From assembly GCA_963920705.1 (NCBI GenBank), contig OY987231.1, forward strand, positions 7,061,424 to 7,125,423: a stretch of 64,000 bases of DNA, in the 5' to 3' direction. Positions 1-64,000 of this stretch are shown here, one piece after another. Numbering within the stretch: the first letter of the stretch is position 1; every line of letters begins with the position of its first letter. The translations under genes were made by a program, and so were the position numbers. The notes below the pieces were generated by a model. The model had not been told where the DNA came from. It was given only the letters and a program-made list of their open reading frames with translations, and ran no database searches. Source of the DNA: Odiellus spinosus. Taxonomy: Eukaryota > Arthropoda > Arachnida > Opiliones > Phalangiidae.

Positions 1-990
1 CGCCTCCATCAAATAAATTTGTAGTTTTCATTATGGTTTTTCAAAACATTTGATGCACCCGGAAATATTAGGAAAAATAAACTGGTAAAACCTGGAATTT
101 TCCAAATTTTGTATGAACCCAGTTAAATACTCGTCTTCGTCATCTATTTAAAGTTAAAAAGATCTATCCATTTTTTTCTGTAAATTTTAATTAAATTTGA
201 AAACCGTTCCCTTCTAGTGTTTATATATAGTCGCGGTTTTGAAGCGTTTATGCCGAGAAATCTATGGGGTAGAAAATGTTTAAAGGAGTAAGGCTCGTGT
301 TAAAACCGATAAAGGGGCGGATCCGCTTTTAATTGTTCGGGAATCTTAGAATGCCCTTTTGTACTGTCACAAAAGCGGAAATCAACTTTCAGGCCTTCAT
401 TTCCCTTTCCCCCTTAAAGTCTATTAACTTGCAAATGATCTTCGCGGCTTGGCGCCATAAAATAGGGGCTGGAGAATTCTCTCTCTCTGTCTTTGCGATG
501 ATTTCTCGAACAATAGGTAATTGTATTCCTAAAGCGAGAATCTCAAGAATTCAATAAAGAAATAGCTAGGCGTCAAAGACAATGCCCGTAAGCGCGACCT
601 TTTCTCTCCTAAGCTAAGTTTCCACTATCTTTAACTTTATGAACGCGCTAAATCAAAGGGCAGAATCACGTTAAAAACAAAATTTCATCTTGTATGAAAG
701 GCCATGTTTCAAAACGTAGAAAACTTAACTGGAACACATTTGCCAAAACCCCTCCCAAAATCTCTAGACATTATCTAGTCCTATAGGAATTTAAGGTAGT
801 CAGGCATCTGTTGACTCGATTTTCTTGCCTAGTCAAATCTATCTCCCGCTAAGCTCGCGAATTTAATAACAAGAAAATAAAACAAGATTGAAAATGAATT
901 GTGTAAATGTTAAAGTAACGTAATAAAACTTTGCAGTAAATATGGCAGAGAGAAATTTCGCTCAGCTGCCAGGAAGACAGCGACGGAAAT
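1..990. other. No recognised feature
   Basis: AT-rich unique-looking sequence. The 74-codon open frame at 333-557 has no recognisable similarity and no splice context. Confidence 0.4.
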
Positions 991-997
991 AACAGGT

Positions 998-1290
998 GTT
1001 GAAACGCTTTTACCAGCGTTTGTAGACAATACATTATTTATCTCTCGTTTTCCCCTGAATGTGAGTTTTGCCTTGGACACGGTTGTACAAGAGTTAAAAC
1101 ACTTCTACAGGCGTCACATATAAAATGCATTTATCTCTTGTTTGCCCCTGAATGCGAGCTTTGACTCGGGCACGGTTAAACGATGGTTGAAACGCTCCTG
1201 CAGGTGTCCCATAGATGGAATACATTTATCTTTCGTTTGCCCCTGATTGCGAACTTTGCCTTGGACACGGCTGTACGATAGTTGATCAAA
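998..1290. repeat. Three tandem copies of a 95-bp unit
   Basis: TTTATCTCTTGTTTGCCCCT with TTGCCTTGGACACGG and GTTGAAACGC recur at about 95-bp spacing, with roughly 80% similarity between copies. Confidence 0.75.
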
Positions 1291-1379
1291 AATGGTCCGA
1301 ATCGGAAAATTTAAACATAATTCGACCAAATAGACCAAATAAAAAAAAACTCTATTCAACCTGAAGTGCACCAAAATTT

Positions 1380-1622
1380 CATTTGGTCAATTTGGTCGAA
1401 TTCTGTTGGTATTTTGAAGTTTGAACCATTTTTGACCGAATTACTTGTTTTTCCTCATAGGGAAAGCCGATTTCTTTGGTTGTTCTATGGGAGCACATTG
1501 AAATGAAAAGTAAAACTGACGTCACGCGTGAATGTACAAATAGCCACGGGATTTTTTTCAATTTGCTGTGATTATATTCGCGAGCTTTGGTGCGAGATAG
1601 ATTTGACAAGGCCCGAATCGAG
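1380..1622. mobile_element. Partial copy of the inverted-repeat family at 51.9 kb
   Basis: Shares AAAGCCGATTTCTTTGG, TTCTATGGGAGCACATTGAA and the end motif GACAAGGCCC with the element at 51897-52460. Only one arm is clear. Confidence 0.5.
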
Positions 1623-1682
1623 TAATTGCATGAATTTTAGCATTGAAATCCATTAAAACGCAAAATCATAAAAATCACCTTA

Positions 1683-1999
1683 AAGGGAGAAAAACTACTA
1701 ACAAATATTAAACTAGAATTAGATTTAAAACTTACCAAGAAAATAGGCTTAGCTGGATTCATGGAGATCACCCCGGCCATATAAGGACTAGCGACCAATG
1801 ACATTGATCCATGGCTCTTATATGGGAAGTGCAGGATCTCTATGATCAATGTCATTGGTCGCTAGCCTATTTCGATGGTAAATTTTAAATTTTTTTTAGT
1901 TTAATATTTGTTTGTATTTTTTTACTGGTGGATTAGGCCTATTTAAACAATAAGGAATAGATAAAAAAATCACTTGTTGTTAGGTTGCATTCTCCCCTT
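1683..1999. mobile_element. TA-flanked palindromic MITE, copy 1
   Basis: Ends AAGGGAGA (left, partly deleted) and TTAGGTTGCATTCTCCCC (right). Centre is a long palindrome, GACTAGCGACCAATGACATT / AATGTCATTGGTCGCTAG. Confidence 0.75.
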
Positions 2000-2550
2000 G
2001 AATGACTTAACTCTTACTATCATTTGAAATCAGTCATTTCTGTCTTTGAGGTGAGTGAAAACCTAGCTTTAAGATTCCCCATAGTGACTATTAATATCAT
2101 TCAACTTATATAGTTGAAGAGTAAAAATAATTAATATTTTAAATATGATAATGAGTCTTTGAGGTTTAAGCAAATCTATAAATTATACAAAGACGACCAT
2201 TCCAAATTTTTTTGGTTATTAAAGTAGCTGGGCCAAAATGGAGTTAGAAAAAAGCAAGAACCTTTCATTAGCGACGCTAAAGGTTTTTTCTGGTAGTAGG
2301 CTAAGTAATTATAAGCATGATAAATCGTAAATTCCTTTAAAAATATTGTGGGCGTGTCAAAATTCCACGTAGGATATAGTTTACGTCAGCTTAACCTTAG
2401 CGACGCTACTGTCTTAAAAAGCAAAAATAAGCAAACCAAAAAAATCTAAAATTAAAATTCATTATAAACAAAGGAAATCTACACCATTATTCTGGCAGTC
2501 CGTATAAACTATTAATCTCAAATCCGCCTGAGACGTCATTGATATACATA

Positions 2551-3190
2551 AAGTAAGAATGCAACCTAACCACTAGTGGTTTTTTATCAATTCCTTATGG
2601 TTTAAATATGCTTAGTCTAACAGTAAAATGTTTACAAAATAAATATTAAACTAGAAATAAACTTACCATCAAAATAGGCTTAGCTGGATTCATGGAGATC
2701 ACATGAACCCCCCTTATAAGGGCTAGAAACTAATGACATTGATCGATGATCCTTATATATCCAGCTAATCCTATTTTCTTTTCCGGATAAGTTTTAAATT
2801 TGTTTCTAGTTTAATATCTGTTTGTAATTTTTTTACTGATGAATTAGGCCATAGACTAAGAAAGGGTTTTACCCTCTACACGCGACGTTCTCCCTACGTC
2901 ATTAGTAACTGTTATTGTCGATAGAGGCGATACTAGTACGTTTTGGTGGTGCGCTCTTCCTTCCCACCATCGCTACCGCTAACGCGCCTGCGCAGCTACG
3001 ATAATTGGCTTGATGACCGCTAGAGGCGCCAGCGAACTGCCCCACCAAAATCCCTAACTATTTAAAAATCTGGGAAAACTATAGTGGAAGGCAGATATAG
3101 CTGCACGTCACGTGTCCAGGGTGAAACCCTTAGTGTAAGATTAGGCCTATTTAAACGATAAAGAATCGTTGTTAGGTTACATTCTACCTT
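2551..3190. mobile_element. TA-flanked palindromic MITE, copy 2, with nested insertion
   Basis: Starts AAGTAAGAATGCAACCTAAC after TA and ends GGTTACATTCTACCTT before TA. The body matches copy 1 until ATTAGGCC at 2850, is interrupted by 289 bp, and resumes at 3140. Confidence 0.8.
2851..3139. mobile_element. Inverted-repeat element nested in a MITE, 8-bp duplication
   Basis: ATTAGGCC flanks both sides (2843-2850 and 3140-3147), while other copies of the host MITE have it once. Ends ATAGACTAAGAAAGGGTTTT and CTTACACTAAGGGTTTCACC (reverse of the right end) are imperfect inverted repeats. The duplication length fits hAT or P-type elements; no transposase. Confidence 0.8.
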
Positions 3191-3601
3191 TAACGCGATT
3201 CTAAAGTCAAGGATAACGAAATTTTGAGTCCACCGCGAAAACCGAAGGGGCCGTCACTCTCGCTTTTGTTGTACACCCAAGTTCACATGAGTTCAGCTTC
3301 GTCTGCGCAAAGGGCTCGAACTGTTGTGAACTATGAGTTCAGCTTTGGTAGAGAAAAAAGTTCAATTATTTTGTACACCTGAGTACACCTGAGTTATCAA
3401 GTGTCTGACCCTTCGGCGTAAACTAAAATGCCAAAGTAAGAGTTCTAGCAAAAAATCCAATGCAAAGGTAACTTAAACCAAAGACTGTTCGCGCAAAACC
3501 TGTAAGTTGTAATGTACAATAACAACTCGTAGTTAAACCGTAGTCCCGTCCAACAGTCCAAGGCATATTCAAACAAAAACTCAACAAAAACAAACTTATC
3601 A

Positions 3602-3960
3602 AAAGCTGCGTTCATACTAGGACTTGCAGTCGATTCAAATCGTTTCAAAATGTTGCGCCGCAGTCGGAAAGCGTTTTTCTTGAACGAATTTGAATTGATT
3701 TTTCGTGCTTGCTCCGGGAACCAGTTTCAAACCGATTCGTCTTCAACAACCTACTGATGAAACTATAATAAATCGGTGTATATGTGAACAGATTGCAATC
3801 TCTTGATACACTAGTGTGAACTTAGCTTAAAGCTACGTTCACACTAGTCATATTCCAATCGATTTTAATAGATAAAATAAAACCGATATTTAAATCGCTC
3901 GAAATCGTTTTAAGCGACATCTTTTCAAGCAAAGGACTTGGACTTCGATGTAAATTTGGC
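3602..3960. mobile_element. MITE family with CGTTCACACTAG ends, one full and one partial copy
   Basis: AAAGCTGCGTTCATACTAGG (3603) and CTAGTGTGAACTTAGCTT (3811) are inverted ends of one copy; AAAGCTACGTTCACACTAGT at 3831 starts a second, incomplete copy. AATCGATT words are enriched inside. Confidence 0.68.
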
Positions 3961-4089
3961 TGATAAGCGACGCCTGGCTTATCACCCTACCAAATGTGCG
4001 GTTCTCCGATTAGGCACCCATAACCCTTGCTACCCTTATACAGTGAAGGGACACCCCGTTAAAACCTTTAACAAACTTATTAATTTAAA

Positions 4090-4250
4090 GGAACAATGAG
4101 CGTTTTTAAAGCCCATTTAAAGTATACTTCTTTTGTCGCTTAGCAGACGACGTTGGCCGTAACAAATTGTACAGTCAAAGGTATGCTGCGCGCGTAAAAG
4201 AAGCTGATTTTCAAATGGCAAATTTCGGAGCAGATAGGGTCTTTAATAAA
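4090..4250. mobile_element. MITE family with GCTTAGCAGACGACGTTGG core, copy
   Basis: GTCGCTTAGCAGACGACGTT followed by GGCCGTAACAAATTGTACAG and a terminal GAGCAGATAGGGTCTTTAA. The same order recurs at 48.95, 49.12, 58.4 and 60.96 kb. Confidence 0.65.
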
Positions 4251-4629
4251 AAAGTAAGCACTTACTATTAAGAGGGTTAATTTAGCTTGACATTAAAAAA
4301 GTGATCCTCAAACTAATTACCCTCGTGTTTTTTTTTTTTTTTTTTTCGTTTTGTTTCTACTTCAAGACCGCGGTGGTGGCTTTTTTCACCGTAAAGCAAT
4401 GCCTCTCTTGTGTTCTACCCCCTTAAACCAAACTACTGAAATTTATTTTTTTTCGTTGACCTAGGATATCTATTGCGCTAGATGGCGCCAGTTTTACGAA
4501 TAATTGAGTAGAACCTTTATCACCGTCTCACAAATGACACCACCGTCTCTATAAGTCAATTTTCCCCAAAGATACGTATCTCTGTAGAGCAGCAGCAGCG
4601 TTGTTAGATCTCTGTTCTTTACTCTCAGA

Positions 4630-4885
4630 GACATGGAGTAATAATAAATCCTGACGTAAAATCAGGGACTAGGGATAATAAAGGGAGAGCTAGACGTCAT
4701 CATGGAGTGCATCTTTTTTGCAACTTGTAACTCTGGCCACGATTTTAATTAAAAACTTAACAAGTCGTCACGTCGCGTAACTACTGCCGCAGCCGCCAGT
4801 ATCACAAGCAGTGGTCAACCCGAAAGGTTTCTTCATAGAGAAATAATAAAGGGAGAGCCAGACGTAAAATCATAAAGTTTTTTAG
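4630..4885 (-). repeat. Inverted remnant of the 40-bp minisatellite and its flank
   Basis: Two to three units (GGGATAATAAAGGGAGAGCT, GAGCCAGACGTAAAATCA) and the flank TTGTAACTCTGGCCACGATT, in the reverse orientation to 9915-10735. Confidence 0.8.
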
Positions 4886-4936
4886 ACTTCATCTTTAGTT
4901 TATGAACTGCACTTGGACAAGATTTTATTATGATGG

Positions 4937-5503
4937 GTAGAGCTCGGAATTCGTATAACTTTTGTTAATTGAATAAGACCATCGTGAATGTCAATCATAT
5001 ATTATCCATTCGCGAGAAACATATCCATTTCTTATTCGAGTTAACGTATACCCGAATGAAAGGCAAACTTATAATTCGTAATCATTGTTATAGGAAATAT
5101 ATACTTTATACGAGTTATTCGCCGATAAGAACAATTTTAAACTCTAGTTTCTTCGCGGATTTTAACCCAAATTGAGATCTCGAAGCTAGAATGTAGTCAT
5201 TTAGTCGCTGTTCCTTTCAATTTAGATAAACATATAATTATTATATTTCATTCTACACGGACTTCGATTAATATTCTATTTTTATCTTGGCATTTTCCGT
5301 TTGAATAAACACGTAATTTGTTTATTGATCAAGCTTATAATTTTATTTCCTGATAATTCGTATCCATTTGATACGCGTCTGTTTACATAATTTGTGGTTT
5401 TATATTAACTTGAACAATTTATCCGAGATTAAAATACCTGAAAAAGGTCTATTTATCAATGGATATCCTTAGTTATTCATTATCCGATTCTGAGCTCTAA
5501 TGA
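4937..5503. mobile_element. AGAGCTCGGAAT-type inverted-repeat element
   Basis: Ends AGAGCTCGGAATTCGTATAA and TTATCCGATTCTGAGCTCT are inverted repeats. CTAGAATGTAGTCATTTAGT near the centre matches, inverted, ACTAAATCACTACATTCTAG in the copy at 14.9 kb. Confidence 0.65.
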
Positions 5504-7080
5504 TCGGTAACGTTCACCACTTGAATATTAGAAGTGCCTACAAAGGGTTGATAAAACTTGATTTCGTGCCAGATGGGCCATCTTATTAAATTTTTTTATA
5601 TTACTTTACAATTCCACACGCCATATCATATAACAGACTGTAATTTCGTTAAACCTCCGGGCTCCTTCGCTTTTAAAGTCATCAATCTTATTTATTATAA
5701 TAGATGGTTTTTATTTTTAAATCTATTTTTGGTTGAAGATTATATCTGATATCGTGTACCTTCCTTCAAATTCGATCATTAGAGTGTTGAAACAAGGGCT
5801 CGATAATTAATTGATTCATAATCCGAGGTTCAAAACGCAATTAATCTTTGGCACGTTATTTTTAATTTAAACCATGAAGATACGTTATGAGATATCGTGT
5901 AAAAGTGGAAAATTAGTCTGAAAATGACCGAGGCATATTTTTCCGGAACCATTTTTCCGCTACAGAATTTTCAGATTACTACTGTTTTTTTTTTTTTAAA
6001 TTATTTTATAATATTTTGTGAACTCCAACAAGCTAGTGTATTTTTTTAGAGTCAGATCCGTTTAAAAATCGCTGTAAAAGCGAAGGGAGTCGTAGGCCTA
6101 GTGAATTCCGAAGAACGACGTTCGCTTGGTTCACTCTTCTCATTTGAAGGGACTTGGAAACAGTTTTTAGTTTTAATTTGGGCTACATTTGAGGTAACTA
6201 GATCGTCGGAAAGAAACGACATCCTTTTCGACTCTTCGCGTGTACTTCATTTAGCACGAAGTTAAATGAAATCTATCTAACCAACGATCGTACTGTAAGG
6301 TTCTATATCAGAAGTTGAATTTGAATCGATAGCGAATTAGATTCAATAAATTCTAAAGTGTAAAGTCTGAAACTAATTTCTATTGTCCTTTGACTAACAA
6401 ATTAATTTTCTATCAATTAAAAAAATGAAAATTCAATGATTGAAAGCTAGCTCCATGGTTTTTTATTCTTCCGATTTGCGGAAAATTTTCCGCGTTTTAC
6501 TTTTCCGGAAAATTAACATACTAGATAGCGTAAGTAACTGTATAATAATCAAAAACATATTCATTGCCTAGCTAGATAAGTAAGGTTAAGCGAAAAAGAT
6601 AGTTTTCATATGCTGCGGGCTGATCCTTGTTTTTGGTTTTTGTTTTTTTAAGAATACGCGTCATATATCGACTTGACCCACTATCAATCATAAGGCTCTG
6701 CAGTTGACGCTTCGACAAAAAGAATACTTCTTTTTATAATTTGAGGGTTGGCTCCTCTACCCCTTTAGATATACCCTTTTTAACTTATAACCGCCTAGAC
6801 AACGCCCTGAAATCCATATCAACTTGAATTTCCAGCGCTTACGAAGTAAACCTCAATTTCACTAGAAACGCCTTGGTTTAAATTTACTAAGTACTGAAAA
6901 CTTACACGTAGAAGCTTTTATTACGATTTTATGAAATTTTATATTCCTTTACATATTCGACATCGCTTCCGGTGTCGAGAGAGAAATTTGGCAAAAATGA
7001 CAAAAATCAAAATCTTAAAGTAAGGTTGTCACCATGTTTTGCTTTCAAATGCCTATGAATTCTATTTTTAGTTTTATAAT
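5504..7080. other. No recognised feature
   Basis: AT-rich; no coding frame above about 60 codons, no clear tandem repeat. A degenerate TTTTCCGGAAAATT-type inverted word occurs around 5938-5960 and 6480-6510. Confidence 0.4.
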
Positions 7081-7087
7081 ACTAGTA

Positions 7088-7479
7088 AAGGGGGAATGCA
7101 ACCTAATAACAAGGGATTTTGATCGATTCCTTATCGTTTAAATAGGCCTAATCCACAAATTTCAAACTTACTCGGAAAATAGGCTTCGCGAGAATCATGA
7201 AGATCCTGAATTGCCTCCGTGAAAGGTCTAGCGACCAATGGGCAAAGGCCCGTCGTTCACGCGAGATCTCCACGAGACTTACATTCGCGTTCGATTGGCC
7301 GCTAGACCTTATACGCGAGGAAATCATGATTTCCATGAATCCCGATAAGCTTATTTTCCAGATAAGTTTTAAAAATTCAAGTTTAATATTTGTTCGCAAT
7401 TTTTTTCACTAGTGTGTTAGACATATTTAAATAATAAGGAATCGATAAAAAAATCACTTGTTAGCTTTCACTCCCCCTT
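7088..7479. mobile_element. TA-flanked palindromic MITE, copy 3 (complete)
   Basis: TA then AAGGGGGAATGCAACCTAAT on the left; CTTGTTAGCTTTCACTCCCCCTT-type end then TA on the right. Inner palindrome AAGGTCTAGCGACCAATG / GATTGGCCGCTAGACCTT. The two arms differ at several bases, so it is not recent. Confidence 0.82.
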
Positions 7480-7578
7480 TAAGGGTGATCATTACCAAAA
7501 ATAAAGAGAGAAGAAACATTTCGTGTAGACTCCTATCTTGGACAGTTGCGGTGGTGTTGGACAGAATGATAGACGCTA

Positions 7579-7884
7579 TTAAAGCCACGTTCATACTAGG
7601 CCTTGGAATCGATTTAAACTGTTTCAAAACGTTTCGCTTTAGTCCAATAAACGGGAAACCGTCTTTTATCGAATCGATTTGATTCGATTTCTGGAAACTG
7701 CTTCGGGAATCAGTTTCATATCGATTCGGTCTCAACAACCGATAGCTGAAGCTGCATTAAATCGATTTATAAAGATAATGCTTGAACACGTGACGTTTAA
7801 AACGATTCCTGGCGATTTGAATATCGGTTTGATTTTATCGTTTCAAATCGATTAAGAAATGTTAGTGTGACCGTAGCTATAGTG
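7579..7884. mobile_element. MITE with CGTTCACACTAG ends, copy
   Basis: Starts AAAGCCACGTTCATACTAGG and ends TGTTAGTGTGACCGTAGCT. The body is rich in AAATCGATT words on both strands, like the copies at 3.6 kb and 53.7 kb. Confidence 0.72.
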
Positions 7885-8364
7885 ACTCAAAACTAGTTTT
7901 GCGTAACCTTAAAATGAGAACTATTCTACGTCTGTTTTTCTTTTATTTATATTATTCCATATTCGCTTGTTAATTAGCGCGTCTAATTAAGGCACTGATT
8001 TAATTAAAAAGAGAAATATCGTTCAACAGCGTGACACGTGTTTAAATTCTAGCCTCGAAGCAAATTTGAATTTTTTTTAATCAAAACCTATCCAGCGTTA
8101 CTAATGTAATAACAAAAATAGAAATAGGGATAATGAAGGCGAAGTATAGGCTTAATTAATTTAAGGATAATAAACAAAGTCGCTGTTTGGACAACTGCCA
8201 AGCCCGATGGGTATGAGGCTAGCCATGATTTTAATAAATCCGGTGTTCAAGCAGCGAGAAATAGGTCTCTTATTTTTTGGAAATGATATTACAAAGAAAT
8301 TAAGGAGAAGGTAAAAATCAGAAGAAATTCCTAAAGTTTTAGCAACCCGATGAACTATTGGATA

Positions 8365-9060
8365 TATATGAAATCAGATAGTTAGGAATCGGATGAAATA
8401 TTGGAAATATTAAGGTAAATCGAATGAAATATTGGAAATATTAAGGTAAATCGGATGAAATATTGGAAATATTATGGTAAATCGGATGAAATATTGGAAA
8501 TATTAAGGTAAATCGGATGAAATATTGGAAATATTAAGGTAAATCGGAAGAAATATTGGAAATATTAAGGTAAATCGGATGAAATATTGGAAATATTATG
8601 GTAAATCGGATGAAATATTGGAAATATTAAGGTAAATCGGATGAAATATTGGAAATATTAAGGTAAATCGGATGAAATATTGGAAATATTAAGGTAAATC
8701 GGATGAAATATTGGAAATATTAAGGGAAATCGGGTTAAATATTGGAAATATTAAGGGAAATCGGGTGAAATATTGGAAATATTAAGGGAAATCGGGTGAA
8801 ATATTGGAAATATTAAGGGAAATCGGATGAAATATTGGAAATATTAAGGTAAATCGGAAGAAATATTGGAAATATTAAGGTAAATCGGATGAAATATTGG
8901 AAATATTAAGGTAAATCGGATGAAATATTGGAAATATTAAGGGAAATCGGGTGAAATATTGGAAATATTAAGGGAATCGGATGAAATATTGGAAATATTT
9001 AGGGAAATCGAATGAAATATTGGAAATATTAGACACCTCATATTAAGGGAAATCAGAAGA
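8365..9060. repeat. 31-bp minisatellite
   Basis: About 22 copies of GGAAATATTAAGGTAAATCG plus GATGAAATATT. Subtypes GGTAAATCGGATG, GGGAAATCGGGTG and GGTAAATCGGAAG occur in blocks, indicating local copying. Confidence 0.96.
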
Positions 9061-9954
9061 AATATGGGAAATATTATGGGAAGTAAGTAGAAATATCGAA
9101 AATTAGAAATTACGATACATTTCGGTAATCAAAAGAAACTTCAGAAATCGGATGGCTAGTTCCTCGTTCAAACCCTATCTTCTTTTTCAACTGTAATGCA
9201 AATCAGCAAATATTTTAAAACGAACTTCGCTTAGCTCGAGATAGGCGTGCGAAGTTGTTATAATTAACCATAAATTAATGAGAAACCTTTGGCAAGTTTG
9301 AATAACATTCCTGATCGATAAAAAAAATCCCACTTTCAAATTACTTTCATTATCTCTTTAAGGAAAAAAAATATGACAGGTAGCTGTCACACACTTAGTC
9401 TTAAAAACCTCAGGGTACTTACAACGCCTACAATTAGGGCGTTGGTCCCAAGTTCTATATATATCTGCCTTCGACGTGGGTATCGAAGTTATATTAGACA
9501 TTTAATTTAATTGATAGATTGGGTAAAAATGTTCAACTATATTTTTTTTTATTTATCACGGTTTAATTTCACGAAGATGAAATCTAATTATATTCTATAA
9601 ACGCTTCAAAAGAGAAGGAGTATCAATTGGAGGGGAAAACATTCATTTTTTATTTTAGAGACTCCTCAATCTCATTTTTGGATTCAATATAATATGAGAG
9701 ATTTAACGCTATAATAACTTAAGGCTATACATATAATGTTTTAAAATAAATTACATTGTTTCTTTTTCTTCAAAAATCCCACGAGAATCTCCTTTGGACT
9801 AACCCCGTTGATATCTTATCTCTTTCAATAATAAATACGCAAAAAAATTCGCTCGTGAAAGTAACAAGATGGTCCTTAGGACCACCGCATATTCGTTACC
9901 TGACGACGCCGAAGTTAAGATTTTAATTAAAATCACGGCCAAGGTTACAAGTTT

Positions 9955-10735
9955 CAAAAAATTTGCACTCCATGATTTTACGTCTGGTTCTCCCTTTATT
10001 ATCCCTACCCAATGATTTTCCGTCGGGCTCTCCGCTTATTATCCCTACTCCCTGATTTTACCTCTGGCTCTCCTTTTATTATCCCTACTCCCTGATTTTA
10101 CCTCTGGCTCATCTTTTATAATCCCTGATCCATAATTTTACCTGTCTCTCCCTTTATTATCCCTAATCCATGATTTTACGTCTGGCTCTCCATTTATCAT
10201 CCGTACTCCCTGATTTTACCTCTGGCTCTCCTATTATTATCCCTGATCCATACTCCCTGATTTCACCTCTGGCTCTCCTTTTATTATCCCTGATCCATAC
10301 TCCTTGATTTCACCTCTTACTCTCCTTTATTATCCCTGATCCATGTTTTTCCCTCTGGCTCTCCTTTTATTATCTCTGATCCATGGTTTTACCTCTGGCT
10401 CTACTTTTATTATCCCTGATCCATGATTTTACCTCTGGCTCTCTCTACTCCATGCTTTTAGGTCTGGTTCTCTCTTTATTATCCCTAATCCATGATTTAA
10501 CATGTGACTCTCCCTTTATTATCCCTACTCCATGATTTTTCGTCAGGCTCTCCCTTTATTATCCTTACTCCATGATTTTACGTCAGGCTCTCCCTTTATT
10601 ATCCCTACTCCTTGATTTTGCGTCAGATCCTCCCTTCATTGTCCCTACTCCATGATTTTACGTCTAACTCTCACTTTATTATCCCTACTCCCATGATTTT
10701 ACGTTTGGTTCACCCTTTATTATTACTTCATGAAT
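9955..10735 (+). repeat. 40-bp minisatellite
   Basis: About 19 copies of CCCTTTATTATCCCTACTCC plus ATGATTTTACGTCTGGCTCT, with deletions and substitutions. The left edge is preceded by TTAATTAAAATCACGGCCAA, which is also found inverted at 4738. Confidence 0.94.
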
Positions 10736-11176
10736 TTTAGCGCGAGCAATCTCTCACGTAAGCATCCCTTCCTTTGACAGTGGTGTTTTGCATGAACACT
10801 ATTATGATTAAATACTAGTTTTGGTGTAACTAAAAATCATAAGATTTTCGTTTTAACTCTGAATATTGATTCCTTTATATCCAAAAATATTCCACCGAGG
10901 TTCGATACACGAGGCGCGAGTGAACTTCTCGGAATGCTTTGTAAATATAAGCCCCCAAATCGCCAGCAATATCAAACCAATAAATAACCTATATATTAAA
11001 AAAGAATCCACCACCCCTCGGTAGTAATCGATAACTCTCGTAAATAGTAACCGATTTTTAACCGAATTTTCATGTTCTTCCGTCGCGAAGAACTAAGAGA
11101 TCTCTTCCCTGTGAGATCTTACTATTCTTTAAATAAAACTATTTCGCGCGATTAGTAAAAATGTTTTTAGTAATTC

Positions 11177-11519
11177 CAGAAGCCGATGAAACCCTCCTTT
11201 GAAGTCTACTACTCTAATGTTCCATATAGCGCGCCTCTCTGTATGGGTAAAATTCACGATTTTACGAGATCGGAGGGGTCCTACTTCATACCCCCTGTCT
11301 ACGGAAAATTGGAAAGTCTCTCTCTCTCCACAAACCACGACGTTTTTTTTTTTTGACGAACTCGAAGGCTGCTAGAGATATTCGCTCGACGAACTCCCGC
11401 TCCGAAAATATCTACCGTTAGGAGGCGTACGAATCGCGCTTTTGAAACTAACCCATACAGAGAGGGGTAGACAAGACCCGGGAGTAATAGACTTCAAAGG
11501 AGGGTTTCATCTGCTTCTG
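11177..11519 (+). mobile_element. CAGAAGCCGATGAAACC-type MITE, copy 1
   Basis: Terminal inverted repeats of about 35 bp (CAGAAGCCGATGAAACCCTC / GAGGGTTTCATCTGCTTCTG) and a probable 7-bp duplication GTAATTC (11170-11176 and 11520-11526). An inner block CATACAGAGAGG is also inverted. Its mirror copy is at 14502. Confidence 0.82.
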
Positions 11520-11526
11520 GTAATTC

Positions 11527-12690
11527 TTAAAAAATATACAATTCTGAAATTTAGATGAAACCTACGCTCACACAAAAGAAAATGACTGCGCGAAAGCGAC
11601 CTTATCACTACTTGTGCCAGAACGCGCGAGAATCACCTGTAGGGTCTACAATAGACACGCGACCATAGTACCATGACGTAACTCAATTTCCATTTGGAGT
11701 TCGTGAAAAAGCCGTGAAATCTTCGCTTTAAGCTAGATTCTCACTGGACCGAAAACACCACGAGTTTTGTCATATTCTCGACACCCCTTTTGTCGTAAGA
11801 AACAAATATGTATAAGTGAAACGATAAATTTTTGGATTTATGAAACAGTATGGGTGGGTTTTACTTTTAGATCAAACGTCTACATAAAGATTCGTTTGTA
11901 GATTGCTTCTACTTTGAATTATCCCCCCCCCCTCCACCACCACCAAAAAAGGCATTTTCTCTGTATCTCGCAAAAATAATACGCCTGGCAATTTTGATTT
12001 AAAAAAACAACGCCCTGCTTGGTTTCTAATGCGGAATAAGTAAAAAATGCCAGTTATACAACGATGCCTAGACTTCTAGAATCAAATAAATTTAGACATT
12101 TTTCTTGAACGAAAAAATGAGGGAAAGAAATCATCTGATGGGCTAAAGAAAACACTCTAGAGAGAATAAAAATTGGAACTTTTTTTCAATCCGAAATAAT
12201 CGATGCCGAAAGAATTTTGAAATGGAAAAATCCCGACGATCTAATTTAAATAATATAGATCATTCTGGATATATAAAGTTCTTCCTTTCAAGGGATAGTG
12301 AAATACAGTTATCTTATCGCTTTAAGGCGAGTTCGAATCATGTTCGCTTAACGGGCGCGGAAAGAATTAAATTCAGCTTCATACTGTTATGGGCTGCTCG
12401 TCATGTTATGAATTAAAGAAGTGATACACCTTGTGCTTTAAATGTCCGCTTTCTTAAACACCAGTTTATTTGTACGATCTTTCATCATATAGGCATTACA
12501 TTTCATGTTTATACGTTTTAAAATTCAATTTAGGCCTCGTTAGGCTTAATAGACGTTTGAAATGAAGCGCGCGAAATTGAGTCTCGTGATATGCTGAATC
12601 ATACGAAAATAGAAGTTTTAAATAGGCGTGTGAGCGTTGGCACGGGTTAGATCAGATTGAAAATATTTTTCAGATTTCGTAATCTATTTT
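11527..12690. other. No recognised feature
   Basis: Unique-looking DNA with a C-run at 11924. Only short, unsupported open frames. Confidence 0.4.
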
Positions 12691-12696
12691 AATTTT

Positions 12697-13048
12697 ACGA
12701 ACAAATATTAAACTAGAAATAAATTTAAAAATTACCCGGAAAATAGGCTTAGCGGGATTCATGGACATCCTGATTTCCTCGCGCACAAGGTCTAGCCGCC
12801 AATTGAACGCGATTGAAAGTCTCTTGGAGATCTCGCGTGAACGACGGGACTTTGCTCATTGGTCGCTAGACCTTACACGGAGGCAATTCAGGATCTCCAT
12901 GAATCCCGCTAAGCCTATTTTCCTGGTAAGTTTTAAATTTATTTCTGGTTTAATATTTGTTTTGTAAACTTTTTATTGGTGATTTGGATCTATTTAAATG
13001 ATAAGGAATCGATAAAAAATCACTTGTTATTAGGTTGCATTATCCCTT
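12697..13048. mobile_element. TA-flanked palindromic MITE, copy 4 (left end truncated)
   Basis: Begins at AACAAATATTAAACTAGAAA without the left terminal repeat and ends TTAGGTTGCATTATCCCTT before TA. Its central palindrome (GGATTCATGGACATCCTGA / TCAGGATCTCCATGAATCCC) is very well kept. Confidence 0.78.
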
Positions 13049-13054
13049 TAACGA

Positions 13055-13321
13055 CTTAGCCTTTTGCGGGATAAAAACGCGTATATTTATAGGATGATTA
13101 TAAATTATGCGAGCGCCGAAAGTTGGAGCTTGGATGCTGGTTAGATCTCAGTGGCACGATGTCACGTTTCATTTCCATAGAGTGAATTAAAGGTTTTAAA
13201 ATTCTGAACGATTTTAGCGCCACTCTAGGTAGAAGCTGGTGAGATAGCCTTGCTAACAACGATAATTATATCCCTTTGCCATTTTATATTTCACGAAAAA
13301 GGTAATTGGGCCACTCTTTTC

Positions 13322-13359
<38 letters not shown>

Positions 13360-14500
13360 CTGATTTGATTGATGACACTCTTGTTTATTCATACAGTAAA
13401 CTTAATGTAGTTGATTTCAGTGACCCTTTAAAAAATCACTTTCTCTCTTTACTCTGCCTTTGCTTTTTCCATATCCGAGTTAGAATTATGCTTTGTTTAA
13501 CGTACCAAGAAGGAAATAATGTAACCTAGAATCTATACGTATTTTCGTAATCTCCTACTTTGACATTTTTATGGCGACGTGTCCTATTTGTTTGTGTTTC
13601 AGTCTAGATCCTTAAATATATAGATTCTCGCTATTGTATATCCTAAAGTTAATTCACGCGCGTGTAAAGTCGCTTTCGCGCGGTCTTTTTCGTAAAAGTA
13701 CTTAACACAGAAAGCCAACTACAGTTTGTACGAAAATTATCGTTAATTACTTTCCAGAAATAAATAATATATCGGTAAGAAATGACCTATATAATAATAA
13801 CATTTTCATTTTGAAGTTTTTAAGAACGCGTCAGCTGGCAGAGGTATAAAATTTTATAGTTCTGTTCTCTGGTTTCATTATAAGTTCTTGGTTATACGCA
13901 TATGTATATATCAGTCTTGGCTAGCTTAGGAGCAAACATAAACTGTATATATTCATAGTTATGTGGGAATTGAAAGATACGTAACAAGATGAAAAACTGA
14001 AAGCTTTCGTCGGAATTAAACCATTTTCTTCCACACTTAAAAAAGTTGAAATTCCCAAGGGTTTTTTGCGATAATATTTAAACGTTCGCGTTTTGGCAGC
14101 CCTGGGTATTTTTTTACAAACCAAACATTTCGCTAAATTACATTCATAATGTAAAAAGTATTTATTTTGGAAAAAAGGAAGTGCTTTTTGAGTTCAAATC
14201 TAATTTTTATTTTTTTATTTTTACTCTAATTTTTTTAGACCGAGATAACTGTAAATGTTAGTCTCACAGATCCCCGTGGAAAATCGAATGAGGTTAAACC
14301 ATGATCAATAAGCTACATTAAACTGTGTTTTAAATTTGTCGAACTCAACCGGGGCTTCTAAATTAAACCACTTCTAAATTCACCAACCGAGGCTTCAAAA
14401 TTAAACCACTTACTTCGAAATTCACCAGCCAGCAACGCCTACTAGTAAGTAATTTTCCAAGTTTATTTAGTCATTTATTTTAGACTTTTATAATCTTCAA
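13055..14500. other. No recognised gene; poly(A) tract
   Basis: An A-run of about 36 bp at 13322-13357; otherwise AT-rich sequence without a coding frame I can support. Confidence 0.45.
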
Positions 14501-14501
14501 G

Positions 14502-14841
14502 AGAAGCCGATGAAACCCTCCTTTGAAGTCTATTACTCCCGGGTCTTGTCTACCCCTCTCTGTATGGGTTAGTTTCAAAAAGCGCGATTCGTACGCCTCC
14601 TAACGGTAGATATTTTCGGAGCGGGAGTTCGTCGAGCGAGTATCTCTAGCAGCCTTGGAGTTCGCCAAAAAAAAAAGTCGTCGTTTGTGGAGAGAGAGAG
14701 AATTTCCAATTTTCCGTAGACAGGGGGTATGAAGTAGGACCCCTCCGATCTCGTAAAATCGTGAATTTTACCCATACAGAGAGGAGCGCTATATGGAACA
14801 TTAGAGTAGTAGACTTCAAAGGAGGGTTTCATCGGCCTCTG
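14502..14841 (-). mobile_element. CAGAAGCCGATGAAACC-type MITE, copy 2 (opposite orientation)
   Basis: Nearly the reverse complement of 11177-11519 across its whole length, including GTAGACAGGGGGTATGAAGT and CGGAGCGGGAGTTCGTCGAG. Open frames of 69-90 codons in both copies are chance. Confidence 0.82.
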
Positions 14842-15227
14842 GTACATTGAATATCGTTCTGTAATGTTGGGGATATATAAGGCCTACGAGTGAGACAAAT
14901 ATAGAGCTCGGAATCTTTGATAACTAGGCTTTTTTTCATGTATTTTAATCTCGGATAAATTGGCTGTTAATAAACACCATAAAATATATAAACCGACGCG
15001 TATCAAATTGGTAAAAATTATCCGCAGATAAATTTTTGAGCTTGATTAATTAAGAAAATTACGCGTTTATTCAAACGGATAACGAGAAGATAAAAATACG
15101 ACGTTTCTCGCAATTCGTGTAGAATGGAATATATTAATTACATTTTAATCTAAATTAAAAATAAAAAACAGCGACTAAATCACTACATTCTAGTATAACC
15201 AATCATTTCTTTGCAGGTATTATACAT

Positions 15228-15532
15228 TTAATTAAAATAATTTTCACAAGGAGTCACTGCAGTTTTATTTATCAATAATTTTATTGATTAAGACAACGTT
15301 TCGGAGCTATTACTCCATCATCAGGTCCACTACTAATTCCCTTTCATTAATTACATATTTTATATATACACAACTTAAAAAACTTTAACAATCTAATCAT
15401 CTAAAAAATCTAATCATTTAAAAATTTAATCTTTTAAAATGATGGAGTAATAGCTCCGATACGTTGTCTTAATCAATAAAATTATTGATAAATAAAACTG
15501 CAGTGACTCCTTGTGAAAATTATTTTAATTAA
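15228..15532. mobile_element. MITE with long inverted arms, carrying a hammerhead-like core
   Basis: Arms of about 95 bp: AAGGAGTCACTGCAGTTTTA, ATCAATAATTTTATTGATTA, GGAGCTATTACTCCATCAT and their inverses at 15436-15532. Outer ends are TTAATTAAAATAA / TTATTTTAATTAA. Confidence 0.82.
15292..15324 (-). ncRNA. Hammerhead-ribozyme-like core motif
   Basis: Read on the minus strand: CTGATGA, a stem GGAG/CTCC with loop TAATAG, GAAAC, loop GTT, GTC. This gives the conserved CUGAUGA and GAAA boxes, a 4-5-bp stem II, a 2-bp stem III and a GUC cleavage triplet, as in the minimal hammerheads of Penelope-like and other metazoan retroelements. No complementary stem I is evident around it, so activity is doubtful. 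The opposite arm has the core mutated (ATGATGG, GATAC). Confidence 0.4.
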
Positions 15533-16218
15533 AACTACATTCTAGCTTCGAGGTGAGAGATAGAAACCTCTGACGTCAATAAAAAGGCTCCCAAATCTTG
15601 AGAAAATTACGAAAGGTTATAAAACAATTCTTATACATTTGCCGTAACTAATCAGTGACCAGAACTTCCCATATTTCTAATTTTTTCCAATTTTTTTTCA
15701 ATGCCTTCATATAAATTCCTATAATTGAAGGTTTTTTATATAACTCTTTTTGGTTATCAGGTTTTTCATTTCCAATTAAAAGTATAATTTAAAATTTTCC
15801 CCAAAATAAGAAATTACCACCAAAGGCATCGAGTCAAAAACAAGAGATTAAGATTTTAAAGAAAATCTAAAGCGATAAATATATGGTAAAATTGTTAAAT
15901 CAATGGCGTATTAAATGATATCCTATTTTTTTTCCTATAAATTCGTTGCTATATATCCTATATTTTCCTATATTTTCGTTATTATTTATCCTATATTTTC
16001 CTATAATTTAAAATTTTCAATCCTATTTTTTCCTTTAAATTTCCTAATTTTTCCCTGGTCACTTTGTAACTTCAATGAAAATCTTAACCAATTATTTTAA
16101 GTTTGATTTTGTGAGTAGTCGGGGTTTTTTTTTTTTTTTTTTTTTTTTTTTATCCATATTGAATGAATGTCATTTCATTATATATAATCGGAAAAATATT
16201 ACAAAAATTCTGTTTTTG

Positions 16219-16436
16219 ACGTGTTTTCTAGAGAGAAGGGAACATAAATGGAGACATTTACTTGGACATTCCGCGAAATGAATTAAGTGACGCTCTAGAT
16301 AGATTACCATTATCAGTGATTAGAGACACGTGGTTCCAGCAGGATGAAGCTCCACCACATATTGGGCGGTTAACGCTCGAGAACTTTGAAGGACAGAATT
16401 CGAGCCGCTTTCTCCAGAATAACCTCTCAAATCATA
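16219..16436 (+). pseudogene. Mariner/Tc1-type transposase fragment
   Basis: One frame reads EGNINGDIYLDI, LDRLPLSVIRDTWFQQDEAP and PHIGRLTLENF. WFQQDxAPPH is the signature around the second catalytic Asp of DDE transposases of the mariner/Tc1 group; here the Asp is present and the usual Gly is Glu. It begins after an in-frame stop (TAG at about 16228) and is cut by the inverted-repeat element at 16437. The rest of the gene is absent. Confidence 0.75.
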
Positions 16437-17050
16437 GAAAATATCAACTCTTATTTTTAAGCATCTCCTAAATATGATAGAAAACGTATTAAAGATCGGA
16501 CTTCGTTGTCTGCTAAAAAAAAAAAAAAGCTTGGAGTCCGTGTTTCAAATTCTGAGTAAACCATTCGACCAATAGGCGCTCTCGCAAAATCTCGCGTGCT
16601 CGTTTATAGTTTATATTACCATAGCCTCCTAGAAAACGCAAGCGCCGACGAAGCGTATGATTTAGGATTATACCATATTACAAACGCGCGCGTGAGTTTG
16701 AATTTCATTTATTTTAGGCTTAATTTAGGCTTAGCATTTTTGTGAAAGATAATTTTTTTACGACGCTTAAGCAGGCGTTGCGAGTTAAATAAATTTATTT
16801 ATGAGAATTAATGTATTTTTAATTACGGAAAACATCGTTTCGAACAGTTTTGGTCTCTATCAAAGGTATTTAGCCTCATTATGTAAATGATATCTATGGT
16901 TTCTCTGGGGTCGGATGATTTTCTCGAAAATTGAAACACAGGGACTCCATGTTTTTTGTTTTTTTTTTTAGCAGACAACGAAGTCCGATCTTTAAAACCT
17001 TTTCTATCATATTTAGGAGATGCTTAAAAATAAGAGTTGATATTTTTCTT
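16437..17050. mobile_element. Inverted-repeat element of about 610 bp
   Basis: Arms of about 110 bp: ATATCAACTCTTATTTTTAA, GCATCTCCTAAATATGATAG, GATCGGACTTCGTTGTCTGC, then an A-run, GGAGTCC and TTTCAA; inverted at 16930-17050. The middle has no coding sign. Confidence 0.75.
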
Positions 17051-17273
17051 AGGTTTTCGTTAACGTAGATTCAGAATAACGTAAAATCAAGAGAGTGATA
17101 TACCAGTTTTCATTTACCCTTTAAAGTTCTCTCTGAAAAACAGGGTTTACCGCGTCACGTTTTGAGACGTTTTCGAGGGGTTTTACTTTTATTTTAACAG
17201 ACTATATAGTCCAAATTGATTAATAATAACTTGTGACCAGAGGCTTAGCAGGTTTCCTACATTAGCCCTGGAT

Positions 17274-17984
17274 GGGATGCGGAAGTTTTGGTGCCGGGAA
17301 GTTTCGGTGCGGAGGTTTCGGTGCCAAATTTTCGATGGGAGGAAGTTTGGCTGCCGGAATTTTAGGTGCGGAGAAGTTTCGGTGCCTGAAAGTTTGGCTG
17401 CCGGAAGTTTCGGTGCGGAAGTTTTTTGATAATTCATTAAAATCGAACCGATTTGATAATTTATAAAAAATTAAACCGATTTGATAATTTATAAAAAATT
17501 AAACCGATTTGATAATTTATAAAAAATTAAACCTATTTCAAGAAGAGCGTCAAACCCCGCGGTTTCCAGTACATCTCTGGAATCATTATGACACCGCTCT
17601 TCATTTTTATCTGCTGTTCAGAGAGAGGTAGCATTGTCGACCATGAGAATTGTCCAAATCAACACTGGAGCCATAGAACGTCCAAGTAAAAGAAGTGTGG
17701 ACACCACCAAACGACTTAAAAACTTAGCTTTTAAATTTTCAATTGATGATTCTATTAAATTTTTAAAGGGTGTAGCACACATGTAACGTTTTAGAATTTA
17801 ATAAACGTTTAAATGTTTCACTAGAAGCTTTTGGCACTACAACTTTCTAGCAGCAAAACTTGCGCCGCACCAAAACGTCCGGCAGCGAAACGTCCGCCGC
17901 ACCGAAACGTCCAGCAGCCAAACTTCCTAACAGCGAAACTTCCTCCTGCACCTAAACTTCCCCGCACCGAAAGTTCCTAGACCC
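17274..17984. mobile_element. Mutator-like non-autonomous element, 711 bp, with empty-site proof
   Basis: Flanked by a perfect 9-bp duplication GCCCTGGAT (17265-17273 and 17985-17993). The inverted copy of the host sequence at 19960-20000 has GCCCTGGAT only once, i.e. the empty site. Ends are imperfect inverted repeats starting GGG (GGGATGCGGAAGTTTTGGTG and GGGTCTAGGAACTTTCGGTG) and running about 150 bp with repeated GGAAGTTTCGGTGC words. 9-bp duplications and long TIRs point to Mutator-like elements. A 28-bp triplet repeat (ATTAAACCGATTTGATAATT) lies at 17440-17535. Confidence 0.85.
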
Positions 17985-18186
17985 GCCCTGGATAACCTAG
18001 AATTTGCAAATTGCCCCCCCCCCCCCCAAAGGTCAGAGAAACGTCAGGGAAATTGCTCCAAAAGGTCTGGGAAAAGTCAGGGACCTTTCTCCAAAAGGTC
18101 AGGGAAATTGCCCCAAAAGGTCAGGGATAAGTCATGGAAATTGAACATTGTCCCAAAGGGCATGGATAAGTCGGGGAATTTGGCAA

Positions 18187-18349
18187 TGAGCCCAAATATT
18201 CAGAATCCCGCTAAGCCTCTTTTGATGGTAAAATTTAATTTATTTCTAGTTTAATATTTGTTTTGTAAAGTTTTTATCAGTGGATTAGACCTATTTAAAC
18301 GATAAAGAATCGATAAAAAAACACTTGTTATTAGGTTGCATTCTCCCTT
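18187..18349. mobile_element. TA-flanked palindromic MITE, half copy
   Basis: Starts within the family at AATCCCGCTAAGCCTC and runs to the terminal TTAGGTTGCATTCTCCCTT followed by TA. It is inverted relative to the left part of the next copy, so 18187-18725 is itself a palindrome around a 280-bp spacer. Confidence 0.7.
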
Positions 18350-18636
18350 TAAGGGTTTCTCGCTTGAAAACCAATTTTGTGTGTTTTTCAAGCATATTTT
18401 CTTGGCACTTTTTTTTTATCCATTTACATTCTTCTACGCGCCAGTCTGATACTCTTATTTTCTTATTTTTTATGGTGAATATTCTTTCTCGTTTAAAAAT
18501 AACAACAAACATTAGAAGATAGTAGGAAAATAAGAGTGTTCTTGTCAGTTTTTAACCGTTTTATCTTTTAGCAAATTACCAGTTAATTTCATTCAAACAA
18601 AAATAATTTTAAATGTTTTTTTTCGACGAAAATTTT

Positions 18637-19347
18637 AGGTCTAATCCACTGATAAAAACTTTACAAAACAAATATTAAACTAGAAATAAATTAAATTTTA
18701 CCATCAAAAGAGGCTTAGCGGGATTCATGGAGATCCTGAATTACACCCGTGTAAGGCGAGATCTCCACGAGACTTACAATCGCGTTCGATTGGTCGCTAT
18801 ACCTTATACGCGAGGAAGTCAGGATATCCATGAATCCCGCAAAGCCTATTTTTCTGGTAAGTTTTAAATATAATTCTCAGGGTTTCCACAGGTCACAGAA
18901 AACAGGGAAAAGTCAGGCAATTTGAAAATGAGAAAAAGTCAGGGAATTTTAAGATATTTTAAAAAGTCAGGGAAAAGTCAGGAAATTTAAAGATCTTTCA
19001 AGAAGCCAGGAAATTACAATCATAATCCGCGGAAAAGATTTGAAGCTGACCGTGTCAGTTGTATAGATTAGAACGAAGATACGCGTGCAAAAAGTTTGGC
19101 GAACGCTATTATATAAAAAAAAAAGGTTAAAAATTGGGTAGTATTAGCTGAAACGGTGAGGGAAATCGTTGGAAAAGGTCAGGGAAAAACCTGAAAAAGT
19201 CAGGGAATTTGAATCTGAAAAAACTGTGGCAACCCTGATTTCTGGTTTAATATTTGTTTTGTTAACTTTTTTTTTGGTGGATTATGCCTATTAAAAATAT
19301 AAGGAAACGATTAGAAAATCACTTGATGTTAGGTTGCATATTCCCTT
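18637..19347. mobile_element. TA-flanked palindromic MITE, interrupted copy
   Basis: Left part 18637-18877 with AGGCTTAGCGGGATTCATGG and its inverse CCATGAATCCCGCAAAGCCT, right part 19238-19347 ending GTTAGGTTGCATATTCCCTT before TA. Interrupted by the hAT-like element at 18878-19237. Confidence 0.75.
18878..19237. mobile_element. hAT-like MITE inserted in another MITE
   Basis: Ends CAGGGTTTCCACAG and CTGTGGCAACCCTG are inverted repeats of the common hAT type CAGGGTTGCCA. GTCAGGGAAAAG words are repeated inside. It splits a copy of the TA-flanked MITE, whose sequence resumes at 19238 (TTTCTGGTTTAATATTTG). The flanking duplication is imperfect. Confidence 0.72.
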
Positions 19348-20121
19348 TAACTATAGCACCTTTAAAACCCTCCTTTCTTAAACAAACACTTTAAAAGAAC
19401 ACTCTAAAACATCTGCCCACTTTTTTTACTAATGCTAAATCAGTATCCCACGGCTTATTACGGACCCAACGAAAATAAATAGGTCTGCATTTTTGAGATA
19501 CACAGTAAAAAGGGATACTAACAGGGTTGGTACAAAATTTTGGAAGTTAATTTCCCTGATTTTCTAGATTTCCCTAATCATTTTTTCCAAATAATTTCCC
19601 TGCCCAATTTATTCTTACGAGCGAGGTTTTGGCTATTCACACTTTATTTGACAGTTTATGAATCAAGGTCGATAGTTTACTCGGAGTATAAGAAAAAAAA
19701 ATTTTCTTAAGCAAATATTTTCAGTTTGTAATATTTGTTAAAATTAATTGGTCGACCAATCAAAAACACTTTCTTGACACGAACCCAAATATTTAATTTC
19801 TCTGAATATTTGGGCTCATTGCCAAATTCCCCGATTTATCCATGCCCTTTGGGACAATGTTCAATTTTCATGACTTATCCCTGACCTTTTGGGGCCATTT
19901 CCCAGATCTTTTGGGGCAATTTCCCTGACGTTTCTCTGACCTTTGGGGGGCAATTTGCAAATTCTAGGTTATCCAGGGCTAATGTAGGAAACCTGCTAAG
20001 CCTCTGGTCACAAGTTATTAATAATCGATTTGGACTATATAGTCTGTTAAAACAAAAGTAAAACCCCTCGAAAACGGCTCAAAACGTGACGCGGTAAACT
20101 CTATTTTCAGAGAGAACTTTA

Positions 20122-20400
20122 AAAACATGTCTTTCCTTCATTAGGAAATAAAATTATGAAAATTAGGAAAAAACTAGTTTTTCGATATATTTTATACTCT
20201 ATATATGTATCAGGGGGGTACATAAAAACCTTTTATCTCAGCTCAAAAACGGTCAAAGTGTTTTAAATAATTCTTAATTATTTTAATTAAACTCCTTTTT
20301 TTTTGAAAATTATAAGGGGTAGTTTAATTTATCGGTATTTCACAAAATTATCTGAATTTAAATTACTGTCGAATTAATGGGAAACAGATTTTGAGTCTCA
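20122..20400 (+). repeat. Left inverted arm of the giant structure
   Basis: Matches the reverse complement of 40199-40590 apart from roughly 80 bp missing here. It ends in four 10-bp units (GAGTCTCAAC) at 20393-20432 that run directly into the minisatellite. Confidence 0.85.
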
Positions 20401-20431
20401 ACGAGTCTCAACGAGTCTCAACGAGTCTCAA

Positions 20432-23400
20432 CAGGGGGTGTATTTATTATTTATTTTTTTTAACAGGGGGTGTATTTATTATTTTTTTTTAACAGGGTGT
20501 GTATTATTTTTTTTAACAGTGGGTGTATTTATTATTTTTTTTAACAGGGGGTGTATTTATTATTTTTTTTAACAGGGGGTGTATTTATTATTTTTTTTAA
20601 CAGGGGGTGTATTTATTATTTTTTTAACAGGGGGTGTATTTATTATTATTTTTTTTTAACAGGGGGTGTATTTATTATTTTTTTTTTTTAACAGGGGGTG
20701 TATTTATTATTTATTTTTTTTTAACAGGGGGTGTATTTATTATTTTTTTTAACAGGGGTGTATTTATTTTTTTAACAGGGGTGTATTTATTATTTTTTTT
20801 TTTAACAGGGGGTGTATTTATTATTTATTTTTTTTTAACAGGGGGTGTATTTATTATTTATTTTTTTAACAGGGGGTGTATTTATTATTTTTTTTAACAG
20901 GGGGTGTATTTATTATTTATTTTTTTAAAAGGGGGTGTATTTATTTATTTTTTTAACAGGGGTGTATTTATTTATTTTTTTAACAGGGGTGTATTTATTT
21001 ATTTTTTTAACAGGGGTGTATTTATTTATTTTTTTTTAACAGGGGTGTATTTATTTATTTTTTTTTAACAGGGGGTGTATTTATTTATTTTTTTTCCAGG
21101 GGGTGTATTTATTATTTATTTTTTTTTTAACAGGGGGTGTATGTATTATTTTTTTTTTATCAGGGGTGTATTTATTATTTTTTTTTAACAGGGGGTGTAT
21201 TTATTATTTATTTTTTTTATAACAGGGGGTATATTTATTATTTATTTTTTTAACAAGGGATGTATTTATTATTTTTTTTAACAGGGGGTGTATTTATTAT
21301 TTATTTTTTTAACAGGGGGTGTATTTATTATTTATTTTTTAACAGGGGGTGTATTTATTTATTTTTTTAACAGGGGGTGTATTTATTTATTTTTTTTAAC
21401 AGGGGGTGTATTTATTTATTTTTTTTAACAGGGGGTGTATTTATTATTTATTTTTTTTTAACAGGGGGTGTATTTTTTTAACAGGGGGTGTATTTTTTTA
21501 ACAGGGGGTGTATTTATTTTTTTAACAGGGGGGGTATTTATTATTTATTTTTTAACAGGGGGTGTATTTATTATTTATTTTTTAACAGAGGGTGTATTTA
21601 TTTTTTTAACAGGGGTGTATTTATTATTTATTTTTTTAACAGGGGGTGTATATATTATTTATTTTTTTAACAGGGGGTGTATATATTATTTTTTTTTTTA
21701 CAGGGGGTGTATTTATTATTTATTTTTTTTACAGGGGGTGTATTTATTATTTATTTTTTTAACAGGGGGTGTATTTATTATTTTTTTTAACAGGGGGTGT
21801 ATTTATTATTTTTTTTTAAAGGGGGTGTATTTATTATTTTTTTTTACAGGAGGTGTATTTATTATTTTTTTACAGGGGGTATTTATTATTTTTTTACAGG
21901 GGGTGTATTTATTATTTTTTTTTAAAGGGGGTGTATTTATTATTTTTTTTTTTTAAGGGGGTGTATTTATTATTTTTTTTTTTTTAACAGGGGGTGTATT
22001 TATTATTTATTTAACAGGGGGTGTATTTAATATTTTTTTTTTTTTAAAGGGGGTGTATTTATTTTTTTTTACAGGAGGTTATTTATTATTTTTTTTACAG
22101 GAGGTTATTTATTATTTTTTTTACAGGGGGTGTATTTATTATTTTTTTTTAACAGGGGGTGTATTTATTATTTTTTTTAACAGGGGGTGTATTTATTATT
22201 TATTTAACAGGGGGTGTATTTATTATTTATTTAACAGGGGACGTATTTATTATTTTTTTAACAGGGGGTGTATTTATTATTTTTTTTAACAGGGGGTGTA
22301 TTTATTATTTTTTTTTAACAGGGAGTGTATTTATTATTTTCTAACAGGTGGTGTATTTATTATTTTTTTAACAGGGGGTGTATTTATTTATTTTTTTTTA
22401 ACAGGGGGTATATTTATTATTTATTTTTTTTAACAGGGGGTGTATTTATAATTTATTTTTTTAACAGGGGGTGTATTTATTATTTTTTTTAACAGGGGGT
22501 GTATTTATTATTTTTTTTAACAGGGGGTGTATTTATTATTTATTTTTTTAAAAGGGGGTGTATTTATTTATTTTTTTAACAGGGGTGTATTTATTTATTT
22601 TTTTAACAGGGGTGTATTTATTTATTTTTTTTTAACAGGGGGTGTATTTATTTATTTTTTTTCCAGGGGGTGTATTTATTATTTATTTTTTTTTTTTAAC
22701 AGGGGGTGTATTTATTATTTTTTTTTATCAGGGGTGTATTTATTATTTTTTTTTAACAGGGGGTGTATTTATTATTTATTTTTTTTTAACAGGGGGTATA
22801 TTTATTATTAATTTTTTTTAACAAGGGATGTATTTATTATTTTTTTTAACAGGGGGTGTATTTATTATTTATTTTTTTAACAGGGGGTGTATTTATTATT
22901 TATTTTTTAACAGGGGGTGTATTTATTTATTTTTTTAACAGGGGGTGTATTTATTTATTTTTTTTTAACAGGGGGTGTATTTATTTTTTTTTTTAACAGG
23001 TTGTGTATTTATTATTTATTTTTTTTTAACAGGGGGTGTATTTTTTTTAACAGGGGGTGTATTTATTTTTTTAACAGGGGGTGTATTTATTATTTATTTT
23101 TTAACAGGGGGTGTATTTATTATTTATTTTTTAACAGAGGGTGTATTTATTTTTTTAACAGGGGTGTATTTATTATTTATTTTTTTAACAGGCGGTGTAT
23201 ATATTATTTATTTTTTTAACAGGGGTGTATATATTATTTTTTAACAGGGGGTGTATTTTATTTTTTTAACAGGGGGTGTAATTATTTATTTTTTAACAGG
23301 GGGTGTATTTTATTTTTTTAAATGGGGTGTAATTATTATTTATTTTTTTAACAGGGGGTGTATTTATTATTTATTTTTTTAACAGGGGGTGTATATATTA

Positions 23401-26400
23401 TTAATTTTTTTAACAGGGGGTGTATTTTTTTTTTTTTTTACAGGAGGTATTTATTATTTTTTTTTTACAGGAGGTGTATTTATTATTTTTTTTACAGGAG
23501 GTGTATTTATTATTTTTTTTACAGGAGGTGTATTTATTATTTTTTTTACAGGGGGTGTATTTATTATTTTTTTTACAGGGGGTATTTATTATTTTTTTTA
23601 CAGGGGGTGTATTTATTATTTTTTTTTAAAGGGGGTGTATTTATTATTTTTTTTTTAAGGGGGTGTATTTATTATTATTTTTTTTTTAACAGGGGGTGTA
23701 TTTATTATTTATTTAACAGGGGGTGTATTTAATATATTTTTTTAAAGGGGGTGTATTTATTATTTTTTTTTACAGGAGGTTATTTATTATTTTTTTTTAC
23801 AGGAGGTTATTTATTATTTTTTTTACAGGAGGTTATTTATTATTTTTTTTACAGGGGGTTATTATTTTTTTTTTAATAGGGGGTGTATTTATTATTTTTT
23901 TTTAACAGGGGGTGTATTTATTATTTTTTTTTAACAGGGGTGTATTTATTATTTATTTAACAGGGGGTGTATTTATTATTTATTTAACAGGGGGTGTATT
24001 TATTATTTTTTTTAACATGGGGTGTATTTATTATTTTTTTTAACATGGGGTGTATTTATTATTTTTTTTAACAGGGGGTGTATTTATTATTTTTTAACAG
24101 GTGGTGTATTTATTATTTTTTTAACAGGGGGTGTATTTATTATTTATTTTTTTTTAACAGGGGGTATATTTATTATTTATTTTTTTTAACAGGGGGTGTA
24201 TTTATAATTTATTTTTTTAACAGGGGGTGTATTTATTATTTTTTTTAACAGGGGTGTATTTATTATTTATTTTTTTTAACAGGGGTGTATTTATTATTTT
24301 TTTAACAGGGGGTGTATTTATTATTTTTTTTAAAGGGGGTGCATTTATTAATTTTTTAACAGGGGGCGTATTTATTATTTTTTTTTTAACAGGGGGCGTA
24401 TTTATTATTTATTTTTTTAACAGGGGGCGTATTTATTATTTATTTTTTTTAACAGGTGGTGTATTTATTATTTATTTTTTTACAGGGGGTGTATTTATTA
24501 TTTATTTCTTTTTAACAGGGGGTGTATTTATTATTTATTTTTTTAACAGGGGGTGTATTTATTATTTATTTTTTTAACTGGGGGTGTATTTATTATTTTT
24601 TTTAAAGGGGGTGTATTTATTATTTTTTTTACAGGAGGTGTATTTATTATTTTTTTTTACAGGAGGTGTATTTATTATTTTTTTTACAGGGGGTGTATTT
24701 ATTATTTTTTTTACAGGGGGTATTTATTATTTTTTTTACAGGGGGTGTATTTATTATTTTTTTTTAAAGGGGGTCTATTTATTATTTTTTTTTAAAGGGG
24801 GTGTATTTATTATTTTATTTTACAGGAGGTGTATTTATTTTTTTTTGCAGGAGGTGTATTTATTATTTTTTTACAGGAGGTGTATTTATTATTTTTTTTT
24901 TACAGGAGGTGTATTTATTATTTTTTTTACAGGGGGTGTATTTATTATTCTTTTTACAGGGGGTGTATTTATTATTTTTTTTACAGGGGGTATTTATTAT
25001 TTTTTTTACAGGGGGTGTATTTATTATTTTTTTTTTAAAGGGGGTGTATTTATTATTTTTTTTAAGGGGGTGTATTTATTATTTTTTTTTTTTAACAGGG
25101 GGTGTATTTATTATTTATTTAACAGGGGGTGTATTTAATATTTTTTTTTTTAAAGGGGGTGTATTTATTATTTTTTTTTACAGGAGGTTATTTATTATTT
25201 TTTTTACAGGAGGTTATTTATTATTTTTTTACAGGGGGTGTATTTATTATTTTTTTTTACAGGAGGTGTATTTATTATTTTTTTTACAGGGGGTGTATTT
25301 ATTATTTTTTTTACAGGGGGTATTTATTATTTTTTTTACAGGGGGTGTATTTATTATTTTTTTTTAAAGGGGGTCTATTTATTATTTTTTTTTAAAGGGG
25401 GTGTATTTATTATTTTATTTTACAGGAGGTGTATTTATTTTTTTTTGCAGGAGGTGTATTTATTATTTTTTTTACAGGAGGTGTATTTATTATTTTTTTT
25501 TTACAGGAGGTGTATTTATTATTTTTTTTACAGGGGGTGTATTTATTATTCTTTTTACAGGGGGTGTATTTATTATTTTTTTTTTAAAGGGGGTGTATTT
25601 ATTATTTTTACAGGGGGTGTATTTATTATTTTTTTTTAACAGGGGGTGTATTTATTATTTTTTTTAACAGGGGGTGTATTTATTATTTTTTTTTAACAGG
25701 GGGTGTATTTATTATTTATTTAACAGGGGGTGTATTTATTATTTATTTAACAGGGGGTGTATTTATTATTTTTTTAACAGGGGGTGTATTTATTATTTTT
25801 TTTAACAGGGGGTGTATTTATTATTTTTTTTTAACAGGGAGTGTATTTATTATTTTTTTAACAGGTGGTGTATTTATTATTTTTTTAACAGGGGGTGTAT
25901 TTATTTTTTTTTAACAGGGGGTATATTTATTATTTATTTTTTTTAACAGGGGGTGTATTTATAATTTATTTTTTTAACAGGGGGTGTATTTATTATTTAT
26001 TTTTTTAACAGGGGGTGTATTTATTATTTTTTTAACAGGGGGTTTATTTATTATTTATTTTTTTAAAAGGGGGTGTATTTATTTATTTTTTTAACAGGGG
26101 TGTATTTATTTATTTTTTTAACAGGGGTGCATTTATTTATTTTTTTTTAACAGGGGGTGTATTTATTTATTTTTTTTCCAGGGGGTGTATTTATTATTTT
26201 TTTTTTTTTTTAACAGGGGGTGTATTTATTATTTTTTTTTTATCAGGGGTGTATTTATTATTTTTTTTTTATCAGGGGTGTATTTATTATTTTTTTTTAA
26301 CAGGGGGTGTATTTATTATTTATATTTTTTTAACAGGGGGTATATTTATTATTAATTTTTTTTAACAAGGGATGTATTTATTATTTTTTTTAACAGGGGG

Positions 26401-29400
26401 TGTATTTATTATTTATTTTTTAACAGGGGGTGTATTTATTATTTATTTTTTAACAGGGGGTGTATTTTATTTTTTTAACAGGGGGTGTATTTATTTATTT
26501 TTTTTTAACAGGGGGTGTATTTATTTATTTTTTTTAACAGGTTGTGTATTTATTATTTTTTTTTTTTAACAGGGGGTGTATTTTTTTAACAGGGGGTGTA
26601 TTTTTTTAACAGGGGGTGTATTTATTTTTTTAACAGGGGGTGTATTTATTATTTATTTTTTAACAGGGGGTGTATTTATTATTTATTTTTTAACAGAGGG
26701 TGTATTTATTTTTTTAACAGGGGTGTATTTATTATTTATTTTTTTAACAGGGGGTGTATATATTATTTATTTTTTTAACAGGGGGTGTATATATTATTAT
26801 TTTTTAACAGGGGGTGTAATTATTTATTTTTTAACAGGGGGTGTATTTTATTTTTTTAACAGGGGGTGTAATTATTATTTATTTTTTTAACAGGGGGTGT
26901 ATTTATCATTTATTTTTTTAACAGGGGGTGTATATATTATTAATTTTTTTAACAGGGGGTGTATTCATTTTTTTTTTACAGGAGGTGTATTTATTATTTT
27001 TTTTTACAGGAGGTGTATTTATTATTTTTTTTACAGGAGGTGTATTTATTATTTTTTTTTACAGGAGGTGTATTTATTATTTTTTTTACAGGGGGTGTAT
27101 TTATTATTTTTTTAACAGGTGGTGTATTTATTATTTTTTTAACAGGGGGTGTATTTATTATTTATTTTTTTTTAACAGGGGGTATATTTATTAATTATTT
27201 TTTTTAACAGGGGGTGTATTTATAATTTATTTTTTTAACAGGGGGTGTATTTATTAATTTTTTTTAACAGGGGGTGTATTTATTATTTATTTTTTTTAAC
27301 AGGGGGTGTATTTATTATTTATTTTTTTTTATCAGGGGTGTATTTATTATTTATTTTTTTTAACAGGGGTGTATTTATTATTTTTTTTTAACAGGGGGTG
27401 TATTTATTATTTTTTTTAACAGGGGGTGTATTTATTATTTTTTTTACAGGAGGTGTATTTATTATTTTTTTTACAGGGGGTGTATTTATTATTTTTTTTA
27501 AAGGGGGTGTATTTATTATTTTTTTTAAAGGGGGTGTATTTATTATTTTTTTTTAACACGGGGTGTATTTATTATTTATTTAACAGGGGGTGTATTTAAT
27601 ATTTTTTTTTTAAAGGGGGTGTATTTATTATTTTTTTTACAGGAGGTGTATTTATTATTTTTTTTACAGGGGGTGTTTTTATTATTTTTTTTAAAAGGGG
27701 GTGTATTTATTATTTTTTTTAACAGGGGGTGTATTTATTATTTTTTTTTAACAGGGGGTGTATTTATTATTTATTTAACAGGGGGTGTATTTATTATTTT
27801 TTTAACAGGGGGTGTATTTATTATTTATTTAACAGGGGGTGTATTTATTATTTTTTTAACAGGGGGTGTATTTATTATTTTTTTTTAACAGGGGGTGTAT
27901 TTATTATTTTTTTAACAGGTGGTGTATTTATTATTTTTTAACAGGGGGTGTATTTATTATTTATTTTTTTTAACAGGGGGTATATTTATTATTTATTTTT
28001 TTAACAGGGGGTGTATTTATAATTTATTTTTTTAACAGGGGGTGTATTTATTAATTTTTTTTAACAGGGGGTGTATTTATTATTTATTTTTTTTAACAAG
28101 GGGTGTATTTATTATTTATTTTTTTACAGGGGGTGTATTTATTATTTATTTCTTTTTAACAGGGGGTGTATTTATTATTTATTTTTTTAACAGGGGGTGT
28201 ATTTATTATTTTTTTAACAGGTGGTGTATTTATTATTTTTTTAACAGGGGGTGTATTTATTATTTATTTTTTTTAACAGGGGGTATATTTATTATTTATT
28301 TTTTTTAACAGGGGGTGTATTTATAATTTATTTTTTTAACAGGGGGTGTATTTATTAATTTTTTTTAACAGGGGGTGTATTTATTATTTATTTTTTTTAA
28401 CAGGGGGTGTATTTATTATTTATTTTTTTACAGGGGGTGTATTTATTATTTATTTCTTTTTAACAGGGGGTGTATTTATTATTTATTTTTTTAACAGGGG
28501 GTGTATTTATTAATTTTTTTAACAGGGGGTGTATTTATTATTTATTTTTTTTAACAGGGGGTGTATTTATTATTTATTTTTTTTAACAGGGGTGTATTTA
28601 TTATTTATTTTTTTTAACAGGGGTGTATTTATAATTTTTTTTTAAAAGGGGGTGCATTTATTTATTTTTTAACAGGGGGCGTATTTATTATTTATTTTTT
28701 TAACAGGGGGCGTATTTATTATTTATTTTTTTAACAGGGGGCGTATTTATTATTTATTTTTTTTAACAGGTGGTGTATTTATTATTTATTTTTTTACAGG
28801 GGGTGTATTTATTATTTATTTCTTTTTAACAGGGGGTGTATTTATTATTTATTTTTTTAACAGGGGGTGTATTTATTATTTATTTTTTTTAACAGGGGTG
28901 TATTTATTATTTATTTTTTTAACAGGGGGTGTATTTATTTTTTTTTTACAGGGGGTGTATTTATTATTTATTTTTTTAACAGGTGGTGTATATATTATTT
29001 ATTTTTTTAACAGGGGGTGTATATATCATTTATTTTTTTAACAGGGGGTGTATATATTATTTATTTTTTTAACAGGGGGTGTATTTATTATTTTTTTTAC
29101 AGGGGGTGTATTTATTATTTATTTTTTTTAACAGGGGGTGTATTTATTATTTTTTTTTAACAGGTGGTGTATTTATTATTTATTTTTTTAACTGGGGGTG
29201 TATTTATTATTTTTTTTTAAAGGGGGTGTATTTATTATTTTTTTACAGGAGGTGTATTTATTATTTTTTTTACAGGAGGTGTATTTATTATTTTTTTTAC
29301 AGGGGGTGTATTTATTATTTTTTTTACAGGGGGTATTTATTATTTTTTTACAGGGGGTGTATTTATTATTTTTTTTAAAGGGGGTGTATTTATTATTTTT

Positions 29401-31592
29401 TTTTTTTAATGGGGGTGTATTTATTATTTTTTTTTAACAGGGGGTGTATTTATTATTTATTTAAAAGGGGGTGTATTTAATATTTTTTTTTAAAGGGGGT
29501 GTATTTATTATTTTTTTTACAGGAGGTGTATTTATTATTTTTTTACAGGGGAAGAATTTATTATTTTTTTTAACAGGGGGTGTATTTATTTTTTTTAACA
29601 GGGGGTGTATTTATTATTATTTTTTTTAACAGGGGGTGTATTTATTATTTATTTAACAGGGGGTGTATTTATTATTTTTTTAACAGGGGGTGTATTTATT
29701 ATTTTTTTTTAACAGGGGGTGTATTTATTATTTTTTTAACAGGTGGTGTATTTATTATTTTTTTAACAGGGGGTGTATTTATTATTTATTTTTTTTTTAA
29801 CAGGGGGTATATTTATTATTTATTTTTTTTAACAGGGGGTGTATTTATAATTTATTTTTTTAACAGGGGGTGTATTTATTATTAATTTTTTTTAACAGGG
29901 GGTGTATTTATTATTTATTTTTTTTTAACAGGGGTGTATTTATTATTTATTTTTTTTAACAGGGGTGTATTTATTATTTATTTTTTTTAACAGGGGTGTA
30001 TTTATTATTTTTTTTAACAGGGGGTGTATTTATTATTTTTTTTAACAGGAGGTGTATTTATTATTTTTTTTTACAGGAGGTGTATTTATTATTTTTTTTA
30101 CAGGGGGTGTATTTATTATTTTTTTTACAGGGGGTGTATTTATTATTTTAAAGGGGGTGTATTTATTATTTTTTTTTACAGGGGGTGTTTTTATTATTTT
30201 TTTAACAGGGGGTGTATTTATTATTTATTTTTTAACAGGGGGTGTATTTATTATTTTTTTTTAAAAGGGGGTGCATTTATTTATTTTTTAACAGGGGGCG
30301 TATTTATTATTTATTTTTTTAACAGGGGGCGTATTTATTATTTATTTTTTTAACAGGGGGCGTATTTATTTTTTTTTTTTTTAACAGGTGGTGTATTTAT
30401 TATTTATTTTTTTACAGGGGGTGTATTTATTATTTATTTCTTTTTAACAGGGGGTGTATTTATTATTTATTTTTTTAACAGGGGGTGTATTTATTATTTA
30501 TTTTTTTAACAAGGGTGTATTTATTATTTATTTTTTTAACAGGGGGTGTATTTATTTTTTTTTTACAGGGGGTGTATTTATTATTTATTTTTTTAACAGG
30601 TGGTGTATATATTATTTATTTTTTTAACAGGGGGTGTATATATTATTTATTTTTTTAACAGGGGGTGTATATATTATTTATTTTTTTAACAGGGGGTGTA
30701 TTATTTATTTTTTTTACAGGGGGTGTATTTATTATTTATTTTTTTTAACAGGGGGTGTATTTATTATTTTTTTTAACAGGTGGTGTATTTATTATTTATT
30801 TTTTTAACTGGGGGTGTATTTATTATTTTTTTTTAAAGGGGGTGTATTTATTATTTTTTTTTACAGGAGGTGTATTTATTATTTTTTTACAGGAGGTGTA
30901 TTTATTATTTTTTTTACAGGGGGTGTATTTATTATTTTTTTTTACAGGGGGTATTTATTATTTTTTACAGGGGGTGTATTTATTATTTTTTTTTACAGGG
31001 GGTGTATTTATTATTTTTTTTTACAGGGGTGTATTTATTATTTATTTTTTTTACTGGAGGTGTATTGATTATTTATTTTTTTTAACAGGGGGTGTAATTA
31101 TTATTTATTTTTTTTAACAGGGGGTGTATTTATTATTTATTTTTTTTAACAGGGAGTGTATTTATTTATTTTTTTTTACAGGGGGTGTATTTATTATTTA
31201 TTTTTTTAACAGGGGGTGTATTTATTTATTTTTTAACAGGGGGTGTATTTATTTTTTTTAACAGGGGGTGTATTTATTTTTTTTAACAGGAGGTGTATTT
31301 ATTATTTATTTTTTTTTAATGGGGTGTATTTATTTTTTTTTTTTTTTAACAGGGGGTGTATTTATCATTTTTTTTTTTTTAACAGGGGGTGTATTTATTA
31401 TTTATTTTTTTTAAACAGCCCTGGGGTGTATTTGTTATTTATTTCTTTTAACAGGGGGTGTATTTATTATTTATTTTTTTAACAGGGAGTGTATTTATTA
31501 TTTATTTTTTTTTAACAAGGGGTGTATTTATTATTTATTTTTTTTAAATGGGGGTGTATTTATTATTATTATTTTTTTTTTTTAACAGGGGG

Positions 31593-31640
<48 letters not shown>

Positions 31641-32281
31641 TTTCTCAATCATAGTTACTTTACAATTTTCAAGACGACATAGCCCGGTAGACAATAACTC
31701 ATCGAAGGTAAAGTTATCATAGTTTTTTCTTGAAAATTCATATTCAGTCAGACAACATAAGTACAATTTCTTATTAAAGTATGTCTTCATCATTTTTAGT
31801 GGATTTACGTCTTTTATATTCATTCTCGTTTGGTAGGTAAAATATATGGACAATTTAGCTATACAGATTAAGATTAAAATTACTTTGTGATATATTTTTT
31901 TTAACAGGGGGTGTATTTATTATTTATTTTTTTTAACAGGGGGTGTATTTATTTATTTTTTTAACAGGGGGTGTATTTATTTTTTTTAACAGGGGGTGTA
32001 TTTATTTTTTTTAACAGGGGGTGTATTTATTATTTATTTTTTTTAAATGGGGTGTATTTATTTTTTTTTTAACAGGGGGTGTATTTATTATTTATTTTTT
32101 TAACAGGGGGTGTATTTATTATTTATTTTTTTTAACAGGGGGTGTATTTGTTATTTATTTCTTTTAACAGGGGTTGTATTTACTATTTATTTTTTTAACA
32201 GGGAGTGTATTTATTATTTATTTTTTTTAACAAGGGGTGTATTTATTATTTATTTTTTTTAAATGGGGGTGTATTTATTAT
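20432..32281 (+). repeat. 12-kb minisatellite, unit about 28-33 bp
   Basis: Several hundred units of a T-run, AACAG, GGGGGTGTATTTATTATTT, with variable T-run length. Variants include ACAGGAGG, AAAGGGGG, CCAGGGGG, ATCAGGGG and AACAGGGGG. Higher-order copies occur: the block around 24580-25040 recurs at about 25190-25640 (offset about 600 bp), and the variant order around 21060-21700 recurs at about 22630-23220 and 26140-26780. Open frames of 60-190 codons on the + strand (YLLFFFNRGCI-like) are repeat artefacts. Confidence 0.97.
31637..31896 (-). pseudogene. Duplicate of the last 260 bp of the retrotransposon
   Basis: Nearly base-for-base identical to 32314-32577, including the poly(A) junction, and cut abruptly into the minisatellite at about 31896. 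The satellite on its 5' side (31180-31636) also matches the satellite at 31905-32313, so this is a tandem duplication of about 680 bp and not a second insertion. Confidence 0.9.
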
Positions 32282-32313
<32 letters not shown>

Positions 32314-32319
<6 letters not shown>

Positions 32320-32935
32320 TTTCTCAATCATAGTTACTTTACAATTTTCAAGACGACATAGCCCGGTAGACAATAACTCATCGAAGGTAAAGTTATCATA
32401 GTTTTTTCTTGAAAATTCATATTCAGTCAGACAACATAAGTACAATTTCTTATTAAAGTATGTCTTCATCATTTTTAGTGGATTTACGTCTTTTATATTC
32501 ATTCTCGTTTGGTAGGTAAAATATATGGACAATTTAGCTATACAGATTAAGATTAAAATTACTTTGTGATATATTTTTGTCCCATCCGAATAAAACCAAT
32601 ATAATTTGTTTGACATATTAAAATCTTGATGAAATCTTTTGATCAAACCTTCAATTTCCATTAGAAAAAATTGAGTGATTTCGCAATTGAAGAATAAATG
32701 CTCAAGTTCACCGGTATTGTTTTCACAAAATGGACAATCTGGCTTAACATTAAATAATTTTGCGGCTAATTTAGGGAGAGTAATGTTTCTGGTAACAATT
32801 TTCCAAAGAATATTATTTTCCTTGGGAAAAAAGGCGGAGTGCCACACTGTGTTTATTCGAAAGTTCAGTTTTTCGTTTTTTGTGTAAAATATTTTTAAGA
32901 GTCTTTCGTTTAATTTTTCCGAAACAGGAAGTATT
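32314..32935 (-). pseudogene. C-terminal zinc-knuckle domain of the retrotransposon ORF2
   Basis: The frame contains VWHSAFFPKENNILWKIV and CPFC...HLFFNC, the CxxC-H-C zinc-binding motif (zf-RVT) seen at the C-terminus of plant and animal L1-like ORF2 proteins. It joins the RT frame through a frameshift near 32935. A stop about 20 codons from the poly(A) run ends the frame. Confidence 0.85.
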
Positions 32936-34975
32936 TTTTAACTTTTAATTTACACAATTTTTCAACTTGTACTAATTCTTTATTTATTTCAATAACTAGA
33001 TTGGATTCTATAATACTGTTTGAGAAGCTGTTTGACTCCCGGATTTCCGTAAGGTTGAAGGATTGTTCGAACAATTTGGAAATTTTCGTAAACTGGTTAG
33101 TAAGCGATCGTTCCGTTTGAGCCCTAAGACCTTTATTTAGGAACGGGTTGTTAAAAATCCTTTTATCTAGATCGAAAATATCACTTATTAGTCGGAAGCC
33201 CGGAGTCTTCCATTTCGGATGATAAAAGTCTAATTCGACGAAGGGATTATATAGAATGGGAAGCTTTATGACTTCATCTAGCGTTAGAGGTTTTTTCAAC
33301 CGTATTGGCATAGTGTTCCAAAAATCGAAAAGGTCACTATAATATCTTGGTAGGTAATCATATTTCAATTCAATTTTTGGTAAACCCAATGTTTCGAAAC
33401 TAAATTGATAAACATTGGTTTTTTTCAGGTAGAATTCGACGAAGGCATATTCTATTGGGTGACACTTTCCCTGAAGTAGGTTCTGCAATTTAGAGAAGGC
33501 AAAATTTTGCCAACGTGTTTTGATCGTTTGTAATCCGAGACCCCCATTTGGATAACTTTGCTTAATGTCTTCGGCATTCATCCAATGTTTTTCGTTTGAC
33601 CATATGACTTCAACACATTTTTTAAGAATCGTTTCAGAAAGTTTTAACGGTAAAAATAAAATAGGTAAAATGTAAAATAAATTGCTCATGAGTATATTAC
33701 ATAATTGTGACCGAGTTTTATAGGATAATCGTTCCGCTATTGTTGTGGCATTGTTTAGGTTTTGTATCACTTCCTCGCCCAAAAGATCGGCATGATCTTT
33801 TAATATTTCTTGCTCTATAGTGAAGTTTACCCCTAGGATCTTTAACTGTTTTTTATTCCATTTTAAGTTCATTGGATTGTCGGTTCTGTCTCGCCACCCT
33901 CCTAGCCACAAGCCTTTGCTCTTTTCCAAATTAAATTTAGCATTGCTCACCGCGCTGTACATTGAACATTCTTTGTTTAATGTTTTAAAACCCTCGTTAG
34001 TCGTAATGAATGGGGTTAGATCATCGGCAAAAGATAGAACCACTAAAGGTCTTGAGAGGAACGGTAATTGCACGGAATGGTCTTGTAGATTCTTGCGAAG
34101 ATGACATAATAGAGGTTCCAATGATAAATTGAATAAAAGACTGGAGAGGGGATCGCCTTGACGTATGCCTTTGGCAACTTTAAATTTCGCGGAAAGAATA
34201 TTATTGATTTTAACTCGCGCCTCAGCTGATTTGTACACAGCCTGGATGTAGTTTGAGATAGTACCACCGAATCCTACGTGGTTAAGGATTTCGAAAAGGT
34301 ATGTATGTTTGACTCTGTCAAAAGCCTTAGCTTGATCTAAGGAAAGTATCGCCAACGGGTCTGTGGAATTAAAGCTATAATGGTAAATAATATCTCGCAT
34401 AATATTTAAATTTGACATAATATTTCTTCCAGGAATGCTTGACGTCTGGTCACAATCGATTATTTTAGTAATTTTCTTGCTTATTCTCAATGCCAGGCAT
34501 TTTGATAAGATTTTAAAATCTGTGTTTAAAAGTGAGATTGGTCTCCAGTTTCCAAGTAATCTATGTTCCCCGTTTTTAAAAACTAAGATAATGATTGCCA
34601 TCGTAAAAGAAGGTGGAATATTTTCCGTATTTAAAGTTGAAATAAGAATATTTATCATTGTTTGTCCGATAATAGGCCAAAAGTATTGGTAGAATTCGTT
34701 TGTCAAGCCATCTTTGCCTGGTGATTTATTTTTTTTTAGGTTTTTAACGACTTCATCTATCTCAGCTTTGAGCAGCGGGCTATTGCACTCGTCCATATCT
34801 TCCTTTGACAGTTGTGGTAAAATTTTTACATAATTTGAACAATTTTTGGTTTCCTCGTCCGCAAAAAGGTTACTGTAATATTTAACCACTTCTGTAAATA
34901 TTTGTCCTTGCGAAGAGAGCTCATCCCCATTTTCATTTTTAACACAGGTAAGTTTGTTAACTTTATTTTTTCCTT
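32910..34975 (-). pseudogene. Reverse transcriptase domain of the L1/Tx1-type element
   Basis: An uninterrupted frame of more than 650 codons. RT motifs in order: KSPGKDGLTNEFYQYFW, NWRPISLLNTDFKILSK, SIPGRNIMSNL, LSLDQAKAFDRV (catalytic Asp), GIRQGDPLSSLLFNLSLEPL and SFADDLTPF (catalytic FADD in place of the commoner YADD). Then comes the thumb and the NGGLGLQTIKTRWQNFAFSK block typical of L1/Tx1 elements. The catalytic residues are intact although flanking domains are frameshifted, so this copy is relatively young. The frame reads through upstream of the first Met to about 34975. Confidence 0.93.
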
Positions 34976-35331
34976 CCCTTAATACTTAATAGTGTCTTTG
35001 ATGGGTACTTGAAAGCAACGTTACTTTCAATCTTTGTACGAGTGAGTATACCCTCAGCTTTTATATTTTCAATTTCTTCTAAACGTTTTAATAGTTCTAT
35101 TTTTTTACTTTCCGTTAGATTTTGATTTCGTATAAGAGTTTGTGTTATTTGTTTTGCTTCATCTTCTTGGTAGACTCTAGATTTATAGGTATACTCTTTG
35201 GTTATTGTTTTAATTAAGTATTTGGTTTTTTCCCACCAGGGTAGGATAGACTCTTCCTTCTGTGGAAAAGTTTTTAATTGTTTGTCCCAGAAGGTTTTAA
35301 AAATATTTATGTAAAGGGCGTTGTTAAACAC
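34963..35331 (-). pseudogene. Retrotransposon ORF2 linker between endonuclease and reverse transcriptase
   Basis: A 122-codon open stretch rich in K/E/T with WWEKTKYLIKTITKEYTYKS. In L1-type ORF2 this is the helical linker before the RT domain. It is one frame away from the RT segment, which picks up at about 34975. Confidence 0.7.
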
Positions 35332-35950
35332 CAGGTGTCACTAATATTTCTCATATTTTTATTATCCGAGTCCAAAATTACTGTCAGCATTATCGGTGAG
35401 TGATCCGACTTACCGCCGCCGAAAACCGTCTCCATGGCCCGAACCATAGGCCAAATGGTCGGTGAGACATAAACACGGTCCAGGCGTGCCTTTTGATTAG
35501 GAAAAGAGTCGCTACGCCACGTCATTTCCCTGTCACTAGGATTCACTAGTACGGTAGACGTCTAACAATTTAAATTTCGAAATAAGCTGGTTTAACTTTT
35601 GAACTAATAAGACTCGTCTTTCTAAAGTACTACTCCTATCCAATGTAGCATCAATTGTGCAGTTAAAATCACCCAGTAAAATAAAATTAAAGATGTTATT
35701 TTGAACAACGTGGTTAAAAATGTGCTCAAGTAAATCTATGGCTTCAGCGTTTGATTGCGGCATATAAATATTATAAATATAGAGTTTTAATTTTAGATTT
35801 GTAAAATCTAGACAACAACATTGTAGATAGCCTTTGATAATTTCTTCCGTGTCTATGTTTATATTACGGCATTTTTGGATTTAAATGTTTTTGTATATGT
35901 CGTAGCCACACCGGCTTTGTGGTTTGTCAGTCCACTAAAATTATGCTGAT
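35307..35950 (-). pseudogene. Endonuclease (EEP/APE-like) domain of the retrotransposon, broken
   Basis: Fragments on the minus strand: GLTNHKAGVATTYTKTFK near 35935, then MPQSNAEAIDLLEHIF, then FILLGDFNCTIDATLDRSS, and in another frame ARLDRVYVSPTIW and KSDHSPIMLTV. GDFN and SDHSP are the Asn/Asp and His active-site motifs of the apurinic-like endonuclease that nicks the target. The first third of the domain is missing, and frame changes and stops interrupt the rest. Confidence 0.85.
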
Positions 35951-35989
35951 ATATATTCTGTACAAAATTTGGTTTTTTAGTTAAGAAAG

Positions 35990-36340
35990 TTTATTATTTA
36001 TTTTTTTTAACAGGGGGTGTATTTATTATTTATTTTTTTTTTAACAGGGGGTGTATTTATTATTTATTTTTTTTTAACAGGGGGTGTATTTATTATTTAT
36101 TTTTTTTTAACAGGGGGTGTATTTATTATTTTTTTTAACAGGGGGTGCATTTATTATTTATTTTTTTAACAGGGGGTGTATTTATTATTTATTTTTTTAA
36201 CAGGGGGTGTATATATTATTTATTTTTTAACAGGGGGTGTATATATTATTTATTTTTTAACAGGGGGTGTATATATTATTTATTTTTTAACAGGGGGTGT
36301 ATATATTATTTATTTTTTAACAGGGGGTGTATATATGGCA
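35990..36340 (+). repeat. Continuation of the minisatellite beyond the retrotransposon
   Basis: The same unit in the same orientation as 20432-32281, showing that the retrotransposon landed inside the array. The last units carry TATATATT in place of TATTTATT. Confidence 0.95.
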
Positions 36341-36355
36341 CCCCTTATAAAAAAA

Positions 36356-37125
36356 TAATAATTGATTTTTAATAAATACACCCCCTGTAAAAAAATAAAT
36401 AATAAATACACCCCCTGTAAAAAAAATAAATGATAAATACACCCCCTGTAAAAAAATAAATAAATACACCCCCTGTAAATAAAAATGAATAATAAATACA
36501 CCCCCTGTAAAAAAAATAATAAATACACCCCCTGTAAAGAAAATAAATAAATTCACCCCTTGTAATGAAAATGAATAACAAATACACCCCCTGTAAAAAA
36601 TAAATAATAAACACATCCCCTCTAAATAAAATTAATAAATACACCCCCTGTAAAAAAAATAAATAATAAATACACCCCCTGTAAATAAAAATAAATAATA
36701 AATACACCCCCTGTAAAAAACTAAATAATAAATACACCCTCTGTAAAAAATAAATAATAAATACATCCCCTCTAAATAAAAATTAATAAATACACCCCCT
36801 GTAAAAAAATAAATAATAAATACACCCCCTGTAAATAAAAATAAATAATAAATACACCCCCTGTAAAAAAATTAATAATTACACCCCCTGCAAAAAAAAT
36901 AATAAATACACCCCCTGTAAAAAGATAAATAAGAAATACACCCCCTGTAAAGAAAATAAATAAGAAATACACCCCCTGTAAAAAAATAAATAATAAATAC
37001 ACCCCTTGTAACAAAAATAATAATAAAAACACCCCCTGTAAAAAAAAATTATAAATACACCCCTGTAAAAGAAAATAATAAATACACCCCTTGCAAATAA
37101 TAAAGTACCCCTTGTAAAAAAATAA
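36356..37125 (-). repeat. Minisatellite in inverted orientation
   Basis: The same unit now read on the minus strand (AATAAATACACCCCCTGT on +). The strand switch is at 36337-36356 with GGTGTATATATGGCACCCC at the centre. Flanking motif TAAAAAAATAATTGATTTTT-like sequence occurs at both ends (about 36350 and 37117). Confidence 0.95.
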
Positions 37126-39350
37126 TTGATTTTTTTGAGATTGAGAAAATTGAGATTGAGATTGAGAAAATTGAGATTGAGATTGAGAAAATTGAGATTG
37201 AGATTGAGAAAATTGAGATTGAGATTGAGAAAATTGAGATTGAGATTGAGAAAATTGAGATTGAGATTGAGAAAATTGAGATTGAGATTGAGAAAATTGA
37301 GATTGAGATTGAGAAAATTGAGATTGAGATTGAGAAAATTGAGATTGAGAAAATTGAGATTGAGATTGAGAAAATTGAGATTGAGATTGAGAAAATTGAG
37401 ATTGAGATTGAGAAAATTGAGATTGAGATTGAGAAAATTGAGATTGAGATTGAGAAAATTGAGATTGAGATTGAGAAAATTGAGATTGAGATTGAGAAAA
37501 TTGAGATTGAGATTGAGAAAATTGAGATTGAGATTGAGAAGATTGAGATTGAGAAAATTGAGATTGAGATTGAGAAAATTGAGATTGAGATTGAGAAGAT
37601 TGAGATTGAGATTGAGAAGATTGAGATTGAGATTGAGAAGATTGAGATTGAGAAAATTGAGATTGAGATTGAGAAAATTGAGATTGAGATTGAGAAAATT
37701 GAGATTGAGATTGAGAAAATTGAGAAAATTGAGATTGAGAAAATTGAGAAGATTGAGAAAATTGAGATTGAGAAAATTGAGATTGAGAAAATTGAGATTG
37801 AGAAAATTGAGATTGAGAAAATTGAGATTGAGAAAATTGAGATTGAGAAAATTGAGATTGAGAAAATTGAGATTGAGAAAATTGAGATTGAGAAAATTGA
37901 GATTGAGAAAATTGAGATTGAGAAAATTGAGATTGAGAAAATTGAGATTGAGAAAATTGAGATTGAGAAAATTGAGATTGAGAAAATTGAGATTGAGAAA
38001 ATTGAGATTGAGAAAATTGAGATTGAGAAAATTGAGATTGAGAAAATTGAGATTGAGAAAATTGAGATTGAGAAAATTGAGATTGAGAAAATTGAGATTG
38101 AGAAAATTGAGATTGAGAAAATTGAGATTGAGAAAATTGAGATTGAGAAAATTGAGATTGAGAAAATTGAGATTGAGAAAATTGAGATTGAGAAAATTGA
38201 GATTGAGAAAATTGAGATTGAGAAAATTGAGATTGAGAAAATTGAGATTGAGAAAATTGAGATTGAGAAAATTGAGATTGAGAAAATTGAGATTGAGAAA
38301 ATTGAGATTGAGAAAATTGAGATTGAGAAAATTGAGATTGAGAAAATTGAGATTGAGAAAATTGAGATTGAGAAAATTGAGATTGAGAAAATTGAGATTG
38401 AGAAAATTGAGATTGAGAAAATTGAGATTGAGAAAATTGAGATTGAGAAAATTGAGATTGAGAAAATTGAGATTGAGAAAATTGAGATTGAGAAAATTGA
38501 GATTGAGAAAATTGAGATTGAGAAAATTGAGATTGAGAAAATTGAGATTGAGAAAATTGAGATTGAGAAAATTGAGATTGAGAAAATTGAGATTGAGAAA
38601 ATTGAGATTGAGAAAATTGAGATTGAGAAAATTGAGATTGAGAAAATTGAGATTGAGAAAATTGAGATTGAGAAAATTGAGATTGAGAAAATTGAGATTG
38701 AGAAAATTGAGATTGAGAAAATTGAGATTGAGAAAATTGAGATTGAGAAAATTGAGATTGAGAAAATTGAGATTGAGAAAATTGAGATTGAGAAAATTGA
38801 GATTGAGAAAATTGAGATTGAGAAAATTGAGATTGAGAAAATTGAGATTGAGAAAATTGAGATTGAGAAAATTGAGATTGAGAAAATTGAGATTGAGAAA
38901 ATTGAGATTGAGAAAATTGAGATTGAGAAAATTGAGACTGAGAAAATTGAGACTGAGAAAATTGAGACTGAGAAAATTGAGACTGAGAAAATTGAGACTG
39001 AGAAAATTGAGACTGAGAAAATACAGCCTGAGAAAATTGAGACTGAGAAAATTGAGACTGAGAAAATTGAGACTGAGAAAATTGAGACTGAGAAAATTGA
39101 GACTGAGAAAATTGAGACTGAGAAAATTGAGGCTGAGAAAATTGAGGCTGAGAAAATTGAGGCTGAGAAAATTGAGGCTGAGAAAATTGAGGCTGAGAAA
39201 ATTGAGACTGAGAAAATTGAGAATGAGAAAATTGAGACTGAGAAAATTGAGACAGAAAATTGAGACTGAGAAAAATGAGACTGAGAAAATTGAGACAGAA
39301 AATTGAGACAGAAAATTGAGACTGAGAAAAATGAGACTGAGAAAAATGAG
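37126..39350. repeat. 2.2-kb minisatellite of 21-bp then 15-bp units
   Basis: 37133-37730 is mainly a 21-bp unit (ATTGAGATTGAGATTGAGAAA with one fewer base shown per line break) and 37733-38930 a near-perfect 15-bp unit (AGAAAATTGAGATTG). From 38938 the variant GAGACTGAG, and at about 39130-39200 GAGGCTGAG, take over. No frame of one + and two - registers meets a stop, giving spurious proteins of 726-883 residues (LRLRK, FSQSQ and FSISI repeats). Confidence 0.97.
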
Positions 39351-39544
39351 ACTGTAAAAAAATAAATAATAAATACACCTCCTGTAAAAAAAAAAAAAAA
39401 AAAAAAAAAAATAATAAATTCACCTGCTGTAAAAAAAAATAATAAATACACCCCCTTTAAAAAAAAATAATAAATACACCCCCTGTTAAAAAAAATAAAT
39501 AATAAATACACCCCAGGGCTGTAAAAAAATAAATAATAAATACA
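39351..39544 (-). repeat. Short inverted block of the 30-bp minisatellite
   Basis: Six or so minus-strand units (ATAAATACACCCCCTGT-like on +) lie between the 15-bp array and the 20-bp arrays, with an A-run at 39388-39411. One unit carries CCCCAGGGCTG, the same oddity as the CAGCCCTGGGG unit at about 31418. Confidence 0.9.
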
Positions 39545-40198
39545 CGTCGAGATACGTCGAGATACGTCGAGATTGGTCGAGATACGTCGAGATTGGTCGA
39601 GATACGTCGAGATTGGTCGAGATACGTCGAGATTGGTCGAGATTGGTCGAGATTGATTGAAATGGATAGCGATTTATTGAAATGGATAGCGATTGATTGA
39701 AATGGATAGCGATTGATTGAAATGGATAGCGATTGATTGAAATGGATAGCGATTGATTGAAATGGATAGCGATTGATTGAAATGGATAGCGATTGATTGA
39801 AATGGATAGCGATTGATTGAAATGGATAGCGATTGATTGAAATGGATAGCGATTGATTGAAATGGATAGCGATTGATTGAAATGGATAGCGATTGATTGA
39901 AATGGATAGCGATTGATTGAAATGGATAGAGATTGATTGAAATGGATAGAGATTGATTGAAATTGATAGAGATTGATTGAAATTGATAGAGATTGATTGA
40001 AATTGATAGAGATTGATTGAAATTGATAGAGATTGATTGAAATTGATAGAGATTGATTGAAATTGATAGAGATTGATTGAAATTGATAGAGATTGATTGA
40101 AATTGATAGAGATTGATTGAAATTGATTGAGATTGATTGAAATTGATTGAGATTGATTGAAAATGATTGAGATTGATTGAAATTGATTGAGATTGAGA
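39545..40198. repeat. Two 20-bp tandem arrays
   Basis: 39545-39655 repeats GATACGTCGAGATTGGTCGA and 39650-40195 repeats GATTGATTGAAATGGATAGC, about 27 copies, drifting to GATTGATTGAAATTGATAGA towards the right. The 261-codon open frame on the minus strand (Ser/Ile/Gln/Asn-rich) is an artefact, since 20 bp is not a multiple of three and the frames rotate. Confidence 0.95.
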
Positions 40199-40287
40199 TT
40201 CAAAATTTGTTTACCATTAACTCTACAGTAATTAAAATTCATATAATTTTGTGAAATACCGATAAATTAAACTACCCTTATAATTTT

Positions 40288-40334
<47 letters not shown>

Positions 40335-40735
40335 GGTAATTTTAAGTTCATAATTTTATTTCCTAATGAAGGAAAGACATGTTTTTAACGAGACGTATCT
40401 CATTCGAAGAGGAGTTTAATTAGAATAATTAAGAATTATTTAAACAACTTTGACCGTTTTTGAGCCGAGATAAGGTTTTTATGTACCCCAGATATATTTA
40501 TATATATAGTATAAAATATATCGAAAAACTAGTTTTTTCCTAATTTTCATAATTTTATTTCCTAATGAAGGAAAGACATGTTTTTGACGAGACGTATCTT
40601 ATTCGAAAGAGGAGTTTAATTAGAATAATTGAGAATTATTTAAAAAACTTTGACCGTTTTAGAGCCGAGATATATGGGTTTTATGTACCCCCTTGATAAA
40701 TATGTATATGTGAAAAAGCTAGTTTGAATTTTGAC
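40199..40735 (-). repeat. Right inverted arm of the giant structure
   Basis: Inverted counterpart of 20122-20400, with a poly(A) run at 40289-40331 and a partial second copy of a roughly 190-bp unit (TTTCCTAATGAAGGAAAGAC occurs at about 40360 and 40558). Confidence 0.85.
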
Positions 40736-41149
40736 GCTTTATTAGCGCGATCTATTGTGAAGCGATTACGTAAAATTTTGTTAATTTTAGTTTAAATGCC
40801 TTTTTTTTACAAAAATAATGAATATTATCATAAATGATTTCAATTACCCCTAATTTTAACGTTTTAACCGTAAAATTCTTTCAAAACTAAATTTTGATAG
40901 GTAGGTCTGAAAATGTTTTTAGGCCATATACCGTGTCGCGAGTCTGGCAGAATCTGTGAATTGTTTTGGACCGATTCATCTGGCCGAATGAACTACCGAT
41001 TCTGCCAAATTGACGTCAATCGTACATAATGGCGTAATCACTGAGTAATTCTCATATAACGTCATTCGTTACACAATAAAGTTAGAACTGGTAATATAAT
41101 TACCCTTTTGAAGTCTGAAAATCAAATCGGTTAAGATTTCAGCCAGGAT

Positions 41150-41894
41150 ATGCGTTCCTCTCCATTTATTAACCTCATACGAGAAATAAACTCCAAAATT
41201 GGGCAAGTTGAAGCCTCTTCCTATAAGCTCTACTACAAAGATGTGATAGATTCCAACAGAACACTATCTGAAATTAGTAACGTTGAACAATTATTAGATA
41301 TCCTTTTGGATAGAGACGCTTATTGGGAAAGCAATATCGAAGTATTAGAAAACGTAGTCAAAAGAGTCGGACAAACGTATCAAAATGTCAAAGAACCCCT
41401 TCTTCAAACTATTTCAATGTACAAAAAGCTTCAGTGTCACGATTCTCCTAGCCGTTGCGACGTATGCGAGGTACCAATCGAATTGGAATTACCTCAAATA
41501 GAAAATGTTTCTTTCGCAGTCGCATCAGCCCCTGAACAGGATTATGTTAGCGAGGAACAAGGTTTTAATTCCCTATATTTTTTAGAACCAGCATTTCCCT
41601 AAAATACTTTTTTGTTCTTTTTCAGAATTTGATCTGATTGTTTTATATTTGAGCGATAGATTGGCGCAGGATTGGAGAAGATTAGGCACGAGTTTGGGCC
41701 TGGAACAAGGGCTCCTGGATACTATCCAAATGGAGCGATCACCCGCTCCAGTTTACATATCAAATATGCTTCACGCTTGGAAAAAGCAAAATGGTGCTGC
41801 GGCGACAAAAGAAGTCCTCATTACCAAATTAAATTCCAAACACGTTTTAAGGCGTGATTTGGTTGATGGTATTAACAAAGGAAAATATAAATAA
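41150..41894 (+). CDS. FADD: FADD-like adaptor (death effector domain + death domain), two exons
   Basis: Exon 1 is 41150-41561 and exon 2 is 41626-41894. The 64-bp intron has a donor at CAAG|GTTTTA and an acceptor at TTCTTTTTCAG, and splicing joins the frames at phase 1 (codon GAA). The product is 226 aa, close to the roughly 208 aa of human FADD. Residues about 5-95 are alpha-helical with the spacing of a death effector domain (FINLIREINSKIG, LLDILLDRDAYWE, then VLENVVKRVG). Residues about 139-220 are a death domain with the family signature QDWRRLGTSLGL and the later helix VYISNMLHAWKKQ. In known animals FADD is a cytosolic adaptor that recruits initiator caspases through its DED and receptors or adaptors through its DD; that role is inferred here. 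Without the intron, exon 1 reads to a stop at about 41602 and would lack the DD. It converges with CCAR1. Another DED-DD adaptor is possible. Confidence 0.78.
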
Positions 41895-41979
41895 GATTTG
41901 AAATTTGGATAAATAATCCCTAGTTTTGACAAATCAATGAAATGTTTTTATATTATTTAAATTTTTCAATTTATGCCAA

Positions 41980-41985
41980 AATAAA
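41980..41985 (+). promoter_or_regulatory. Poly(A) signal of the FADD-like gene
   Basis: An AATAAA hexamer lies about 85 bp after the stop codon of the FADD-like gene, in AT-rich sequence. This is the expected place for a 3'-end processing signal. The cleavage site itself cannot be fixed. Confidence 0.5.
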
Positions 41986-42517
41986 AATTTCTTATTTTGT
42001 AGCAACGATAAAGAGTAATTTTTAATCAAATTGGACTCTTAAAATACGCTTATAATCTATATCGAACCCATTGAGGAAGTATAGCTTATATCTACCCAAT
42101 AATAGTGATGGAAATAAGTGCAGAACACTGGACATCTGTTAAATTTTTTGAAATGTCTCTTAACTTTTCATTATTGAGAGGGGAACGCTGAATATGTGTC
42201 TAATTTTTTAAATACACCTGTATCTGTAAACTTTGAATTTGCTAATGAGGTTACTAGTAACAGGCAATTGCCCAATGAGTCTCGCTTCTTCTAAGGGGTT
42301 ACATTACTTACGTTTTTAAATTACAACTTCATGTCAACTTGTAAATTTCTGTAAAAAGACTTCACTCCAGATATTTTAATAGCGATGGTAAATAAAATTT
42401 AAAATTTACTCGTTTTTTCTTTGATTGGTTAAAAGATGAATTTATTTTTTTCCAAATTCACAAAAAAAAAATTAGGATACGAAAATTTTGAGCTTTAACC
42501 AAGCCTAGTGACTAAAC

Positions 42518-43108
42518 TAGAGATGGACGATACTGCGTGTAATGACCTCTAACTTATATCAATAAATCCCAATACACCATTTAGCCATTACTTGGGGCGC
42601 CATAGGGCGAACTTTCACTTGGTGAAAATGGCAGAAAAAAAACCTGCATGGGGAAATACGCGGGATACTACGCGCGCCTCACCAAGTGAACGTTGTTTTT
42701 TTTTCGCCACTAGTAAACGTTTCGAGCGTGGGCATGCGCACAGTGGAAGAGCATAGTGGTGTATTTTTTGGAACTATCCACATACGATATCATCTAAATA
42801 TCTCGTTTGAAAAATATCAACTTTTAAATTCAAAATTAATTTAAACTGATCTGGATATCAAGGTTCAACAGATTAGGAAACCTGATTAAACCAATTACGA
42901 TATTAATAAATCAAAATATTATACCCCATTATTTGGGTTTAAATTTAAAATGTAGCGCCAAAAAAAAGACGTTATGATACCGTATCGGCTCGTTCCCAAC
43001 ACAAAATAAATAATAGAAAAGGTTCCAAAGCTCTTTTCTACGAATATAGCCAATAATATTTGAAGAAAATAAAAGTTAACCCAAATACGTATTATAGCCC
43101 ATCGCTAG
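42518..43108. mobile_element. Possible inverted-repeat element between the FADD-like gene and CCAR1
   Basis: CTAGAGATGGACGATA and TATAGCCCATCGCTAG are imperfect inverted ends of a kind seen in hAT elements (TAGAGATGGGC). A short inner palindrome (ACTTTCACTTGGTGA / TCACCAAGTGAACGT) lies at 42612-42706. Flanks do not show a clear duplication. Confidence 0.4.
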
Positions 43109-43405
43109 ACAAGCACTGTTAAAGTAATATAAAACTGATCAGTCCATTACTTTACGTAATTTTAAACAAAAATTTTGTTGGACAATATTGTATAATTCCG
43201 CGATACTCTAACAAACATTGATAGACGACTAAGAATATTAAAATTACGAAGTTAGGGGGAAATATTTAGCGTAACCTTTGTTTCGAGTATATTTTGGCAT
43301 AAATAGTCAGTTAAACTAATATATATTATTTACAAATTTAACAATTGTGAGAAAGATTTAGTATTTACAAATTCTCACTCCAAAAAAAAACTGAATAACG
43401 AACCA

Positions 43406-43411
43406 TTTATT
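43406..43411 (-). promoter_or_regulatory. Candidate poly(A) signal of CCAR1
   Basis: AATAAA on the minus strand, about 24 bp after the CCAR1 stop codon. It would give a very short 3' UTR; other AT-rich hexamers further downstream are possible. Confidence 0.3.
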
Positions 43412-43434
43412 AGTAGAATGTTGATTTTCTTCGG

Positions 43435-43730
43435 TCAGTCAGCATCGTGATTGCGAGCTTCGGTTTTTGTAACGAGCGTCTTATAACTTATAGGTTTTCT
43501 TGAATTGGTGATGATAGTCGGAGTTCCTTCCAGAGAAGTTTCCACGGAGCCTAACAAGAGATGCAACTGATCGCGACACATCCCTAACGCCCGTTGATAC
43601 TTTTCGACTTGAATTTGAGCCATTCGAAAATTCTCCTCGCTCGTTTTATATTTTTGGTCACAACTTTCGAGTTCTAGAGTTAATTTCTGAGCATTTTGCT
43701 CACTGATTGACGCCGCTTCATGCATTTCGT
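43435..43730 (-). CDS. CCAR1: CCAR1 exon n (terminal coiled coil and stop)
   Basis: Acceptor AAATTTCAG opens a 296-bp exon encoding the C-terminal coiled coil (SISEQNAQKLTLELESCDQK) and a poorly conserved tail ending RNHDAD before the stop codon at 43435-43437. The spliced codon is GAC. Confidence 0.88.
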
Positions 43731-46700
43731 CTGAAATTTGAATTTTACGCCAAAATGATTATAAATCTTACACTACAGAACCACCAAACGTTAATTTTTT
43801 TAAGGAACAATAGACTTGCCTAATTCTTCTTGCATCTCTCTCATCTTTTCTTCGGTATCCGCCCTAGCTTTTTCGCTACGTTTCAGTTGTTGCAAAAGTT
43901 TCTCAACGTCCAACAAGGCGCCTTTGTAGACGACCAAGCGCTCGTTAGTCTCGACAGACTCTTCGCTTTCGATAACCGGCGTTTCTCGTACGTCCATATC
44001 GGATTCAACATTCGACGGGCAAACTAAATTAGGCATCTTGAACACTGGCAAATATTTTTTGTTCCCAGCAGCCAATTCTTCGAGGCTTCTCTTCTTGACC
44101 GCACTCTCATCTTCTTTGTCTCGCTGTTGCTCTGCCAGCAACTTGTCAGTCATTTTACGATAATGTATCGCCTCCTTCTTCGCAACTTTTTGAAGTAATT
44201 TGCGAACCTTCAGGGAAAAGGATGGTATTACTTCCTTTAAATAAGGCTATTTATGCCTAAAACTTGGGCCAAAATACCCTGGAGTCTCCTGGACGTTATT
44301 TTAGCTCCAAATTTAATACCAATTTTTAAGTCTGGCCTCAGACTATTTGGGACCAATTCAGGCCTGTGCGAGTACTCGCCAAGAGCCGAGTACTCGCCAA
44401 GAGCCGAGTACTCGATCGAGTCTCGAGTCGAGTACTTGACTCGAGACTCGAAAAGTAAAATTTGGGACTCGAGAAAATTTTCGAGTCCGAAAAAAACAGA
44501 TATTAGGACTCGAGAAGGACGCATGAATGCAGCTCAAGCGGCTATATATTAAATCTCTCGCCTCACACCGAACCCTTCAAAGTTCCACCACCCGCAGGTT
44601 TTTATTGGGGTTTTTTTGCAAGCCCCTGCCTCTTAATTCCTGGAATTTCCCATCCTTATCTCCTTATCTTGAGATTTTCAGCTTGAGTTTGCATAGGTTT
44701 AACCTTCGCGTTTAAAACTGTCTCAGCTATTCTCATTCTGCAAACTTCTCTTGAACTTAGGGTGTCCTTCTGAGGCCCAGCTGCATTTTATATCACAGGA
44801 TGTATTTTCAGTAGCTGCTACCTTACCAAATAGAATCCAAATCATAAATATAACAGGTACCATAGCTTTGTATGTACTGACCAAAGACGCGAAAACAACT
44901 TCAAAACTGTGGGGTTTATTAACTCTCACTGTTCATACTGTTCAGAAGAATTTAAAAGAGTTGCCTAGCCTTAAGTAGCGCTCTTAACTTAAGATGAATA
45001 AAACGTGGATCATTTATACAGTCCAAAGAAGTGTGTTGCCATTACCCTAAACTAGTATTCAGGAGGAGTTAGCACTGACTACGTTTACTCATTCTGCAAA
45101 CCCATCTATAACGAGTTAAAGATGCTAAGTTGCTATTGGTTGTAAGAAGCTTGACGTCACAATTGAAAGAGAGGCGAAAGAAACCAAAAGTAAAACTGAA
45201 GATTAAGCCCCACAAGCCAAAATCCTTTGTATATTGAAAAGTCATTTTAACGGTTGACGCTTGGGTTTGAAGTTCTGGCTCTCAAACAAAAACTTTTTTT
45301 ACTAAAGCAATGTAAGTAGATTTTAGATTTAATTTAACTCGAATTCATGGGGAGGACTCGATTAGGACTCGAATTTATGGGGAGGACTCGATTAGGACTC
45401 GAATTTATGGGGAGGACTCGATTAGGACTCGAATTTATGGGGAGGACTCGATTAGGACTCGAATTTATGGGGAGGACTCGATTAGGACTCGAATTTATGG
45501 GGAGGACTCGATTAGGACTCGAATTTATGGGGAGGACTCGATTAGGACTCGAATTTATGGGGAGGACTCGATTAGGACTCGAATTTATGGGGAGGACTCG
45601 ATTAGGACTCGAATTTATGGGGAGGACTCGATTAGGACTCGAATTTATGGGGAGGACTCGATTAGGACTCGAATTTATGGGGAGGACTCGATTAGGACTC
45701 GAATTTATGGGGAGGACTCGATTAGGACTCGAATTTATGGGGAGGACTCGATTAGGACTCGAATTTATGGGGAGGACTCGATTAGGACTCGAATTTATGG
45801 GGAGGACTCGATTAGGACTCGAATTTATGGGGAGGACTCGATTAGGACTCGAATTTATGGGGAGGACTCGATTAGGACTCGAATTTATGGGGAGGACTCG
45901 ATTAGGACTCGAATTTATGGGGAGGACTCGATTAGGACTCGAATTTATGGGGAGGACTCGATTAGGACTCGAATTTATGGGGAGGACTCGATTAGGACTC
46001 GAATTTATGGGGAGGACTCGATTAGGACTCGAATTTATGGGGAGGACTCGATTAGGACTCGAATTTATGGGGAGGACTCGATTAGGACTCGAATTTATGG
46101 GGAGGACTCGATTAGGACTCGAATTTATGGGGAGGACTCGATTAGGACTCGAATTTATGGGGAGGACTCGATTAGGACTCGAATTTATGGGGAGGACTCG
46201 ATTAGGACTCGAATTTATGGGGAGGACTCGATTAGGACTCGAATTTATGGGGAGGACTCGAATTTATGGGGAGGACTCGATTAGGACTCGAATTTATGGG
46301 GAGGACTCGATTAGGACTCGAATTTATGGGGAGGACTCGATTAGGACTCGAATTTATGGGGAGGACTCGATTAGGACTCGAAACATTGTTTTTAAGCCAG
46401 TTGAAGGACTCGAAGACTCGACACTAACTTTAAATTGGACTCGAGACTCGAAAAGTCGTTTGGTTTGGACTAGAGACTCGACTCGAAACCCTAAAAATTG
46501 GACTCGCACAGGCCTGGACCAATTAGTCATAAAAAGCTTAGTCAAGTAATTTGGTCCAAAATCGGTCATAAAAAAATAATTGGGCTCCCAGAGCTTAATG
46601 GGCCTAATTGGGCCCCCAGAGCTTAGTGGACCTAATTGCCCCCCCCCAGAGCTTAGTGGGTATAATTGCCCCCCCCCCAGAGCTTAGTGGGCCTAATTGC

Positions 46701-49700
46701 CCCCCCCCCAGAGCTTAGTGGGCCTAATTGCCCCCCCCCCCCCCCCCGAGCTTAGTGGGCCTAATTGGGCTCCCCCAGAGCTTAGTGGGCCTAATTGGGC
46801 CCCCCAGAGCTTAATGGGCCTAATTGGGCCCCCAGAGCTTAGTGGACCTAATTGCCCCCCCCCCAGAGCTTAGTGGGCCTAATTGGACCCCCCAAGAGCT
46901 TAGTGGGCCCCCCAGAGCTTAGTGGGCCTAATTGCCCCCCCCCCCCCCCCACAGAGCTTAGTGGGCCTAATTGGGCCCCCAATGCTTAGTGGGCCTAATT
47001 GCCCCCCCTCCCCCCCCCAGAGCTTAGTGGGCCTAATTGGGCCCCCCAGAGCTTAGTGGGCCTAATTGGGCCCCCCAGTGCTTAGTGGGCCTAATTGGGC
47101 CCCCCAGAGCTTAGTGGGCCTAATTGGGCCCCCCAGAGCTTAGTGGGCCTAATTGGGCCCCCCAGAGCTTAGTGGGCCTAATTGGGCCCCCCAGAGCTTA
47201 GTGGGCCTAATTGGGCCCCCCAGAGCTTAGTGGGCCTAATTGGGCCCCCCAGAGCTTAGTGGGCCTAATTGGGCCCCCCAGAGCTTAGTGGGCCTAATTG
47301 GACCCCCAGAGCTTAGTGAACAAATTTGGCCCAAGCTTGGTGGACTAGTTTGACCTAAATAGAAAAGAGTATGGATGAATAATTTTATTCCATACTTGCG
47401 ATCTCGAGAGATTAAGTCCAATGATGTAAAGTATTTCTTCCAAATCTTTCTCCGCGATATATCCGCAATGACTTTGGTCAAAATAGACAAATGAGAGCAA
47501 AAGATCGGGTTTGGCTGTAAACATTTGAAGTTTTTTATCCTTTTTCTTCTTCTTATCTTTAGTTGTCCGTTCTTCGTCCTCCTCCTGTTCATCTTCAGCC
47601 GTTTGTTCATCGTCTTTCTCGCTGTATTCTTCCCCTTCCTTTTTCTTATCATCTTTATCATCTTTTTTATCTTTTCGTTCATCTTTCTTGTCAGTTTTCT
47701 TTTTATCCTACGAGAAAAAAAGCATAACTATATAATCTTTAACGCTGATTCCATATTTATCCGAACCTTTTCGTCCTCTTTTAGATCGGGAGCATTAGCC
47801 AAAGCGCAATATATGGAGAATCCAAAGTCTCTCATCAACATTTCGTTGAATAATTCGGCGAAGAGGGAAACCTCGAAAGAATGTTCTTTATTATCCTCTT
47901 GCCGATAATCCAAGAGAACCGAAAGTGACATAATTGTGCAATCGAACTTGCCGCCTTTCGCTAAGGGTGACGGATGAACTAAAACGGAAGGAACTTCGGG
48001 AAGTTGAAACCTTTTTTCAAACACGGCTCTTTCCTTTTCTTCTCGGAGTTTCTTTTCTTCTTCCTCTTTTTTCTTTTTTTCATCATCAGCTAAATCGTTC
48101 TCGAGTTTCTCAGCTTCAGCTAATTCTTCTTTCTCCGTTCTAGGAATCGGAACTTCTTTCTGTTCGTCTTTTTCCGATTCAGCTTTCAATACTTTTGATA
48201 ATCTAGCAATTAATTGCGATTTCAAGCCTTTCGTATTCAGTCCTCTCGCTTCCAATTCCACTCTTAAGTCGCTAACCTAAAAATTATATTGACACGCTAA
48301 TATTTGTCAAAAACTTTTTAAAGGGACCCATCAGGAAACTTAGGTTCCAAAATGTCTAATTCTTATTAATTTAGTAGGATCTGTTCATTTGAAACAAATC
48401 TTCAAATAAGTGCGATATATCTATATTTAGGCTTCAAAAACAAAAACAAGTATCAAAACTATTTTAACTAATTCAATGGCTAATCACCGTTAAAACCGAG
48501 TTTCCAATTAAAGATTCTCACGAATTCCATCAAAGTGTAACTGTGGCAACGTTCGTGCTAAAAGCGTGCGCCTCCAATGATCTTTATAACTTTCAAACGA
48601 AATTAGTCCCAAATTAGGCTTAGCATAAAATCATTCATTTTATCGGAAATAGCTAAAATAGTATGATTCTCGCTTCGATAAGTCATTTTATTATAATTAT
48701 TGTTTATAATTAAATATCTAGAAATGAATTGGTCCAATTTGGTCTTTTGATAACTCGTTAAGCTGGTGTCACTAACCCACCTGTTCCGTGATAGCTATTA
48801 AATTTATTTTCAAAATGACAAAAACTACCTTTATTTGAAAATCACTTTTGAATACCAAATGGGGACCAAAAATGATTTTTATCCATTTATTTCACTATAT
48901 TCTATCCTAAAAAGAGTTTCAAAAGACATTCTCGAACCCACGTTGCCTGGTCCCTTTAAAGGCCCTATCTGCTCTGAAACTTGCCCCTTTAAAATGCTCT
49001 TCCCTTACACACGCAGCCTAGCTTTGATTGACTGTACAATTTGTTTTATACAACGTCGTCTGCTAAACTAGAAAAGAAGGCGACTTTAAAGGGGACTTAA
49101 AAATCGCAGATAGACCCTTTAAAGGGCCTATCTGGAATTTTTAAAGCCCCCGTAAAGTTGCCGGCTTTCCTTGCTTAACATACGACGTTCACCATACCAA
49201 AATGTGGAGTCAAAGCTAGACTGAGCATAAGTGAAGATGATTTTAAAGGGTAAGCAATAGAGCAGATAGGGCCTTCAAAGATAAATTTTCATAGAGTAAC
49301 GGGTCAACAGGATACCTTCATCATTTTTGGATCCAATTCCGAGTAATGAGTGGGTTCTCGCTTGACCGTTTCATCTCGAATAGCTTCTTCATCCTCCTAA
49401 TAGCGTAAAATAAAAATTACAAAAAATGAGCCAGATTAAGTTAAGTGTAGAATTTCGAGTCGGAATGGTTTTAAAAAAACTGATTGTAATCGAGTTTAAA
49501 TTAATAAAAAAATATATGAAATGAATTAAAAGCCTATAATGAAGTAAAAAGAGAGTAAAATGATTTTGATAAATCTCTTCTAAGAGCTGTAAGAAAGGGA
49601 TGTCCACAACGGGGCAACCGAGCCGCCATTCGATACTGAAGAACGATACTCCACTAACCACCAGCCTGTCGGATCTTTTTTAGAAAGCAAAAAATTCTCA

Positions 49701-52700
49701 TTAAAGGAATCGCGATTACGAGCGATGATTTGCTATCTTTTCTTTTACGGATTACAGATCAATATAAGACAGTTTTCATTTCTATACTTCACCGATTCCC
49801 TTGGCTATGGGTTTTTCAATTACTCTTGAAAAATAATCCTTTCTCGCGGTTGGGGTTCTGGATGGACCAAAAGTTCCAGGGACTTTCTATTAGATGGTGA
49901 AGAGAGATGAGGGTTAAAGCCCATCTCCCTCAGCACTCACTATAAAATTACTATGAATTTAAACAATCAAAGCGACTAAAGCACTTTTATTCTATCAGTT
50001 TCTCCTAGAACAATCTTTATTTTTCAGTTTAAAACATATTTCCTTAGTATGAGCCAAAATTAAAACAAAGGACATCAATTTCTTTACTAATCTGACAAGA
50101 TTTTATCGGACTTATCGGGTTTGAAACTTAAACATTGCCAAATAATTTACATTACACCCATGGCTGTCTTCGAGAGGTCTTAAAGAGGTTGCAAGATCTC
50201 TTGAGATCCTCTAACGCTCGCTCATTAAGGGGCCTTTGACAGTTCTTAAACATTTTGAAAGCCCTCTTGAGGACCTCTCAAACACCACTCTGACCACCCT
50301 GATTTTTACTATAAACAGAAATATTGTTTATTAGTAACTTTCCTACCCAATTGGGTAATTAATGTTCAACGTAATGTGAAATTTTAGAAATGAAAACTGA
50401 AAGCAACCTAGGAGTAGCAATTGACAGCAACCCTCATAAGGGGTCCAAGGTTTTCAGATAGAGACATTATCTATTGGTTGTTAAAATAATGCGCTACATT
50501 TGTTTAGATTTCTGCTAGGGAGAGCGAAACAGACGAAACAAAATCCTTTAATCTAGTGGTCAATAAATTCACACCATACAAATAAATTGTGCAAGGGCCT
50601 GGGTTCAATACGAGGTTCTCTCGCTCCTTAGTTCAATTCTCCATCAAATAACTGGTGTTAGCAAAGCTGAACGAGGGTACTCTTGTATTATTATTTAAAA
50701 ATCATAATTTTGGTAAATCTCCCATTGTAAGTAACATAACCAAGACTTGGTAATGAAATTTAAACTTTCTTGCTAAGCCTTGATAGTTAAATTTAGACTT
50801 TCTTGCTAGGAAAATAAGGAAATTCCTTAATTACCAATTCCTAGTAGAAATTGATAATTAAATTTCAGACTTTCTTGCTAAGCCTTGGTAATTAAATTTC
50901 AGACTTTCTTGCTAAGCCTTGGTAATTAAATTTCAGACTTTCTTGCTAAGCCTTGGTAATTAAATTTCAGACTTTCTTGCTAAGCCTTGCGGCCTTGGTA
51001 ATTAAATTTAGATCTTCTTGCTAAGCCTTTGATAGTGAAATTTATACTTTCTTACACCCACTTGCGGGTTTGTAATATCGCGACAGGTGAAAGCAATAGT
51101 AAATGTCCTCCTTGTTTGGGGTGGTTTTTCTTTTTTTCAAAACTATAGTTTACGCTACTCCTAGATGCGAAGTTGAGGTTATTGCGCTTCTACATCGTCG
51201 CTCGTAATATGAAAAGCAAAGCGCGAGTTTCTGACTAAATCTATAACCGCAGATTTTCCATCAAAAACTGACCTAAAAAAATCTGAGAAAATTTTGATTC
51301 TGAAAGAGACATAAAAAAGGAATCTTCCAAAAAGAGATAATTTTGAGTATATCTGAGGGGGGTGAAATAAAAGTGTGGTCTATTTGCTTATCGAATGGAT
51401 TTCAGTGCCTGGCTTTCGTTGGTTTCCTCCGTTTCCTCCCGGAGTTTTTGTTGAAGCTGTTTTTTGTAGCCAGCCGCGAGTTGATCCCACTCTAAGGCAG
51501 TGGGAACGCAGCTCCAAGAAAAATCAGCTGGTAAGAAAATGACGACCGTTTCGACTCGTTTTGGCACCACTCGGCCTTTGTGAGTCGATTCTCCGCGACG
51601 ATAGTGGATTTCGGAGAATCGATACCTAAATGGAGGGGAAAAGGAAAGACGAGAGGAAAGAGACAGAGCAACTGCAGCTGTACTAAAAACAAACTTTCAT
51701 AAAAAATAAAAAAATTCTCCAAACTGCCGCATCTCTGAAAATAATTCATTTAGTCACATCCCCACACCATTTCCCCCAAAGTTGACAAATGCAAATTTGA
51801 CATAGATACGCATAAAAATAATTAAAAATTCTCTCCTCTTAATAGCTTCACAGAATTTTATAATTTATAAAGTAGACACGCAACTGCTGACTCAATTCGA
51901 GCCTTGTCCAATTGATCTCGCCTCATACTCGTGACATTGGTTTACTTTTCATTTCAATATGCTCCCATAGAATAACAAAAGAAAATCGGCTTTCCCAATG
52001 AGAAGAAAACTTCTAATTTGATCAAAAATTGTCCTAAGGCATTTTGGGTTCATACAAACCTGGAATACTGGAAATTTAAATGTTGACATAAATCAGACAA
52101 ATTAGAGAAATTGATGAAAGTGTGTGTACTTTATTAAAGTTGGTACAACCTTCACAGGATATTCATAGTTTTCAAGAGGGTTTGTTGCGAGAAAACTGAC
52201 TCTGAAAACTTGAAAAAAAAAAGGGAAATTGGTTTTCCAAAATTTTGTATGAATCCTTTTGTAGAATTCAAGTTCTTTCAAACCAAATTGGACCATTTCT
52301 GACCAATTTAGAAGATGTAGCCAATTTCTTTTGCTATTCTATGGGTGCATATTGAAAAACGACGACGCGCATATATAAAAATAACCTCATTAATTTTTTC
52401 AATTTTTAAAGATTAGATTTGTGAGCTTGGCACGAGATCAATTGGACGAGGCCCAAATGTCATGTTGCGTGTCCACTTACAATGATGGGTCTAGAGACAA
52501 TTGTGATTTTTGGCGAGTTCAATGATAGCTTCAAAACACAGAATCAAAATTCTAACAAGACTAAGGACTCCTCCTACTTGGCTAAGTTAGCATTAGTAAA
52601 TCTGCGAGAGCTGATACTACCTTTAAATCAGAAACATGGAGGGTTTCGTGTCAGAAAATCAGAATAGAAGATTAGTCAGAACCTTAATAAGAAGCTATCA

Positions 52701-55700
52701 GTGATCTTTATTAAAGTATAGTAATAGCATACTCTCGACCTTATATCATCAATTGTTTATTTAGGTATAAAATTATAGATTTAATTGTAATTGTCAACTA
52801 ATTGTCTCAGAAATGGAAGAGTACACCCTTACGCGATACCTTCACTGTAAAAGGTTACTGGGCAGCGTGATTGGCTGAGAGAAAATATAGTTTCCAGACC
52901 TACTGAAGGCTATGTTAATCCATTGGGTATCATTAAAGGGCGAAATATATACGCAAAATTAAAGCGCAATGAGATGAAAACATTTGGCTATTTAAGCCAC
53001 GGCCTAGAGAATCACGTCAACCCCATCGCTATTTCCTGAGCTAAAATATTGGAGAATTACTAAAACTAGAAAAATATAGGAGGATTACTAAAATCATAGG
53101 AAAATCTAGGTCTCAAATATGAAATTTTTCAAAGGGTGAAACAGCCTTATTCCTCATTCTAAAACTAAACACAGAGATGACAGTTGACCAAAGTTCCTCA
53201 AAATATTTTCCTTTAATTTTTGTAGTTTTAGAGCACCATCTCTGCTAAAAATATTCATTTCATATTTGGAGTTTTCAAGCACCACATATTAACAAAATGG
53301 TCCAAGCCCATACAGATAGCCACACCTCTTATGTTGAACTTTAACCTAGCCTAACAAAAATGTTAGATGCTTTAGATAGATTGATGCAGCTCAACGACCC
53401 ATGGAGCCGGCTCAACGGCCCATTTGGCTGACTCAACATGTAGTGGAAAAAGCATGCAGTGGAAATCAGCCAATACGAAAGAAATTTTGAAGAATAGGAA
53501 AATATAGGAGAAAGGTCAAAAGGAAAAATGATAAAACGTAGGAAATGTGGTCAGCCTGATGACGTCAAAAACAAAAATATCAATATTGATTGATCAATTT
53601 TGTCATTCATTTAAAATATCAGTATCGGTTAAAACTTGATATCGGTGTCAATTAAATTACGATATTAATTCTCGTCTTGTTAAAGCAGCATTCACACTAG
53701 GCTTGGAAACAGTTTTTAATCTTGAAAGTCAGCTTTCCAAGATAAAATTTTATATTTAAAATCGACTTTTCAAGGAAAAAACTTAATCTCTACAATTGAG
53801 CCTTACATTTTTCATTTTGACTTTTCTAAATCGATTAAAAATCGGTTTCAAAGTCGCTAGTGTGACCACAGCCAATCAGTACTCGGTAACCTAATCTATA
53901 AACCTGTTGTCTTTTCTTTATAAGGTTTACTTCTTTATAATTCTTCTAAAGACCAGAATAATAAGATAGTAGTGCAAGATCTGAGGAGCTAAGACAAAAT
54001 ATCTCTGGAAAGTATCACGTATATATCTCAATGCTCTTGCGCAGCCCTTTAACAAAGCTAATCATAAATCCTGACAAAGACATGATTTTGTACAACAAGA
54101 TCAACTTACCAATGGGTAGTTCTACTCAAATCTATTCCAGTGAGAGCCTTGCAAGTTCGAATGGCGGTTTTTATCAAGACTGCGGGATCCGTATCTGGAT
54201 TGAGGCCGTCCAAGGAAGGAGACCACGGTCCTCCAATAGCAACAGTTTCATTCTTCCCCTTCAATCCGACTAGAAAGCTAACGAGTCTCGTGGGATGAAC
54301 AAAGTTCTCTTTGTATTCGTCTCCGTCCTCAGCTAATGCGCACGCCCGTTGAAATATTTCTTCTAGTGGAGGGGTACTGAGTAGCATTACCTTTTGAAAA
54401 GTGTACAAAAATAGAAATGTGACATTTCCCCAAATACATACTATATTAACTATTACTTTGGCGCTGAATAGATAATCTGCATCCAGAGGTTCTAAGATTG
54501 CATCGTTAGGAACAACGGGTTCTACATCTTTCGGCATGACGTGAAAAGTGCAAGGATGATCCAAACCAAAAGGTCTATGAGCAGGGAACGCGTCTTGCCA
54601 AAGAAAATTAGCGCAAAAGAAATCAGACGGGATATACAGGTTATTGTATCTTTTACGAAGCTCCACAATGTTTCCATCTCGTCTAAGATAAAAATTTAAT
54701 TTACAAAAATTAGACCCAATAAAGAACAAAGCGTTATGGCTGGTGATGGACAAATGCCATTTTACCAAACTAATTACCAACTATAGAGCTGAAAATTTCA
54801 TTCACAATACGAGTAATCTGGGAATAACACTCCTATCAAGTACTCCTTACAAACAAAGATTTTGTAGCATTGCCAACATATTTTCGTCAATTCCTCCTCA
54901 TCACATTTTCGCCGATTCCTCCTCATTACATTTTCGCTGATTCCTCGTTACATATTAGTGGTTTTCTCATTAAAATTTCGTCCACGAACAAAACTGTTTT
55001 CCCCCTCAAAATTGGACAAATATTCATAAATTTTGAAGCTAAATTATTGAAAACCAAACATAGCTTAGCTCGTAATTGATAAACAAAAGGGTAATCGTCC
55101 AACTTAAAATTAGAGGTGTGCGAGCCCTAAATTTCAGGCTTCGAAGCCGAGCTCTAGCTCTTGAAAATTTCCTTATCAAGCTGGGAGTCGAGCGCGAGCC
55201 CAGAAAATTTTTCCTTATCGAGCCAGAAGTCGAGCTCGAGCCCTGGATTTTGCTTATCGAGCTTTTATTCTTTGTTTTCATTTTATTAAGCCTTAAAATT
55301 GGTTATTTCAAGCATTTAGCGAGCTAAAACATTTTTTGCAAGCATTATGGAATAAAAAAAATTTAGCAAAACTTTAATTAAATAATAATTAGACCAATAA
55401 TTATTAAATAACAAATACTAACGAAACTAATTCCATAAATACAGGGACCGATACTGTTAACTTGGTTAACAACGCATTTAAAACTATATACAAACCGGGT
55501 TAAAAAAACAAGCATTTTATAGGTGGGCGGAACTTCGAAGCTTATTTTTGGCAGATACAAAGTCGATTTCACTTTCTTTTGTCAGTAGGTACAAACCTAC
55601 GCTATTGATAGAAATCTCTAATGGAAATATTGACAAGGTAGCTTTGTGGGCGCTGCAAATTTAAGCTGGAAACTAACGTAGAAATTCTAAAGAAAAACAG

Positions 55701-57662
55701 GTGCCGCAAAAAAAGTCTCTTTCACTTTCATTTGTCATTAGGTCTAAACCTAGCTCCTCCATTATACCTATCGTTTTTTTAAAGAGATAAAAAAGGCGCG
55801 CGCTGACAATACAAGATCAAGTATTCTTTTTTTGTGATAAGGTTGTCTTTGTTCAGGGCTCGCCTGGCTTTTATCGAGCTCGAACCCTGACGAGCTCTAG
55901 ATTTTTGGGCTCGAACCCTGACGAGCTCTAGATTTTTGGCTCGAACCCTGACGAGCTTTTGAAAACTCTTATCGAGCTTCGAGCCGAGCGCTCGGCTCAA
56001 AGCTGGACCGAGCGCTCGAAATTTTTCGAGCGCTCGCACACCTTTAAAAAATATAAATATTAAAACTTACAAATCCAACGATATCTTGGGTATTTGAACA
56101 TTATATCTGGGAGTAATTCGAATTCTACGTCTAGGTGGACTCCTACTAGGTCTTTTAGGAGACCTTGGACGCTTGATGGGGGTCGGAGAGTATCTTTCGT
56201 ACTCCCTTTCCCTGTATCTTTCTCTTCTCTCATCTCGACGTACTTCACGTTCCCGGCGCACAATTGAAGGAGGAGGCGAATGACGTCGGGTTGGAACCGT
56301 AATTCTCTGACCTGAAGATGAGCAAGAAATCAGACTGGGAAAGTAGAGTACTAACTCGTTTCAGTGGAGTTTATTTATTGGAGCATCGAGTGAAGTACGC
56401 ATACTAGATTGGAAATTGACCAAGACCAAACTACTCAATTGAATATGAACTAGAGTTCAAACACTTGACTCGGTACTTGTCGAAGATTCGACACTTGCCC
56501 ACACTTACTTAAAGAATTCCCGAACTGTGAAATCACACAACCTGAGCTCGAAGAATTAATAGGCATTCCCGAAGTTGCAACGACTCCTCCAACGGCTGAA
56601 ACCGAAGGAGATCCTGGCACGCTACAAGCGACGGATATACCAGGACGGTGATTACTACCTGATGGATTAAGCTACAAGATAAAAAATAAAAGATAAAGAT
56701 TAGTGGAATAAAGTTAAGAAATATTCAAGAAGGTTACTTGATTCGGAAGTACTTGGATTCGAGTTGCGTTCCATTTGAAAGGCATATTGGGATTGTACGT
56801 GGCTTCGACCAATACCCGATCGCATACTTTTGGCATGCTTCCCTTAATGGCACTGTTTAGAGAGATATTAAAACAAAGACTTGAAACGTACTTAATTTAT
56901 TACTTTCATTCGCTTACCTGGTTTGAAAGAATACATCTTCATCGACAAATCCAAAATTATCATGTAATTTAGTGACAGTACCGGTAAAAACCCTCTGCTG
57001 AGCTTTTTGGGCTTGTTGTTGTTGATTAGCCGTAGCCACGGCTTGATGGACAGCTTGATGATGAGCCGCTTGAAATTGTGGAGTGGGTTGGCCCATAAGC
57101 CTAGGAGTCGGATAACTTACAGTCGCAACTTGGGTCGTGGCTAAAGTTGTTGGTAACGCTATTCCTGGTTGAGATACGTGAAGCATGGGACCCTAGATGG
57201 AGAAAAATAAGACTAGTTTTAATGGCAAATTTTTACGAACTTACGCAAAAACTTACGGCTCCAACTGAAGCCGTCGTTGGGGCCATTGATACTGCCAATG
57301 TCATGCCAGGTTGCGACATGACGCCAGACAAAGCATTCTTCTGCTGACCAAAAGTAAGGGCAGTTTCTTGCCTTAAAACTTGAAGTCCCAATGCAGCTAA
57401 TCCTGGACCAAATGATCCTCCCGTTTGTTGATTAGCTTGTTGCGTTTGGGCGGCTACAACAGCCGCCGCAGCATTGTGAGAAGCTTGAGCTGTTAAAAGT
57501 GTAGCTCCCAAAGATTGGGGACCACCTACCGAGGCTGCTTGAGCCAATGCCACACCTTAACGCCGAGTTATGTTTCATTAATAAGACTATTATAGATTTT
57601 AAAATTATATTTACTTCTGGCCCATGGAGGATTTTTGGATGAAGTGTATTGTTGCAATTTAT
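43435..57662 (-). CDS. CCAR1: CCAR1 orthologue (cell division cycle and apoptosis regulator 1), 14 coding exons, start codon not found
   Basis: Fourteen exons on the minus strand join in frame into about 1150 codons, the length of human CCAR1. Domain order matches the family: Q/A-rich N-terminus with KNPPWA; S1-like domain (RVFTGTVTKLHDNFGFVDED, continuing PFKWNATRIQ); R/S-rich linker ending PRYNVQIPKISLDL; inactive Nudix-like DBC1 domain (YIPSDFF, IGGPWSPSLDGLNPDTDP, KTAIRTCKALTGIDLS); SAP domain (DLRVELEARGLNTKGLKSQL); LAIKA-type block (IMSLSVLLDYRQEDNKEHSF); K/E-rich tract; EF-hand-like YFDQSHCGYIAEKDLEEIL; C-terminal coiled coil. CCAR1 is a nuclear coactivator and splicing-linked protein that works with Mediator and p53/nuclear receptors; this role is family knowledge. 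Intron phases agree at every junction I could check. Two introns need GC donors (after 51409 and 43820). The initiator exon must lie upstream of 57662. Confidence 0.95.
43820..44207 (-). CDS. CCAR1: CCAR1 exon m
   Basis: A 388-bp exon starting VRKLLQKVAKKEAIHYRKMT and including ERLVVYKGALLDVEKLLQQL with a coiled-coil heptad run after it, matching VIVYNGAMVDVGSLLQKLEK in vertebrate CCAR1. The phase-1 donor is TTAG|GCAAGT, the standard consensus of GC-AG introns; no suitable GT donor fits the phase. Confidence 0.9.
44359..46516. mobile_element. hAT-type non-autonomous element with internal minisatellite
   Basis: The ends are inverted repeats CAGGCCTGTGCGAGT / ACTCGCACAGGCCTG, flanked by a perfect 8-bp duplication GACCAATT (44351-44358 and 46517-46524); both the TIR start and the 8-bp duplication fit the hAT superfamily. 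Inside: GAGTACTCG-rich palindromes (44375-44520), about 800 bp of unrecognised unique sequence (44530-45340), then a 30-bp array. No transposase is visible. It lies in the CCAR1 intron between exons l and m. Confidence 0.88.
45341..46385. repeat. 30-bp minisatellite inside the hAT element
   Basis: About 34 nearly identical copies of GAATTTATGGGGAGGACTCG plus ATTAGGACTC. Because 30 is a multiple of three, one frame stays open for 400 codons (MGRTRLGLEF repeats); this is not a gene. The ACTCG words match those of the element ends. Confidence 0.97.
46577..47318. repeat. 29-bp C-rich minisatellite in a CCAR1 intron
   Basis: About 25 units of AGAGCTTAGTGGGCCTAATT plus GGGCCCCCC, with the C-run varying from 5 to about 18. 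It stops about 80 bp from the donor of CCAR1 exon l. Confidence 0.96.
47396..47707 (-). CDS. CCAR1: CCAR1 exon l (K/E tract and EF-hand-like motif)
   Basis: A 312-bp exon: a KKDERKDKKDDKDDKKKEGE-like charged tract, then LLLSFVYFDQSHCGYIAEKD and LEEILYIIGLNLSRSQ, the EF-hand-like motif of CCAR1. Donor CGCAA|GTATGG. A 3.2-kb intron loaded with repeats follows. Confidence 0.95.
47767..48276 (-). CDS. CCAR1: CCAR1 exon k (SAP and LAIKA-type domains)
   Basis: A 510-bp exon. It starts with VSDLRVELEARGLNTKGLKS (SAP DNA-binding motif), continues with a long E/K-rich helix, then SVLVHPSPLAKGGKFDCTIM and LLDYRQEDNKEHSFEVSLFA, nearly invariant in CCAR1/CCAR2. Donor AAAG|GTTCGG. The following intron is 59 bp. 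Confidence 0.95.
48950..49290. mobile_element. Two head-to-head copies of the GCAGACGACGTTGG-core MITE in a CCAR1 intron
   Basis: First copy 48950-49115 is on the minus strand (CCCTTTAAAGGCCCTATCTG, CAACGTCGTCTGCTAA), the second 49118-49290 on the plus strand (GCTTAACATACGACGTTCAC, TAGAGCAGATAGGGCC). Ends contain CCTTTAAAGGG. Confidence 0.68.
49316..49396 (-). CDS. CCAR1: CCAR1 exon j
   Basis: An 81-bp exon: EDEEAIRDETVKREPTHYSE then LDPKMMK, equivalent to the acidic stretch and PTHWSKLDPKTMK block upstream of the SAP domain in CCAR1. Acceptor CTATTAG, donor AAG|GTATCC; both phases are 0. Confidence 0.9.
50515..50700 (+). mobile_element. Candidate tRNA-derived SINE
   Basis: CTAGTGGTCAA at about 50553 resembles an A box and GGGTTCAATAC at about 50603 a B box, the two internal RNA polymerase III promoter parts of tRNAs and SINEs. 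No cloverleaf is intact and no other copy was seen in the window, so this is tentative. Confidence 0.35.
50740..51055. repeat. 34-bp minisatellite in a CCAR1 intron
   Basis: Eight or so units of GTAATTAAATTTCAGACTTT plus CTTGCTAAGCCTTG; the outer units are degenerate. Confidence 0.9.
51409..51625 (-). CDS. CCAR1: CCAR1 exon i
   Basis: A 217-bp exon with YRFSEIHYRRGESTHKGRVV, VVIFLPADFSWSCVPTALEW and GYKKQLQQKL, matching the CCAR1 block after the DBC1 domain. No GT donor exists before the in-frame stop; the phase-compatible end is CAG|GCACTG, a GC-AG intron. Confidence 0.88.
51897..52460. mobile_element. Inverted-repeat element in a CCAR1 intron
   Basis: Inverted arms: GAGCCTTGTCCAATTGATCT near 51900 and AGATCAATTGGACGAGGCCC near 52435, with a second matching block (GCTCCCATAGAATAACAAAAG / CTTTTGCTATTCTATGGGTGC, 20-base cores). 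A related arm occurs at 1380-1620 (TTCTATGGGAGCACATTGAA, GACAAGGCCCGAATCGAG). Confidence 0.6.
53692..53873. mobile_element. MITE with CGTTCACACTAG ends, short copy in a CCAR1 intron
   Basis: AAAGCAGCATTCACACTAGG and CGCTAGTGTGACCACAGCC are inverted ends 180 bp apart, with AAATCGATTAAAAATCGG inside. Same family as at 3.6 and 7.6 kb. Confidence 0.68.
54110..54390 (-). CDS. CCAR1: CCAR1 exon h (DBC1 domain, second half)
   Basis: A 281-bp exon with VMLLSTPPLEEIFQRACALA, HPTRLVSFLVGLKGK, IGGPWSPSLDGLNPDTDP and KTAIRTCKALTGIDLS. Donor CATTG|GTAAGT splits a Trp codon completed by the next exon, as at the TQWYRF position of CCAR1. Confidence 0.95.
54457..54682 (-). CDS. CCAR1: CCAR1 exon g (DBC1 domain, first half)
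   Basis: A 226-bp exon encoding VELRKRYNNLYIPSDFFCAN, then WQDAFPAHRPF, HVMPKDVEPV and LDADYLFSAK. This is the strongly conserved start of the DBC1/CCAR1 Nudix-like domain. A 66-bp intron follows. Confidence 0.95.
55112..56043. mobile_element. hAT-like element in a CCAR1 intron
   Basis: Ends AGAGGTGTGCGAGC and GCTCGCACACCT are inverted repeats; flanks TTAAAATT and TTAAAAAA agree at 6 of 8 positions, compatible with a decayed 8-bp duplication. Subterminal GAGCTCGAGCCC and GAGCGCTCG words recur on both sides, similar in style to the element at 44.4 kb. No transposase frame seen. Confidence 0.65.
56071..56311 (-). CDS. CCAR1: CCAR1 exon f (Arg-rich linker)
   Basis: A 241-bp exon rich in R/E/S (RRDERRERYREREYERYSP) and ending in RRRIRITPRYNVQIPKIS, which matches the RRxxPRYxVQFxKxSLD block just before the DBC1 domain in CCAR1. 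Donor GATTT|GTAAGT, phase 2. Confidence 0.9.
56509..56671 (-). CDS. CCAR1: CCAR1 exon e (low-complexity linker)
   Basis: A 163-bp exon, acceptor ATCTTGTAG, donor TTTAA|GTAAGT. It encodes a Ser/Gly/Val-rich linker (HRPGISVACSVPGSPSVSAV) with little conservation. A second donor, TCAG|GTTGTG, 33 nt upstream keeps the same phase, so two isoforms differing by 11 codons are possible. Confidence 0.75.
56738..56852 (-). CDS. CCAR1: CCAR1 exon d (end of S1-like domain)
   Basis: A 115-bp exon that completes the S1-like fold: AIKGSMPKVCDRVLVEATYN followed by PNMPFKWNATRIQVLPNQ. Donor CAA|GTAACC, acceptor CTAAACAG. Flanking introns are 65 and 66 bp. Confidence 0.92.
56918..57192 (-). CDS. CCAR1: CCAR1 exon c (start of S1-like domain)
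   Basis: A 275-bp exon between acceptor CCATCTAG and donor ACCAG|GTAAGC. It carries VSYPTPR, a His/Gln/Ala-rich stretch, then RVFTGTVTKLHDNFGFVDED and VFFQT, the diagnostic first half of the CCAR1 S1-like nucleic-acid-binding domain. Confidence 0.92.
57257..57555 (-). CDS. CCAR1: CCAR1 exon b (Ala/Gln-rich N-terminus)
   Basis: A 299-bp exon with donor GCC|GTAAGT. It encodes a low-complexity A/Q/G-rich stretch (AAAAVVAAQTQQANQQ) and GMTLAVSMAPTTASVGA, like the disordered N-terminus of CCAR1. The intron before it is 59 bp. Confidence 0.85.
57615..57662 (-). CDS. CCAR1: CCAR1 exon a (first recognised)
   Basis: A 48-bp exon follows the acceptor TTTCATTTAG and ends at donor AGAA|GTAAAT. It encodes KLQQYTSSKNPPWAR; the KNPPWA motif is also near the N-terminus of vertebrate CCAR1. 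It enters with two bases of a split codon, so a short upstream exon must supply the ATG plus one base. Confidence 0.72.
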
Positions 57663-58399
57663 CTAAATGAAAAATTTCACTGTGGGCCTCTATTTTGACA
57701 GTTACATTGTGGCATTAAGACCTACTTTTTGATTCATCAAACATGTGTATTGTGTTCATTTTGGAAATGTTAGGCTCTATTACTGTTGAGGTCTTGTGGA
57801 ATTTGAATTAGATTTTCCAGTTTGAGTCCCAGGTCGGCCAGTTAGGCCCTTAATCTCGTAAACCGCGCCTCATCATAGGAAAATAAGTATTATAATTATT
57901 TATTCAGTGGACTAAGTTTATAAAGCCTGCAGGAGTGCAGACTGCAGAGGGCTTATGTACAAAAAGCTCAAGAATTTACAAGTGACAACATATAGCAAAA
58001 GCGTAAGAAATGCTTATAACCAAATAAAAATAAGATTTTGATAACAATTTTACTTACAAGCTACAAATAATTATTTACTAGGTCTAACTCTTCTTGAGAA
58101 ATAAGAAAAAATCAAAAATGTATCATGTATGGCTTCTGAAGTTCTGACCCTTGGGTTCACCAATCACTGTGGAGACCATACAAGGGAACACCAGGCGACC
58201 GGGGACTGAAATAAGCATCGTCAAGTCCATCGACTAAAATGAGTCTAAGTAGCTCGGGGTCGTCGAATAGTGATAAATAGCGGCTAAAAGCTATTTTAAG
58301 ATCTTACATCTAGTCTAAATTCAGAGACAAATATAGGAGATACCGTCTCGATGGAAAATGCAATAAAATTAGTATTTGAGATTTGTAGAGCACCAATTA
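57663..58399. other. Upstream side of CCAR1, initiator exon not located
   Basis: The first coding exon of CCAR1 should be here or further right. No ATG followed by a strong phase-1 donor could be assigned. TTTACTTACAAGCT (58050) is a donor-like site on the minus strand without a fitting ATG. Confidence 0.4.
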
Positions 58400-58885
58400 A
58401 AGTTGCCTTATTTTCTCACTTAGCAGTCGACGTTGGCCGTATCAAATTATAGAGTACAAATTTACAAAACTCCAAAGCTAGGAAGCGTGCATAAGGGAAG
58501 ATGTTTACAATACATAGTTTTCAGTAAAGGGGCAAAAGATAATTCCACCCCTCTTACCCAGCTTTGCTTTCATTGCCAGGTTGCCAGGAGCTTGTGAGTG
58601 CAGTTCAGAACAGATCAGTTTCAAAACTCAACTCTAGCCTTTCCCTCTGCACTCACAAGTGGTTGGCAACATGGGGGGAACCGGCACTTACCCACTTTAG
58701 TGAAAACTATGTATATGCAGATTCCAGAGCAAATATAACCTTTAAAGGTCTTATCTGCTCTAAGATTTGCCCCTTTATAATACTTTTCCTTTATGCACAC
58801 AGCCTTGTTTCGACTTTACAAATTCTTATGGTCAACGTCGTCTGCTAAGCAATAAAATTAGTCCACTTTAAAGGGGCTATAAAAA
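58400..58885. mobile_element. GCAGACGACGTTGG-core MITE pair, interrupted by a palindromic insert
   Basis: CACTTAGCAGTCGACGTTGG at about 58418 and, inverted, CAACGTCGTCTGCTAAGCAA at about 58832, with CTTTAAAGGTCTTATCTGCT and AAATCGCAGATAG ends. Between them CAGGTTGCCAGGAGCTTGTG / CACAAGTGGTTGGCAAC forms a further palindrome. Confidence 0.6.
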
Positions 58886-59194
58886 TCGCAGATAGTATAG
58901 CCTAAGTCTACCCAACGTTAGTATAAAGGGTCCTTGGTCTACCAGAAGCTGAAGTCCATGTTGAGATTGTTGATCTCCATTGGACTCGAGCTTTCTTTCT
59001 GTCTGTGTTACAATAGAGAATACAGAAAAGGAGTAGCAAGTCAGGGACACCTTTGTTGCGCTTTAGTTAAGCTTAGCCTAAGCTGCTTAGGTCTATATAC
59101 GCGCAAACCGAGAAACTTTCGATTCTGATTGCACCAACTAACCGGAAACTCTAGTGTTCGATATTTTGGAGCGGGGGAGCTGCTACTCCTTTAC

Positions 59195-59493
59195 CAGGCT
59201 GGGAAATAAGACGATTTTACTGGACAAAAGTCCAGTTTAAAAATTAGCTAGGCCAGTTTAAAAATTAAATGCTTGGGGGTCTAATGGCCACAAGGCCAGT
59301 TAATTCCAAAATTTGTTTTTTTTTTTCTAAGCCTACGTCATAGTGACGTCATGCTTCTACGTCATAATGACAGTTTGTCAAGCTCATGAAAATTGTAACT
59401 GGCCAATGTCCAGTTTTTTAATAAAGCTGCTTGGGCTCTACTGGGCTACTGGCCACAAGTCCAGTTCAAAAAAAAAAATTATTTCCCAGCCTG
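59195..59493. mobile_element. hAT MITE, 299 bp
   Basis: Inverted ends CAGGCTGGGAAATAA / TTATTTCCCAGCCTG and a perfect 8-bp target duplication TCCTTTAC (59187-59194 and 59494-59501). Subterminal CTGGCCACAAG and TCCAGTTTAAAAA words recur in both halves. It interrupts an older palindrome (AGAGAATACAGAAAAGGAGT at 59010 and its inverse around the insertion). Confidence 0.88.
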
Positions 59494-59627
59494 TCCTTTA
59501 CTGTATTCTCTATGGTGTCACTCCCCCCCCCCCTATGAGAGAACTCAATTAGCGACCGAAATATCATCTGCTAAGTTATAGGGGTTTACCCTCCCACCCC
59601 CCCGTTCCGGGAATGTTTCGACGTCAT

Positions 59628-60096
59628 ACCCTTTTCAGACGAGGTGTAACTTGCCGGGGAAAGGTTTCCGATAACCGACCCCCACCAAATAACGATGGTT
59701 TTGAACTAATTAGACCCTGGGGAGTTCAGAAAAAATACTTAATCTTCAACCATCGAAAGTTTAAGAAAAATGCATTTCAAAAATTGAAGTTTGCATGTTA
59801 AATCCCATAGATTCAAACCTAACCCAACCTATGGCGCATTCTATGGGAATTTCAAATATTCAAATACGTTTTTCTCAAACTTCCGCTGGTCGGACATTTT
59901 TTTTATAATTTTTTCTGAACTCTCTAGATCGTTATTTAGTGGGGGTCGGTTAACGGAAATCTCCCCTTTGCGGGTTTAATCACTTTTAACCGAGGTTTAA
60001 TCACAATTAACCAAGTTTTATTAAACTGAGAAGGCTATGAAAACCTCGGTTAAATCTGATTAAATCATGGCTAATTACGCCTCGTCTGAAGAGGGT
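59628..60096. mobile_element. Inverted-repeat transposon, about 470 bp
   Basis: Ends ACCCTTTTCAGACGAGGTGT and TACGCCTCGTCTGAAGAGGGT form imperfect terminal inverted repeats, and an inner pair (CCGACCCCCACCAAATAACG / CGTTATTTAGTGGGGGTCGG-like) is nested within. No target duplication could be fixed. Confidence 0.7.
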
Positions 60097-60954
60097 TAAG
60101 GATAACATTCATAAACATATGTCTAACTCTACAATAATATCTTAGCAGACGATGTTTGGCTTGGCAATCAATCAATCAATCACGGCGCCATTTTTAAACG
60201 AGAAGTTTTAGAGTTCATATTTTGTTTCCTTGGTTTTGATTGTTAACTTTTGCTTCTTTTAAATATTTAAATATTTAAACAGTATAAAATCTCTAAATAG
60301 TATTTGCAGGTACATTGTTAATTTAACTATTTTCCATTGTGTATTGTATAATAAAATCTATGAACTTCCTAACTTATTCATTTCAATTATACAAAACTTT
60401 GAAATGTAAAATCTATAAATTGATTTTCTTTTATTCAATGTCGGCCATGCGTTCAAGTCGAGTTTAGAAAGTCGAATTATAATTCTAAACAATAGGTATA
60501 TGGTTTTGATTTTCAATAAAGATCGCCAGACAAAGAGGAATATTATGATCGACTATCAATAGAGTGTAATAGCTTCTTTTATCTCCATTATTTATAACAT
60601 TTATTGGATAATCGTTTTTATGTAAATTTTTGTAATAATTACCCAAGAAGAAGGTTAAGGCAAATTTAATCTAGTAAAACCCAAAATTATTATCGTCATG
60701 CAGAAGCCAATTTATCCACTAAGAGGAAGGTTTAATTTTTTTGATCTGCCGACTTGGAACTTTTTAATCTTTGGCCAAATGAAGTTTTAATCGCAATAAC
60801 AGCGGTTTTATATTCAATATAAAATTTCCTCGAACGAGTATTATTACATTCTAAAATTCTTAATATCTGAAATAAACCTTTTTTCTAACGAAATGTGGTA
60901 AGTTTAAATGATTTTTTTTTTTTTTTTTTTTTTTTTCATTTTAATTTGACAACA

Positions 60955-61112
60955 CACTTAAAGGGACTATCCGCGATTTGTAAAGCCCCTTTAAAGTCGC
61001 CTTCTTTTCTCGCTTAATAGACGACCTTGGTCATAAACTGTACAGTTAAAGCTAGGCTGTGCGCATAAGGAAAGGTAATTTTAAAGGGGTAAAATCTAGA
61101 GCAGATTTGCGT
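60955..61112. mobile_element. GCAGACGACGTTGG-core MITE, copy
   Basis: AAAGGGACTATCCGCGATTT, then CTCGCTTAATAGACGACCTT, GTACAGTTAAAGCTAGGCTG and AATCTAGAGCAGATTT: the same order of blocks as the copies at 4.1 and 49.1 kb. Confidence 0.65.
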
Positions 61113-62020
61113 TCAACTCGCTTTGAAATTCGAAAACAAGGTTAGTAAACACCTTTCAATCTTATCTATGTATTAGTAAAGCCATAAGTATGGTACGTAG
61201 GTTCCCAGGATATATCTATATTTAGCCTTAATTCCTTCTTTATCGATTACATATCGATTGTAAAATAACTTTCTTCAGCGCAGCTCCATCTTTAAGTTCA
61301 AAGAGCGTCGTCATCACTAACTGAATAAAAACGATACAAAAAAAATCCCGAAAAAAATCCAACCCCAAACACGTTAAATATTGCGTTTTACTCTATTCAA
61401 CCCTTTATTACTTTTAATAATTAATAAACAGTAAGGTTGGCTTTCCCGCGATGCATTATGGGTTTACCTTTAGGAATCACACTATACCCTTTAAACCAGT
61501 AAGGAGTCTAGTTTCGTCTAACGTCACGAACCATTGCGGAACTGAAGGCAAACGTTAGGTCCGCGTGCGATGTGCTAGTCAATTGTCAATCGATGCGCGC
61601 GTTTCCAAAGCGTAACACTCGGAGAAGGCATATTTTAAGCGGAGAAACTTTCGGGAAGAAGAGATAGTGTAGCCTTTCATTTTTAAAGATTAAATTAAAC
61701 CCGTAACGAAAAATTAAAGGTAAATAAATCATTTATGTTTATAAGTCTTGCGTCATTTTCCGCGAATAAAGCGTATTAGTAGGTATTCTCGAATACACGT
61801 ACTTTCTCTTATTTCGTCATTTCCATTGTCCGCGACGTTAGTGGTGCCGGTATCCATAGGGCATTCCCCTAACACGTCACGGTAACCCTCTTTTGTGAAA
61901 AAGCCGGTTTTCCAAATGTTACCCTTGCATGACTAGCGAGCTTAAACGAAGTAGGCTAGACAAGGTATTCCTTACACGATTCGCCGGTAAATTATCTAAA
62001 ATACTTCACCTCTAATTTGA
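61113..62020. other. Unassigned region with higher CpG content, possible promoter of a minus-strand gene
   Basis: 61440-61680 holds several CpG and GCGCGC words (CGATGCGCGCGTTTCC) that stand out from the AT-rich surroundings. It could be the 5' end of CCAR1 about 4 kb upstream of the first recognised exon; nothing in the sequence proves this. Confidence 0.25.
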
Positions 62021-62361
62021 CTAAATGACTCACTAAATTAATGTCAAAACTAAACCAGTTTTTTTAAGTCACGTTTGAAAATTAATTTAACTTCCACATT
62101 CGATGTTTATTACGTTAATAAATGATAATTTATTTGACTAAATTACTGATTTATGTTTTTCATTGTATGCTAATTTTTTTTTCTAGTTTTGTTTCGATTT
62201 TATCTTAATAATATTGATTTTTCTATAATTTACATAATGAATTGTAGCCACGGTATGAACATTTTTATCTGTCTTATCTCGTCGTATATAAAATCTTAGC
62301 AAAAAAGGCAGTATATAAGATTCAAATTAGACATATAACAAAAGTAGATGAAATGAATTTA
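62021..62361 (+). repeat. Unique segment, first copy of a segmental duplication
   Basis: About 93% or more identical by eye to 63337-63712 (AAACTAAACCAGTTTTTTTA, TTCGATGTTTATTACGTTAA, ATGAATTGTAGCCACGGTAT). Together with the 34-bp arrays it makes a roughly 1.3-kb higher-order unit. Confidence 0.93.
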
Positions 62362-63335
62362 TCTCATTTTAGTAGCCAAACGAGACCAGAGTTTGTCTAA
62401 TTTTAGTAGCCAAACGAGACCAGAGTTTGTCTAATTTTAGTTGTCAAACGAGACCAGAGTTTGTCTAATTTTAGTTGTCAAACGAGACCAGAGTTTGTCT
62501 AATTTTAGTAGCCAAACGAGACCAGAGTTTGTCTAATTTTAGTTGTCAAACGAGACCAGAGTTTGTCTAATTTTAGTAGCCAAACGAGACCAGAGTTTGT
62601 CTAATTTTAGTTGTCAAACGAGACCAGAGTTTGTCTAATTTTAGTTGTCAAACGAGACCAGAGTTTGTCTAATTTTAGTTGTCAAACGAGACCAGAGTTT
62701 GTCTAATTTTATTTGTCAAACGAGACCAGAGTTTGTCTAATTTTAGTTGTCAAACGATACCAGAGTTTGTCTAATTTTAGTTGTCAAACGAGACCAGAGT
62801 TTGTCTAATTTTAGTTGTCAAACGAGACCAGAGTTTGTCTAATTTTAGTTGTCAAACGAGACCAGAGTTTGTCTAATTTTAGTTGTCAAACGAGACCAGA
62901 GTTTGTCCAATTTTAGTTGTCCAACGAGACCAGAGTTTGTCTAATTTTAGTTGTCCAACGAGACCAGAGTTTGTCTAATTTTAGTTGTCAAACGAGATCA
63001 GAGTTTGTCTAATTTTAGTTGTCAAACGAGACCAGAGTTTGTCTAATTTTAGTTGTCAAACGAGACCAGAGTTTGTCTAATTTTAATTGTCAAACGAGAC
63101 CAGAGTTTGTCTAATTTTAGTTGTCAAACGAGACCAGAGTTTGTCTAATTTTACTTGTCAAACGAGACCAGAGTTTGTCTAATTTTACTTGTCAAACGAG
63201 ACCAGAGTTTGTCTAATTTTAGTTGTCAAACGAGACCAGAGTTTGTCTAATTTTAGTTGTCAAACGAGACCAGAGTTTGTCTAATTTTAGTTGTCAAACG
63301 AGACCAGAGTTTTTCTAATTTTAGTAGTCAAACTA
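62362..63335. repeat. 34-bp minisatellite, first array
   Basis: About 29 copies of AATTTTAGTTGTCAAACGAG plus ACCAGAGTTTGTCT. Subtypes TAGCCAAACG (left) and TTGTCAAACG (rest). Confidence 0.97.
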
Positions 63336-63336
63336 G

Positions 63337-63712
63337 ACTAAACTCACTAAATTAATGTCAAAACTAAACCAGTTTTTTAAGTCACGTTTGAAAATTAATT
63401 TCACTTTCACATTCGATGTTTATTACGTTAATAAATGATAATTTATTTGACTATATTACAGATTTATGTTTTTATTGTATGCTAATTTTTTTTCTAGTTT
63501 TGTTTCGATTTTATCTTAATAATATTGATTTTTCTATAATTTACATAATGAATTGTAGCCACGGTATGAACATTTTTATCTGTCTTATCTCGTCGTATAT
63601 AAAATCTCAGCAAAAAAGGCAGTATAAGATTCAAATTAGACATATAACAAAAGTAGATAAAATGAAGTATGATATATACTTGTACCTTAAAAGTACCATT
63701 TCGTTGTATGTT
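63337..63712 (+). repeat. Unique segment, second copy of a segmental duplication
   Basis: Second copy of 62021-62361, with a few small indels and about 45 extra bp at its right end (ACTTGTACCTTAAAAGTACC). A 99-codon open frame spans it but the first copy does not keep it, so it is not taken as a gene. Confidence 0.93.
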
Positions 63713-64000
63713 TAATTTTAGTTGTCAAACGAGACCAGAGTTTGTCCAATTTTAGTTGTCAAACGAGACCAGAGTTTGTCCAATTTTAGTTGTCAAACGA
63801 GACCAGAGTTTGTCTAATTTTAGTTGTCAAACGAGACCAGAGTTTGTCTAATTTTAGTAGTCTAACTAGACCAGAGCTTGTCTAATTTTAGTAGTCTAAC
63901 GAGACCAGAGTTTGTCTAATTTTAGTAGTCTAACGAGACCAGAGTTTGTCTAATTTTAGTAGTCTAACGAGACCAGAGTTTGTCTAATTTTAGTAGTCTA
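63713..64000. repeat. 34-bp minisatellite, second array (runs off the window)
   Basis: The same unit as 62362-63335 resumes after the duplicated unique segment, with a new subtype TAGTCTAACGAGACC. It is incomplete at the window end. Confidence 0.97.

Follow-up and report, generated by a model that had tools for sequence, protein, structure and literature searches.

A stretch of about 20.9 kb in the genome of Odiellus spinosus is bounded by short inverted arms and is largely filled with tandem repeats, which raises the question of whether it represents a transposable element or a satellite cluster lying between inverted repeats. It was analysed within a window of 64,000 nucleotides (contig OY987231.1, 7,061,424 to 7,125,423; positions below are those of the window). 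Our results make it very likely that the region from about 20121 to 41020 is an old, non-autonomous copy, now probably immobile, of a family of foldback DNA transposons of the Rehavkus kind.

Arms and ends of the array-filled copy

The inverted arms proposed in the initial annotation were confirmed by a self-comparison of the window with its arrays masked, which matched 20121-20397 to 40197-40585 in inverted orientation as two blocks, each at 92%. The outer block aligns 20121-20299 with the reverse complement of 40407-40585 (91.7% over 181 columns, E 1.7e-67), and the inner block aligns 20296-20397 with 40297-40197, again as reverse complement (92.2% over 102 columns, E 6e-35). In the right arm, these blocks are split by a run of 43 A and an extra 42-bp partial unit. 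The alignment score of the first block was 290 and the maximum among 200 single-base shuffles was 39, and a chance origin of the arms was rejected on these scores. By eye, the short remnant lying between the two right blocks (Table 1) is similar to the arms of loci L079 and L080.

The right limit given previously, 40590, did not hold, as the terminus typical of the family extends to 41020; it aligns with two family query copies along their entire 348 bp, at 82.5-83.0%. The corresponding left terminus was searched for in the window and not found, the terminus showing elsewhere in the window weak short matches, including 18228-18310 and 18652-18701 (71-76%, E 1e-4 to 4e-4). Similarly, a left partner of CGTACATAA, the 9 bp following the right end, was looked for across the window and none was found. 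A tree was reconstructed from 279 sequences, namely the three units of the window and 276 BLAST-matched units (query start ≤10 and end ≥175, shorter units being dropped). The left and right outer arms branched as sisters (support 0.872), and the third, short piece at the outermost right fell apart from them. The inner arm has seven matches in the genome, two of which are 44-bp fragments.

Table 1. Features of the array-filled copy and its left neighbour (window positions).
Feature	Position	Strand	Remarks
Separate 3-kb inverted-repeat element	17120..20123	.	154-bp arms, 95%; TTAA on both sides; abuts the broken left end
Left outer arm	20121..20300	+	one 199-bp-type family unit; terminus expected further left absent
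Left inner arm, 102 bp	20296..20397	+	92% to the reverse complement of 40197-40297
GAGTCTCAAC 10-bp array, 4 copies	20393..20432	+	
27-32-bp array (A)ACAGGGGGTGTATTTATTATTTATTTTTTTT, ~388 copies	20430..31596	+	20430-31567 by TRF
Duplicate of LINE 3' end, 255 bp	31638..31892	-	255/255 identical to 32317-32571
32-bp array, second block	31893..32291	+	
LINE retrotransposon within the array	~32284-35985	-	RVT_1 E 2e-31, zf-RVT E 2.2e-9; limits approximate
32-bp array, third block	35990..36336	+	
Orientation switch, + to -	36337..36369	.	33-bp spacer
Inverted 32-bp array, ~25 copies	36370..37104	-	
15-bp ATTGAGATTGAGAAA array (TTGAGATTGAGAAA-type), ~148 copies	37135..39351	+	
32-bp array, second inverted block	39356..39545	-	
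GTCGAGATTG 10/20-bp array	39544..39655	+	module also in C7 locus L080
20-bp GAGATTGATTGAAATGGATA array, 27 copies	39649..40196	+	
Right inner arm	40197..40297	-	pairs with left inner arm
Remaining A run, short remnant and 42-bp partial unit (40347-40388)	40298..40388	-	
Right outer arm, one family unit	40407..40585	-	self-search, unit tree
Outermost partial unit	40606..40706	-	similar pieces at outer ends of two-armed family copies
Right 348-bp-type terminus	40705..41020	-	element end at 41020
CGTACATAA	41021..41029	.	expected place of the right 9-bp target-duplication copy

Organization of the interior

With boundaries set by hand, tandem arrays make up about 75% of the copy (15,766 of 20,900 bp) and a LINE 18%, so that its earlier description as almost entirely arrays was too strong. 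The arrays have units of 10, 27-32, 15, 10/20 and 20 bp. Apart from this LINE, whose reading frames are interrupted, the copy is non-coding, and the 10-32-bp arrays contain no ORF. The main 27-32-bp array displays nested larger duplications with offsets of 600 and 4314 bp, and part of the array was duplicated after the LINE had inserted, as the additional copy of the LINE 3' end is identical at every position. A feature missed previously is the inversion of the main array, which runs in the plus and then in the minus orientation around 36337-36369; a 56-bp segment covering part of the switch and the first minus units (about 36340-36395) is identical at 55 of 56 positions to a sample from C7 (L091).

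A mobile foldback family in the genome

Elsewhere in the genome, the family consists of a 348-bp terminus followed by tandem units of 199 bp (199-202 bp), inverted at the two ends. Both inverted arms were present in 12 of the 20 family loci fetched, and a common outer boundary 348-349 bp out was found in 27 of 30 flanks. In total, the 199-bp unit has 416 matches and at least 41 element termini were found.

Thirteen smaller elements of 3.6-8.6 kb have both ends, and nine of them are flanked by perfect 9-bp target duplications, two by duplications matching at 8/9, and two by none (L021, 6/9; L022, 2/9), while none of 156 mismatched flank pairs scored 8 or more. This count omits L012, which misses its right terminus, and two large pairs on C18 without duplication (3/9 and 2/9); when these pairs are added, the 15 elements with both ends seen comprise nine with perfect duplications, two with 8/9 and four with none. 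In addition, the insertion at C11:22521362 has an empty counterpart in the window itself, at 19139-19205 (92.8%), with a single copy of the 9 bp. The family thus combines inverted termini of tandem units, target duplications and one empty site, and the window copy holds one unit on the left and one plus partial units on the right.

These copies, found by the search for further arms proposed earlier, support the earlier reading of the structure as a foldback element. The prediction of small copies with short arrays and target duplications was matched in part. A tiny relative at C4:13508525 (L079), in which the inner arm is accompanied by two or three 10-bp repeats and 104 bp of the terminus, is much as predicted, and the target duplications come only from the 3.6-8.6-kb elements.

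Related array-filled loci and the origin of the arrays

The interior of the window copy is shared with two other places. At the C14 locus, the order is terminus, five units, 21-bp TTGAGA-type repeats (50 copies), 32-bp repeat (+), direct switch to (-), 22-bp array, TTGAGATTGAGAAA; the switch is a direct mirror without a spacer. At C7, part of the order of the right half of the window copy recurs, and the same inner arm is paired with the same arrays. This inner arm is also present in copies with different outer arms (C7, C4). In a comparison of 20-mers, low-complexity words were first removed (271, 44, 848, 3 and 52 in the five groups). Words present exactly in the window interior then accounted for 1319 of the 5724 words of C7 and 1343 of the 33,228 of C14; there were none among the 157,610 words of the 19 other family loci, nor among the 7,474 of two control groups. 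A right end or right arm of the C14 locus was not found up to 11405000, the only match being one of 47 bp (77%, E 3e-4) in L054. To the left of the L027 element on C11, 10 points were sampled, and the 120 bases read there contained no 21-bp or 32-bp array.

An array-filled unit of this size had been supposed to be exceptional. As far as sampled, array-filled interiors of the same or larger size exist in at least two further places of the genome, so that the window copy is better regarded as a striking case of an already known type. Since the order of terminus, 199-bp units, TTGAGA-type repeats and 32-bp repeats recurs in C14 and partly in C7, the layers tend to go together. This shared order agrees with the proposal that the arrays grew from the inner edge of the element. 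For all arrays, this proposal is only partly supported, because the core word of the 32-bp repeat occurs 53,846 times genome-wide, in comparison with the at least 41 termini; the 32-bp repeat possibly entered the element instead of arising inside it.

This abundance also favours another explanation, in which a genome-wide 32-bp satellite invaded, or was captured by, a small foldback element, the arrays being foreign and the arms incidental. The head-to-head motif pair, with 134 matches (some overlapping, some perhaps lone motif pairs, and with varying centres), likewise exceeds the termini and the few inner-arm matches, and the 19 other family loci lack the words of the window interior. However, the C14 locus repeats the same succession from the terminus to TTGAGATTGAGAAA, with both orientations of the 32-bp repeat, C7 repeats part of it, and the inverted layout of this repeat suits a foldback carrier, so that we regard a foreign satellite as possible but rather doubtful. 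We would give about the same tentative weight to the idea that Rehavkus-type foldback elements themselves carry and amplify this inverted minisatellite, a 32-bp payload that would spread over the genome and then balloon in place to 20-40 kb. If true, one transposon family would seed much of the dispersed satellite DNA of this genome. An assembly artefact affecting the length or the plus-to-minus switch, through collapsed, expanded or mirrored reads, appears improbable. Such long arrays are difficult to assemble, our analysis was made on the assembled sequence, and the spacer-free mirror in C14 would fit such an error; nevertheless, the window contains no N, its switch has a spacer and matches a C7 sample at 55 of 56 positions, the modules on the minus side differ from those on the plus side in both the window and C14, and head-to-head motif pairs with varied centres exist at many places.

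The 199-bp unit is common enough for two unrelated solitary repeats to flank an ordinary minisatellite cluster in opposite orientation by chance. Yet the two outer units of the window are more closely related to each other than to any other unit in the comparison, the much rarer inner arm lies on both sides in the right order, and the C7 copy joins the same inner arm to the same arrays. Given the position of these units in the tree and the rarity of the inner arm, this explanation was rejected, and we consider it very improbable. Even less credible is a segmental or inversion duplication that made the arms without any transposon. The two large C18 elements do resemble a single inverted segmental duplication, as the sequence to the left of one matches, in reverse complement, that to the right of its counterpart; against this stand the 9-bp duplications, the empty site and the common terminus amid unrelated flanks, and the flanks of the window copy outside 20121 and 41020 share no homology of 45 bp or more in the self-comparison.

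A transposase-like gene in large relatives

The two large C18 members, with the family terminus at both ends, enclose pieces of a transposase-like gene. A candidate PHD finger was seen in L030 (E 1.9e-4, 21.8 bits) and L063 (E 5.2e-4, 20.4 bits), both under the Pfam cut-off of 24. Using Pfam with E up to 10, a 1501-aa piece of L063 matched UCH, Peptidase_C48 and zinc-finger models (PHD-type, B-box); the Ulp1 part was recognised only in this locus, which is a relative and not an established family member. Its open frame contains 27- and 54-bp repeats, and a 27-bp array adjoins it. Pfam recognised no catalytic domain in the transposase-like protein and gave no match to MULE or other transposases, and no transposase was matched by sequence in Pfam, NCBIfam or PDB. 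A THAP/P-element domain was absent from the L063 piece at the same threshold and from the C18 pieces scanned.

Under the foldback reading, mobile members have the 348-bp terminus, 199-202-bp tandem units as inverted arms and in some cases inner short repeats, and make 9-bp target duplications. They are most likely mobilised in trans by a large transposase that is encoded by the large members and carries PHD-like, USP and Ulp1 domains. By analogy with Galileo, the repeated units are probably its binding sites. The arms of the window copy would have shortened until one or two units were left and its left terminus would have been lost, while the inner repeats would have kept expanding, both before and after the LINE insertion, perhaps by unequal exchange or slippage.

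Comparison with known foldback transposons

FB elements of Drosophila have long inverted termini of layered tandem repeats, and Galileo elements produce 7-bp target duplications. The layered inverted termini are shared by the family described here, in which, in contrast to FB, the 199-bp unit lies outside and the 10-32-bp repeats inside. The arm of FB4 is described as repetitive (PMC8277862).

The closest known kind, as our results support, is that of the Rehavkus/foldback DNA transposons. Rehavkus is described as having a 9-bp target duplication, a PHD finger, a minisatellite and a MULE-related single-ORF transposase (PMC6446971). In Rehavkus-1_TC of Tribolium, which measures 9.5 kb, the inverted termini contain repeats of 164 bp, mostly five and eight (PMC10218199). 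The present family shares the 9-bp duplications and the inverted termini of tandem repeats, the likeness to Rehavkus-1_TC being one of architecture only, and differs from the published outline of that element in its unit (199-202 bp versus 164 bp), its 348-bp terminus and its several layers of short repeats. A minisatellite within and beside the ORF is present in the relative L063, whereas the arrays of the window copy have no ORF; this copy also differs from Rehavkus in its size of about 20.9 kb, its non-coding nature save for the LINE, and its interior of about 75% arrays.

Tetris of D. virilis is a foldback transposon whose arm units of ~220 bp expanded into long arrays inside the element (PMC4079207). 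There, the arm unit expands; here, it shrank and the inner 10-32-bp repeats expanded. Its authors found no autonomous copy (PMC4079207), whereas the present family has large members that contain parts of a transposase-like gene. Tm1 of root-knot nematodes combines composite foldback arms, 9-bp target duplications and a Mutator-type transposase; its elements are small, with ~14-bp motifs and a Phantom-type transposase, and the part of the description at hand includes no USP or Ulp1 domain (PMC3169594). Galileo, of the P superfamily, has long tandem-repeat arms with extra transposase-binding sites within those repeats (PMC3688188), and its published transposase is of the THAP/P type, a domain not seen in our scans. 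Among the published titles searched, as far as these reveal their content, none reported an array-filled Rehavkus/foldback copy of such size, which is weak evidence of absence.

Significance and surroundings of the locus

A single transposon family is represented here at different stages. Its copies of 3.6-8.6 kb mostly have target duplications, its large copies are coding, one copy is a tiny remnant, and its array-filled stretches range from about 21 kb to, as sampled, more than 30 kb. It therefore becomes possible to test how tandem repeats originate within a mobile element and persist once it no longer moves, a route to satellite DNA that has long been debated.

A FADD-like gene (Death domain, E 4.6e-7; DED weak) has its first ATG, placed by eye at 41150, about 130 bp beyond the right end of the window copy, which may therefore affect the promoter of this gene.

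Inverted arms and ends of the window copy

The initial annotation had described a 20-kb foldback-like structure bounded by inverted arms, and these arms are real: in the window (C7:7061424-7125423 of the 443-Mb genome), the outer arms are 91.7% identical and the inner arms 92.2%, shuffled-sequence controls scoring far lower. Its right boundary at 40590 was, on the other hand, placed about 430 bp short, because a full-length family terminus extends the right arm to 41020. No left terminus is present in this copy: the left arm starts at the TTAA that ends a separate 3-kb inverted-repeat element, presumably piggyBac-like. Because the sequence of the right-arm unit copy carries a TTAA at the spot matching the start of the left arm, this element was probably inserted into the arm, and a later deletion would have removed the remaining left end.

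Features in the window
Feature	Coordinates	Observations
Further inverted arm pair	11176-11550; 14477-14842	93% (376 columns); spacing about 2.9 kb
Separate 3-kb inverted-repeat element	17120-20123	154-bp arms, 95%; TTAA on both sides
Smaller inverted arrays in that element	17280-17425; 17850-17978	
Outer arms	20121-20299; 40407-40585	second in reverse complement
Inner arms	20296-20397; 40297-40197	
A run with partial unit	40347-40388 (partial unit)	inserted in right arm
Second partial unit	40606-40706	right arm
FADD-like gene	41150-41891	DED under the cut-off (20.5 bits); second exon with Death domain (E 4.6e-7)
30-bp array	45337-46382	very uniform, 99% matches, 30.8 copies
29-bp array	46577-47318	G+C-rich
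330-bp blocks (97%) alternating with 34-bp arrays	62028-64000	two-level repeat continuing past the window edge

A mobile foldback family

A mobile element had been envisaged, and a genome search with the left arm gave at least 416 matches (40 of 74 candidates scored), with two-armed elements among the places fetched. The 199-202-bp units are directed inward from both ends in 12 of these 20 places, the other eight having one arm or arms that belong to different elements. The units are followed outward by one unique sequence, and in 27 of 30 flanks its edge falls at the same distance, 348-349 bp; the exceptions are the right flank of L012, the left flank of L016b and the window terminus, which is shorter. 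This unique sequence, the family terminus, starts with ATCGTCGTCAATTTGGCAG or a near variant and, as a query, retrieved at least 41 termini (40 of 77 candidates scored). Among 13 two-ended elements of 3.6-8.6 kb, which exclude L012 as it is without a right terminus, nine are flanked by perfect 9-bp duplications and two by 8/9 (L013, L023), and no target duplication was found for L021 (6/9) and L022 (2/9); mismatched left-right flank pairs reached 8 in 0 of 156 cases. When the flanks of the insertion at C11:22521362 are joined, they match window positions 19139-19205 (92.8%), where the 9 bp are present once; this window segment is thus the empty counterpart of that insertion. Eight other elements gave no empty counterpart within the fetched sequence.

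The window copy is a member of this family. Its terminus matches those of the family over the full length (82.5-83.0% identity) and its units share about 89% identity with a family unit; in a tree of 279 sequences, the units on its left and right group as sisters (support 0.872), and a short third piece is placed elsewhere. The inner arm is rare, with seven matches in the genome, of which two are inside the window and two are mere 44-bp fragments. Rehavkus elements are described with a 9-bp duplication, a PHD, a minisatellite and tandem-repeat inverted termini (PMC6446971, PMC10218199); the family shares the duplication, the minisatellite and the termini, has a PHD-like part that scores below cut-off, and is likened to Rehavkus by description only. 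By these described features, we place the window copy in a Rehavkus-type foldback family, as a giant derivative that is non-coding, filled with arrays and one-ended. In Tetris, the arm repeats are expanded, as described in PMC4079207, whereas here the inner repeats are expanded instead.

Interior arrays and their origin

With boundaries set by hand, about 15,766 of the 20,900 bp of the window copy are arrays. From left to right, they comprise a 10-bp array, a 27-32-bp array on the + strand that a LINE interrupts, an orientation switch (36337-36369), the 27-32-bp unit on the - strand, and 15-bp, 32-bp (-), 10/20-bp and 20-bp arrays; therefore, the main array is itself inverted. Recurring exact 150-base words of the interior are most commonly offset by 600 and 4314 bp. 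Because a 255-bp piece of the LINE 3' end is duplicated without any difference and adjoins array units, array growth went on after the LINE insertion, and was probably recent.

Related arrays occur at other places. On C14, a terminus and five units are followed by a 21-bp repeat (GTTGAGACGGGTTGAGAAAGA, 50 copies) and, from 11365371, a 32-bp repeat (CAGGGGGTGTATTTATCGATCGGTCGTTTTTA), unbroken to 11383000 and present at all three points sampled beyond (about 2 kb unread between points); after a direct switch at about 11390809 come 3.7 kb in - orientation, a 22-bp array and TTGAGATTGAGAAA, with no right arm found as far as 11405000. On C7, 15 of 16 points sampled in 3942000-3976000 are arrays of the 32-bp (-) unit or a palindromic companion, none showing the + orientation. 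This stretch ends at 3979320 with 32-bp (-), 10-bp, 20-bp and inner arm, an order common to the right side of the window copy, with other short repeats interspersed and a different outer arm; the centre of the window copy and a C7 sample are identical at 55 of 56 positions. C7 (1319/5724) and C14 (1343/33,228) contain exact 20-base words from the interior of the window copy, which occurred in none of 19 other family loci (0/157,610) or two controls (0/1817 and 0/5657). On C4, a tiny relative combines the inner arm with two or three 10-bp repeats and a 104-bp piece of terminus (88-89%).

The arrays had been proposed to have grown from the inner edge of a short palindromic element. Genome-wide, 53,846 occurrences of the 17-base core of this 32-bp unit were counted (control 0), which speaks against so simple a story. 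Either this satellite is widespread cargo of foldback elements, which we regard as rather unlikely, or it entered them. The head-to-head pair of the 32-bp motif gave 134 matches, a rough count in which some overlap and some may be lone pairs; this pattern reads alike on both strands, and the switches of the window copy and C14 fall outside it. At C3:27054628-27060818, four such pairs with an identical centre are spaced about 2 kb apart.

A transposase-like gene in large elements

Two large elements on C18 have the family terminus at both ends, one of 15.4 kb (4782007-4797445; left terminus 6 bases short) and one of 28.9 kb (4884187-4913088). Both contain pieces of one transposase-like gene, and both carry a frame resembling AlkB (PF13532, E values 2.9e-30 and 1.3e-29). 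Since reverse-complementing the left flank of one gives the right flank of the other (14 bases), the two resemble a single insertion that was duplicated with inversion (inverted segmental duplication); they lack matching target duplications (3/9 and 2/9), as expected if rearranged. The 28.9-kb element encodes a PHD-like part (below cut-off) and a USP (UCH, E 9.3e-13) in L030, and in L017 a conserved region with aspartates in settings that, by eye, we take to be transposase-like; no domain library searched named the catalytic domain. Scans recognised no domain in the C-terminal part that this element also holds; the counterpart of that part in the relative L063 is recognised as Ulp1 (Peptidase_C48, E 1.5e-6). 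A 296-aa middle piece has 59 genome matches, several per gene copy. In L063 (2099-9001), the open frame spans at least 2301 aa and includes repeat-coded stretches; tandem repeats of 27 and 54 bp encode its N-terminal side, and 195-bp and 27-bp arrays adjoin it. Here, a minisatellite is kept in frame inside a transposase-like gene. By analogy with Galileo, as described in PMC3688188, the repeated units may serve as putative binding sites for the transposase.

Neighbouring genes and repeats

The FADD-like gene starts about 130 bp from the right end of the transposon. The window also holds a gene with LAIKA, SAP and DBC1 domains, which we take to be CCAR1-like and which, like the FADD-like gene, indicates an animal genome; the 30-bp and 29-bp arrays lie on the 3' side of its LAIKA/SAP frame (minus strand).
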